A stretch of DNA of 45,803 nt from an uncultured delta proteobacterium (GCA_903881505.1 CAIRTM010000024.1:1-45803), one strand, 5' to 3'; shown: positions 1 to 45,803, numbered from the stretch's first letter. The notes: a model not told the origin generated them from the letters alone. Numbers and translations: made by a program.

Positions 1-1
1 C

Positions 2-181
2 CTTAAATCCGACGGCTCGCTGAACGATACCACCCTTAAATCCGACGGCTCGCTGAACGATACCACGCTTAAGCCCGACCGCTCTCTTAACGATACTTCG
101 CTTCCCTCTGACGCTTCCCTCAAAGAGGATTCGGTTGAGTCCGATGACTCCGTGAATGACGACTCACTCGAAAACGAATAA
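2..181 (+). CDS. C-terminal end of a protein with 11-residue acidic repeats (5' end outside window)
   Basis: An open frame runs in from the left edge and stops with TAA at 179-181, leaving 59 residues and no start in the window. The first part is two near-identical 33-bp DNA repeats (1-33 and 34-66) encoding an 11-residue unit, LKSDGSLNDTT. A third, diverged unit follows and then increasingly degenerate copies that keep the S-D-x-S-L/V pattern. Each unit contains two half-units of the form S/T-D-x-S-L, so the protein is a tandem array rich in Asp, Ser and Asn. The family is not recognised and no function is proposed. The next gene begins 24 bases downstream. Coding status rests on 33-bp periodicity (a multiple of three), conserved residues in the degenerate copies, and the clean stop. 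Confidence 0.6.
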   Translation, partial: LKSDGSLNDTTLKSDGSLNDTTLKPDRSLNDTSLPSDASLKEDSVESDDSVNDDSLENE

Positions 182-205
182 GCCGCCGCAGCAGTTTGGT
201 ACGCC

Positions 206-1261
206 ATGCCAGCGCACGCACTGCAGATAACGCCTCCCGAACGATTCCCGCTGATAGACGCGTTCAGGGTGGTTGCGTCGCAGCTGATCATGCTGAGCCA
301 CCTGGTGACCTACGGCCCGCTGCCGGTTGCGGCCCGTGAAATCATACCGGGCACAGTTGACTGGATTTACAGCTATGCCCGCATTGCCGTGCAGGCCTTC
401 CTGGTCATCAGCGGCTTTCTTGCGGCGCGCAGTTTGGCGGCCGGCGATATGCGGGATTCCCCCCTGCGGCTGATCGGGCGGCGCTACCTGCGGCTTGTGA
501 TGCCGTATGCCGCCGCCATTGTTCTGGCAATCATATCGGCGGAGGCAGCCGCTCTCTGGATGACGGATGAATCCATCCCGCCCCGCCCGGAACCTCTGCA
601 TGTGCTTGCCCATCTGCTGCTGCTGCATGACCTGCATGGTCTTGAAGCGCTGTCTGCGGGGATCTGGTACATAGCGATCGACTTTCAGCTGTTCACACTC
701 ATGACCCTGCTGGTGTGGTGCGGCCGGCTCTGGAGGCCAGCCCTGGCGCTTTTGCCGGGCGTATGGGTCGCATCGCTGTTCTGGTTCAACCGCAATCCGG
801 GCTGGGATGCATGCGCGCTGTATTTTTTCGGCTCCTACGGGCTCGGCGCAGCAGCATGGTGGGCATCGCAGCGCAGGAATGCCCCTTCCTGGATTGCCAC
901 GGCTACCGTTATCGTCCTGTGTGCGCTCATGGTGGATTTCCGGCTGCGCATCGCGGTCGCGCTGGCCGTGGCAGTGGCCCTGGGAATAAGCCGCCGCAGC
1001 GGATTTGCTGGACGATGCCTGAATGGCCTGCCCTTGGGCATCCTCAGCAAAACAGCATACGCTGTTTTCCTCGTGCACTTTCCCGTGTGCCTGCTGGTCA
1101 ATGCCCTGTTTGTGCGTTTGGGCTGGGTGAATCCGGCTGGCGCTGTTTTAGGCTTGCTTGCGGCCTGGGCGCTCAGCATGACGGCGGCGGACCAGTTTTA
1201 TCGCTGGATAGAAGCTCCTGCGGGAAAGTGGCGTATTTCAGCGCTGTCATGCCGCGCCTGA
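206..1261 (+). CDS. Acyltransferase family 3 (OafA/YrhL-like) integral membrane protein
   Basis: This 351-residue, very hydrophobic protein has about ten membrane segments and fits the acyltransferase-3 family, which transfers acyl groups (often acetyl) to extracytoplasmic glycans or lipids. Visible family features are the N-terminal R-V-x-x(5)-I-x(3)-H stretch around residues 21-32 (the His is the usual catalytic candidate), FLVISGFLAARSL around residues 66-78, and the WYIAIDFQLF segment near residue 150. Length is typical of the membrane-only form; no SGNH hydrolase domain is attached. The ATG lies 24 bases after the repeat-protein stop with no strong ribosome site, so translation may be coupled to that gene. 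The acceptor substrate cannot be told from sequence. Confidence 0.8.
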   Translation: MPAHALQITPPERFPLIDAFRVVASQLIMLSHLVTYGPLPVAAREIIPGTVDWIYSYARIAVQAFLVISGFLAARSLAAGDMRDSPLRLIGRRYLRLVMPYAAAIVLAIISAEAAALWMTDESIPPRPEPLHVLAHLLLLHDLHGLEALSAGIWYIAIDFQLFTLMTLLVWCGRLWRPALALLPGVWVASLFWFNRNPGWDACALYFFGSYGLGAAAWWASQRRNAPSWIATATVIVLCALMVDFRLRIAVALAVAVALGISRRSGFAGRCLNGLPLGILSKTAYAVFLVHFPVCLLVNALFVRLGWVNPAGAVLGLLAAWALSMTAADQFYRWIEAPAGKWRISALSCRA

Positions 1262-1418
1262 AAGTATATTTTTTGCACCTCCCTGGTGTTGCCGTCGTGT
1301 GGTGTCCAACCTCCCTTGACCATTTTTCATTGCGATTTCCGTAAGGTCGCCCCGCAGCCCGGTACCTGGCTATGCATCAGCGGGGCCGAAAAATTTTGAT
1401 GCGAAGCCGGAAACACCC

Positions 1419-1446
1419 TTGACCTGAACAATGTACCGATTATTTT
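1419..1446 (+). promoter_or_regulatory. Putative sigma-70 promoter for the J-domain gene
   Basis: TTGACC at 1419-1424 and TATTTT at 1441-1446 are separated by 16 bases, about 65 bases before the J-domain start. The 251-bp gap around it is otherwise featureless. This is by-eye consensus matching only. Confidence 0.35.
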
Positions 1447-1512
1447 TTTAAAAAAGACGCAAACAAACGTTGCTTTAGGGATTGTTGTTCCTTGTAAAAA
1501 GGAGGAATAGCC

Positions 1513-2190
1513 ATGCCGAGAGATTATTATGTCGTACTGGGATTAAGCAGGGGCGCAGATCTGAGCAAAATAAAAAAAGCCTATAGAAACGCGGTAAAGA
1601 AACATCATCCGGATGCTGCTTCAGGAGAGGGCTCAACAGAAAAGTTCCTCGAAGCAAAAGACGCCTATGAGACGCTGTCCAATGAGAAGGCCCGGCGCGA
1701 TTATGACCGGGACCTTGAGCGCCGGCAGTCGCATATACGGATATCCGGGGCCCCGGATCTTCTCCGGCAGCGGTCTTCGGTCTATGATCAAATGGACGCA
1801 TGCAGTTCAGCCGCTGACGAGTTTCTGGGAGGGCTTTTGCCGGGTTTCTTCCCTGATTTTTTTGAAAAGGGACGGGGAAAGGGCAAGGAGCTTTTTCTCG
1901 AAATGGTGTTGACCCCTCATGAGGCCGAAGAAGGAGGGCTGTTCCCCTTGACAGTACCGGTTATTGCAGCCTGCCCGCAATGCCGCAAGGCGGGAATCTG
2001 GCAGGGTTTTTTCTGCCCGGCCTGCCTGGGAAAAGGCCGGGTACGAATCCGGCGGCAGTTCTCTTTAAGCGTTCCACCGCATGTCGAACACGGCACGCAG
2101 ATCCGATTGTCCCTGGAGGACATCGGCCTTCGGGATGTTTGCCTGCACGTGCGTGTTGTCGTTGAGCACTCCGGCGAAGAGCCCTGGTAA
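1513..2190 (+). CDS. Short J-domain (DnaJ-like) co-chaperone with a single zinc centre
   Basis: The 225-residue protein starts with a J domain (about residues 3-68: DYYVVLGL, KKAYRNAVKKHHPD with the HPD motif, then AYETLSNEKARRDYD). J domains stimulate the ATPase of DnaK-type Hsp70. A linker follows with no clear Gly/Phe-rich run, then a truncated substrate-binding part with CPQC and CPACLGKG separated by about a dozen residues. That makes one four-Cys site, where canonical DnaJ (about 375 aa) has two and four CxxCxGxG repeats. It ends after one CTD-like barrel. The start is well supported by AGGAGG (1501-1506) seven bases upstream of ATG. No dnaK or grpE lies nearby, so its partner Hsp70 is unknown. 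It is probably a specialised co-chaperone rather than housekeeping DnaJ. Confidence 0.75.
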   Translation: MPRDYYVVLGLSRGADLSKIKKAYRNAVKKHHPDAASGEGSTEKFLEAKDAYETLSNEKARRDYDRDLERRQSHIRISGAPDLLRQRSSVYDQMDACSSAADEFLGGLLPGFFPDFFEKGRGKGKELFLEMVLTPHEAEEGGLFPLTVPVIAACPQCRKAGIWQGFFCPACLGKGRVRIRRQFSLSVPPHVEHGTQIRLSLEDIGLRDVCLHVRVVVEHSGEEPW

Positions 2191-2348
2191 ATAATGTCGG
2201 GATTGGTAAGCCGTTACTCTCACGCGGCAAAGGGCCGGCCCGGTTTGGACGGGTTATGACATGTGTTCCACTGCGTGCGCCGTCCCGGCGAATCCGGTAA
2301 TGTTAAACAAAACCATTTTCTGCGGGGCTTTAACACCGGGGCTCTTTA

Positions 2349-3203
2349 TTATTTGATCGCGAGAGTAAAGCTGGTCACCGGGGAATTGACCATTTCGATA
2401 ATGTCCCGGTCGCACACATGCACGAGTGAGAAGTGACGTTCAAGCCGTTTTCTCGCCTCCTCGAACACCAGGAACTGTGCCCCGATCCGTTCATAGATCC
2501 TGTCGAACGAGGCCATCTCGCCGGTAATGTTCAGGTCATCCACAAGGATCAGGATATCGGCGATCCCGGCGATCGCGTCAATGGCGCCATAGCCCGCGTA
2601 GGGCATGCAGAAGCGCTCGAATACCAGCACCGGCTTTTTGATGCCCCGGTTGAAGTACTCGTGCGCGCCCGTGCGCAGGTCCCATACAATATCCGCGATC
2701 GTCAGTTCAGGGTAGTCTCCGCGCAGGCGCTCCGCGGTCTGCCTGATCATGGGCGACTGGTCCGAGATGATAAACGGAACGCCGGTTTTTATGTTTTTCG
2801 TCATGGCCCTGCAGATAGCCGCGCTTACGGTTCCGGAACCAGCGCCCACTTCAACCAGCGTGCCGATATCGGCGCTTGTGATGATTCCGGTGACAATGTC
2901 CACGATGGTCTCGGCGAACAGGGTGTACACCGCTCCCTGCGAAACCTCATGAAAAACAGCCAGCACATCCGGGTCCGACCAGTCCCAGGAGGACGCCTCC
3001 GACTTTTCCATGATCAGGCGCATCATCCTGATCAGCGGCCTGAATGCCGGGATATATTCTTCCTCATTAACAGGCTTCCTTTGAAGCAGCAGGCCTGCCG
3101 CGTCTTCAAGCGGCTGCCAGTCCGAGAAGTCATGCGACATCTTATGGTTATAGCGTTTGATCGCCGCCGCGATTCCGGCAAGGACGGCCTGTTTGTCTAT
3201 CAT
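2349..3203 (-). CDS. Class I SAM-dependent methyltransferase, substrate unknown
   Basis: This 284-residue soluble protein has a Rossmann-type methyltransferase core. Motif I is LVEVGAGSGTVSAAI around residue 115; an acidic strand end, PFIISDQSP, follows about 30 residues later and is the usual ribose-binding position; FERFCMPYAGYG may be the post-motif region. The N-terminal ~100 residues are helical and not recognised; they could be a substrate or dimerisation cap. GGAGGA five bases before the ATG supports the start. It is convergent with the J-domain gene and divergent from the GMP-synthetase-like gene, so it appears to be a single-gene unit. No neighbour hints at its substrate. Confidence 0.6.
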   Translation of the reverse strand: MIDKQAVLAGIAAAIKRYNHKMSHDFSDWQPLEDAAGLLLQRKPVNEEEYIPAFRPLIRMMRLIMEKSEASSWDWSDPDVLAVFHEVSQGAVYTLFAETIVDIVTGIITSADIGTLVEVGAGSGTVSAAICRAMTKNIKTGVPFIISDQSPMIRQTAERLRGDYPELTIADIVWDLRTGAHEYFNRGIKKPVLVFERFCMPYAGYGAIDAIAGIADILILVDDLNITGEMASFDRIYERIGAQFLVFEEARKRLERHFSLVHVCDRDIIEMVNSPVTSFTLAIK

Positions 3204-3580
3204 GCTTTTCCTCCGGGATTGTGCATAACGAGCCAGGGTGCCACGGCATTTTTCTAAACACCGTGCAGCCTGAACAGCACCGCCTGTTCGCCCTTAACCT
3301 GCCAAAATGCCGAGAATGGATCAGGTATCGTATGCAAACCCGTTCATGGTTCGACGAGTTCACTGCGATCGAGAAGGGCTGCAGTAAAAGGAAAATGCTG
3401 TAATCCGCAGCTGTGTCTTATTATACGGACTGCACCCTGTTTAGTCCAGCCTAACAGACAAGAGCCGCCGGCCGGCCGCTCGATGCATGAGCTCCCGACT
3501 GTTTGATATTTTCAGTGACATCAGGGCCGCGCAGCGTTAGAATGCCTCGACAGGCACACACATTGTACGGGGAGGCGTCC
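3204..3580. other. Intergenic region between divergent genes, with one degraded repeat
   Basis: This 377-bp stretch separates the methyltransferase (minus) from the GMP-synthetase-like gene (plus) and must hold both promoters, although none is convincing by eye. The recognisable content is a degraded copy of the window's CCGTTC palindrome family at 3339-3378. No supported gene was seen. Confidence 0.5.
3339..3378. repeat. Degenerate copy of the CCGTTC...GAACGG intergenic repeat
   Basis: CCGTTCATGGTTCGACGAG begins at 3340 and matches the reverse complement of the intact copy at 40891-40927 closely over the left arm and loop. The right arm has drifted, so the stem no longer closes perfectly. 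Confidence 0.55.
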
Positions 3581-4546
3581 ATGGCGATCAGGGAAATCAA
3601 GGCGAAAGAACTCAATACCCGCGAATTCATCTGCTGTCAGGCAGAGGCGATAGCGCGGCAGGTGGGCGACGGCTATGCCATCAATGCGCTTTCAGGCGGC
3701 GTTGATTCATCGGCGGTCACCATGCTGGGGCATATCGCGCTGGGCGACAGGCTCAAGACCTGCTTTATCGACAACGGCATCATGCGCAAGGGCGAGCCCG
3801 AAGAAATCGTGCGCATATTCAAAAAACTGGGGGTGCGGGTTGAGGTCATCAGCGCGCAGAGCAAATTCTTCTCGGCCCTTAAGGGCATTGCAGATCCTGA
3901 AAAGAAACGCGAGGCCATCACCCGGACGTTTTACAAAGACGTTTTCGGCACACTGGTCAAAAAAAGCGGGGCCCGCCATTTGCTGCAGGGCACCATTTTG
4001 ACCGATGTCGACGAGACGGTTGCGGGAATCAAGCGCCAGCACAATGTGTTCGAGCAGCTGGGCATTGATCCGCGGAAAGCCTTCGGCTACCAGATCCTTG
4101 AGCCGCTGGTGCGGCTGCGCAAAGACGGCGTGCGCAAGCTTTCAAAAGCCCTGGGCCTGCCTGAATCCATCTATAACCGGCCGCCGTTTCCGGGGCCGGC
4201 CCTTGCCGCCCGCGTGATCGGCGAGGTGACCCGGGCAAAAATCGCCGTTGTGCGCGAGGCCACGGCCGTGCTTGAGAGTGAGCTGAAAAAGACCAGGGCC
4301 TTCCAGTACATGGCGATCCTGCACCAGGACCGGGTGACCGGCATGCGCGACAACAGGCGCGATTTCGGACTGCAGATAGAGGTGCGCTGCTGGGACAGCG
4401 TTGACGCGCGCAACGCCCGGCCCACGCGGCTGCCGTATCCCGTGCTTGAAAGGATTGCCCGGCGCATGACAGGGGAAGTGCCCGGCGTGGTAAGCGTAAC
4501 GTATCACATAGCCACGAAGCCGCCCTCGACCATGGAGGTGGTGTAG
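3581..4546 (+). CDS. Stand-alone GMP synthetase ATP-pyrophosphatase subunit (GuaA C-terminal type)
   Basis: This 321-residue protein matches the ATP-PPase plus dimerisation domains of GMP synthetase, which adenylates XMP and aminates it to GMP. The PP-loop ALSGGVDSSAV sits near residue 40; the conserved PFPGPALAARVIGEV block and the C-terminal ATKPPST segment are also present. The N-terminal glutamine amidotransferase domain of ordinary bacterial GuaA (about 520 aa) is absent, as in archaeal two-subunit enzymes, so ammonia or a separate amidotransferase must supply nitrogen. The MGDGRKY segment of E. coli GuaA is replaced by a diverged MRDNRRD-type sequence. An upstream in-frame start exists at 3503, but ATG 3581 has GGGGAGG at the correct distance. 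It could be a paralogue with another substrate. No purine genes are adjacent. Confidence 0.75.
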   Translation: MAIREIKAKELNTREFICCQAEAIARQVGDGYAINALSGGVDSSAVTMLGHIALGDRLKTCFIDNGIMRKGEPEEIVRIFKKLGVRVEVISAQSKFFSALKGIADPEKKREAITRTFYKDVFGTLVKKSGARHLLQGTILTDVDETVAGIKRQHNVFEQLGIDPRKAFGYQILEPLVRLRKDGVRKLSKALGLPESIYNRPPFPGPALAARVIGEVTRAKIAVVREATAVLESELKKTRAFQYMAILHQDRVTGMRDNRRDFGLQIEVRCWDSVDARNARPTRLPYPVLERIARRMTGEVPGVVSVTYHIATKPPSTMEVV

Positions 4547-4561
4547 CAAGCCCTTGACAGC

Positions 4562-4626
4562 CTGTAGCGGCGCATTCCCGAAAAAGAGAGGCGGTGCATG
4601 GCAGGCGCAGGCACCTGCCCCTACAG
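4562..4626. repeat. Inverted repeat between convergent genes
   Basis: CTGTAG at 4562-4567 pairs with CTACAG at 4621-4626. Inside lies a G/C-rich palindromic stretch (GCAGGCGCAGGCACCTGCC). It sits in the 100-bp gap between converging genes and may act as a bidirectional terminator or be a small dispersed repeat. There is no T-tract. Confidence 0.35.
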
Positions 4627-4647
4627 TTGTACCCTAGGACTTTGAAC

Positions 4648-5301
4648 TTATTCGTGTGCTGTTTTATACGGGCCGTCAGGCAGGCCCCGCGTTTGCGAGT
4701 GCAGTGCCGAGAAATTGGCCTGCCTGGCAAGGTCCGGTGTGGGGTCTGTGATGGTGGAGGACAGCACCTGGGTAATGAGCGCATTGACAAGCATGCCGGC
4801 AAGTCCGCCGCCGCCGTCGCCGGAAGACGCCTGAGCAACGGCGGTTGCATCCCATAAAAGATCACCGGTTTTTACGTCAACCAGCTTGAGGGCCGCCCGA
4901 ACTTTTGTCACCGACTGTATGACCTGGTATTTCTGCCCCCATTCTTCGATGGTGATATACAGCACCGCGTCGGCCCCGATGTGCTCGCCGATTTTATCCA
5001 GCGGGACGGCGTTCATCTCCTCGGGCGCCGGCAGGCCGTTCTGCTTGAAAAAATAGTCGATCACGTAAACCGGGAAAACATAATAGCCCTTTTCCGCAAG
5101 CGGGCGCGTGATCGTGGACAGGAAAATGTAGGGCGCATTGACCGCGACCGAGTTGTTGTTCGGCGGGATGACGACGATAGAGCGCGGCCTGCTTCTTTCA
5201 AAGGCCGTGTAGTCATAGGGCGGCGTTGTTGCTGCGCAGCCTGCGGTCATCACAACACTGCACGCAAGCACGGCACGCCGCAGCCTGGTTGAGGCGCTCA
5301 T
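4648..5301 (-). CDS. DUF799/GNA1162-family lipoprotein
   Basis: A 217-residue predicted lipoprotein: signal sequence with lipobox TAGC around residues 19-22 and Ala at +2, predicting outer-membrane sorting. The mature part matches the DUF799 (neisserial GNA1162) family, with RSIVVIPPNNNS near residue 40, then PLAEKGYYVFPV and DYFFKQNGL, and a later IGADAVLYITIEEW strand. These proteins have a TolB/CsgG-like fold and occur beside CsgG and DUF4810 genes; their role is unsettled, with assembly of an outer-membrane complex proposed. It overlaps the DUF4810 gene by 4 bases (ATGA type), and AGGAGA precedes the start, so the three genes are translated together. Confidence 0.75.
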   Translation of the reverse strand: MSASTRLRRAVLACSVVMTAGCAATTPPYDYTAFERSRPRSIVVIPPNNNSVAVNAPYIFLSTITRPLAEKGYYVFPVYVIDYFFKQNGLPAPEEMNAVPLDKIGEHIGADAVLYITIEEWGQKYQVIQSVTKVRAALKLVDVKTGDLLWDATAVAQASSGDGGGGLAGMLVNALITQVLSSTITDPTPDLARQANFSALHSQTRGLPDGPYKTAHE

Positions 5302-5669
5302 AGCTTCTTCTCCTCATTCTGTCCGGCGCGTTTCAGCATTCCCTCGATCAGGGTGCGCGACTCGGGATACAGGTCCTGCTCCTGTTTGAATGCCGCTTTT
5401 GACTGCGAATCCTTGCCCTCCAGGGCGTACAAAAAGCCCAGATGGGCGTAGATGCCGGGCGGAACTTTCTTGCCCGCGGCCGCGGCTTTTTGAATATCAG
5501 CGGTCAGCTTCTCGATTTGTGTCCCCGTGTCCGCGGCGCCCGGCTTCATATAGGCATCCTGCAGCAGGTGTTCATATTCGCCCCAATAGTATATGTCTTT
5601 ATTGGTTGCGCATCCGGCCGACAGAACAAAGCTTACTGCCGCAAGGGCAGCCCACGCGGTTTTCATCAT
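5298..5669 (-). CDS. DUF4810-family lipoprotein
   Basis: A 123-residue small lipoprotein with lipobox SAGC around residues 17-20 and Ala at +2. The mature part starts with YYWGEYE, characteristic of the DUF4810 family, and continues as a helical repeat-like segment resembling one TPR unit (PPGIYAHLGFLYALEGK). It is the middle gene of the CsgG-DUF4810-DUF799 trio, 18 bases after the CsgG stop and overlapping DUF799 by 4 bases. No enzymatic residues are evident. Its constant linkage to the other two in many proteobacteria suggests a stoichiometric partner; the molecular function is unknown. Either of the two leading Met codons may be used. Confidence 0.7.
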   Translation of the reverse strand: MMKTAWAALAAVSFVLSAGCATNKDIYYWGEYEHLLQDAYMKPGAADTGTQIEKLTADIQKAAAAGKKVPPGIYAHLGFLYALEGKDSQSKAAFKQEQDLYPESRTLIEGMLKRAGQNEEKKL

Positions 5670-5687
5670 GTCAGGCGTTCCCGTGTC

Positions 5688-6380
5688 TTACTGCTGGATT
5701 TTCCAGGTGCCGTTTTCGATATCGCGCACCATGTTATTGACCGATTCCGTAATGGCAAAGTTCAATACTTTCCCGTTCAGGGTTGCGTCATAGCCCGCGG
5801 TGCCGCCGGTGCCGAGCACTTCCCGGTTGCTCAGGGCATACTCGCCGGCGCCCTGGGTGGAGTACACGATCTGCGATGTCAGCACATCAACGATATTGAG
5901 CGACACTTTGGCGTAGGCCACCTGTGTCTTGCCCGCGCCCAGGATGCCGAACAGCTGCTGGTCGCCGCTTACTTTCCGGCCGAACTCGGTAACATCGCCG
6001 GTTACCGTGTAGCGCGCGCCCTGAATGCTCTGTTTGGCTCCCATGAATTTTGCTTCCTGCTCGTTTTGCTGCAGGTTTTCACGGTCCACGACGTTAAAGC
6101 GGTTGGTCTGCTGCAGATGGGTTTTCAATATGGTTTTGGCCTGGCTGCCGAGCATGTCGGTGCCTGAAGAAAACAGCCCCTGCATGTACGTGGAGCGGTT
6201 CTGGAAGTTGCCGACCACCAGGGTCGTTTTCGGGCCGTTGTAGGCGGTGCCGTAGGTTGCCACTTTTTCCGGGACCACAACCCTGTGAGACTCCGTCGCG
6301 CAGCCTGCAAACATTACGAGCGCGAGCAGCGCAGCTGCCAGGCTTAACCAGTTGAATGAATTATTCTTCAAGCCGCTCAT
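5688..6380 (-). CDS. CsgG/HfaB-family lipoprotein
   Basis: A 230-residue lipoprotein: N-terminal helix ending in lipobox FAGC (about residues 24-27), then a CsgG fold with TTLVVGNFQNRST near residue 52, FNVVDRENLQQ around residues 93-105, ARYTVTGDVTEF, and a C-terminal alternating-strand region. CsgG forms the curli secretion channel, but no curlin (csgA/B), csgE or csgF is present, and the protein is shorter than E. coli CsgG (277 aa). Together with the two downstream genes it forms the three-lipoprotein cluster known from Neisseria and other proteobacteria. Its start has AGGAGG seven bases upstream and it is the first gene of this unit. Confidence 0.75.
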   Translation of the reverse strand: MSGLKNNSFNWLSLAAALLALVMFAGCATESHRVVVPEKVATYGTAYNGPKTTLVVGNFQNRSTYMQGLFSSGTDMLGSQAKTILKTHLQQTNRFNVVDRENLQQNEQEAKFMGAKQSIQGARYTVTGDVTEFGRKVSGDQQLFGILGAGKTQVAYAKVSLNIVDVLTSQIVYSTQGAGEYALSNREVLGTGGTAGYDATLNGKVLNFAITESVNNMVRDIENGTWKIQQ

Positions 6381-6603
6381 AGTATCCTCCTTATGGGGAA
6401 TTTATATTTTACTCAATTCCAGGCCGATGGACCTGTATACCATGTCAGACAGCCATCGTGCAATGACTAAACCGTCCAGCTGCGAAAGCCCGTCCTGACC
6501 ATAACGCTCAGGTCTGCTGCCGCGCGCGGGCGTGTCAGCTGGAAGCGCTTGCCAGTCCGCGTTGTGCCTCTGAGCAATACCTCACCTGGTGACGCTTTGT
6601 TTC

Positions 6604-7059
6604 TTACTTTCCAGCCTGCCGCGGGCCAAAGCTGTGCTGAATTTTGAGGTCGCGCACGCGTAGACAAATGCCGCTCAGGCGACCGGCCATCAACCCCAGG
6701 ATCACGCACATGATTCCAGCTGCCCAGATCGCCATGCCCGCTACGTGCCCCGTGACAGCCTTGGCGAGGACTAAGAGCATGATAAGGGTAAAGTAGATGC
6801 GGTCAAAAGACAAGGTAATGCATTGGGATGCCAGATGAACCCGCATCGGCACCCATCTCCTCATCCAGAAGCCAATCGCCAGGCATGGCAGAAACGTCAT
6901 CAAGGCCCATGACCAGTGAAACACTCCCGATGCCATGTCTCGGGAGAGGGCCAGGGTGAAGAGTGCACCGAACACAGCCAGAATGACAGTGCGTATCCAG
7001 ATTTTGGCTCGGCTTTGTTGTATGGCGGGCGGCGTTTCCCGCACGTCAGCGATGGTCAT
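6604..7059 (-). CDS. Small integral membrane protein, function unknown
   Basis: The 151-residue protein has about four hydrophobic segments (around residues 23-40, 49-67, 85-105 and 108-128) separated by short basic loops, with a charged N-terminus and a basic C-terminus. No family motif is recognised. AAGGA eight bases before the ATG supports the start. It stands alone between the NlpC/P60 lipoprotein and the CsgG trio on the same strand, with more than 200 bp on each side, so it is probably its own transcription unit. Coding is supported by the ribosome site and the clean membrane-segment pattern; function is not proposed. Confidence 0.5.
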   Translation of the reverse strand: MTIADVRETPPAIQQSRAKIWIRTVILAVFGALFTLALSRDMASGVFHWSWALMTFLPCLAIGFWMRRWVPMRVHLASQCITLSFDRIYFTLIMLLVLAKAVTGHVAGMAIWAAGIMCVILGLMAGRLSGICLRVRDLKIQHSFGPRQAGK

Positions 7060-7416
7060 GATCGCATCCTTTGGTTCTCAAGGCAGGGCTGCTCCTGATT
7101 GATTTGTAGTGGCCAGAGGGCAGAATGTCAAGATAGATTGTTTCTGCCTGACGTGAGGGAGTTAAGGGACGTTGCATATAGAGTATATTTTCTGTTGAGC
7201 TTTTTCAGCATTAATGCCTGAATACCCGGAGCATAGTTGCGTTTGTGTGTTTTTTAGCAACGGCCCCTATGCTCACGTACGTGTGAATGCCGCAATGTGC
7301 GGGTCCGCGGTTATACGAAGTTCCGTAACAGATGAGTGCTGTGTCACGCCGGCAGCGTGCTGTGCCGGACGGGACCTGCCCCTGCGAACCCCGGCTGGCG
7401 CGCACGAGAGACAGGG
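7060..7416. other. Intergenic region, no gene seen
   Basis: This 357-bp stretch lies between two minus-strand genes. It contains a perfect 10-bp palindrome CACGTACGTG at 7274-7283 and AT-rich sequence near 7180-7215, but no convincing gene, RNA or promoter. Short open frames here lack ribosome sites. Confidence 0.4.
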
Positions 7417-7923
7417 CTAATAGCCGACTCTTCTTGAATGCCAATATCTTTTGCCCCAATAATGATCGTTCAGTTTTGAAATTGTCACACCCTGTTTTTT
7501 TGAGACATGCAGGAAAGTCTCGTCGTCTATGTACATACCGACGTGGTTGAGCTTGGCGCCTGTTTTAAAGAACACCAGGTCGGCCGGACGAAGTTCACCG
7601 CGTTCTACTGCTTTTCCAACGTGAGCCTGAAGCTCAGTGGTGCGGGGCAGCTCTATACCCAGTTTTTCAAGATAGGTGACATATACCAGGCCTGAGCAGT
7701 CGATACCCTGTTTGCTGAGGCCTCCGAGCGCATAGCCTGTATCCTTCCACTGCCGGTACTGCAGATACAGCATTTCTTTTACCGCTTTGGAATCGGATAA
7801 ATTTATTTTTCCCGGAGTCGTGCCAGGGCTCTCTTCGGGTGCGTGCTTGACACGCAGGAGGCTGCAGCCTCCTGCCATGAGCGTTAAAAAAACAAGGACG
7901 GCAAGCGGCGCTGTTTTGTTCAT
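7417..7923 (-). CDS. NlpC/P60-family lipoprotein peptidase (Spr/MepS-like)
   Basis: A 168-residue lipoprotein with lipobox AGGC (about residues 17-20; Ser at +2, outer-membrane type), a short linker and an NlpC/P60 cysteine-peptidase domain. The catalytic Cys lies in GIDCSGLVYVTY, the catalytic His in LNHVGMYIDD, and a polar third residue is supplied by FLHVSKKQG. This family cleaves peptide cross-links or stems in peptidoglycan; MepS of E. coli (188 aa) cleaves D-Ala-mDAP cross-links and permits sacculus expansion. GGAAAGG upstream supports the start. It is probably monocistronic, with a strong hairpin and repeat-rich spacer upstream. Exact bond specificity cannot be read from sequence. Confidence 0.85.
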   Translation of the reverse strand: MNKTAPLAVLVFLTLMAGGCSLLRVKHAPEESPGTTPGKINLSDSKAVKEMLYLQYRQWKDTGYALGGLSKQGIDCSGLVYVTYLEKLGIELPRTTELQAHVGKAVERGELRPADLVFFKTGAKLNHVGMYIDDETFLHVSKKQGVTISKLNDHYWGKRYWHSRRVGY

Positions 7924-7954
7924 AAATCCTTTCCTTTAAAGCATGTTACAAGTT

Positions 7955-7982
7955 GAGATTGCTTCCCTTCGTTCGCAATGAC
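7955..7982. repeat. ATTGC...GCAAT intergenic palindrome
   Basis: ATTGC at 7958-7962 pairs with GCAAT at 7975-7979 around a C/T-rich loop. The motif (GAGATTGCTTC...CGCAATGAC) resembles a REP-like element common between genes in many bacteria. It lies in a repeat-rich spacer with two further palindromes. Confidence 0.4.
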
Positions 7983-8010
7983 TTAAAGCTGAACGGTTTC
8001 AGCTTTAAGT
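7981..8010. terminator. Perfect 13-bp stem hairpin, possible terminator of the decarboxylase operon
   Basis: ACTTAAAGCTGAA at 7981-7993 and its exact reverse complement at 7998-8010 enclose a 4-base loop. It lies about 140 bases past the stop of the last operon gene (8151). No T-run follows on either strand, so intrinsic termination is uncertain; a structural or repeat-derived role is equally possible. Confidence 0.35.
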
Positions 8011-8017
8011 ATACTGT

Positions 8018-8050
8018 CCGTTCATCCTTTCGACAAGCCCAGGGCGAACG
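8018..8050. repeat. CCGTTC-family intergenic palindrome
   Basis: Outer arms CGTTC (8019-8023) and GAACG (8046-8050) flank a loop containing TTTCGACAAGCCCAGGGC. It is the same family as the elements at 40891, 40947 and 45747. Confidence 0.6.
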
Positions 8051-8150
8051 TTTGGTGTTTTTGGTTTCAATTATTTAGAAAAAGCTTTTGCCTGCCCGCA
8101 CGTATGTCTGTAACCATGCACCCTGAACACGGGCGTGCAGGCATCGGCGG

Positions 8151-9506
8151 TCAGTCCTGCGGCTGTTCTTCCGTCCTGTCGCGCAGGAACACCCACAGGG
8201 GCGTTGCCAGCAGTATCAGGATGAGCGACCACATGCCGGCCTGGGCTCCGGCGCCGAAAATGGTGCCAAGGGAGAAGGTGAACGCGACGATCGCAACCGG
8301 GGTATAGGGGCCGATGCGCAGCACCCGCGACAGGGGATGGCGCTTCATGTACAGGACCGCCTCGACAACCGAGCAGAACACGTAGGGTATCATGGCCGCG
8401 TCGGTTGAAAAATCGACGATCAGGCTATACACGGCAACGAGGGTTGCGGAGCCCGAGTTCTCGATCAGCACGAGCGCTGTCGCAAGGCATACCGAAATAA
8501 GAAGCCCTGCGGCGGGAACGCCGCGCGATGATACGCGGCCGAAAACCGCCGGCATCGCGCCGTCGCGTGCCGCGGCCATGGGCACCTGGGCAAGCATCAG
8601 GGTCCAGCCGTTGAGGGCTCCGGCCGACGAGATGATCGCGGCCAGGGAAATGGCTATGGCGGCCCATTCGCCCCATACGGCACGGGCGGCGTCGGCAAAG
8701 GGCGCAGCGGACTGCATGAGCGTTTCACGGGGGATGATGCCCATGACCGAGGCGGTGCCGAGAATGTAGATCAGGGCCGATACGACCGTGCCGATCACCG
8801 TGGCGCGCGGTATCGTCCGTTCGGGATCAATAACGCTGCCGGCGGGCACGGTCGCCGATTCAAGCCCCAGAAAGGCGAACATGGTAATAGGCGCGGTCGC
8901 TGCCAGCGCGCTGAAGAACGGCAGCCCGCTCGGGTTGACGGGCGCAAAGGTCCGCCAGTCGACCCACAGCAGTCCGAACACGCTGATCGAAATAAAGGGA
9001 ATGAGCTTGGTGTAGGTGGCCGCCGCCATGAAGAGACCCGCCTCGCGCACGCCTCGGAGGTTCACCAGCGTGATGATCCAGATCGATGCCAGACCGATCA
9101 TGAGCTGGAGGATATGCTGCCCCGCCAGTGCCGGGATAAGTTCGCAGAGGTAGCCGACCAGGGCAGCGGCAATGGCGGGAAGCGACGCCCAGATCGATAT
9201 CCAGTAGCCCCAGGCGATAATGAAGCCGGCAAAGCGGCCGAAGGCCATGCGCGTGTATGCGTACGGCCCGCCGGTGGCCGGCGCGATGCGTGCCAGCCGC
9301 GCGAAAACCAGGCCCAGGCACACCGCGCCGACGGCCATGACTGCCCAGCCGATAAGCGCCGTTGAGCCATAGCGCGCCAATGCCGCCGGGGCGATAAAAA
9401 AGCCCGAGCCGATCATGTTGCCGATGACAAGCGCTGTGCAGGAGGCCAACCCCAGGCTGCGCGCGCCGGGAGAGTCTTTTGAAGAATCAGCTGTAGCGCC
9501 CTTCAT
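8151..9506 (-). CDS. APC-family amino acid/polyamine antiporter, AdiC-like
   Basis: A 451-residue inner-membrane protein of about 12 helices in the APC superfamily, closest by eye to the arginine:agmatine exchanger AdiC. Helix 1 carries GNMIGSGFF (substrate carboxylate loop), helix 6 FAFLGLESATVPAG with the conserved Glu, and helix 8 GWTLM with the Trp that stacks on substrate in AdiC. Two AdiC substrate residues appear changed: Trp202 to Phe and Asn101 to Leu (hand alignment), so specificity may differ. It would import a basic amino acid in exchange for the decarboxylated amine, removing positive charge. It is last in the six-gene operon, 33 bases after the binding-protein gene. There is no strong ribosome site. 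Confidence 0.8.
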   Translation of the reverse strand: MKGATADSSKDSPGARSLGLASCTALVIGNMIGSGFFIAPAALARYGSTALIGWAVMAVGAVCLGLVFARLARIAPATGGPYAYTRMAFGRFAGFIIAWGYWISIWASLPAIAAALVGYLCELIPALAGQHILQLMIGLASIWIITLVNLRGVREAGLFMAAATYTKLIPFISISVFGLLWVDWRTFAPVNPSGLPFFSALAATAPITMFAFLGLESATVPAGSVIDPERTIPRATVIGTVVSALIYILGTASVMGIIPRETLMQSAAPFADAARAVWGEWAAIAISLAAIISSAGALNGWTLMLAQVPMAAARDGAMPAVFGRVSSRGVPAAGLLISVCLATALVLIENSGSATLVAVYSLIVDFSTDAAMIPYVFCSVVEAVLYMKRHPLSRVLRIGPYTPVAIVAFTFSLGTIFGAGAQAGMWSLILILLATPLWVFLRDRTEEQPQD

Positions 9507-9539
9507 GGTTCGATCCGTACTATTATTTGACCCTTCCGC

Positions 9540-10448
9540 CTACCTGCGGGCAAAGATCTTGAAAAGCTTCAGCGTCATGTCACCCGGCTCGCCGAAATAG
9601 CGGCGGTAGATATCGACGATCCTGTCTGAACGGTACAAACCGCTCAGGGTCGCATCCACTAACAGCCGCAGGTCTTCATCTGCCCGGGGCAGGGCAAAGG
9701 CAAGCGGTTCATACGTGAAATACCGGTCAAGTATCATCAGGTCCGCCCCGGCCCTGTCCGGTGACGCGTAATGCTCCAGGATGACCCGGTCGGCAAAGTA
9801 GGCATCGGCGTTGCCGTCGGAAACGAGCTTAACACCGTGTGTATTGTCGTCAACGGCTACGAGGGTGGCGACAACGCCGAGTGTTTTCGCCCTGCCCCGC
9901 AGCCATTCTTCAGTGTCGGTGCCGGCATGCACCGCGTAGGTATGCCGCGACAGGGCACGGTGCATGGTACCCCGCCAGAGGGGGCCCTCAAAAGCCGGCC
10001 CGCCCTGCAGAACACGGACCATCTCGTGCGGGGCATCCCTGCGCAGCAGTGCGCCGATACCGGTTGAATAGATGGGGATCGAGAACGACACGCGTTTCCG
10101 GCGTTCGAGCGTATCCGAGACAGCGCCGCAGAGCATGTCGATCCGGCCGTCGGAAACCATGGCAAGCCCCGATTCAAGGCTGACCGGTATAAAGCTCACC
10201 TTGAGGCCGCTCAGGCCGAGCTTTGCCTTCAGGGCGTCGGCGATAAGGCGGGCCAGATCGATGGCATACCCGGAGGGCTCCTTGTCGGCCCCTGCTGCAG
10301 AAAACGGCGCCTGGTCCGGAACATAGCCCAGCCGCAGGGTCCCCGTGCTGTGTATGTGTTCCAGTGTCTGCGCCTGAGCTGCCATGGGCAGCGCCGGCAG
10401 CATGATCATGATCAGAAGGCTTGCGTAACTCAGTGAAATCTTTTTCAT
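9540..10448 (-). CDS. Periplasmic solute-binding protein family 3 (amino-acid type)
   Basis: A 302-residue protein with a cleavable signal peptide (about residues 1-25, ending AAQAQ) and a bilobed SBP_bac_3 fold: LRLGYVPDQAPFSA, SGYAIDLARLIADAL and DMLCGAVSDTLERRKRVSFS are the expected ligand-lobe segments. Members bind amino acids for ABC importers or sensor proteins, but no ABC permease or ATPase is nearby. It sits between the PotE-like and AdiC-like antiporters in the decarboxylase operon. That suggests it binds the amino acid or amine handled there and either concentrates substrate in the periplasm or signals. ATG 10448 is chosen because AAAGGAG is seven bases upstream and the signal peptide starts there (MKKIS). 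Confidence 0.8.
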   Translation of the reverse strand: MKKISLSYASLLIMIMLPALPMAAQAQTLEHIHSTGTLRLGYVPDQAPFSAAGADKEPSGYAIDLARLIADALKAKLGLSGLKVSFIPVSLESGLAMVSDGRIDMLCGAVSDTLERRKRVSFSIPIYSTGIGALLRRDAPHEMVRVLQGGPAFEGPLWRGTMHRALSRHTYAVHAGTDTEEWLRGRAKTLGVVATLVAVDDNTHGVKLVSDGNADAYFADRVILEHYASPDRAGADLMILDRYFTYEPLAFALPRADEDLRLLVDATLSGLYRSDRIVDIYRRYFGEPGDMTLKLFKIFARR

Positions 10449-10498
10449 GGAAAGGCTCCTTTCAGCCGGCCCGTTTCTCCGGGCGTCATGCACGGCGG

Positions 10499-11824
10499 TC
10501 ATGCCGCCCTCGTTGAATCCCTGTCGTCGAACCGGTAGGCTATAAAGCCGTAGAGCAGGTAGCCGACCGCCATGACGATCATGGCGCCGAACACGGCATC
10601 TTCACCCGAGGCATACAGGGCGTAAAAGCAGTAGAGCATGGCGATAATAAGCACGGCCGCGTTGCGGCGATAGACGGATGCTTCAGCGTGCGCCTTGTAC
10701 ATGATGATCAGCAGGCCTGAAAGCGAGGTGACATAGGGTATGATGTTGGTCACCGCAGCCAGGCTGACCAGCTTGTTGAACTGTGCGGTGGCATCGGGTG
10801 ACATGGTGGAAAAGGCCATCAGCGTCTGCAGGATGCCGTTCACGATCAGGCCGATAACAGGCGCTTCCAGCCCGCTGACCCTTGAGAAAAACGCGGGGAA
10901 CATGCGGCCGTCGGCGGTATATTTGGCGGTCTGGGCAAGCGTGAACTGCCAGCCCAGCAGGGAACCGAGGCAGGCGATCACCGCCAGCGCCATGATGATC
11001 TTGCCGATGAACGGGTTGAACATCTGCGCGTACACATAGGCAAAGGGCGCGCTTGATGAGGCAAGGTCGGCGTTGGGCACGATGCCCTGGATCACCGTGG
11101 TTGAGAGAATGTAGACGACCGCGGCCCCAAGGGTGCCGAGCATGCAGGCCAGGGGGACTGTCCGCTTCGGGTTTTCCACGGCGTCGGAATTCTGCGCGGC
11201 CGATTCCATGCCCAGGAACGCCCAGAGCGTCAGGGGGATGCTCCGGGTGATGCTTTCCGTGAGCGGGAAATGGTGCGGGTTCCAGGCTGCGGCGAACAGT
11301 GACGGCTTAAACCAGAACCAGCCGATGAACGACAGTCCGGCGACCGGAATAAGTACGCCCCAGACGGTCAGGCTTCCGATCCGGCCGGTTATCCTTGGGC
11401 CGCCGAAGTTCGCAGCGGTTGTCAGCCAGATCAGCGCTATAACGCCGGCGCACAGCGGAATCGAACCGGTTCCCAGCCAGGGGAAAAAAGGCGTCAGATA
11501 GCCTACGGCGGAAATGGCAATCGCCACGTTGCCGATGGCAAGAGACAGGAAATACAGGAACGAACACATGAAAAAGCATGATGAGCCGTGGGCCTCCTCC
11601 GAGTAGGCGGACATGCCTCCGGAGCGGATGCAGAGGATGCCGCATTGCGCGAAGCAGTAGGCGATGGCCATCGAGCCCACGGCCGTGACCAGCCAGGACA
11701 GCAGCGAAACCCCTCCTATCTGGGCCATGCTGGCGGGCAGCATGATAATGCCCGAGCCCATCATGTTGACCGCCACGAGGGTCGTAAGCCCCGTCAGACT
11801 CATTTTCTTGCCGGGATCAGCCAT
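10499..11824 (-). CDS. potE: PotE-like amino acid:polyamine antiporter
   Basis: This 441-residue, 12-helix APC transporter strongly resembles E. coli PotE (putrescine:ornithine antiporter, 439 aa). Diagnostic segments include VNMMGSGIIMLP in helix 1, ISWLVTAVGSMA-like helix 2, ANFGGPRITGRIGSLTVWGV, WNPHHFPL, LTLWAFLGMESA in helix 6, SLLGWQFTLAQ in helix 8 and FYALYASGEDA near the end. The helix-3 Asn and helix-6 Trp seen in AdiC/PotE are kept, unlike in the AdiC-like neighbour. It should exchange an external basic amino acid for its decarboxylation product. It lies 27 bases after adiA. PotE-like proteins can also carry lysine/cadaverine, so substrate pairing with the two decarboxylases is an inference. 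Confidence 0.88.
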   Translation of the reverse strand: MADPGKKMSLTGLTTLVAVNMMGSGIIMLPASMAQIGGVSLLSWLVTAVGSMAIAYCFAQCGILCIRSGGMSAYSEEAHGSSCFFMCSFLYFLSLAIGNVAIAISAVGYLTPFFPWLGTGSIPLCAGVIALIWLTTAANFGGPRITGRIGSLTVWGVLIPVAGLSFIGWFWFKPSLFAAAWNPHHFPLTESITRSIPLTLWAFLGMESAAQNSDAVENPKRTVPLACMLGTLGAAVVYILSTTVIQGIVPNADLASSSAPFAYVYAQMFNPFIGKIIMALAVIACLGSLLGWQFTLAQTAKYTADGRMFPAFFSRVSGLEAPVIGLIVNGILQTLMAFSTMSPDATAQFNKLVSLAAVTNIIPYVTSLSGLLIIMYKAHAEASVYRRNAAVLIIAMLYCFYALYASGEDAVFGAMIVMAVGYLLYGFIAYRFDDRDSTRAA

Positions 11825-11851
11825 GGGTCTCTCCTTTATACGGATAGCCGG

Positions 11852-14161
11852 TTAACGTCTTAGACACAGAACAGTGTACATGCCGTCCACCACCTCGGCG
11901 CCTTCAACTTCATGCTCAAAGCCGGGAAAGCGCGCGTCCCATTTCCCCAGGGTCTGCAGGTAGTGTATCTGCGGGCTGTTCTTTGCGCCGAAATTTTCTC
12001 CGGACATGACCATCGGGATGCCCGGAGGATAGGGCATGACCGCGTTGGCGGCGGTGCGGCCCGCGAGCCTGTCGGCGCCCACCAGCTCGACCGCGCCGCT
12101 GACAATGCCCTGGAACGCCGTAGCCGGGGTCACATCCTGCACGGGCAGTTTTTCGTACGCGGCATTGAGCACCGCGCCGGGGTCGTCCTTTTTGATAAAG
12201 GCGAACATTTCATCGCCCAGGTCCCGCAGGCCAAGCCTGCCGTAGCGGCCGGGATGCGCAGCGGCCAGCTCAGGCAGGGCCTCGTGCAGGGGCGCGTTGC
12301 TGTCATAGAGGCGCTTGAAGGACAGCAGCGTGTTGACGAGCGTGGCCCATTTGCCCTTGGTGATGCCGATGGAGAATAAGAACATCACCTGGAAATTCGT
12401 CGTGCGGGTCGGCACAATGCCGAAGCGGCCGAGAAAGGCGGTGAACAGCTCGGCCGGGATGCCTGTATCGAGCAGCCTGCCGTCATCGCCCATGCCGGGG
12501 GTGAGCAGGCTCACCTTGATGGGGTCGAGCATGCACCAGTTGTCGGTGAGGCCGTCAAAGCCGTGCCAAGCGTCCCCGGGGTGCAGGCGCCAGCAGTCCT
12601 GTTCGGTTACAAGCAGTTCGGCCGGGGCGTCCGCGAACGCGTAGCCGGCGCCGGTTTTCGGCTCGCGCACCTGCTCGGCGTTCCAGGGCTTGAAGAACCA
12701 GTCGCCGCTGTCCGTGTGGCGCCGGTGGAGCTTTGCCACCACCTGCCGGAAATGAACCGCCTCCCTGATCACTTCAGTTGTCAGGTGCCTGCCGCCCGCG
12801 CCGTCCATCATGGCCGTGGAGATGTCGTTCGAGGCGATGATGGCGTACAGGGGCGACGTGGTCGCGTGCATCATGTAGGACTGGTTGAAGCGGTCGTGGG
12901 GTATGGGCTCGCGCCCGTCGCGGACATGAATGTAGGATGCCTGGGACAGGGCGGCCAGCAGCTTGTGGGTCGAGTGGGTGGCGAATACCGTGGCCCGGTC
13001 CGCCCCGTGTTCGGATGCCTTGCCGCGCATGGCAAAGTGGTCGGCATACATGGGGTTGAAACGGGCGTAGGCATACCAGGCCTCGTCAAAATGCACGCGC
13101 GGGCTGCTTTGGGCCAGCAGATCTTCGGCCTGCGCGGCATTGTAGCAGATGCCGTCATAGGTGCAGCCGGTCAGAACCGCGTAGACCGGCTCACGGCGCG
13201 TCATCTCGGACGCCAGGGGGCTTGCGGCGACTTTCGAGCGTATCGTGGCAACGGACATTTCCCCGGCGTGGATCGGGCCGATAATGCCGTAGCGGTTGCG
13301 CGTAGGAACCATGTACACCGGCACGCCGCCGGTCAGGATAAGGCCCTGCTCGATGGACTTGTGGCAGTTGCGGTCGCACACCGCCACGGCGCCCCGCGGG
13401 ATGCAGGCCTGCATGATGGTGCGGTTGGACTCGGAGGTGCCGCCCACCACGTTGTAGGAGCGGTGGGACCCGAAAACGGCAGCCGCGTATTTCTCGCTTT
13501 CGGCAATGGGGCCGGTGTGGTCGAGCAGCGAGCCGAGCTGGCCGCGCTCGATGCCCATGTCGGTGCGGAACAGGTTCTCGCCGTAAAAGTCGAAGAACAC
13601 CCGGCCGACGGGCAGTTTGGTGAAGGCGATGCCGCCCTGGTGGCCGGGCGCCGACCAGGAGTGCTCGCGCAGCATGGCATAGCGGGCCATGGCGTTTGCA
13701 AAGGGCGGCAGCAGCTGCATGCGGTAGCGGTGCATCGCGGCCAGCACCCGGCCGGCGATGAAATCGGCCGTGTCCTCGAGCATCCAGACGAACTCATCGA
13801 CCTGCGCCATCACGTCTTCGGTTATTTCCGTAACGCCCTCGCTGGTTTCGGCCAGCAGGAACACCGGCACCTTTTCATGGCGCTGGCGCAGCTCGCGCAG
13901 CAGCTGCACGGCCGGGCGGCCGCCGCCGGGCACGGCGCCTTTCAGCTGCCAGCTCAGCATCACCGCGTGGATGGAGGCATCCGAGACGATGCTGGCAAGG
14001 CCGTCCTGAAAGCTGACCGCGCTGATCACCGCGGCGTCGTGGGCTTCGATCGCTTCCACCACAGCCTGGGCGCTGCGTCCCAGCGCGGTCTCCAGCCGTT
14101 CCAGTCCGTCCTCTACAATCAGTACCCTGCTTTTGATGGGCTTATATCCGGTGACGATCAT
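11852..14161 (-). CDS. adiA: Biodegradative arginine decarboxylase (AdiA type)
   Basis: A 769-residue PLP-dependent fold-type-I decarboxylase converting arginine to agmatine and CO2 while consuming a cytoplasmic proton. Order: N-terminal wing domain resembling a response-regulator fold (SRVLIVEDGLERLETAL), PLP domain with HSTHK (Schiff-base Lys) about residue 385, and C-terminal domain. Much of the C-terminal half parallels E. coli AdiA (755 aa): SQASYIHVRDG, FNQSYMMHATTSPLYAI, WFFKPWN, GIVPTRTTNFQVMFLFS, PYPPGIPMVMSGENFG. An in-frame start lies 144 bases upstream, but ATG 14161 has AGGAGA eight bases upstream and the protein then aligns with the family N-terminus. It lies between the barrel gene and potE, with 27-43-base gaps. 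Confidence 0.92.
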   Translation of the reverse strand: MIVTGYKPIKSRVLIVEDGLERLETALGRSAQAVVEAIEAHDAAVISAVSFQDGLASIVSDASIHAVMLSWQLKGAVPGGGRPAVQLLRELRQRHEKVPVFLLAETSEGVTEITEDVMAQVDEFVWMLEDTADFIAGRVLAAMHRYRMQLLPPFANAMARYAMLREHSWSAPGHQGGIAFTKLPVGRVFFDFYGENLFRTDMGIERGQLGSLLDHTGPIAESEKYAAAVFGSHRSYNVVGGTSESNRTIMQACIPRGAVAVCDRNCHKSIEQGLILTGGVPVYMVPTRNRYGIIGPIHAGEMSVATIRSKVAASPLASEMTRREPVYAVLTGCTYDGICYNAAQAEDLLAQSSPRVHFDEAWYAYARFNPMYADHFAMRGKASEHGADRATVFATHSTHKLLAALSQASYIHVRDGREPIPHDRFNQSYMMHATTSPLYAIIASNDISTAMMDGAGGRHLTTEVIREAVHFRQVVAKLHRRHTDSGDWFFKPWNAEQVREPKTGAGYAFADAPAELLVTEQDCWRLHPGDAWHGFDGLTDNWCMLDPIKVSLLTPGMGDDGRLLDTGIPAELFTAFLGRFGIVPTRTTNFQVMFLFSIGITKGKWATLVNTLLSFKRLYDSNAPLHEALPELAAAHPGRYGRLGLRDLGDEMFAFIKKDDPGAVLNAAYEKLPVQDVTPATAFQGIVSGAVELVGADRLAGRTAANAVMPYPPGIPMVMSGENFGAKNSPQIHYLQTLGKWDARFPGFEHEVEGAEVVDGMYTVLCLRR

Positions 14162-14204
14162 CGTTTTCTTCTCCTGGGCTGTTAGTGTGGTTTCTGGGTC
14201 AGCG

Positions 14205-15596
14205 TCAGAACTGTATCTTGCCGTACAGCATCGTGTAGCTCCACCCGTCATTGCCGCTGGTTGACTGCCGGGCCCCGCTGTCCGGGTCGGCATAGGCGGC
14301 CACAAGGGTGAAGGAAAGATGCCTGGTCGCGGTCCAGTCGATCATCATGTCATATTCATCGGCAAACTGCGCGCTTGTGACGCCGTAGGCGCCGCTGTCA
14401 TGTATTTTGAAGCGGTAATAGATCAGGTTGGCGGTGACGGCGTCAACCGGGCTGACGGTCAGCCTGAGCATGTGCGTGTCGAGGTTCGAATTGCTCAGCA
14501 CGTATTCGCCCAGGATCTCACCCTGGTACCAGCTGCCCCAGTCGTTGAAACCGTAAAAAAGCGGGTCGTAGTTCTCATCGAAACTCGAGTAGCGATACGT
14601 GAGCGTCGGCTTCCAGAAGATGTTCTCAAACTGGTAGCCGGGCGCCACGTACCAGCCGCGGCCGTTGTCAAAACCGTGGTCGGCGTCTTCATACACGTAC
14701 TCGGCCTCGAGCTTGAACGGCTTCAGGACCGCGGCGGCCAGTCCGGCAAACGGGTTGATGCTGAAGCGGATGTCGCAGATGTTCATGGAGTCGCGCGAAT
14801 CCATGTCCGAGCTGATGAAATACAGTCCGCCGCCGGCCCCGCCGTATTTGCCGAACGCATAGTCCAGGGTCGCGCCGCGCGCGCTGGTGTCGGTATGCGG
14901 ATTGTCGTCGGCCTTGAGGTAGAAAAGATCGCCGGACAGATTGCCCGATTTCATGTGCGCAAGCGTCAGGAAATCGGCGGCATGGCGGTCGCCCAGCCAG
15001 TAGCCGCCGCGCGAGCCGCCGTTGCTCGACTCATTGAAAAACAGGAATCCGGTGCCGGCTATGTACTGCTGGCGCCCGATGGTGATATCGACGAAATCCT
15101 TGTCCAGGGAGCTGAACAGGTCGCCTGAGCGCCACCCGAGATAGGCCTTGCCCACGCGCTTGTTTTCATCCTGCATGCGGTGCACGGTAGAGCCGGCGGC
15201 ATCGGTATCGCTCGTGCGGGTCGCCAGGAACGTCGCCATGCCGTAGAGTTCCCCGGCCTGCGGCAGCACGTAGCGGCCCCCGACGCCGACGCCGCAGGAG
15301 TGTTCGCGCCAGCCGGTTGACTTTTTGCCGAGGATGTTTTTCGACTCCCCGAACCACGAGTTGCCCTGGGCAAAGTTGGCGAACTCAACCCGCATGCCGG
15401 CCTGCAGGAAGCTGCCGTTTTCGTCCTGCCAGAAGCGCAGCGGGTTTTCGTCTGCGCGCATCCTGTGGATGAACTCCGAGAGGATGTTTTCGTTCTTGGA
15501 AAACCCCTGCGTGTCATCCGCAGAAGCGCTGCCCGCGGCGCAGGCTGATGCCAGCGCAAGCGCACACAACCCACATCGTTTAACCAGGTTCTTCAT
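14205..15596 (-). CDS. Outer-membrane beta-barrel porin (alginate-export-like)
   Basis: A 463-residue protein with a signal peptide (MKNLVKRC start, cleavage near SASA-DD) and alternating amphipathic strands throughout, ending in Phe (YGKIQF) as expected for a BAM client. The central segment VDITIGRQQYIAGTGFLFF and the later GDRHAADFLTL resemble the alginate_exp/AlgE-type barrel fold. This does not imply alginate; the family includes general anionic and amino-acid-associated channels. It lies between the two decarboxylase genes, 43 bases before adiA and 74 bases after the LdcA-like gene. A role as the outer-membrane entry/exit route for basic amino acids and their amines is inferred from position only. 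Start at 15596 is set by GGAGG seven bases upstream. Confidence 0.7.
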   Translation of the reverse strand: MKNLVKRCGLCALALASACAAGSASADDTQGFSKNENILSEFIHRMRADENPLRFWQDENGSFLQAGMRVEFANFAQGNSWFGESKNILGKKSTGWREHSCGVGVGGRYVLPQAGELYGMATFLATRTSDTDAAGSTVHRMQDENKRVGKAYLGWRSGDLFSSLDKDFVDITIGRQQYIAGTGFLFFNESSNGGSRGGYWLGDRHAADFLTLAHMKSGNLSGDLFYLKADDNPHTDTSARGATLDYAFGKYGGAGGGLYFISSDMDSRDSMNICDIRFSINPFAGLAAAVLKPFKLEAEYVYEDADHGFDNGRGWYVAPGYQFENIFWKPTLTYRYSSFDENYDPLFYGFNDWGSWYQGEILGEYVLSNSNLDTHMLRLTVSPVDAVTANLIYYRFKIHDSGAYGVTSAQFADEYDMMIDWTATRHLSFTLVAAYADPDSGARQSTSGNDGWSYTMLYGKIQF

Positions 15597-15670
15597 CCCC
15601 GTATCCTCCACCGGTGTTGTATGCCGCCGTGCGTTCAGGCCACGCCCCGCGCGCTGGACAGGCCGTCCAT

Positions 15671-17965
15671 TCAATCTTTCAGGCAATAGGTCATATACAC
15701 AAGGCTTCCGTCCTCATTCCGTTCGATCTCGACGCCGTGGGTTTCGTGCTCAAATCCGGGGAATCGGGAGTCAAAGGCCTGCAGCGCGAGCAGGTAGTCG
15801 ACAATGGCGCGCGTTTCATCGGCTATTTTTTCTCCCGGCATCATGAGCGGGATGCCGGGAGGATAGGGCACGACCTGCACGGCCACCACGCGGCCGGCCA
15901 TGTCGGCCACGCGGATGCGCTCAACCTGGCGCCTGACCAGCCTGGCGTAGGTCGCGCGCGGGCTCAGCACGGCCTCGGGCAGGACGGTAAAAGCCTTGTC
16001 CATGGCTTCCAGCAGGCGGGTGTTTGCCATTTCAGCGTGCATGGCGTGCGCGAGGTCCTGCAGCCCCATGCCGCGGTAACACTCAGGGGATGCTGTGACC
16101 AGCTTGGGGAGCGCCTCTTCCAGCGGCGCGTTCGAGTCATAGAATTTCTTGAATTCCATGAGCCCGGCGATCAGTGAGCCCCATTTGCCCTTGGTGATGC
16201 CGATGGAAAAAAGCACCAGGAACGAATAGGGCTCGGTTTTCTCCACCACGATGCCCCGGCTGGAAAGAAACGATGAAAGCAGCGGGGCCGGGATGCCCGC
16301 AGGCTCCAGGCGGCCCTTCTGATCAAGGCCCGGCGCCAGCACGGTGATCTTGATGGGATCAAGCATGCAATAGCCCTCTTCAAGATCGCCGAACCCGTGC
16401 CAGGCGTCCCCGGGGTGCAGCACCCAGGCGGAGCTGTCGGTGCGCAGCACGTCCGGGTCGACGTCTTCAAATGGCTTGCCGCCCACGGTGTCGGGCTGCC
16501 AGACGTCAAACCACCAGTCCCCGGCCCTGCGCGCGCACATCTGCTTTTTCATGCGCACCATGGCCTGACGGAACGCGATGGCCTCGTCCAGGCACTCGTC
16601 GGTCAGGAAATCGCCGGCGTCGGCCATCATTTTGGCCGAAACATCGGTCGAGGCGATGATGCTGTACTGCGGCGAGGTCGAGGTGTGCATCATGAACGCC
16701 TCGTTGAACAGGCTCGGATCGACCGGCACCCGGCCGGCGCGGATGTGGATCATCGAGGCCTGCGACAGGGCCGCCAGCAGCTTGTGCGTTGAGTGCGTGA
16801 CGGTGATGGTCGCATCCTCCGGGTTGCGCTCTCCCCGATGCATGCCGTAGCGCCCCTCGTAGACGGGGTTGAAGCGGGCATAGGCATACCAGGCTTCGTC
16901 ATAGTGGATACGCGGCACTGTTTTGCTCAACTCGGCGGTGGTGGCCCTGACGTTGTAGCACAGGCCGTCATAGGTCGAATTGGTCAGCACGGCCAGGACC
17001 GGCCGGGAGTTTTTATCCCCGACCAATGCGCTGGCCGCAATTTTCCGGCCGGCAGCCCCGGCGGTCATCTCGGTGCGGGGCACCGGGCCTATCAGGCCGC
17101 GGGCGTTGCGCAGCGGCATCATGTACACCGGCATGGCACCCGACATGTTCAGGGCATAATTCATTGATTTGTGGCAGTTGCGGTCGACAAGCACGACGTC
17201 GTTGTCGGCCACCGCCGAGTTGAGGATGATCTGGTTGCTGGAGGAACTGCCGCCGATTGAAAAGTAGGTATAATCCGCGCCGAAGACCCGGGCCGCGTGG
17301 CTTTCGGCCTCGGCCACGGGCCCGTTGTGGTCGTTAAGCGAGCCCAGTTCGCCCACCGAGATGGACAAATCCGAGCGCAGCATCTGCTCCCCGTAGAAAT
17401 CAAGGAAGCTTTTGCCCACGGCCGTTTTCATGAATGCCGTGCCGCCGGTGTGGCCGGGCGTGTGCCAGGAATACTCGTGCGTGTCGGCAAAATTCACCAT
17501 GGCCCCGAAGAACGGGGGCAGGATGCTGTCAAGGTAGCGCCGGGCAGCGGCCTGGATGCGGCCGGCGATGAAGGCCGGGCTGTCCTCGGGCAGCAGGATG
17601 AACCCGTCGATCGCCTCAACGAATTCAAGCGGCACCCGGCCGCTGTGGATCTTCTGCATGCCCAGAATTATCGGCATGCCGGCGCTGCGGCGCCGCACCA
17701 GGCCGATGATCGACAGCGCTTTTTCGGGTGCGGCCTGGCAAAGGTTCCAGCCCAGGATGATGCAGCTGTAGGCGGGGTCCGAGACAAGCGCGCTTTCGCC
17801 TTCTTCCAGGGAGTGCGCCGGTATGATCCGCAGGCCGTGTTCCTTCAGGGCGTCGGCGATCGCGGCGGCGCTGCGCGCGACCGCGGTGTCACCGTGCATG
17901 TCGGCTATGACCAGCACCGGAAAACCATGCGCCAGTTCGGACGGAAAACGGGTGTTTGCGCTCAT
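15671..17965 (-). CDS. Lysine/arginine/ornithine decarboxylase, LdcA-like
   Basis: A 764-residue fold-type-I PLP decarboxylase: wing domain (FPVLVIADMHGDTAVA onward), PLP core with HSTHK, and C-terminal domain. It is closer by eye to the Pseudomonas lysine decarboxylase LdcA (about 750 aa) than to AdiA: SWHTPGHTGGTAF, LRSDLSISVGELGSL, FNEAFMMHTSTSPQYSIIAS, WWFDVWQPD, GIVVEKTEPYSFLVLFSIG, PYPPGIPLMMPGE. Lysine to cadaverine is the best guess; ornithine or arginine cannot be excluded. It is the first gene of the operon, preceded by a 387-bp leader with palindromes. ATG 17965 is preferred over the start nine codons upstream because AAAGGAGGG lies seven bases before it. Confidence 0.87.
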   Translation of the reverse strand: MSANTRFPSELAHGFPVLVIADMHGDTAVARSAAAIADALKEHGLRIIPAHSLEEGESALVSDPAYSCIILGWNLCQAAPEKALSIIGLVRRRSAGMPIILGMQKIHSGRVPLEFVEAIDGFILLPEDSPAFIAGRIQAAARRYLDSILPPFFGAMVNFADTHEYSWHTPGHTGGTAFMKTAVGKSFLDFYGEQMLRSDLSISVGELGSLNDHNGPVAEAESHAARVFGADYTYFSIGGSSSSNQIILNSAVADNDVVLVDRNCHKSMNYALNMSGAMPVYMMPLRNARGLIGPVPRTEMTAGAAGRKIAASALVGDKNSRPVLAVLTNSTYDGLCYNVRATTAELSKTVPRIHYDEAWYAYARFNPVYEGRYGMHRGERNPEDATITVTHSTHKLLAALSQASMIHIRAGRVPVDPSLFNEAFMMHTSTSPQYSIIASTDVSAKMMADAGDFLTDECLDEAIAFRQAMVRMKKQMCARRAGDWWFDVWQPDTVGGKPFEDVDPDVLRTDSSAWVLHPGDAWHGFGDLEEGYCMLDPIKITVLAPGLDQKGRLEPAGIPAPLLSSFLSSRGIVVEKTEPYSFLVLFSIGITKGKWGSLIAGLMEFKKFYDSNAPLEEALPKLVTASPECYRGMGLQDLAHAMHAEMANTRLLEAMDKAFTVLPEAVLSPRATYARLVRRQVERIRVADMAGRVVAVQVVPYPPGIPLMMPGEKIADETRAIVDYLLALQAFDSRFPGFEHETHGVEIERNEDGSLVYMTYCLKD

Positions 17966-18352
17966 TCGGGAGCCCTCCTTTCCCACGGACATTGATCGTT
18001 ATTGATAGAAAAATACAGGCGTGTAACAGTCGCGCGCCCCGCGCGAGATTCCGGCCTTCCGGAAGGCTGCTGTTCCATGTGAACAGTCCGACTCTACTGC
18101 AGCTGTCATTGCAACGTAAGAAGCAAGGGGAATCGATGCAGCGTGTTTTTCTGCCCCGGTTCGAGAAAGGATAGATCAGGCCGTTCGTTTCGTCAATATG
18201 AAATGTGGATTATGTTTCGGGACGGTGATAGGCCTCCCGAGGCCGCCGGCAAGCGCAGGGGCGCAATTTTTTTTCGAACATGGAAGAATCGTCACGCCAT
18301 GCGATTGTTGTGCAGATGACAGCACCGGTGCCTGCTCCTGCGAGTCAATTCT
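17966..18352. other. Leader/intergenic region upstream of the decarboxylase operon
   Basis: This 387-bp stretch between waaA and the LdcA-like gene carries palindromes at 18054-18067, 18070-18086 and 18231-18244. No open reading frame with a ribosome site was found. The operon promoter should lie here, but no clear sigma-70 or sigma-54 pair was seen by eye. Confidence 0.45.
18054..18086. promoter_or_regulatory. Adjacent palindromes in the decarboxylase leader, candidate operator
   Basis: A perfect 14-bp palindrome GCCTTCCGGAAGGC (18054-18067) is followed after two bases by CTGTTC-N5-GAACAG (18070-18086), about 90-120 bases before the first gene's start. Their dyad symmetry fits regulator binding or an RNA hairpin; no regulator gene is in the cluster. 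Confidence 0.35.
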
Positions 18353-19651
18353 TCAGCGGACCTTGCTCAGGCACGACGCGACCGTGTCGGCGATGCGGGC
18401 GGCGGCGCCGCTGTTGTCGCGGATGACGGCGAGGGCGTGTGCGCCGGCAGCGGCGCGCAGATCTGAAGAGTTGAGCAATGCGCGCAGAATGCCGGCAAGC
18501 GCAGCCTTGTCGTCAACCTGAAAGGCGGCCTGCTGTTCGCAAATGACGAGGGAAATCTGTTTGAAGTTCTGCATGTGCGGGCCGAACACGACCGGCTTGC
18601 CGGCTGCGGCCGGCTCGAGCGGGTTGTGGCCGCCGATGCCCTCGACCAGGCTGCCGCCGATGAAGATGACCGTGCCGATCGAATAGATGCGCACGAGCTC
18701 GCCGATGGTGTCGAGCATGATAACAGGTTCGTCCGTACGCACGGCCCCGTTCGTCAACGCGGTGCGGCGCACAAAGGCAAGCCCGCTTGCGGCAACCGTT
18801 TCAGCCGCCTCGTTGAAGCGCGCGGGGTGGCGGGGGGCCAGCAGCAGAACCAGATCGGAGACCTCTTTCCGCAGTTCAATGAATGTTTCGATGACCTGCT
18901 GCTCTTCGCCGCGGTGCGTGCTGCCGGCAATCAAAAGGGGCTGCTGCGGCCCGAGCCCGAACAGGCTGCGCATCTCCTGCTGTTCCTCCGGCGATACATC
19001 CGGCGCGCTTAAATCAAACTTGATATTGCCGCAGACGCTGACGCGGCTCTCAGGCGCGCCGACGGCAATGATGCGTTCGGCGTCCAGCGCGCTTTGCATG
19101 CAGAACCGGCCGACCAGGACGAGCACACGGCTGAAGAAGAACCGGAACGCGCGGTAGCGCGGAAATGATTTCTCTGAGATGCGGCCGCTGACGATCAGTA
19201 TGGGCACGCCCTGCCTGTGCAGAATGCGGTACAGGTTGGGCCAGATCTCGGTTTCAAGCGAGATAAAAAGCGCGGGCCGTATGCAGCGCACGGCGCATTT
19301 CACGATAAAGGTCAGGTCATAGGGGAAATACAGAACCGCGTCGGCGGACTTTGCGTGCGCGCGGGCGGTCGCGTTGCCGGTCGCGGTCGTAGTGGAAAGC
19401 ACCACGGGCCGTCCGGGGAAGCGGCGCTTGAGTTCGCGGATAAGCTGCACCGAGGCCATGACCTCGCCGACCGAGACCGCGTGGATCCAGAACGGCCGTT
19501 TTGAAAATCCGTCCAGACGGTCGCTGTAGGCAAGCGCGCAGCGCTCGATAAATCTCCGGCGCTCGCCGCTTCTGAGCAGCATCAGCACAACCGGCAGCGG
19601 CGCGAGCAGCGCGATAATAAGCAGCAATAGAATATTATAGAGAAAAAACAT
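18353..19651 (-). CDS. waaA: 3-deoxy-D-manno-octulosonic acid transferase (Kdo transferase)
   Basis: A 432-residue glycosyltransferase (family length about 425) that adds Kdo from CMP-Kdo to lipid IVA at the inner face of the inner membrane. An N-terminal membrane anchor (residues 1-25) is followed by WIHAVSVGEVMAS (the conserved HxxSxGE motif with the catalytic Glu), LYFPYDLTFIV, SLETEIWPN, SGRISEKSF, and in the second lobe LLIAGSTHRGEE and VEGIGGHNPLEPAAAGKPVVFGP for nucleotide-sugar binding. It is the last gene of the lysS-led operon and overlaps the msbA stop. Whether it adds one or two Kdo residues cannot be told. Confidence 0.93.
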   Translation of the reverse strand: MFFLYNILLLLIIALLAPLPVVLMLLRSGERRRFIERCALAYSDRLDGFSKRPFWIHAVSVGEVMASVQLIRELKRRFPGRPVVLSTTTATGNATARAHAKSADAVLYFPYDLTFIVKCAVRCIRPALFISLETEIWPNLYRILHRQGVPILIVSGRISEKSFPRYRAFRFFFSRVLVLVGRFCMQSALDAERIIAVGAPESRVSVCGNIKFDLSAPDVSPEEQQEMRSLFGLGPQQPLLIAGSTHRGEEQQVIETFIELRKEVSDLVLLLAPRHPARFNEAAETVAASGLAFVRRTALTNGAVRTDEPVIMLDTIGELVRIYSIGTVIFIGGSLVEGIGGHNPLEPAAAGKPVVFGPHMQNFKQISLVICEQQAAFQVDDKAALAGILRALLNSSDLRAAAGAHALAVIRDNSGAAARIADTVASCLSKVR

Positions 19652-21414
19652 CAGGCGCTTTGTTCTCCCCTGCCGCGCGAGTCATCCTGCAGAAACACTG
19701 AGTAGAGCTTCGTGTATTCGCCGCCGCGGCCGTAGAGCTCATCGTGGGGGCCCTGCTCCACAATGCGGCCGGCCTGCAGCACGATGATGCGGTCGGCGTT
19801 GCGTATGGTTGAAAGCCGGTGCGAAATAATGAAGGCCGTGCGCGTGCGGATCAAAAGTTCGAGCGACTGCTGGATCTGTTTTTCAATCTCCACATCCAGC
19901 GAGGCGGTGGCCTCGTCGAGAATGAGGATCGGGGCATTCTTCAGGATCGCCCGGGCGATCGCGATGCGCTGGCGCTGGCCGCCTGAGAGGCGGTTGCCGT
20001 GTTCGCCCAGAGGCGTGTCAAACCCCTCCGGCAGCTGCTCGATGAAGTCGAGCGCCCGGGCCTTGCGCGCTGCTTCGACGACCGCGTCCCGGCCGCAGCC
20101 GGGGCAGCCGTAGCTGATATTGTCGTGCACGCCCGCGTTGAACAAATAGGGCTGCTGGCTCACCAGCGCGATGTGCGAGCGCAGCGAGCACAGGCTCACG
20201 TCGCGCACGTCCATGCCGTTGATGGTGAGCGAGCCCGCGGTTACGTCAAAAAAACGCGGCAGCAGGTTCACCAGGCTGGTTTTGCCCGAACCGGTCATGC
20301 CGACAATCGCGATGACTTCGCCGGGCTGGACGCTCAGGTTGATGTCTTTTAAAACCGGCTCGGCGGCATAGGCGAAATTGGCATTGCGGAAACAGACCGC
20401 GCCGGGCGTTGAGGGCAGGGCCGGGGCGCCGGGTTTGTCGATGATTTCAGGCCGGCGGTCAAGCACGCCAAACACGCGGCCGGCCGCGGCAAGACCCTCC
20501 TGGATATCCTGGTAGGCCTCGCTGACTGTCTTGGCAGGGCTATAGAGCAGAAACAGCGCGGTCATGAAGGCGAAAAACTGGCCCGGCGTCAGCGAACCCC
20601 TGAGCACCTGCATGCCGCCATAGACGATGACGGCGGCTCCGGCCGTTCCGCCGATCAGCTCCATGACCGGCGCGGTCATGGCCTTGACCCTGATGCGTTT
20701 GTTGTAGATTTTCATGACCCGGCGGTTTTCATCGTCGAAGCGGCCGTTTTCATATTCCTCCATGCCGAAGGCCTTGACGATGCGGCAGCCCGATACGGTC
20801 TCATGGATAAGGGTTGCGAGCCGGCCCACTTTTTCCTGGCCGCGCGTGCTGTAGGTAAGGGTTTTTTTGCCGAAGCGGAAGAACGGAATCAGGCTCCAGG
20901 GCATGACGACCATGGCAATGGCGGCAAGCAGCGCGTCCTGGCTGAACAGCACGAAGATCAGGCCGCATATGGAAAAAATCTCCTTAAAAAAATCAATCAC
21001 GCCCGTGGTGACCGAGCGCTGCATCAGGCTGACGTCGTTGGTCACGCGCGACATCAGCTCGCCGGTCGGGTTTTTAATGAAGAACGAAACGCTGAGACTC
21101 TGGATATGGCTGAAAAGCCTGTTGCGCACATCGTTGATGATGCCGTTGGCGGCCGCGCCGAGCAGGTACTCATAGCTGAATTCGCACACGGCCCTGGTGC
21201 CGAACAGGCCGATGATGCCGAGCGGGATCAGCAGGAGCATGCCCATGTCTTTTTTCATGAAGACTTCATCGATGGCCGGCTGCATGAGCCAGGCAAGCCC
21301 GGCCGAGCACAGCGACAGGGGCATGGCGCAGGCGCCCGCAAGCGCGATGCGCTTCCAGTACGGGCGTATGAAGGGGATCAGGCGTTTGTACAGAGACAGT
21401 GTGGGTGTTGGCAT
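19651..21414 (-). CDS. msbA: Lipid A export ABC transporter, ATP-binding/permease
   Basis: A 587-residue half-transporter: six-helix membrane domain (about residues 1-330) fused to an ATPase with Walker A GMTGSGKTSL, signature LSGGQRQRIAIARAIL, Walker B ILILDEATASLD and the switch His in IISHRLSTIRNA. This size and arrangement is that of MsbA (582 aa), the inner-membrane flippase for Kdo-lipid A and core. Position between lpxB and waaA supports that role over a generic exporter. The stop overlaps the waaA start, indicating coupled translation. The N-terminus begins MPTPTLSLYKRLIPFIRPYW, with the usual cytoplasmic elbow helix. Confidence 0.92.
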   Translation of the reverse strand: MPTPTLSLYKRLIPFIRPYWKRIALAGACAMPLSLCSAGLAWLMQPAIDEVFMKKDMGMLLLIPLGIIGLFGTRAVCEFSYEYLLGAAANGIINDVRNRLFSHIQSLSVSFFIKNPTGELMSRVTNDVSLMQRSVTTGVIDFFKEIFSICGLIFVLFSQDALLAAIAMVVMPWSLIPFFRFGKKTLTYSTRGQEKVGRLATLIHETVSGCRIVKAFGMEEYENGRFDDENRRVMKIYNKRIRVKAMTAPVMELIGGTAGAAVIVYGGMQVLRGSLTPGQFFAFMTALFLLYSPAKTVSEAYQDIQEGLAAAGRVFGVLDRRPEIIDKPGAPALPSTPGAVCFRNANFAYAAEPVLKDINLSVQPGEVIAIVGMTGSGKTSLVNLLPRFFDVTAGSLTINGMDVRDVSLCSLRSHIALVSQQPYLFNAGVHDNISYGCPGCGRDAVVEAARKARALDFIEQLPEGFDTPLGEHGNRLSGGQRQRIAIARAILKNAPILILDEATASLDVEIEKQIQQSLELLIRTRTAFIISHRLSTIRNADRIIVLQAGRIVEQGPHDELYGRGGEYTKLYSVFLQDDSRGRGEQSA

Positions 21415-21443
21415 AGGCTCGGCTTAAAAAAGGTGATGCGCTC

Positions 21444-22610
21444 TCAATGCGCCCTCAGGGCGTTCCGGCCGGCCAGCATTTCGGCTGCCAGATCGGCCAC
21501 TCGCTCCGAGGCGCCGGGCCCGCCCAGGGCCTGTTTCGCGGCGGCCAGCCTGCGCGACATGCCGTCGCGGCGTTTCTCATCGCCTAAAATCGCCAGGGCT
21601 TCCTCTGCAATGCGCTCCGCAGTTGCTTCATGCTGGATGAGTTCGGGAACGACTTTTTCTCCCGCGACAATATTGGCAAGCCCGATGCAGGGAACGCGAA
21701 TCAGCATGCGGCCGAGGAAATAGGTCAGCGGCGAAATGCGGTACACGATGATCATGGGCTTTTCCAGCAGCGCGGTCTGCAGGGTTGCCGTGCCCGAGGT
21801 TACCAGCGCGATATCGCAGCAGTTGACCGCGTTATAAAAGTCGCCGGGTACCACCCGCAGCGGGGCCTGCAGCGCCTGCGTTGCAGCCGAGATGCTCCCG
21901 CGGTCAAGTCCCGGGGCCGCCGGGATGATAAACTGCGCGTCCGGATAGCGCTCGTGTATGCGCGCGGCCGCGCCGATCATGGGCCCCAGCAGCCGCTTGA
22001 TCTCGCCGGCGCGGCTGCCCGGCAGCAGGCCCACGATCGGCCAGGTGTTGTTGAGGCCGAAGCGCTCGAGGGCTTCGCAGCGCTCAAGCAGGTCAAGCGG
22101 ATGGTCCATGAGAGGATGGCCGACAAAGCGGGCCTTCAACCCGACGTTTTCATAAAAGGGCACTTCAAAGGGGAAGATGACCGCCATGGCGTCGACGATG
22201 CGCGCGATTTTTTTCGCACGCCCCCGGCGCCAGGCCCAGATCTGCGGGCTGATGTAATAGAGTACCGGAATACCGTGACGGGAGGCATAGGCGGCCATGC
22301 GCAGGTTGAAATCAGGGTAATCTATGAAAATAATCAGGTCGGGAGGGGCGTTTTTAATCTCTTTGCGAAGCACCCTGAAAGCGCGCAGTATATGGGGCGC
22401 GTGCGCCAGTACTTCAACCAGGCCGACCACGGCCAGATCCCGGTTGTGCTGCAGCAGGCGCATGCCGGAGCGCTGCAGCTCATCGCCACCGATGCCGCGG
22501 CAGCCCAAGGCCGGGAAGCGCTTCCGGAGCGCCTGCAGAACGAAAGCCCCGTGGTGGTCGCCCGAGGCCTCGCCGGTGACTATCATGATGCTGGGGGGGT
22601 GCTCGGCCAT
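21444..22610 (-). CDS. lpxB: Lipid-A-disaccharide synthase
   Basis: A 388-residue enzyme (E. coli 382) that condenses UDP-2,3-diacylglucosamine with lipid X to form the beta-1,6 lipid A disaccharide at the cytoplasmic membrane face. Family landmarks are IMIVTGEASGDHHGA at the N-terminus, FIDYPDFNLRMA, YYISPQIWAWRRGRAKKI, FVGHPLMDHP and LLPGSRAGEIKRLLGPM, then VTSGTATLQTALLEKPMIIVYR near the UDP site. It is followed by msbA after 29 bases and preceded by the Gfo/Idh gene. All expected segments are present, so it should be active. Confidence 0.95.
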   Translation of the reverse strand: MAEHPPSIMIVTGEASGDHHGAFVLQALRKRFPALGCRGIGGDELQRSGMRLLQHNRDLAVVGLVEVLAHAPHILRAFRVLRKEIKNAPPDLIIFIDYPDFNLRMAAYASRHGIPVLYYISPQIWAWRRGRAKKIARIVDAMAVIFPFEVPFYENVGLKARFVGHPLMDHPLDLLERCEALERFGLNNTWPIVGLLPGSRAGEIKRLLGPMIGAAARIHERYPDAQFIIPAAPGLDRGSISAATQALQAPLRVVPGDFYNAVNCCDIALVTSGTATLQTALLEKPMIIVYRISPLTYFLGRMLIRVPCIGLANIVAGEKVVPELIQHEATAERIAEEALAILGDEKRRDGMSRRLAAAKQALGGPGASERVADLAAEMLAGRNALRAH

Positions 22611-22659
22611 GGTGCGGGCTCTCTCAGATTCCCCGAGAAAACAAGCCTTTCAGGGAATG

Positions 22660-23622
22660 TCAGATCACGATGTTTTTCTTGCGGTGCTCAACCTGCGCGA
22701 CGATTTCGAGAGCGACCTTGAGCGCATTGCGGCCGGCCTCGCCTGTTACGACAGGCTCGCAGCGCTTCTCGACCGCGCCCAGAAACGACGTGATTTCGCT
22801 CATCAGCGCATCGGCCGGCTCGATGCCGATTTCCTCATACATGATCTGCGGCATGCCCGCGTCCTCTTCCGAGCCTTCAATGCGCCGGTACACCTCGGCA
22901 TGCTGGGCGGCGAAATCGATCGATATGTAGGCGTCCGGCTGAAAGATCCTGGTCTTGCGCATTTCCTTGAGCGAAATGCGGCTTGCGGTGACATTGGCAA
23001 CGCAGCCGCTTTCAAATTCAAGGCGTACATTGGCGATATCGTTTTTCTCGGGCGATACGACCGGCACGCCGACCGCATGTATGGCCGTGACCGGGCAGCC
23101 GACGAAGGTGAGGATAATATCGATATCATGGATCATGATATCGAGAATGACATCAACGTCCGTGCCGCGGTTCTTGAAAGGCGCAAGGCGGTGGGTTTCA
23201 ATAAACATGGGGCGCGTTATAACGCCGTCAAGCGCCGCCACGGCGGCGTTGAAGCGCTCCAGATGGCCGACCTGCAGGATGCGGCCGCGCGCTCGGGCGA
23301 GCGCGATGAGCTCATCGGCCTCCGCGAGGGTGACGGTCATGGGCTTTTCAACGAGCACGTCGATCCCGTTCTCAAGACATTCGCGGGCGACGCGGTAGTG
23401 GTGTTCGGTGGGAACGACAATGCTCACGGCGTCAACCGCCCCGAACAGTTCACGGTAGTCGCTCAGGGCGCGGGTGGCGTGCTCTTTCGCGATCCGGGCG
23501 GCGGCGTCGGGGTCGCTGTCCACGACCGCGACCAGCTCGGCCTGCTCAAGGGCTGCATATTTGGCGGCATGGAATTTGCCCAGATAGCCGACGCCGATGA
23601 CGGCAGTTTTGATTTTTTTCAT
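22660..23622 (-). CDS. Gfo/Idh/MocA-family NAD-dependent oxidoreductase in the lipid A operon
   Basis: A 320-residue oxidoreductase with an N-terminal Rossmann fold (VIGVGYLGKFHAAKYA, then AVVDSDPD) and the family EKP motif in VLVEKPMTVTLAEA near residue 95, followed by the alpha/beta substrate domain. The start overlaps the lpxA stop by 4 bases. This family member is regularly found between lpxA and lpxB in deltaproteobacteria. One known lipid-A member, GnnA, oxidises UDP-GlcNAc at C3 for an aminotransferase (GnnB) to give UDP-GlcNAc3N, but no gnnB is in the window. The reaction is therefore unassigned; a nucleotide-sugar 3-dehydrogenase is plausible. Confidence 0.8.
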   Translation of the reverse strand: MKKIKTAVIGVGYLGKFHAAKYAALEQAELVAVVDSDPDAAARIAKEHATRALSDYRELFGAVDAVSIVVPTEHHYRVARECLENGIDVLVEKPMTVTLAEADELIALARARGRILQVGHLERFNAAVAALDGVITRPMFIETHRLAPFKNRGTDVDVILDIMIHDIDIILTFVGCPVTAIHAVGVPVVSPEKNDIANVRLEFESGCVANVTASRISLKEMRKTRIFQPDAYISIDFAAQHAEVYRRIEGSEEDAGMPQIMYEEIGIEPADALMSEITSFLGAVEKRCEPVVTGEAGRNALKVALEIVAQVEHRKKNIVI

Positions 23623-24392
23623 TCCCTGCTCACCCCCCGTTCCGAATGACGGACAAAATCAACGAGCATGCGCACCTGCGGGCAGACCGCGGCGCCGGCA
23701 TCGACCTGCCGCACTGCCTCATCGATGGTCAGGCCGGAGCGGAACAGCAGCTTATAGGCGGCTTTCAGATTGCTGATAACGGCGGAGGAGAATCCGTGGC
23801 GCTTCAGGCCGGTCAGGTTCAGCCCGTGCAGCGTGGCGCGCTGCCCGACCGCGAGGGTGAAGGGCGGCACATCCTTGGACACGCCGGAAAGTCCGCCGAT
23901 CATGGCATAGGAGCCGATGTGCACGAACTGATGAACGCCGGAAAGTCCGCCGACAATCGCGTGATCGTCAATGCGGATATGGCCGGCAAGCGTCGCATTA
24001 TTGGCCATGATCACGCCGTTGCCGACCAGGCAGTCGTGGGCCACGTGGGTGTAGGCCATCAGCAGGCAGTTCGAGCCGATAGCGGTCTTGCCGCCGCCGC
24101 CGGCCGTGCCGCGGTTGATGGTGACGAACTCACGGAACGTATTGTTGTCGCCGATGATCAGCTCGGTTTCCTCCATGTTGAACTTGAGGTCCTGCGGGAT
24201 CGCGCCGATCGAACTGAACTGGAAAATTTTGTTTCCGGCCCCGACCGTAGTCGGGCCTTCGATAACCACGTGCGGGCCGACGCGCGTTCCGTCGCCGATT
24301 GAAACCCGCTCGCCGATAACGCTGTAGGGGCCGATTTCGACATCGGCGCCGATGCGGGCGCCGGGACTGATGACCGCTGTTGGATGTATCAT
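23619..24392 (-). CDS. lpxA: UDP-N-acetylglucosamine acyltransferase
   Basis: A 257-residue hexapeptide-repeat left-handed beta-helix (E. coli 262) that transfers a 3-hydroxyacyl chain from ACP to the 3-position of UDP-GlcNAc, the first lipid A step. The catalytic His lies in YTHVAHDCLVGN, followed by IMANNATLAGH and VHQFVHIG. The Gly in LAVGQRAT aligns with E. coli Gly173, the acyl-length ruler residue, suggesting a long (C14-like) chain; that is a hand alignment. A longer reading frame starts at 24470, but MIHPTAVISPG at 24392 with AGGA upstream fits the family. Upstream lies a 79-bp inverted-repeat element. Confidence 0.93.
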   Translation of the reverse strand: MIHPTAVISPGARIGADVEIGPYSVIGERVSIGDGTRVGPHVVIEGPTTVGAGNKIFQFSSIGAIPQDLKFNMEETELIIGDNNTFREFVTINRGTAGGGGKTAIGSNCLLMAYTHVAHDCLVGNGVIMANNATLAGHIRIDDHAIVGGLSGVHQFVHIGSYAMIGGLSGVSKDVPPFTLAVGQRATLHGLNLTGLKRHGFSSAVISNLKAAYKLLFRSGLTIDEAVRQVDAGAAVCPQVRMLVDFVRHSERGVSRE

Positions 24393-24411
24393 GTATGCTT
24401 CCTGCCGATGC

Positions 24412-24490
24412 GGCTGTTGAAAAACATCCCTCCTTCGCAGCAGGTCTGTTGCGGAGGACGTGCCCTGCATGCGGATATTTTTGAACAGCC
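24412..24490. repeat. 79-bp inverted-repeat element inserted between fabZ and lpxA
   Basis: GGCTGTTGAAAAAC (24412-24425) is nearly complementary to TTTTTGAACAGCC (24478-24490). The interior is C/G-rich. End sequence and size resemble a dispersed palindromic intergenic element common in deltaproteobacterial genomes (ends of the type GGCTGTT-aAAAA). It ends about 20 bases before the lpxA start. Confidence 0.5.
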
Positions 24491-24603
24491 TTTAAAAATA
24501 GTATTTTTCCATAAACCACCGGCCCTGTACTGCGGACCTTTTTATTACATGCGGGGCAGCTGCCGGCCTTGCGCACGCTGGCCGGGGATTTGCGTCCGGA
24601 GTC

Positions 24604-25029
24604 CTACATTGACACCAGAAGCTCGGCCTCGGCAACGACCGCATCCTGCACGTAGGCTGTGCCGCGAAGCTTCCAGATGGTGCGTTTCTGGGAGATGCCT
24701 TCAAGCTCGAAGCGGATCTGGTCTCCCGGAACCACCGGCCGGCGGAAGCGGCAGTTGTCGATGCCGATAAAGCGCACACCGGAATTGTCGGCCGTTTTCT
24801 CGGGGTTTCGGTGAAACGCCCAGACCCCCCAGCTCTGCGCCATGGCTTCCACGATCAGCACGCCGGGCATGATCGGCTCGCCGGGAAAATGACCCTGGAA
24901 AAACGGCTCGTTGATGGTGACATTTTTAATGGTCACGATGCGCTTTTCTGATGTCTCGACCACCCGGTCAACCAGCAGAAACGGGTAGCGGTGCGGAAGG
25001 TAGTGCATGATGTCCTTGATCGTGATCAT
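24604..25029 (-). CDS. fabZ: 3-hydroxyacyl-ACP dehydratase
   Basis: A 141-residue single hot-dog-fold enzyme that dehydrates 3-hydroxyacyl-ACP in fatty acid elongation and competes with LpxA/LpxD for the same substrate. The catalytic His lies in LPHRYPFLLVDRV (near residue 15) and the catalytic Glu in PGVLIVEAMAQ (near residue 62), with GHFPGEPIMPG between them. The start overlaps the lpxD stop by 4 bases. Its usual place between lpxD and lpxA is kept, but the downstream gap to lpxA is stretched to 211 bases by an inserted repeat. Confidence 0.95.
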   Translation of the reverse strand: MITIKDIMHYLPHRYPFLLVDRVVETSEKRIVTIKNVTINEPFFQGHFPGEPIMPGVLIVEAMAQSWGVWAFHRNPEKTADNSGVRFIGIDNCRFRRPVVPGDQIRFELEGISQKRTIWKLRGTAYVQDAVVAEAELLVSM

Positions 25030-26078
25030 GTCGTTTTCTTCTCCTGCAGTGTGCGTAGTTCTGCCTCAAGGGCCTCGATTTTCTGTTCAAGCCGGGAAAT
25101 CGTGCGGCGCATCTCCGGCAGCCGGGGAAATGCCATTGTCGCCCTCAGGAACTCCCTGTGCGGTATAGCCGGAGCGCCCGAGACGATCTGGCCGTCGTCA
25201 AGATCGGATGCAACGGCGCCGCGCGCGCCGATAACGCAATCGCTGCCGATGGCAATATGGCCGACCGTGGCGCTCTGGCCGGCCATGATAACGCGGTCGC
25301 CGAGTTTCGTGCTGCCGGCAATGCCGGTCTGTGCCACGATGCAGCTGTCCTCGCCGACAACGACATTGTGGGCGATCTGCACGAGGTTGTCGATTTTGGT
25401 GCCGCGCTTGACCCAGGTACGGTCCATCGCGGCGCGGTCGATCGTGGTGCCGGCGCCGATTTCAACGTCATCGTCGATCTGCACGATGCCCAGCTGGGGG
25501 ATCTTGTAATAGGCGGCCCCGTCGCGCGCGAATCCGAACCCGTCGCTGCCGATCACGCTGCCGGCGTGGATAATGACCCGGCACCCGATGATGCAGCGCT
25601 CTTCGACCGTGACGTGCGGGTGCAGCAGCGTGTCGCAGCCGATTGAAACGTTTTTGCCGATGAAACAGTGCGGGTAGATGGTGACGTTGTCGCCGATACG
25701 GCATCCCGGGCCGATATAGACGAACGGGTATACCGTGACATTCGCGCCCAGCTGCGCGTCGCCGGCGATACATGCCTGCGGGTCAATTGCGCCGGGCTCT
25801 TTCGGCGGAGGGTTGAGAAAGCGCAGCGCCCGTGCGTAGGCCAGATAGGGATTGGCAACCCTGACAAGATTGCGGCCCGGGGCGACCGTGCCGGCCGCGC
25901 AGACAATCGCCGAGGCCTGCGTGGTCTCGATGTATTTCGCATACTTCGGGTTGGCGACGAAGGTGATATCGCCGGGGGCGGCCTTGTCAATGCCGGCCAG
26001 GCCCGAGATCACGGTGGTTTCATCGCCGACGATTTCGCCGCCCAGCAGCAGGGCGATTTCTTTCAGGGTGATTTCCAT
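25026..26078 (-). CDS. lpxD: UDP-3-O-(3-hydroxyacyl)glucosamine N-acyltransferase
   Basis: A 350-residue trimeric left-handed beta-helix enzyme adding the N-linked hydroxyacyl chain to UDP-3-O-acyl-GlcN, the third lipid A step. Three parts are visible: N-terminal uridine-binding domain (ISGLAGIDKAAPGDITFVAN), hexapeptide repeats (about residues 105-300) with the catalytic His in VQIAHNVVVGED, and a C-terminal helix (RLEQKIEALEAELRTLQEKK) that is likely a coiled coil contacting ACP. It lies 11 bases after skp. Confidence 0.95.
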   Translation of the reverse strand: MEITLKEIALLLGGEIVGDETTVISGLAGIDKAAPGDITFVANPKYAKYIETTQASAIVCAAGTVAPGRNLVRVANPYLAYARALRFLNPPPKEPGAIDPQACIAGDAQLGANVTVYPFVYIGPGCRIGDNVTIYPHCFIGKNVSIGCDTLLHPHVTVEERCIIGCRVIIHAGSVIGSDGFGFARDGAAYYKIPQLGIVQIDDDVEIGAGTTIDRAAMDRTWVKRGTKIDNLVQIAHNVVVGEDSCIVAQTGIAGSTKLGDRVIMAGQSATVGHIAIGSDCVIGARGAVASDLDDGQIVSGAPAIPHREFLRATMAFPRLPEMRRTISRLEQKIEALEAELRTLQEKKTT

Positions 26079-26089
26079 ACGCGAACCCG

Positions 26090-26617
26090 TTACTTTTTCT
26101 GAGAACCGGCATCGAGGATGGCGATGATTTTATCGGTCAGGTCGAGCGCCGGATCGATATGCAGCACCACCCGCTCGGAGCGTTCGAAGATGATGCTGAA
26201 TTCGTGTTTTTTGCCGTAGTCGCGCACGATCGGGATCAGCTCCTCGAGAATTTCGCCCGTGAGCTGGGCTTCCTTAAGCTGCAGTTCAGCCTTCTGGTCT
26301 TCGACCATGCGCTCATAGTCGCGCTGGCGGCGCGCCATGTCCAGTTCCTTTGAGCGGCGCACGTCATCGGTCAGCATCGCGCTCTGCTTCTGCAGCATTT
26401 CGGCGGCCTGCTCGATTTTCTCCTTTTCTTTCAAAAGTCCGTCCTTGACGCGCGCCGCCTCGGCGGTGAATTTTTCATTGGCGGCTTTGCCGGACTTGCT
26501 TTCCATGACCGCGCGCTGGATGTCAACATAGCCGATTTTCATCTCCGTTGCGCCGCAGACGGCTGCGCCGGCCAGCAGGGCGGTTGCGATCATGAATGAC
26601 AGCAGGGTTTTTTTCAT
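26090..26617 (-). CDS. skp: Periplasmic chaperone Skp/OmpH family
   Basis: A 175-residue exported protein: signal peptide MKKTLLSFMIATALLAGA..., mature start near TEMKIGYVDIQRAVMES (the conserved beta-strand segment), then two long charged helices (about residues 50-135) forming the tentacle coiled coil, and a final strand IIFERSERVVLHIDP. Skp trimers hold unfolded outer-membrane proteins in the periplasm and hand them to BamA, encoded directly upstream. ATG 26617 is chosen because AAGGAGA precedes it and the signal peptide begins there; a longer in-frame extension upstream lacks both. Confidence 0.9.
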   Translation of the reverse strand: MKKTLLSFMIATALLAGAAVCGATEMKIGYVDIQRAVMESKSGKAANEKFTAEAARVKDGLLKEKEKIEQAAEMLQKQSAMLTDDVRRSKELDMARRQRDYERMVEDQKAELQLKEAQLTGEILEELIPIVRDYGKKHEFSIIFERSERVVLHIDPALDLTDKIIAILDAGSQKK

Positions 26618-26690
26618 GGCGTTTACTCTCCTTGTGGATGGGTGTGGTGTAGTATGTATGTGGCCGTTGTCCATGCGATGCGGGCGGGCG

Positions 26691-29405
26691 TCAGAATACC
26701 CCGCCCATTGAAAATTCGAAGTTGTTTCTGTCTTCATCATACTCCGGCGACAAATTGACGCCCCAGCAGACACTTAAGGGGCCGAAGGGTGAGTACCAGT
26801 TGACGCCGACGCCGACGTCGTGGCGCAGATCCGACAAAAACCCCTCGCCGCTCCGGTAGGAGTTGCCGGCGTCGTAGAACATCAGGCCGCGCACACCGGC
26901 TTCCTTCATCAGCGGGAAATGGTATTCGGCGTTGAAGAAGAGTTCCTTTTTGCCGCCGACAACGTCGTATTTTTTATTGTAGTTTTTGGTCGGGTCGTAG
27001 TCGGGGTCTCCGGGCTGCGGCCGGGGGCGCGGTTCGCGCGGGCCCACGCTTCTGGCCTCAAAGCCCCTCAGCGAGTGCATGCCGCCCAGGAAGAATTTTT
27101 CCGAGATCGGGATGCCTTCACCCTGGTAGGGGAAGATCTGACCGATTGTGCCGCGCAGCATGAAGGCTGAGTTTTGCAGAACCGGAAAAAATTTTGCCGC
27201 ACTGCCGAGCACGGTTATAAAGCGGCCGTCGCCGCCAAGGCCGGCGACCTCAACGGAGGCGCTGTTGTAGACGCCCTTGCGCGGCGCCCAGTGGTCGTCG
27301 CGCGAGTCCTTGATCAGCGCGGTGATGATGCTGCTGACCGTGTTGCTGCCCTCCTGCTTCGAAATGGAAAGCGGAACTTTGTCGTCATCTTCAATCATTT
27401 TGATGTCAATGGCTTCGAAGCGGTAGGTCAGGTGCATGCGGGTGAAGTCCCAGTCGCGGAACGGAAAGCTGGTGCGCAAATTGATTCCGGCCGATTCCCG
27501 GTCGAAGTCATCGTATTCGCGCTCGATCCTGAACAGGTCGAATCCGACCGACTGGGGGCGGTCGCGGAACCAGGGCTCGGTGAAAGAAATATTGTAGTAG
27601 TTGGAGTAGCCGCCGATCTGGGCCATGAAGGTCAGGTTCTGGCCCCGGCCGAACAGGTTGTTCTGGGATATCGAGAACATGCCCATGATGCTGTCGGAGG
27701 AGCTGTAGCCCGCGCCGATGCTGAACGTGCCCGTGGGGCGCTCCTTGACCTCGACGCTGAGGTCGACCTGGTCCTCACTTGTGCCGGGCCGGGTGTTGAT
27801 GAGCACATCTTCGAAGAAACCGAGCTTGTTGATATTCTGCCTGCTGCGGTCGATCGCGTCCGAATTGTAGATGTCGCCTTCAAGCAGCGGCATTTCGCGC
27901 CGGATAACATTGTCGCGGGTGCGCGTGTTGCCGCTGATCAGGATTTTTTCAATGTAGATCTTGTTGCCCTTGGAAATGTCAAAGACGACCTTGACGGTTT
28001 TATCCTGCACCTTCAGCTCGGTCAGCGGCGTAATGTCGGCAAAGGCGAATCCTTTTGAGGAGTACAGCGTCTTCATGGCGATCATGTCTTCGTTGAGCAG
28101 CTGCCCGTTGAATGTCGCCCCCGGCGCCGACTTCAGTTTCGAGCGCAAAAAATCGGTTTCGTAGATCAGGTCGCCCTTGAAGTCCAGGCTGCTGATCGAG
28201 AAGCGCTCACCCTCCTCAACGGTGATATGCACGTAGACCTTCTCACCCTTGAACTCGACCTCGGGTGTCAGCACGTTGGCCTGCAGGAATCCCTGGCTGT
28301 AATAGTAGGCGCCGATGCGCTCGGCGTCTTTCGCCAGGGCTTCATCCTTGAATACTCCCCGGGAGGTGAACAGGGACAGGAGCCAGTGTTTTTTGCGGGT
28401 CTCCATGACTTTCTGCAGTTTTCGTGCGGAGATCGAGTCGTTGCCTGAAAACGTCACCTTGGCGACCTTGACGGCTTCGCCTTCCTTGATGCGGAATTCG
28501 ACGGAGCTGTAATCGTCGTCGACCGGGGTGACGGTATGGGTGATGGCGACCTCGTAGTACCCCTTGTCGACATAGACTTTGCGCATGCGGGTGATGTCGG
28601 CCTTGACCTTGGCGATATCCAGAATGGTTCGCACCTTGGTTTCCATGACTTTCTGCAGGTCTTCAAGCTTGACTTTTTTGTTCCCGCTGATCTGCACGGA
28701 GCGCACCATGGGTTTTTCCTTTACGTTGAAAACCACCACCATGCCCCGCTCGGTCTCTTCGGTGGCTATCGTGATGTCTTCGAAATAGCCCATCTGGTAG
28801 ATGCGCCGCAGGTCTTCCTGCAGCACCTGGGGCGAAAAAACCCGGCCCTTTCTGGTTTCGATGGCGAACAAAATGGCGTCCTGCTCGATAAAGAGGTTGC
28901 CGCGGGTCTGTACGTCGGCAACCATGACCTTGTTGAACATGATGTGGTTGATACGGGTGGCCAGCTCGCCCATTTCAGGCCCCAGCGTGCTTTCATCCTG
29001 CGTCGTGGCATAGGCCCGGCGGGGCGTGCCCGGCTCGGCCGTCGCTATTATGAGCGCGTCAACGCTGCAGCTCGATCCGATGCGGGTCAGGGTTCCACTC
29101 ACCACAAAGTCGGCGCGCAGGCGCTTGCCGATAACGACGGCCTTTTCCTCATCAATGCCGGTCCAGCCGAAACGCTGCACCAGTTCCTGCACGGCGGGAC
29201 GGTCGACGACCGTGATTTCGCCGCTTTCCTCGAGGCGGCTTGCCAGCATGGCGGGTATGGCCTGCTGCAGGTAGGTCATGTCGGTTTCGCTGTGCGTGAC
29301 AAACGGCAGTACCGCAACACGCACCTGAGAGGCTGCACGGGCCGTGCAGGGCAGCAGCACAAGCAGCGGCACAAGCGCTGAGAGGATTTTTTTGAGGTTC
29401 ATCAT
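26691..29405 (-). CDS. bamA: Outer-membrane protein assembly factor BamA with an N-terminal TolB/FlgO-like extension
   Basis: A 904-residue protein, about 95 residues longer than E. coli BamA. Order: signal peptide 1-25; an extra TolB-N/FlgO/CsgG-like domain about 27-160 (VRVAVLPFVTHSETDMTYL, ITVVDRPAVQELV, ADFVVSGTLTRIG); POTRA1-5 about 162-235, 236-310, 311-403, 404-482 and 483-556; and a 16-strand barrel to the C-terminal Phe. The barrel contains the conserved loop-6 MHSLRGFEARSVGPR, followed by a proline-rich insertion with PRPRPQPGDPDYDP. BamA folds and inserts outer-membrane proteins. It is 13 bases downstream of lolD and followed by skp. The role of the extra domain is unknown; it may replace accessory BAM lipoproteins. 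Confidence 0.94.
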   Translation of the reverse strand: MMNLKKILSALVPLLVLLPCTARAASQVRVAVLPFVTHSETDMTYLQQAIPAMLASRLEESGEITVVDRPAVQELVQRFGWTGIDEEKAVVIGKRLRADFVVSGTLTRIGSSCSVDALIIATAEPGTPRRAYATTQDESTLGPEMGELATRINHIMFNKVMVADVQTRGNLFIEQDAILFAIETRKGRVFSPQVLQEDLRRIYQMGYFEDITIATEETERGMVVVFNVKEKPMVRSVQISGNKKVKLEDLQKVMETKVRTILDIAKVKADITRMRKVYVDKGYYEVAITHTVTPVDDDYSSVEFRIKEGEAVKVAKVTFSGNDSISARKLQKVMETRKKHWLLSLFTSRGVFKDEALAKDAERIGAYYYSQGFLQANVLTPEVEFKGEKVYVHITVEEGERFSISSLDFKGDLIYETDFLRSKLKSAPGATFNGQLLNEDMIAMKTLYSSKGFAFADITPLTELKVQDKTVKVVFDISKGNKIYIEKILISGNTRTRDNVIRREMPLLEGDIYNSDAIDRSRQNINKLGFFEDVLINTRPGTSEDQVDLSVEVKERPTGTFSIGAGYSSSDSIMGMFSISQNNLFGRGQNLTFMAQIGGYSNYYNISFTEPWFRDRPQSVGFDLFRIEREYDDFDRESAGINLRTSFPFRDWDFTRMHLTYRFEAIDIKMIEDDDKVPLSISKQEGSNTVSSIITALIKDSRDDHWAPRKGVYNSASVEVAGLGGDGRFITVLGSAAKFFPVLQNSAFMLRGTIGQIFPYQGEGIPISEKFFLGGMHSLRGFEARSVGPREPRPRPQPGDPDYDPTKNYNKKYDVVGGKKELFFNAEYHFPLMKEAGVRGLMFYDAGNSYRSGEGFLSDLRHDVGVGVNWYSPFGPLSVCWGVNLSPEYDEDRNNFEFSMGGVF

Positions 29406-29418
29406 AAGCGTTCAGCTT

Positions 29419-30141
29419 TCAGCATGCATGCGGCACGATCGCGCCGTCACGCAGGGTTATGCAGCGCGGCATGCGCCGGGCAAATTCCTCGTTGTGCGTC
29501 ACCATGATCAGCGTGGTGCGCGTCCGGGCGTTGAGCTCGATCAGCAAATCGAAGACCTCCTGCCCGGTATGCGAGTCAAGGTTGCCGGTGGGCTCATCGG
29601 CCAGCACCAGTTCCGGGCCCATGATCAGGGCGCGCGCAACGGCTACGCGCTGCTGCTCTCCGCCGGAGAGTTCTCCGGGTTTATGGTGCATGCGGCTGCC
29701 AAGCCCGATGCGCTCCAGCAGCTCGCGAGCCCGCTGGCGGCAGCGCCGGGCGTCCTGCCCGGCGATCAGGGCCGGCATGCAGGTGTTCTCGACCGCATCG
29801 AATTCGGGCAGCAGGTGGTGAAACTGAAAAATAAAACCAACGCGCCGGTTGCGAAACCCGGCCCGTTCGGCCGGGGTGCGAGCAAATATATCCTCATCGC
29901 GGTAGAGCACCCGGCCGCCGGTGGGGCTGTCGAGCGCTCCCAGGATATGCAGCAGCGTGCTTTTGCCGGCGCCCGATGGGCCGATAATAGCCAGCATATC
30001 CCCGGCGCTCACCGTCAGGTTGACGCCGTTGAGCACCTGCGTCAGCGTGCCGTTGTGCGCATAGGCCTTGCATATGTCCTGAATCTGCAGCAGCCGGCCG
30101 TCAGTGCCGGCTTCGGTTCGCTGCGGGGCCGCATTATTCAT
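29419..30141 (-). CDS. lolD: Lipoprotein-releasing ABC transporter ATPase
   Basis: A 240-residue ABC ATPase with Walker A GPSGAGKSTLL, Q-loop FIFQFHHLLPEFDAVEN, signature LSGGEQQRVAVARAL, Walker B LVLADEPTGNLD and the switch His in MVTHNEEFA. The HHLLPEF signature is characteristic of LolD, which powers extraction of lipoproteins from the inner membrane. ATG 30141 overlaps the lolC/E stop (ATGAATAA arrangement); a TTG five codons upstream is in frame but less likely. It energises the permease encoded immediately upstream. Confidence 0.94.
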   Translation of the reverse strand: MNNAAPQRTEAGTDGRLLQIQDICKAYAHNGTLTQVLNGVNLTVSAGDMLAIIGPSGAGKSTLLHILGALDSPTGGRVLYRDEDIFARTPAERAGFRNRRVGFIFQFHHLLPEFDAVENTCMPALIAGQDARRCRQRARELLERIGLGSRMHHKPGELSGGEQQRVAVARALIMGPELVLADEPTGNLDSHTGQEVFDLLIELNARTRTTLIMVTHNEEFARRMPRCITLRDGAIVPHAC

Positions 30142-31378
30142 AGCGCAGAGCCTCAACCGGCTCGAGGCGGGCCGCCTGCAGTGCCGGGTAGATGGTCGCC
30201 AGAAAGCTGATGCCGATTGCGCACACGGTTACGAGCAGCGTATCCCAGATCTCGATTTTCACGGTCAGTGACGGGATATAGTACACGTCGCCGGCCAGCT
30301 TGACGAATTCATAGGTGTTCTGCAGCCAGGCAAGCGTGCAACCCGCGCTCAGTCCCAGGAGCGTTCCGATCGTGCCGATTACGAGGCCCTGGATCATGAA
30401 AATTTTCATGATGCCGCCCGCGGTGGCGCCCATTGATTTCAGGATGGCGATCTCGCGGTTTTTCTCGTTCACCATCATTACCAGGGTCGCGACAATGCTG
30501 AAGGCCGCCACGACAATGATCAGGATCAGGATAATGAACATAGCGGTCTTCTCGAGCCTGAGCGCCGCGTACAGGTTGCGGTGCATTTCCTTCCAGTCGC
30601 GCACGTTGTACTGCGGCGGCAGCAGTGCGCGTATCGCCTCGGCCACCGGCAGGCTGTTGTGGACATCGAAGATCCGTATCCAGATACCGCTGGCCTGATC
30701 GGGCATTTTCAAAAACTGCTGCGCGTCCGCCAGGCCGATATAGGCCATGCCGTTGTCATATTCATACATGCCGGACTCGAACAGGCCGACCACCATGAAT
30801 TTTTTCCAGCGCGGAACCATGCCCGAGGGGGCCAGCATCCCGGTGGGCGAGACGACCGTGACGGTTCTGCTGGGGGAGACGCCCAGCGTTTTTGCGAGCT
30901 CGCTGCCCACGATGATGCCCGGCAGCTCCTGATCGTCGCGCGCATGCCGGGCGGCAAGCTCTTCAAGGCGGCCGCTGCGCAGGTTTGACTCGATGCTGAT
31001 CACGCGGGCGGCGCCGTGCGGATCGATGCCCTGCAGGACGGCCCCGGAAATGTTCGTCTCCGATGCGAGCATGACCTGCGTCAGGATGAACGGTGTGGCG
31101 GCTGCCACGCCGCTGACCTGTTCCAGCTCATCGCAGGTGCGGTCGTAGTTTTCAAGGCCCGCGCCGTAGCCGCTGACGACAATATGCGAATTGGCCCCCA
31201 GTATTTTTTCGAGCAGGTCGTCGGTAAAGCCGGTCATGACGCCCAGCACCAGGATCAGGGCCATGACGCCGATGGCGACGCCGGCGATTGATATGAGCGT
31301 GATGAGCGAAACGAAGGCCTGCTTGCGTTTGGCGCGCAGGTAGCGTCCCGCGATAAAAAATTCAAAAGAGCCGCTCAT
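30134..31378 (-). CDS. lolC: Lipoprotein-releasing system permease, LolC/LolE family
   Basis: A 414-residue four-helix membrane protein of the FtsX/MacB type. The first helix (about residues 20-48: SLITLISIAGVAIGVMALILVLGVMTGF in part) is followed by a ~200-residue periplasmic domain, then three helices starting near residue 275. The cytoplasmic coupling segment is NEKNREIAILKSMGAT. With LolD it releases outer-membrane-destined lipoproteins to LolA. Only one permease gene is present, so it probably acts as a homodimer (LolF-like or LolC/E single-subunit form). It lies 18 bases after lysS and overlaps lolD. lolA and lolB are not in the window. Confidence 0.92.
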   Translation of the reverse strand: MSGSFEFFIAGRYLRAKRKQAFVSLITLISIAGVAIGVMALILVLGVMTGFTDDLLEKILGANSHIVVSGYGAGLENYDRTCDELEQVSGVAAATPFILTQVMLASETNISGAVLQGIDPHGAARVISIESNLRSGRLEELAARHARDDQELPGIIVGSELAKTLGVSPSRTVTVVSPTGMLAPSGMVPRWKKFMVVGLFESGMYEYDNGMAYIGLADAQQFLKMPDQASGIWIRIFDVHNSLPVAEAIRALLPPQYNVRDWKEMHRNLYAALRLEKTAMFIILILIIVVAAFSIVATLVMMVNEKNREIAILKSMGATAGGIMKIFMIQGLVIGTIGTLLGLSAGCTLAWLQNTYEFVKLAGDVYYIPSLTVKIEIWDTLLVTVCAIGISFLATIYPALQAARLEPVEALRYE

Positions 31379-31396
31379 GAGTGGCAGGTGCCCCCT

Positions 31397-32869
31397 TCAG
31401 CGCATCAGCGGAAATAAAATTACGTCCCGGATCGAAGCGGCATCGGTCAAAAGCATCACGAGCCGGTCGATGCCGATGCCCTCGCCGGCCGCGGGCGGCA
31501 TGCCGTATTCAAGCGCCAGCAGGAAATCCTCGTCGATCGCGCCGGTTACGCCTTCAATGCGGTCCTTGGCGGCGGCCTGGGCCTCGAAGCGTTCCCGCTG
31601 GTCGAGCGGGTCGTTGAGCTCGGAGAATGCGTTGGCGATTTCGCGGCCGGCGATGTAGAGCTCGAAGCGGTCGGTAACCGAGGGGTCATGCTCGCTGCGG
31701 CGGGCCAGCGGCGAGACCTCGACGGGGAAATGGGTGATGAAGGTCGGCTGTACCAGGTACGGCTCGGCGACGTGTTCGAAAATCGCCGCGATGAGTTCGC
31801 CGGGCGTTTCCCGCCCACACAGCGGCAGGCCAACCGCGGCCGCGTGCGAGCGCAGCTTTTCAGGGTTTTCAAGATCGGCCGGGTCAAAATTGCCGAACCG
31901 CGCCGCGGCCTCTTTCATGCTGAGCCGCTGCCAGGGGGCCGCAAAGTCGATGGCGGTTCCCTGATAGTCGACGGTGGTCGAGCCGCAGACCTCGGCGCAT
32001 ATCCCCGAAATCATGGTCTCGGTCAGGCCCATCAGGTCTTCATGGGTTGCGTAGGCCTGGTAGAATTCCACCATGGTGAATTCGGGGTTGTGCTGGGTCG
32101 AGATGCCCTCGTTGCGGAAATTGCGGTTGATCTCAAACACGCGCTCAAGGCCGCCGACCAGCAGGCGCTTCAGGTACAATTCGGGGGCGATGCGCATGTA
32201 GAGGTCCATGTCGAGCGCGTTATGGTGCGTTTTGAACGGCTGGGCGGTCGCCCCGCCCGGGATCGGGTGCATCATCGGCGTTTCGACCTCCTGGAAACCG
32301 TGTTCCTCCAGGAACCTGCGGATGAGGGTTATGATGCGCGAGCGGGCATGAAAGGTGCGCCGGACGTTTTCATTGGCGATCAGGTCGAGATAGCGCTGCC
32401 GGTAGCGGGTCTCAACGTCCTGCAGCCCGTGCCATTTTTCCGGCAGGGGCCTGAGCGACTTTGTCAGCAGGCAGACCTGCGAGGCCAGCACGGTCAGTTC
32501 ATCGGACTTGGTCAGAAAAGCCCGGCCGCGCACGCCGATGAAATCGCCGATATCGACTTTTTTGAACACGGCGAAGCTTTCCTCGCCGATTTCATTTTTC
32601 TGGATATAGGCCTGCAGGCGTCCGCTGCGGTCCTGCAGGTGCACAAAGGCCGCCTTGCCGAAGCTGCGCAGCGAGACAACCCGGCCGGCAAGGCTGAAAA
32701 CATCCGTGCAGGCCTCGATCTGCTCGCGCGTGCTGCCGGCAAAGCGTTCGGCGATCTGCGCGGCGCTGTGCTCGGCCCTGAAGGAGTTGGCATACGGGTT
32801 AATGCCCGCGCTCCTCAGTTCGGCGGCTTTTTCGCGGCGGTGCCTGATAAAATCCTTGAGTTCGTCCAT
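31397..32869 (-). CDS. lysS: Lysyl-tRNA synthetase, class II
   Basis: A 490-residue class II synthetase (E. coli LysS 505) that attaches lysine to tRNA-Lys. N-terminal OB-fold anticodon-binding domain (about residues 60-140, [19 protein letters not shown]), then the catalytic domain with motif 2 [20 protein letters not shown] near residue 235 and motif 3 [10 protein letters not shown] near the C-terminus. It is the first gene of the outer-membrane biogenesis operon, a linkage frequent in deltaproteobacteria. A putative promoter lies about 75 bases upstream. No strong ribosome site precedes the ATG. Confidence 0.96.
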
Positions 32870-32944
32870 GGGTGCGGCCGTATCCTGTCAGGGCTCGTGC
32901 CCGGAGCCGTTTCAGTAGACAATACATATATAAATAAGAGGGTT

Positions 32945-32973
32945 ACAGTAGCCTAAGTTGTCTGCCAAGTCAA
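32945..32973 (-). promoter_or_regulatory. Putative sigma-70 promoter for the lysS-to-waaA operon
   Basis: On the minus strand TTGACT (32973-32968) and TACTGT (32950-32945) are separated by 17 bases, placing a start site near 32938 and a leader of about 70 bases before lysS. The -35 is near consensus and the -10 is weak. By-eye call. Confidence 0.4.
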
Positions 32974-33082
32974 GGAAAAGCATTTTTTACTTACGTTTCA
33001 GGGCAAAGTGTGCTACATCTGGTGCGTGCCCGGATACCGCAGCGGCAGTAATTGATTGCACGAGAAAAAAGGAGGATGCCAT

Positions 33083-33508
33083 ATGTCGCCCGAGGAACTG
33101 AAAAAGACGATTCTTGAATTTGCCGCCAGTTATGGCTATTCAAATCTGATCACTATCGACGGCCAGGGGTTTCCCAAGAGCCGTATGATGGAAAATATCG
33201 CTCCCGGTGAGGACCTCGTGTTTTACTTTGCTACGTTCGCCTCTTCTGACAAAGTGGCAGAAATCAGGGCCCAGTCCCGGGTGAACGTTTTTCTGTACCG
33301 GCCCGAGGATCACTCCAGCATCTCGGTGACGGGCTCGGCCGACATTGTCATTGACGACGACGTGCGCCGGGCCAAATGGAAGGAGCACTGGAGCGGGTTC
33401 TGGAAGCAGGGCTGCACGGATCCTTCCTATGCCCTGATCCGGGTCGTTCCCAGGAAAATAGTCTATCTTGACTACCCGGCGCATCAGAAGGAAGTGCTGG
33501 AATTTTAA
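33083..33508 (+). CDS. Pyridoxamine 5'-phosphate oxidase-like flavin/cofactor-binding protein
   Basis: A 141-residue single-domain protein with the split-barrel fold of the PNPOx-like superfamily: YSNLITIDGQGFPKSRMM (strands 1-2), DLVFYFATFASSDKVAEI, VNVFLYRPEDHSSISVTGSA, and WSGFWKQGCTDPSYALIRV. It resembles small general-stress-type members (about 140-160 aa) that bind FMN, F420 or heme; the true PdxH signature is not evident, so vitamin B6 synthesis should not be assumed. ATG 33083 has AGGAGG seven bases upstream; an earlier in-frame codon at 33056 lacks one. It is divergent from lysS and followed by a weak hairpin and a new promoter, so it is probably monocistronic. Confidence 0.75.
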   Translation: MSPEELKKTILEFAASYGYSNLITIDGQGFPKSRMMENIAPGEDLVFYFATFASSDKVAEIRAQSRVNVFLYRPEDHSSISVTGSADIVIDDDVRRAKWKEHWSGFWKQGCTDPSYALIRVVPRKIVYLDYPAHQKEVLEF

Positions 33509-33518
33509 TGGGTTGCCG

Positions 33519-33540
33519 GCGCTGAAGTTAGCGCTTGAGT
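33519..33540 (+). terminator. Weak terminator-like hairpin after the PNPOx-like gene
   Basis: GCGCT (33519-33523) and AGCGC (33530-33534) form a short stem with a 6-base loop, followed by TTGAGTTTTT. The stem is only 5 bp, and the T-rich part overlaps the next promoter's -35. Confidence 0.25.
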
Positions 33541-33563
33541 TTTTCTGCCGCATATGTTACTAT
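33535..33563 (+). promoter_or_regulatory. Putative sigma-70 promoter for the yceD-rpmF-fab operon
   Basis: TTGAGT (33535-33540), 17-base spacer, TACTAT (33558-33563). This is the best promoter match in the window. Transcription would begin near 33570, about 70 bases before the chosen yceD start. Confidence 0.5.
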
Positions 33564-33638
33564 CGATAAATTTAACCGCAGCGGTCAAGCCGGGCGCGCA
33601 TGCAGCATGCGCGCGCCATACCTGAAAGGCCTGCGGTC

Positions 33639-34184
33639 ATGACGGCATCGATAACGTCCATCCGCCGGGCCGACATACCGGCGCAGGGGTTGCGGCTTGA
33701 GCTCTGCTGGGACGCGGCCCTGCTGGGGCAGCTGCCCGAAGCCAGCCGTCCGGATATCGAGTCGCCGCTGCGCATCCAGCTGAGCTTCCGCCCCGAGGGC
33801 GGCCGGATTATTATGGACGGCGCGTGCCAGGCGCAGTGCAGGATCGCATGCGTGCGCTGCCTGGAGCTTTTCCACTACCCGCTCAGCCTGTCGTTCCGGT
33901 ATGCTTTTGAGCCTCCCGGCAGGCCTCCTGCGCCGGGCAGTGTTCAGCTTGGCTCCGGCGATATCGAAGCCGTTCACTATGACGGGGAGCAGATCGACCT
34001 TCTGCCTCCGGTTATTGAGCAGGTGTGCCTCGGCCTGCCGGCCTATCCGCACTGCAGCCGGGACTGCAGGGGACTGTGTCCGCAGTGCGGCACAAATTTG
34101 AATACCGGCGGGTGCGCCTGCGGGGCCGCCGCCGGAACCCGGTCGCCATTTGCCGTGCTCGGCACGCTTAAAAAAAAGCCCTGA
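33639..34184 (+). CDS. yceD: DUF177/YceD family protein (23S rRNA accumulation protein)
   Basis: A 181-residue protein of the DUF177 (YceD) family, which almost always precedes rpmF and is linked to 23S rRNA/50S maturation. Visible features are the central CRIACVRCLELFHYPLSLSF with a CxxC pair, the acidic segment DIEAVHYDGEQIDLLPPVIEQV, and the C-terminal CRGLCPQCGTNLNTGGCAC zinc-knuckle-like cluster. An earlier in-frame ATG at 33600 exists; 33639 is preferred because the family N-terminus begins near here and AAGG is about nine bases upstream, but this is uncertain. It is followed by rpmF after 48 bases. Confidence 0.8.
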   Translation: MTASITSIRRADIPAQGLRLELCWDAALLGQLPEASRPDIESPLRIQLSFRPEGGRIIMDGACQAQCRIACVRCLELFHYPLSLSFRYAFEPPGRPPAPGSVQLGSGDIEAVHYDGEQIDLLPPVIEQVCLGLPAYPHCSRDCRGLCPQCGTNLNTGGCACGAAAGTRSPFAVLGTLKKKP

Positions 34185-34232
34185 GCGCCCGCAGGCCGGA
34201 CTACTAACAGCTCTACACAGAAGGAAGTCGCT

Positions 34233-34415
34233 ATGGCAGTTCCAGTCAAAAAAACATCCCGATCACGGCGCGGTTCCAGGCGCTCGCACGACGGCCTCAA
34301 ACGCATCAGTCTTGCGACCTGCCCGCAGTGCAACGAGCCGACCCGGCCTCATCATGTCTGCCCCAAATGCGGCTATTATAAAGGCCGCGAAGTCGTTGCG
34401 GTTAATGCCGACTGA
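34233..34415 (+). CDS. rpmF: 50S ribosomal protein L32
   Basis: A 60-residue basic protein starting [20 protein letters not shown], the canonical L32 N-terminus, followed by a zinc ribbon with CPQC and CPKC pairs and the [11 protein letters not shown] ending. The zinc-binding (C+) form is present. AAGGAA lies upstream of the ATG. In most bacteria plsX follows directly; here the next gene is fabH after a 145-bp non-coding gap. Confidence 0.97.
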
Positions 34416-34560
34416 AGAGCGCCTGCGGGCGCGTGCGCAGGACCGGAGCGCGACCGCAGACACATGACCGAAGTTCCAGTGCGCTGCACGCGCAGTGGCA
34501 GTGCAGCGTCACCGAGACAGCCCGCACGCGCATGCCGTTGACGGGGATGGCGACCATCAT

Positions 34561-35541
34561 ATGTATCGAGCACAAATAACCGGAACGGGATCATTCGTAC
34601 CTGAACGGGTATTGACCAATGCTGATTTTGAAACAATGGTCGATACCAGCGACGAGTGGATAACCGCGCGCACCGGGATCAAAGAGCGCCATATCGCCGG
34701 CCCGGGGGAATCGTCGTCGACAAGTGCGTTCCGGGCTGCTGAAGACGCCCTGGCAATGGCCGGCTGCAGGGCGCAGGACCTGGACCGCATCATTGTCGCC
34801 ACCATTACGCCGGACATGCTGACGCCTTCAACCGGGTGCGTCCTGCAGGAGATGCTCGGCGCCTCCAATGCGGCCTGCTTTGATATTTCAGCCGGCTGCA
34901 CCGGTTTTCTGTACGCGCTTTCCGTCGGCGACAGTTTAATCCGCTCCGGTGCGTGCGAAAAAATCCTGGTCGTGGGGGTTGAGACCCTTTCGGCGATCAC
35001 CGATTATCAGGACCGCACCACGTGCGTGCTGTTCGGCGACGGGGCCGGCAGCGTGGTGCTGGAGCGCAGCGACGGCGAGCGCGGGATCCTGTCAACCCAT
35101 CTGTACAGCGACGGCTCCTGCGGCAAGCTGCTGTACGTGCCCGGCGGCGGATCGGCCATGCCGGCCAGCCACGCAAGCGTTGACGCGCGCGCGCATTACC
35201 TGAAGATGGACGGCAACAAGGTCTTTAAAATCGCGGTCAAGTCCCTTGAGGATGCCGCGCTGAAAGCCCTTGAGCACAACGGCGTCACCGGCGATGACAT
35301 CGATCTGCTCGTGCCGCATCAGGCCAATGATCGCATCATTCAGGCCATTGCAAAGCGGCTGAACCTGCCGCCGGAGAAAGTCTTCGTCAATATCCACAAA
35401 TACGGCAACACGTCATCGGCGTCAGTTCCGATCGCCCTTGACGAGGCCAATCGTCAAAACCGCATCAAGGACAATGACCTGATTCTGCTGGACGCCTTCG
35501 GAGCAGGCTTTACCTGGGGATCGGCGCTGATACGGTGGTAG
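34561..35541 (+). CDS. fabH: 3-oxoacyl-ACP synthase III
   Basis: A 326-residue thiolase-fold condensing enzyme that starts fatty acid synthesis by joining an acyl-CoA primer to malonyl-ACP. The catalytic triad is visible: Cys in ACFDISAGCTGFLYAL, His in LVPHQANDRII, Asn in KYGNTSSASVPIAL. The C-terminus FGAGFTWGSALIRW is typical. A longer in-frame start exists at 34495, but MYRAQITGTGSFVPE at 34561 aligns with the family. It heads the fatty-acid genes after rpmF; plsX is missing from its usual place. Confidence 0.95.
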   Translation: MYRAQITGTGSFVPERVLTNADFETMVDTSDEWITARTGIKERHIAGPGESSSTSAFRAAEDALAMAGCRAQDLDRIIVATITPDMLTPSTGCVLQEMLGASNAACFDISAGCTGFLYALSVGDSLIRSGACEKILVVGVETLSAITDYQDRTTCVLFGDGAGSVVLERSDGERGILSTHLYSDGSCGKLLYVPGGGSAMPASHASVDARAHYLKMDGNKVFKIAVKSLEDAALKALEHNGVTGDDIDLLVPHQANDRIIQAIAKRLNLPPEKVFVNIHKYGNTSSASVPIALDEANRQNRIKDNDLILLDAFGAGFTWGSALIRW

Positions 35542-35601
35542 GCGGAAAAAACAGCATAGAGAGTTTTATTGCGAGAACATGATAGAAAGGTGGTTGATGA
35601 C

Positions 35602-36768
35602 ATGTTGAGTTATGGTCTTAATGAGACGCAGCAGCAGATGGTTGAACTTGCCGCCAGGATCGGGCGCGAAAAAATCGTTCCCGTGCGGGCCGAGCTTGAT
35701 GAAACCGGAAAATTCCCCTGGGACATCCTGGGCATACTGGCCGATGCCGGTCTGTTCGGGGTCTACATCCCCGAGGAATACGGCGGGCTGGGTTTCGGCA
35801 ATTTTGAGAACTGCCTGGTGGTTGAAGAGCTTTCCAAGTACTGTATCGGCGTTTCGGTGAGCTTTGCCGCAAGCGGCCTGGGCGCTTATCCGATCCTGCT
35901 GTTCGGCAGCCATGAGCAGAAGCTGAAGTACCTGCCCGATATCGCGGCCGGGAAAAAGCTGGCTGCTTTCGGCATAACCGAGTCCGGATCCGGCTCAGAC
36001 GCAGGTTCAATCCGCACCACGGCAACCCGCAAGGGCGACCGCTATGTGCTCAACGGCGTGAAACAGTGGATCACCAACGGCGGCGAGGCCCTGACCTATT
36101 CGGTCATCGCCAAAACCGACAAGTCCAAGGGCGCCCGCGGCGCCAGCGCCTTCGTCGTTGAAAAAGACACGCCCGGCTTCACCTTCGGCAAGAAGGAAAA
36201 CAAGCTCGGCATCCGCGCCTCGGCCACGCGCGAACTGGTGTTCGAGGACTGTGAGATCCCGGCCGAAAACATTCTGGGCCGCGAAGGCATCGGCTTTATC
36301 GTTGCCATGAAGACGTTTGACCAGACCCGCACCGGCATCGCGGCCCAGGCAGTGGGCCTTGCCCAGGGCGCCCTGAACGAAACGCTCAAGTATGCCCATG
36401 AGCGCAAGACCTTCGGCAAGGCGATCATCTCGCATCAGGCCGTGCAGCACATGCTTGCCAACATGGCCACCCAGATCGAGGCGGCCCGCGCCCTGACCTA
36501 TGAAGCTTCGCGCTACTGCGACAGCGGCGCCAAGGACATGGCCAAGTATTCCTCCATGGCCAAGCTTCTCTCCTCGGACGTGTGCATGCAGGTCACGACC
36601 GACTGCGTTCAGATTTTCGGCGGCTACGGCTACATGCGCGAATATCCGGTTGAAAAGATGATGCGCGACGCCAAGATCCTGCAGATCTATGAAGGCACCA
36701 ATCAGATTCAGCGCAATGTTATCGGCCAGTTCCTGATCAAGGAGGTTGCCGGCAACAAGGTCGGATAA
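35602..36768 (+). CDS. Acyl-CoA dehydrogenase family flavoenzyme within the fatty-acid synthesis operon
   Basis: A 388-residue ACAD: N-terminal helical domain, middle beta domain with FGITESGSGSDAGS and WITNGG (FAD/substrate contacts), and C-terminal helices with the catalytic-base Glu in IYEGTNQIQRNVI, the short/medium-chain position. FAD-contacting RKTFGKAI and QIFGGYGYMREYPVEKMMRD are intact, so it should be active. Catabolic members oxidise acyl-CoA to enoyl-CoA with electron-transfer flavoprotein. Here it sits between fabH and fabG, where fabD is usually found, so an anabolic or ACP-linked role is possible. A TTG start at 35569 is in frame; ATG 35602 with AAAGGTGG eight bases upstream is preferred. 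Confidence 0.93.
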   Translation: MLSYGLNETQQQMVELAARIGREKIVPVRAELDETGKFPWDILGILADAGLFGVYIPEEYGGLGFGNFENCLVVEELSKYCIGVSVSFAASGLGAYPILLFGSHEQKLKYLPDIAAGKKLAAFGITESGSGSDAGSIRTTATRKGDRYVLNGVKQWITNGGEALTYSVIAKTDKSKGARGASAFVVEKDTPGFTFGKKENKLGIRASATRELVFEDCEIPAENILGREGIGFIVAMKTFDQTRTGIAAQAVGLAQGALNETLKYAHERKTFGKAIISHQAVQHMLANMATQIEAARALTYEASRYCDSGAKDMAKYSSMAKLLSSDVCMQVTTDCVQIFGGYGYMREYPVEKMMRDAKILQIYEGTNQIQRNVIGQFLIKEVAGNKVG

Positions 36769-36825
36769 CAAAGAATAAAATAAAACCTTGCGCAAACAGC
36801 TAAGTTAGTATAAAAAGGTGCAGCT

Positions 36826-37566
36826 ATGAATCTGGCGGATAAGAAGGCGATTGTAACCGGCGCGGCCCAGGGAATCGGCAAAACAATAGCCCTTGAGCTG
36901 GCGCGCTGCGGCGCCGATGTGGTGGTCACGGACATCAATGCCCAGGGGCTCGATCCCCTGGTCGCCGAGATCGCGGCGCTCGGTCGCCGTGCGCTCCCGA
37001 TCGCCATGGATGTCGCCAGTCTGGCGCAGTGCGAGGACATGGTGAAGGCGGTCCTGCAGGACATGGGCCGGCTTGACATTCTGGTCAACAATGCCGGCAT
37101 TACCCGGGACACGCTGCTCGTTCGTATGAAGGAAGAGCAGTGGGACCAGGTGATGCAGGTCAATGTCAAGGGCACCTTCAACTGCACCAAGGCTGTGATC
37201 CGGCCCATGCTCAAGCAAAAGTACGGCCGGATCATCGCGATTTCGTCCGTAACCGGCGCCATGGGCAACCCGGGACAGGCCAACTATTCGGCTTCCAAAG
37301 CCGCGGTCATCGGGTTTACCAAGGCGGTCGCGCGCGAGTATGCTCACAGCGGCATCACCGCCAATGCCGTGGCGCCGGGCTTTATAAAAACGGCCATGAC
37401 GGATGCAATTCCGGACAAGGAGCGCGAGCTGATGATTTCCCAGATTCCGGCCCGCCAGCTCGGCACGCCCGAGGATGTCGCCCATGCCGTCTGCTTCCTG
37501 GCATCGGATGAAAGCAGCTACATTACCGGTCAGGTTCTGCATGTCAACGGCGGACTCTACACATAG
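36826..37566 (+). CDS. fabG: 3-oxoacyl-ACP reductase
   Basis: A 246-residue short-chain dehydrogenase reducing 3-oxoacyl-ACP with NADPH in each elongation round. It shows the nucleotide motif TGAAQGIGKTIAL, NNAGITRD, the catalytic Ser in AISSVTGAMGNPGQ and the Tyr-x3-Lys in NYSASKAAV, with the C-terminal SSYITGQVLHVNGGLYT typical of FabG. AAAAAGGTG precedes the start. Position next to acpP and fabF supports FabG over acetoacetyl-CoA reductase. Confidence 0.95.
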   Translation: MNLADKKAIVTGAAQGIGKTIALELARCGADVVVTDINAQGLDPLVAEIAALGRRALPIAMDVASLAQCEDMVKAVLQDMGRLDILVNNAGITRDTLLVRMKEEQWDQVMQVNVKGTFNCTKAVIRPMLKQKYGRIIAISSVTGAMGNPGQANYSASKAAVIGFTKAVAREYAHSGITANAVAPGFIKTAMTDAIPDKERELMISQIPARQLGTPEDVAHAVCFLASDESSYITGQVLHVNGGLYT

Positions 37567-37630
37567 ACAGTACGCAACAGGTACGCGAGTTTATTAACAT
37601 TTTTTTTGAACAGCATGGAGGTCAGGAACA

Positions 37631-37873
37631 ATGGCAGATAAAACCGTAGAAGAAATGGTTAAGGAAATCATCGTGGAGCAGCTTTCCGTAAACGCCGAGG
37701 AAGTCGTGCCCGAGGCTTCGTTCGTGGATGATCTCGGCGCCGATTCGCTTGATCTGGTTGAGCTGATCATGGTCATGGAAGAAAAGTTCGGCCAGGAAAT
37801 CCCTGATGAGGATGCGGCGAAACTGCAGACCGTGCAGGACGCGATCACCTACATTAAAGAACGCCGCAATTAG
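37631..37873 (+). CDS. acpP: Acyl carrier protein
   Basis: An 80-residue, strongly acidic four-helix protein. The phosphopantetheine attachment Ser is in [15 protein letters not shown] (residue about 39). It carries growing acyl chains for FabH, FabG, FabF and FabZ and donates hydroxyacyl chains to LpxA and LpxD, all encoded in this window. GGAGG precedes the ATG. A strong hairpin lies between it and fabF, which may set its higher expression. Confidence 0.97.
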
Positions 37874-37914
37874 AATCCGTCCCGTTAACGGAAAGCATAT
37901 ATGTCGACATACCG

Positions 37915-37945
37915 GGAAGCCTTCTGCCTCAGGCAGAGGGCTTCC
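37915..37945 (+). promoter_or_regulatory. Strong intercistronic hairpin between acpP and fabF
   Basis: GGAAGCCTTCTGCC (37915-37928) pairs with GGCAGAGGGCTTCC (37932-37945) with one G-T wobble and a 3-base loop. No T-run follows, so it may stabilise acpP mRNA or partially attenuate rather than terminate transcription. Confidence 0.55.
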
Positions 37946-37972
37946 TGAAATTGAGCACGGGGGAACACCTGT

Positions 37973-39217
37973 TTGGATACCAGAAGAGTTGTCATAACCG
38001 GCATGGGCATCCTGTCGCCGCTCGGCATCGGGCTTGAGGAAAACTGGGCCGCCATCAGCAGCGGGCGCTCCGGCATAGGGCCGGTGACAAAATTCGATGC
38101 ATCCGATCTGCCGTCCCGGATTGCCGGCGAGGTCAGGAATTTCAATGCGGAAGACTGGGTCGAAAAAAAAGAAATCAAGAAGATGGACCCCTTCCTGCAC
38201 TATACCCTTGCGGCCGGCCAGATGGCCGTGCGGCAGTCCGGGCTTGTCATTGACGACAGCAATGCCGAGCGCGTGGGCGTGCTGGTGGGCTCGGGCCTGG
38301 GCGGCCTTGAAACCATCGAGAAGTACCACACCATTCTGCTGGAGCAGGGTACCAAAAGAATTTCGCCTTTTTTCATCCCGATGCTGATCGTCAATCTGGC
38401 GCCCGGCCATCTCTCCATGCGTTTCGGGTGCAAGGGCCCCAACAGCAGCATGGTGACGGCCTGCGCAACCGGCAACCACTCAATCGGCGAGGCCTTTAAA
38501 ATCATCCAGCGCGGCGATGCCGACGCCATGATCGCCGGCGGGGTTGAATCCACCATCACGCCGCTCGCCCTTGGCGGATTCTGCGCCATGAAAGCTCTCT
38601 CAACCCGCAATGACGAGCCCCGGCGAGCCAGCCGCCCCTTTGAGCGCGACCGCGACGGCTTCGTGATCGCCGAAGGCGCCGGGCTGCTGGTTCTGGAGTC
38701 ATTGGAAACGGCGAAACAGCGCGGGGCCAATATTCTGGCCGAGATCGCCGGCTTTGCCTGCAATGCCGATGCCCATCATATCACCGCCCCGTCTCCGGGC
38801 GGACAGGGCGCTGCGCGCTGCATGCAGCTTGCGCTCAAGGACGCACGGCTGAATCCCGAAGACCTCGACTATATCAACGCGCACGGCACCTCGACACAGG
38901 CCAACGACGCCGCGGAATCCCAGGGTATGCGCCGCGCGCTCGGTGTGCATGCCGACAGGGTCTGGGTCAGTTCTACCAAATCAATGACCGGCCACCTGCT
39001 CGGAGCCGCCGGCGGCGTTGAGGCCGTTTTCAGCATTCTTGCCCTGCAAAACGGCGTTGTGCCGCCCACGATAAATTATGAAAACCCTGATCCTGAGTGT
39101 GACCTTGATTACGTGCCTAACACCGCGCGCGAAAAAGCCATTAAAACCGTTATGAGCAATTCATTCGGTTTCGGCGGCACGAACGCGACGCTGGTGTTCC
39201 GCAAATATGAAGGCTGA
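37973..39217 (+). CDS. fabF: 3-oxoacyl-ACP synthase II, TTG start
   Basis: A 414-residue elongation condensing enzyme. The catalytic Cys lies in [15 protein letters not shown], the two His in [14 protein letters not shown] and [27 protein letters not shown] closes the protein. The start is TTG at 37973: the frame then begins [18 protein letters not shown] as expected for FabF, and GGGGGAA lies about eight bases upstream. The next in-frame ATG would remove the conserved first strand. It overlaps rpiB by 11 bases. Confidence 0.95.
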
Positions 39218-39698
39218 GCTGCCCACGGTGCGCGAGAAAATAGCCATTGCCTCCGATCATCGCGGCGTTGCCCTGAGGGCCGCCGTTGCCGCCCGGCTCG
39301 AGCAGCTCGGCGCGGCTGTTGTCGACATGGGGCCGGAAACAAATGCTTCCGTTGATTACCCGGTCTATGCGCGCCGGGTGGCCGAGGCGGTTTCGCGCGG
39401 GGAGTGCGACCGGGGCGTGCTGATCTGCGGATCGGGCATCGGCATGTCGATTGCCGCCAATAAGTTCAGGGGCGTGCGCGCCGCGCTGTGCCACGATACC
39501 CGCACGGCTGAGATGTGCCGCCGGCACAACAATGCCAATATACTGGTCATGGGTGAATCTGCCGGCGAAGCCCTGGCCCGCGAAATGGCCGTTATCTGGT
39601 TTGAAACCGCCTTTGAGGGCGGCCGGCATCAGCAGCGCCTTGATCTGATCGCCGCAATCGAGAAAGAACTCGCCGGGGAGAAGCCGGCACATTCATAA
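39207..39698 (+). CDS. rpiB: Ribose-5-phosphate isomerase B
   Basis: A 163-residue RpiB/LacAB-type isomerase interconverting ribose-5-P and ribulose-5-[14 protein letters not shown] near the N-terminus and [20 protein letters not shown] with the catalytic Cys (CGSGIG) are diagnostic, followed by [19 protein letters not shown]. The start overlaps the fabF stop by 11 bases, so translation is coupled. Ribulose-5-P is a riboflavin precursor through RibBA, encoded further downstream, although this linkage may be incidental. Confidence 0.95.
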
Positions 39699-39860
39699 AC
39701 GGCCGCTCCGCTGACCGGATTGTTCCGGCAGCGCGGCGCCGAACGAGCCCGCCTTGCATGCAGGGCTGCGGCCGCGGAAGCGGCCCGGCCCCGTGTTATC
39801 ACAACCTGCCCATGAACCGGAGCAATGCCGGGCCATGAGCGCTGTTCTGGCTCTGCCATG

Positions 39861-40325
39861 CCGCAGCATACACAACGCCCGGACTGGAATCAGTATTTTA
39901 TCGATATCGCCCGGCTGGTGTCGCGGCGCTCGACCTGCATGCGCCGCTCGGTCGGCGCCGTTCTGGTAAAGGACAAGCGCATCCTGGCAACCGGCTACAA
40001 CGGCGCCCCGAGCGGCCTGGCGCACTGCTCCGAGGTCGGCTGCCTGCGCGAGCAGCAGCAGGTGCCCTCAGGCCAGCGCCACGAGCTGTGCCGCGGCCTG
40101 CATGCCGAGCAGAACGCCATTATACAGGCGGCTTTCCACGGCATCAGCATCAGCGGCGCCACGCTGTACTGTACCACGGTTCCCTGCAGCATCTGTTTGA
40201 AAATGCTGATCAATGCCGGTATACGCCAGATGATATGCGTTGAGGGTTATCCTGACCGGCTCACGGAACAGTTTCTGAAAGAGGCCGGCATTCAGATTGA
40301 AACACTCAGGGGGGACACGCCATGA
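39861..40325 (+). CDS. Deoxycytidylate deaminase (ComEB/dCMP deaminase family)
   Basis: A 154-residue zinc cytidine-deaminase-fold enzyme. The zinc and proton-relay motif HAEQNAI (about residue 80) and PCSIC supply the ligands; [22 protein letters not shown] is the conserved N-terminal strand-loop. It converts dCMP to dUMP for thymidylate synthesis. An earlier in-frame ATG at 39825 exists; 39861 ([14 protein letters not shown]) matches the family N-terminus better, but no clear ribosome site marks either. The stop overlaps nrdR by 4 bases, pairing two deoxynucleotide genes. Confidence 0.88.
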
Positions 40326-40810
40326 AGTGCCCGTATTGCAGCAATCTCGAAGACAAGGTGATCGATTCCCGCATCAGCAAGGACGGCATGACGATTCGCA
40401 GAAGGCGCGAATGCCTCGCGTGCGAAAAGCGCTTTACCACGCATGAAAAAATAGAGGATACGCTGCCGGCGATCATCAAGAAAGACAACCGGAGAGAGCC
40501 GTTTGATTCGAAGAAAATTCTGGACGGTCTGCGCAAGGCCTGCCAGAAGCGCGATATCAGCATGCAGCAGCTCGAAGAAATCACCGACCGGATCGAGCGT
40601 TCCCTGATGGAGCGCGGCGTCAAGGAGGTGCAGAGCTCCGAAATCGGCGAGCAGATCATGCATGAGCTGCATGATCTTGACCAGGTGGCCTATGTGCGTT
40701 TTGCCTCCGTTTACAGGTCGTTCAAGGATTTGAATGACTTCATGAAGGAAGTCAAAACGTTCCTTGAGCGGCGCGAGCAGTCGCAGAAGAAGGCTCCGGT
40801 TGAAAAATGA
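40322..40810 (+). CDS. nrdR: Ribonucleotide reductase transcriptional repressor NrdR
   Basis: A 162-residue regulator (usual length 150-160): N-terminal zinc ribbon [17 protein letters not shown] with the second pair in [10 protein letters not shown], then an ATP-cone (about residues 49-139, VIKKDN-like [17 protein letters not shown]). With bound (d)ATP it represses nrd genes through paired NrdR boxes. Its start overlaps the deaminase stop. No nrd genes are in the window. It precedes the riboflavin genes by about 195 bases, as in many deltaproteobacteria. Confidence 0.95.
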
Positions 40811-40890
40811 CATTCGCAGCTGAAAAATTTCCGGTACGCTGAGCAGGACAGATCGAGGCACTTTTTTGTGTCGTTTTTCAAAAAAAGCAC

Positions 40891-40927
40891 AGCCGTTCGT
40901 GGTGAGCTTGTCGAACCATGAACGGCT
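40891..40927. repeat. CCGTTC-family intergenic palindrome, intact
   Basis: AGCCGTTC (40891-40898) and GAACGGCT (40920-40927) form a perfect 8-bp outer stem around GTGGTGAGCTTGTCGAACCAT, which has its own GGTxx/ACC pairing. Located between nrdR and ribD. Confidence 0.65.
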
Positions 40928-40946
40928 TTCAGAGGCACATGCGTCG

Positions 40947-40981
40947 TCCGTTCACCCTTCGACGGGCTCAGGGCGAACGGA
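40947..40981. repeat. CCGTTC-family intergenic palindrome, second copy
   Basis: TCCGTTC (40947-40953) and GAACGGA (40975-40981) enclose ACCCTTCGACGGGCTCAGGGC. It lies 20 bases from the first copy and just before ribD. Confidence 0.65.
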
Positions 40982-41005
40982 ATGTGATGTATCGCAGACT
41001 GTCGT

Positions 41006-42163
41006 ATGTATATGAATGCTCCTAGAAAAAACACAATGCCTGAACAGGCCGGGCACGAAGACTACATGCGCATGGCCCTGGCCCTGGCGCGCAAGGGCGC
41101 CGGCCGGGTAAGCCCCAATCCCATGGTGGGTGCCGTGGTCGTGCGGGGCGGGCGCGTGGCCGGCTCCGGCTGCCATCGCGCATTCGGCGCCGCGCACGCC
41201 GAGGTGCATGCCCTGCGCCGGGCAGGCCGGGCAGCCCGCGGAGCCGATCTGTATGTCACGCTTGAGCCCTGCGCGCATTACGGCAAAACCCCGCCCTGTG
41301 TTGATGCGGTCATCGCCAGCGGCATTAAACGGGTGTTTGTCGGTCAGGTTGACCCGAATCCGGTTGTGCGCGGCCGCGGCATCCGCCGTTTGCGCGCCGC
41401 CGGCATTGAGGTTGCAGCCGGGATTTTGAAGGCCGAGTGCGCCGAGCTGAACGCGGCGTTCAGCAAATATATAACAACGGGCCTTCCGCTTGTAACGCTC
41501 AAGGCGGCCATGACGCTTGACGGCCGTATCGCCGCGCGGACCGGTGATTCGAAATGGATCAGCTGCGCGCGCTCGCGCAATCTTGTGCACCGCATGCGCG
41601 CTGAAGTCGATGCGGTGATGGTCGGCATCGGCACGGTCATGGCCGACAATCCGCGACTGAACGTTCGGCTCGGACGCACGTCTGCCCGCGACCCGTTGCG
41701 CATTGTTGTTGACAGCCGCCTGCGTATTGACCCGGCCTGCAATCTGCTGCAGCCCGCTCTGGCGCGCGGCACCCTGGTCATCACCGGGCACCGTGCCGCC
41801 GGCAGCCGCAAGGCCGACCTGCTGCGCAGCCGCGGCGCCGGGGTGCTCGGCTGCGCGCTGCGCGGCGCTCGCGTTGACCTTGCCTCGGCGATGCGCCTGC
41901 TTGGCAGGCGCGGCATCAGCCACATCCTGCTCGAAGGCGGCGCCGGCCTTTTCGGCGAAGCCCTGCGCCGAAGGATCGTCGACCGCGTCATGCTCTTTTA
42001 CGCCCCCAGGCTGCTCGGCGGCTCGGACGGGGTGCCGCTGGCAGCCGGCCGCGGGCCGGCCCGCATCCATGACAGCGCAGCGCTGAGAGGCATGCGCGTG
42101 CGGCCGGTGGGAAGCGATTTTTTAGTGGAAGGCCGCCTGGGCTACGGCAGCCGGAAAAGGTGA
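41006..42163 (+). CDS. ribD: Bifunctional riboflavin deaminase/reductase
   Basis: A 385-residue fusion: N-terminal pyrimidine deaminase (HAEVHAL and [13 protein letters not shown] zinc sites, about residues 60-100) and C-terminal 5-amino-6-(5-phosphoribosylamino)uracil reductase ([35 protein letters not shown]). It performs steps two and three of riboflavin synthesis. The start is uncertain: 41006, 41012 and 41039 are all in-frame ATGs without a clear ribosome site; the longest is reported. No FMN-riboswitch conserved core was seen upstream; the gap holds two palindromes instead. ribE follows after 6 bases. Confidence 0.94.
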
Positions 42164-42169
42164 GAGCGT

Positions 42170-42808
42170 ATGTTTACCGGCCTTATCGAAACAACAGGAA
42201 CTCTTGCCCGCTGCGACCGCACGCCGGGCGGCATGCGGCTGTTTTTGAGCAGCAGCCTGCCCGCGGCCGAGTTGAGCATGGGCGAGAGCATCGCGGTTGA
42301 CGGTGTGTGCCTGACGGTGACGTCGTTTTCAGAAAAAGGCTTCAGCGTCGATGTATCGCCGGAAAGCCTGGCGGCAACCACCCTGGGAGCCAAAAAGACC
42401 GGCGCGCGCGTCAATCTCGAGCGGGCGATGAAGCTTTCAGACCGCTTGGGCGGGCATCTCGTGTCCGGCCATGTCGACGGGCAGGCCGTGCTGCAGTCGG
42501 CGCGGCGCACGGGTGAATTTACGCGGCTCGAGTTCAGCGCGCCCCGGAATGTGCTGGCGCTGATGATCGTCAAGGGGTCCGTGGCCGTCGACGGCATCAG
42601 CCTGACGATCAACACGGTTGAAAGCGGCTCGTTTTCTGTTATGATTATACCGCACACGCTCGCGCACACGACGTTGGGCGAGCGCTCGCCCGGCGACCGG
42701 GTCAATATCGAAAACGACCTGATCGGGAAATACGTCGAAAAGTTCGTCCGCTCCGGCTCGGGGGCCGGCGTCACGCGCGAGCTTCTGGAGAAACATAATT
42801 TTTTATAG
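42170..42808 (+). CDS. ribE: Riboflavin synthase alpha chain
   Basis: A 212-residue two-lobed beta-barrel protein (usual 210-220) that converts two 6,7-dimethyl-8-ribityllumazine to riboflavin. The internal repeat is clear: [10 protein letters not shown]...CLTVTS...[12 protein letters not shown]...[11 protein letters not shown] in lobe one, and [12 protein letters not shown]...[11 protein letters not shown]...[14 protein letters not shown] in lobe two. It lies 6 bases after ribD and 33 bases before ribBA, in the standard ribDE-BA-H order. Confidence 0.96.
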
Positions 42809-42841
42809 CCGTATGCGCGGCACAGGAACCCGAGGTACAGC

Positions 42842-44065
42842 ATGCCGATTAATCGAGTAATCAAGGCAATTGAGGAAATCAAAGCGGGCCGCATGGTCAT
42901 ACTGGTCGACGATGAAGACCGCGAAAACGAGGGCGACCTTACCATGGCGGCGGAATGCGTGACGCCTGAGGCAATCAATTTCATGGCCAAGTACGGGCGC
43001 GGCCTGGTCTGCCTTTCGCTCACGGAAGAGCGCTGCCGCGAGCTTGATCTGCCGATCATGGTTCAGGACAACACCTCGTCATTCCACACCGCTTTTACGG
43101 TCTCGATCGACGCGGTCAAGGGAACCACCACCGGCATCTCGGCCGCCGACCGTTCCCACACGATTCTGACCGCCATCGATGACGCCTGCAAGCCTGCCGA
43201 TCTTGGCCGCCCCGGCCACGTGTTTCCGCTGCGCGCCATGCCCGGCGGGGTGCTGCGGCGCACGGGCCAGACCGAGGGCTCCGTCGACCTGTGCCGGCTG
43301 GCGGGTCTGAAGCCGGCCGGCATCATCTGTGAGATCATGAACGATGACGGCACCATGGCCCGCATGCCGCAGCTGGAGGTGTTCGCGCGCGAGCATAACC
43401 TGTGCATTGTCTCGGTTGCCGATATCATCAAGTACATGCTCACACGGGAATGCCTGGTCAAGCGCATGGTCGAGACCACGCTGCCCTCGCATTACGGCGG
43501 CGATTTCCACATGGTCGTCTATGAAAATATCGTCGACACGCACCATCACCTTGCCCTGGTCAAGGGCGAATGGGAGCCGGATGAGCCCGTGCTCGTGCGG
43601 GTGCATTCGGAGTGCCTGACAGGCGACGCGCTGGGGTCGATGCGCTGCGACTGCGGCGGCCAGCTCATGAGCGCCATGCAGCAGATTTCACGCGAAGGCA
43701 AGGGCATTGTCGTGTACATGCGGCAGGAGGGCCGCGGCATAGGATTTCTCAATAAAATCAGGGCCTATGCCCTGCAGGACAGGGGCCGCGATACGGTCGA
43801 GGCCAACGAGGAGCTGGGATTTGATGCCGATTTGCGCGATTACGGCATCGGCGCCCAGATACTGCGCGATCTGGGGGTTTCCAAGATCAGGCTGCTGACC
43901 AACAATCCTAAAAAAATTATCGGGCTTGAGGCCTACGGTCTTGAAATCGTCGAGCGCGTGTCGATTGAAATGCAGCCGCTGGCGCAGAACCTGCACTATC
44001 TTTCGACCAAGAAAAAGCGCATGGGGCACATTCTCAATCTTGACGTAAACGAAAAGCAGGAGTGA
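42842..44065 (+). CDS. ribBA: 3,4-dihydroxy-2-butanone-4-phosphate synthase / GTP cyclohydrolase II
   Basis: A 407-residue fusion that makes both committed riboflavin precursors. The DHBP-synthase half (about residues 1-205) has [18 protein letters not shown] and HTVFPLRA-like [21 protein letters not shown]; the GTP-cyclohydrolase II half has the zinc ligands in [20 protein letters not shown] (C-x10-C-x-C) and the catalytic [10 protein letters not shown]. Both sets of residues look complete, so both activities are expected; some RibBA homologues lose one, but not here. Confidence 0.96.
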
Positions 44066-44104
44066 CGCAGGGATATATACAGTGCCATCACAGAAAGGAC
44101 GCTT

Positions 44105-44569
44105 ATGGCTACGACATACGAAGGCAATTTAAACGCGCAGGGGTTCCGGTTCGCGATCGTGTGCAGCCGGTTTAATGATTTCATCGTCAACCGCCTGCAG
44201 GGCGGGGCCATGGACGCGCTCATGCGCCACGGCGCCGACGAGGACAAAGTCGATATCATCATCGTGCCGGGCGCTTTTGAGATTCCGCTGGCAGCCAAAA
44301 AAGTAGTGGCATCGGCAAAATACGACGCGGTGATCTGCCTGGGCACGATTATCCGAGGCGCGACGCCGCACTTTGAATACGTTGCCGCCGAGGTCTCAAA
44401 GGGCATTGCCGCGATCGCGCTCGAGAGCGGCATTCCGGTCACGTTCGGCATCCTGACGACCGAAAACATCGAGCAGGCAATCGAGCGCGCCGGCAGCAAA
44501 TCAGGCAACAAGGGCTGGGATGCGGCCGTTTCCGCGATTGAAATGGTGAACCTGCTTAAAAATATATAG
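44105..44569 (+). CDS. ribH: 6,7-dimethyl-8-ribityllumazine synthase
   Basis: A 154-residue lumazine synthase (usual 150-160), which assembles icosahedral or pentameric shells and joins the two riboflavin precursors. [14 protein letters not shown] and [20 protein letters not shown] with the catalytic His (HFEYV) are diagnostic, as are [17 protein letters not shown] and the C-terminal Lys-Gly stretch. AAAGGA precedes the start. It supplies RibE's substrate. Confidence 0.96.
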
Positions 44570-44703
44570 CCGTCAGCCCCTGGTGAAACTATCCGGCCGC
44601 GCTGCGGAAGCGACCCGCCAGCGCGCGCTCCGGCTGTTCTTTGAATTTTTATTAACGGCGGCATGCTACGCGCCCTGCACTACCTGATTGAGACAGTCAA
44701 CTG

Positions 44704-45117
44704 ATGAGCCGCAGAAAAGGCAGAAGTGTTGCCGTTCAGATTTTATATCAGCTGGAAATGAACGCCCAGGATATCGAGCAGGCCCTGCCGGAGTTCTGGG
44801 AGCATCACGCGCACAGCGATGAAACCAGGCAGTTCGCGGAGCGGATCGCCGGGGGCGTATGGCGCAACCGCGACAGGATTGATGCCATCATTACGGACAC
44901 CGCGCGCAACTGGTCGCTTGAGCGTATCGCGCCTATTGACCGCAATATTCTGCGCGCAGCGATTTTTGAAGTGCTCTACTGTGATGATATCCCCTCAAAG
45001 GTAACCCTGAACGAGGCAATCGAGCTCGGCAAAAAATTCGGCTGCGACAAGTCGGGCGCGTTTATCAACGGCGTACTCGACAGCGTGGTCGCCGGCGCCG
45101 ACTCCTTGAAAAAATAG
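44704..45117 (+). CDS. nusB: Transcription antitermination factor NusB
   Basis: A 137-residue all-helical protein: RRKGRSVAVQILYQLEMN at the N-terminus, WSLERIAPIDRNILRAAIFE in the middle and PSKVTLNEAIELGKKFG ... FINGVLDSV near the end, all typical of NusB. With NusE/S10 it binds boxA RNA in rRNA antitermination. It is the last core gene of the ribD-ribH-nusB cluster, as in many bacteria, 134 bases after ribH. Confidence 0.96.
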   Translation: MSRRKGRSVAVQILYQLEMNAQDIEQALPEFWEHHAHSDETRQFAERIAGGVWRNRDRIDAIITDTARNWSLERIAPIDRNILRAAIFEVLYCDDIPSKVTLNEAIELGKKFGCDKSGAFINGVLDSVVAGADSLKK

Positions 45118-45156
45118 AACCCGCGCCGGGCGCAATCAGCATGGAGGCTTCCGGAT

Positions 45157-45720
45157 ATGGCGAAAACAATTCTCGAATTCACATCAAGCCCCCGTAAAAA
45201 CGGCAACAGCACCCTGCTGGCCCACGCGATAGCAGACGGCGCCCGCGCGTCCGGCTGCCGGGTTGAAACCGTCGACCTGGCTGCGCTCACAATCCGCCCC
45301 TGCACGGCCTGCGACAAATGCCACGCCGCAGACGACCGCTTCTGCATAATCAGGGATGACATGCAGAAGCTCTACGCGAAGGTTGTGGCGGCCGACGGCC
45401 TCATCTACGCAAGCCCGGTCTACTGGTTTACCGTCTCGGCGCAGCTCAAGCTCTTCATGGACCGCTGCTATGCCCTGGGCGGGCCGGGCGGCTATGCCTT
45501 GCGCGGCAAGCGCATGGCCGTGGCCCTTACCTATGGCGATGCGGATCCGTTCCGCTCCGGAGCGGTGAATGCCCTGCGAACCTTTCAGGACGCGTTTGCC
45601 TACGTGGAGGCCGTGTTTGTCGGTTCGGTGTACGCAACGGGACTCGCGCCCGGCGATGTGTTGAAGAAGAAGGCCCTGCTGAAGGAAGCGTTCATGCTCG
45701 GCAAAGCTTTGGCAGGGTAG
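45157..45720 (+). CDS. NADPH-dependent FMN reductase/iron-sulfur flavoprotein-like
   Basis: A 187-residue flavodoxin-fold protein. The N-terminal SSPRKNGNSTLLAHAIADGA is the FMN-phosphate loop, and CTACDKCHAADDRFCIIRDDM (Cys spacing C-x2-C-x2-C-x7-C) matches the compact cluster of iron-sulfur flavoproteins; DGLIYASPVYWFTVSAQLK is the FMN-binding beta-strand. It is probably an electron-transfer flavoprotein that uses the FMN made by the adjacent riboflavin operon. The natural partner is unknown. A ribosome site GGAGG precedes the start. Confidence 0.82.
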   Translation: MAKTILEFTSSPRKNGNSTLLAHAIADGARASGCRVETVDLAALTIRPCTACDKCHAADDRFCIIRDDMQKLYAKVVAADGLIYASPVYWFTVSAQLKLFMDRCYALGGPGGYALRGKRMAVALTYGDADPFRSGAVNALRTFQDAFAYVEAVFVGSVYATGLAPGDVLKKKALLKEAFMLGKALAG

Positions 45721-45746
45721 AGCGTTTTTTATACCCACCACACTGT

Positions 45747-45780
45747 CCGTTCGCCCTGAGCCTGTCGAAGGGCAGAACGG
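45747..45780. repeat. CCGTTC-family intergenic palindrome, right edge
   Basis: CCGTTC (45747-45752) and GAACGG (45775-45780) form the stem; the loop GCCCTGAGCCTGTCGAAGGGC carries a second, inner GCCCT/AGGGC pair. It follows the final gene and may also serve as a transcription end signal. Confidence 0.65.
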
Positions 45781-45803
45781 GTCAGGTATAGCACCTCAGC
45801 CCG

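Follow-up and report, generated by a model that had tools for sequence, protein, structure and literature searches.

Conserved pairing of a PotE-type antiporter gene with a periplasmic binding-protein gene in a six-gene amino acid decarboxylase locus of an uncultured delta proteobacterium

The closest described systems to the locus reported here include the AR3 (adiA-adiY-adiC), cad (cadBA) and speF-potE loci of Escherichia coli. Decarboxylases of these families consume one cytoplasmic proton and release CO2 in each turnover, and the established chemistry of the systems is the exchange of an amino acid for an amine. The E. coli loci share their enzyme and antiporter families, and their proton-consuming logic, with our locus, but they contain neither a periplasmic binding protein (SBP) nor an outer-membrane barrel. 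Another is the pSymA cluster of Sinorhizobium meliloti, which includes odc1 (SMa0680), SMa0682 and SMa0684; here, next to arcABC, a decarboxylase and PotE occur with the SBP of our locus and a member of its AdiC-like subfamily. It differs in having a SpeF-type ODC where our locus has AdiA, in carrying a cation-efflux (CDF) gene, and in lacking an adjoining barrel. A role in acid resistance has been proposed for this cluster (PMC10385936), and its adiC gene, SMa0684, was found by TnSeq to be needed in symbiosis (PMC7268258). The passages found on the cluster further report that SMa0680 and SMa0682 are upregulated in a tolC mutant and that an odc1 mutant shows no defect at pH 5.5, and they contain no discussion of the SBP.

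A different kind of likeness is offered by TAXI-GltS of Bordetella pertussis, in which, as in our locus, an SBP gene is closely linked to the gene of a secondary transporter and has neither an ABC nor a TRAP partner (PMC12344293). Until TAXI-GltS was recognised in 2025, on genomic evidence similar in kind to that presented here, no secondary transporters other than TRAP and TTT were known to work with a soluble SBP; the authors also suggested that SBP dependence may call for an elevator mechanism, and they sought further classes as a test (PMC12344293). Both the SBP type and the transporter fold differ from ours, GltS being presumably a symporter of the elevator type (PMC12344293), whereas the PotE described below is an APC-fold exchanger.

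The stretch of DNA that we analysed (the window) comprises 45,803 nucleotides. Its minus strand carries, from position 17965 to 8151, six intact open reading frames which, in order of transcription, encode a decarboxylase (DC1), an outer-membrane barrel, a second decarboxylase (DC2), PotE, the SBP and an AdiC-like antiporter. The successive intergenic gaps measure 74, 43, 27, 50 and 33 bp, so that the one-strand unit with gaps under 80 bases described in the initial annotation is borne out (range, 27-74 bp); the mechanically assigned starts of DC2 (TTG 14305), the barrel (TTG 15686) and the SBP (ATG 10502) are probably too early. The 387 bp upstream of DC1 are non-coding and contain a single promoter-like match on the minus strand (TTGACG-17-TATCCT, 18196-18168; a pattern match only). 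Separate promoters for the barrel and SBP genes had been named as an observation that would speak against a common system, and the pattern search returned no minus-strand match in the gap before either gene. No Rfam leader or riboswitch family was found in the window. The six genes probably form a single-transcript module, and their grouping is not due to chance. To the textbook enzyme-plus-exchanger design, the locus adds a predicted outer-membrane pore and, more unusually, a predicted periplasmic SBP. The statement that known systems contain only the enzyme and the exchanger does not stand, given that the same SBP gene is present in the S. meliloti cluster.

DC1 and DC2 are both winged PLP decarboxylases with the N-terminal, major and C-terminal OKR_DC_1 domains, and no further OKR_DC gene was detected in the window's genome. 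DC2 (11852..14161) scored above the AdiA equivalog cut-off (PRK15029; 1186.8 versus 1167 bits) and fell inside the AdiA clade with a support of 100; by sequence it is an AdiA-type arginine decarboxylase, as initially annotated. DC1 (15671..17965), a winged fold-type I PLP decarboxylase, failed the same cut-off of 1167 (790.8 bits) and forms its own clade with the copies from the Psychromonas and Vibrio modules, to which it is 68-69% identical. In the tree, DC1 was placed on the Adc/AdiA side (support 98-100), away from LdcA, which paired with Meso_DCa and Rleg_DC (support 100). The earlier LdcA-like label is thus not supported by the tree, where DC1 did not group with the P. aeruginosa LdcA. 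Its best sequence match in the PDB is 6q6i (about 47% identity), which we take to be that same LdcA and which its depositors named arginine decarboxylase. Candidate substrates of DC1 may include Lys, Orn and Arg.

Both transporters contain the AA_permease_2 domain. The first one (10499..11824) scored well above the PotE cut-off (PRK10655; 661.9 versus 409 bits), fell 36 bits short of that of TIGR04299 (523.8 versus 560), and keeps C62, W201, E207, W292 and Y425 of E. coli PotE, presumably the key residues of that protein. It is, as judged from its sequence, a PotE-type amino acid/amine exchanger of the APC fold, with ornithine/putrescine not established as its pair; in Photobacterium, PotE-like proteins pair with AdiA alone. 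With such an exchanger, and with Lys, Orn and Arg alike possible for DC1, the arginine/lysine specificity initially assigned to the system is not sustained. The last transporter (8151..9506) passes no antiporter equivalog (AdiC, 322 versus 574 bits). Compared with E. coli AdiC it keeps W293 and carries N101L and W202F, two replacements common to all module copies of the protein. Having missed the equivalog cut-off and replaced N101 and W202, it was not accepted as a strict AdiC; it belongs to a distinct subfamily about 35% identical to AdiC, and is 51-69% identical to module copies from Woeseiaceae, Psychromonas, Mesorhizobium and S. meliloti. The window thus departs from E. coli in that AdiA is accompanied by PotE as well as by an AdiC-like protein in which W202 and N101 are replaced.

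The SBP (9540..10448) has a signal peptide and an SBP_bac_3 domain, and its AlphaFold (AF2) model (pLDDT 80) adopts the amino-acid-binding-protein fold, which was also obtained with seven- and eight-member SBP alignments. The solved structures nearest to the model bind Glu/Asp, Arg or Orn. In the alignment, the equivalent of Arg77 of LAO is R in the SBPs (H in one) and that of Asp161 is D or E; as we take these two residues to grip the alpha-carboxylate and alpha-amino groups, their retention makes an amino acid, and not a decarboxylated amine, the likely ligand. The SBP does not keep D11, Y14 and F52, the side-chain residues of LAO, and a basic ligand is therefore not established. The best PDB sequence match of the SBP is AncCDT-1; a cyclohexadienyl dehydratase was nevertheless rejected, since Glu is missing from the aligned position that we assume to be the catalytic one, and the neighbouring genes encode transporters. 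SBP_bac_3 domains also occur in the window's genome within open frames of 606 and 1574 aa.

In all 16 loci found with both genes, the SBP gene immediately follows potE and is read from the same strand. These loci come from alpha-, beta- and gammaproteobacteria, in addition to the window, and always include decarboxylases. A genome scan with DC2 revealed the arrangement DC1-DC2-PotE-SBP-AdiC in Psychromonas marina and in three Vibrionaceae loci, and a version enlarged by an ODC in Mesorhizobium; plasmid searches added the loci of Vibrio pelagius, S. meliloti and Paraburkholderia, and whole-genome searches those of G833 (an alphaproteobacterium), G1472, G1520 and G1629. In the distant genome G1472, the operon reads barrel-DC-ODC-PotE-SBP-arcA-arcB-arcC-AdiC on one strand. 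Conserved linkage in relatives, which the initial annotation had named as a test, is hence evident for the decarboxylases, PotE, the SBP and the AdiC-like antiporter far beyond the window's genome. The exclusivity of the pairing was evaluated with a profile of the module SBPs, searched against 767 proteobacterial genomes with 1.5 kb of flanking DNA examined. Six matches scored above 300 bits; each of them has potE as a neighbour, and four came from outside the set used to build the profile. None of the 35 matches below 300 bits adjoins potE, and at least nine of these lie beside ABC permease genes. In the loci searched, no ABC permease was found beside the potE-linked subfamily and no sensor gene was observed among the common neighbours; the coupling of this SBP to a secondary transporter is, within those loci, genetically conserved and exclusive.

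Family 3 SBPs normally supply ABC importers with HisMQ/GlnP-type permeases, and distant homologues of the module SBP do adjoin ABC permeases. It could then be argued that the partner of the SBP is an ABC importer encoded at another locus, and that the SBP gene stands in the operon only for co-regulated uptake of the decarboxylase substrate. However, TIGR01726, which we take to be the signature of these (HEQRo-type) permeases, had no match in the window's genome (96.8% complete), whereas it was matched in 11 of the 14 control genomes. Despite its family 3 fold and its alpha-amino-acid binding pair, the SBP has no cognate ABC permease in the genome and so cannot serve one there, which, together with the lack of ABC permeases beside the potE-linked subfamily, makes this explanation very improbable; it is contradicted for this genome, short of a permease that is encoded in the missing 3% or belongs to another type. 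The lack of a TIGR01726 match and the strict adjacency to potE indicate PotE as the partner of the SBP. We tentatively propose, at somewhat below even chances, that PotE and the adjacent SBP constitute a binding-protein-dependent APC (LeuT-like) antiporter which, with the barrel, would complete a decarboxylation circuit from the outer membrane to the cytoplasm. A more serious objection, though still unlikely, is that the locus is an ordinary operon of decarboxylases and antiporters for acid resistance, in which the SBP does not partner PotE and instead buffers or scavenges periplasmic amino acids or forms the ligand-binding part of a sensor. Orphan SBPs and SBP-type sensor domains do exist, the genome has the two large SBP_bac_3 frames mentioned above, and the SBP-PotE interaction is a predicted one. 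Nonetheless, placement after potE in 16 loci and the tracking of potE by one SBP subfamily are what a dedicated partner would predict, and a sensor gene is not among the common neighbours in the loci searched.

The barrel (14205..15596) has a signal peptide and a C-terminal F. It matched Alginate_exp (PF13372) at 21.3 bits, under the gathering cut-off of 25.2 (E 1.3e-4), although its homologues exceed that cut-off, and by sequence it is a divergent outer-membrane protein of this type; its context is amino acid decarboxylation, with no sign of alginate export. It had no PDB sequence match, even at E 10, and its structure prediction from one sequence reached a pLDDT of only 30. The organism is a diderm, with Omp85/BamA-like, LpxA-like and LpxD genes in the window. 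The view of the barrel as part of the module agrees with its recurrence. A homologue was absent from the first module loci found, and was then identified in G1472 (33% identity over 401 aligned columns, E 4e-60), where it heads the operon rather than lying between DC1 and DC2. Other families occupy comparable places. Psychromonas and Mesorhizobium both have a barrel gene between those of the SBP and AdiC, which encodes a porin in the former and a Gcw_chp (TorF-like) protein in the latter. In V. pelagius, AdiA is immediately followed by a Porin_1 protein; in G833, a Porin_4 protein comes 4 bp behind the decarboxylase; and in Lichenicola, in a locus without PotE and SBP, a BBP2 protein precedes a decarboxylase. 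Near 73 adiA loci without SBP, 4 of 1089 genes were barrel-like, a base rate to be read as a lower bound because the crude predictor missed three of eight known barrels, the window's own included. That unrelated barrels have been recruited time and again speaks for a functional demand. Several PotE-SBP modules, namely those of S. meliloti, G1520, G1629 and some vibrios including Vibrio J1-1, have no adjoining barrel, and the barrel is therefore not obligatory. These barrel-free modules, the different families involved and the unlike positions in the window and G1472 would also suit a barrel caught in the operon by chance and contributing nothing specific. We regard this as improbable in view of the G1472 homologue and of barrels in or adjoining five other modules against the low base rate. 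Plasmid-borne homologues also speak against it, one in Acinetobacter directly after an amine oxidase gene and one in Azospirillum near monoamine oxidase and aldehyde dehydrogenase genes; these contexts are compatible with passage of amines or amino acids.

Taken as a whole, we give about even chances to the module being a system for basic-amino-acid decarboxylation across both membranes, in which the SBP supplies PotE and the outer membrane has a channel dedicated to the system. In such a cycle, the amino acid would enter through the barrel and be captured in the periplasm by the SBP, as its fold and the kept Arg/Asp pair suggest; the SBP would hand it over to PotE, which, as known for its family, would swap it for internal amine. 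DC2 and DC1 would then decarboxylate it, using one cytoplasmic proton and releasing CO2 per turnover, while the AdiC-like antiporter may handle a second substrate/product pair or import arginine. The expected net result is cytoplasmic alkalinisation and charge movement, so that the module may confer acid resistance, generate proton-motive force, or both. To the trans-envelope path put forward initially, the conserved linkage and the recurrent barrel lend partial support; arginine and lysine as its substrates are not established.

PotE belongs to the APC superfamily and works by a mechanism other than the elevator. The finding of an SBP gene beside an exchanger gene in many distant bacteria hints at a new kind of binding-protein-assisted exchanger, and the open-access literature yielded no case of an SBP-dependent APC exchanger. 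If true, PotE-SBP would be the first such APC-fold exchanger found in that literature, and it would be an exception to the proposed rule by which SBPs are partners of elevator-type transporters (PMC12344293); its presence across proteobacterial classes provides a test case with an exchanger of different fold. If true, the module would also illustrate the means by which diderms, in acid resistance, ensure the passage of substrate and amine through their outer membrane. In addition, the pairing bears on the rhizobial cluster, one member of which was reported to be required in symbiosis (PMC7268258).

Regarding the origin of the module, the barrel had no match in 16 class relatives, the same genus included, and DC1 none among the class relatives listed, one of them of the same genus; the six genes were therefore probably acquired horizontally. 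AguA, of the agmatine deiminase route, is absent from the window's genome, which encodes one ureohydrolase scoring below the agmatinase cut-off. In several relatives, arginine deiminase pathway genes lie beside the module.

In the distant genome G1472, the module locus L252 holds on a single strand (1801-14753) the genes of the barrel, two decarboxylases, PotE, the periplasmic solute-binding protein (SBP), ArcABC and AdiC. The arcABC genes represent the whole arginine deiminase pathway, and the gene set of this operon is a complete predicted arginine-to-putrescine circuit.

That PotE and the SBP act together is further supported by Psychromonas marina, where the potE and SBP genes are tandemly duplicated as one unit (L004:12466-17830). 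A second group of SBPs, scoring 237-250 bits against the module SBP profile, was found in four loci from Rhizobiales and another proteobacterium (L255, L256, L257 and L258), where the SBP gene has no potE beside it and no recognised ABC permease gene of the HisMQ type either.

In Psychromonas, Vibrio, Mesorhizobium and Sinorhizobium, the module repeatedly has a cation-efflux (CDF) family gene next to it (L004:20869-21876, in Psychromonas marina; L101:3768-4709; L190:18743-19669; L197:4760-5686), the product of which may transport cations or polyamines; no such gene was seen beside the window operon. In the Vibrio module L005, a pyridoxal kinase-like (Phos_pyr_kin) gene lies just past the AdiA gene (12531-13388), with similar genes in the Vibrio modules L006 and L007, possibly supplying PLP to both PLP decarboxylases. 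Elsewhere in the window, the minus strand carries a set of three lipoprotein genes, CsgG, DUF4810 and GNA1162-like (4648-6380).
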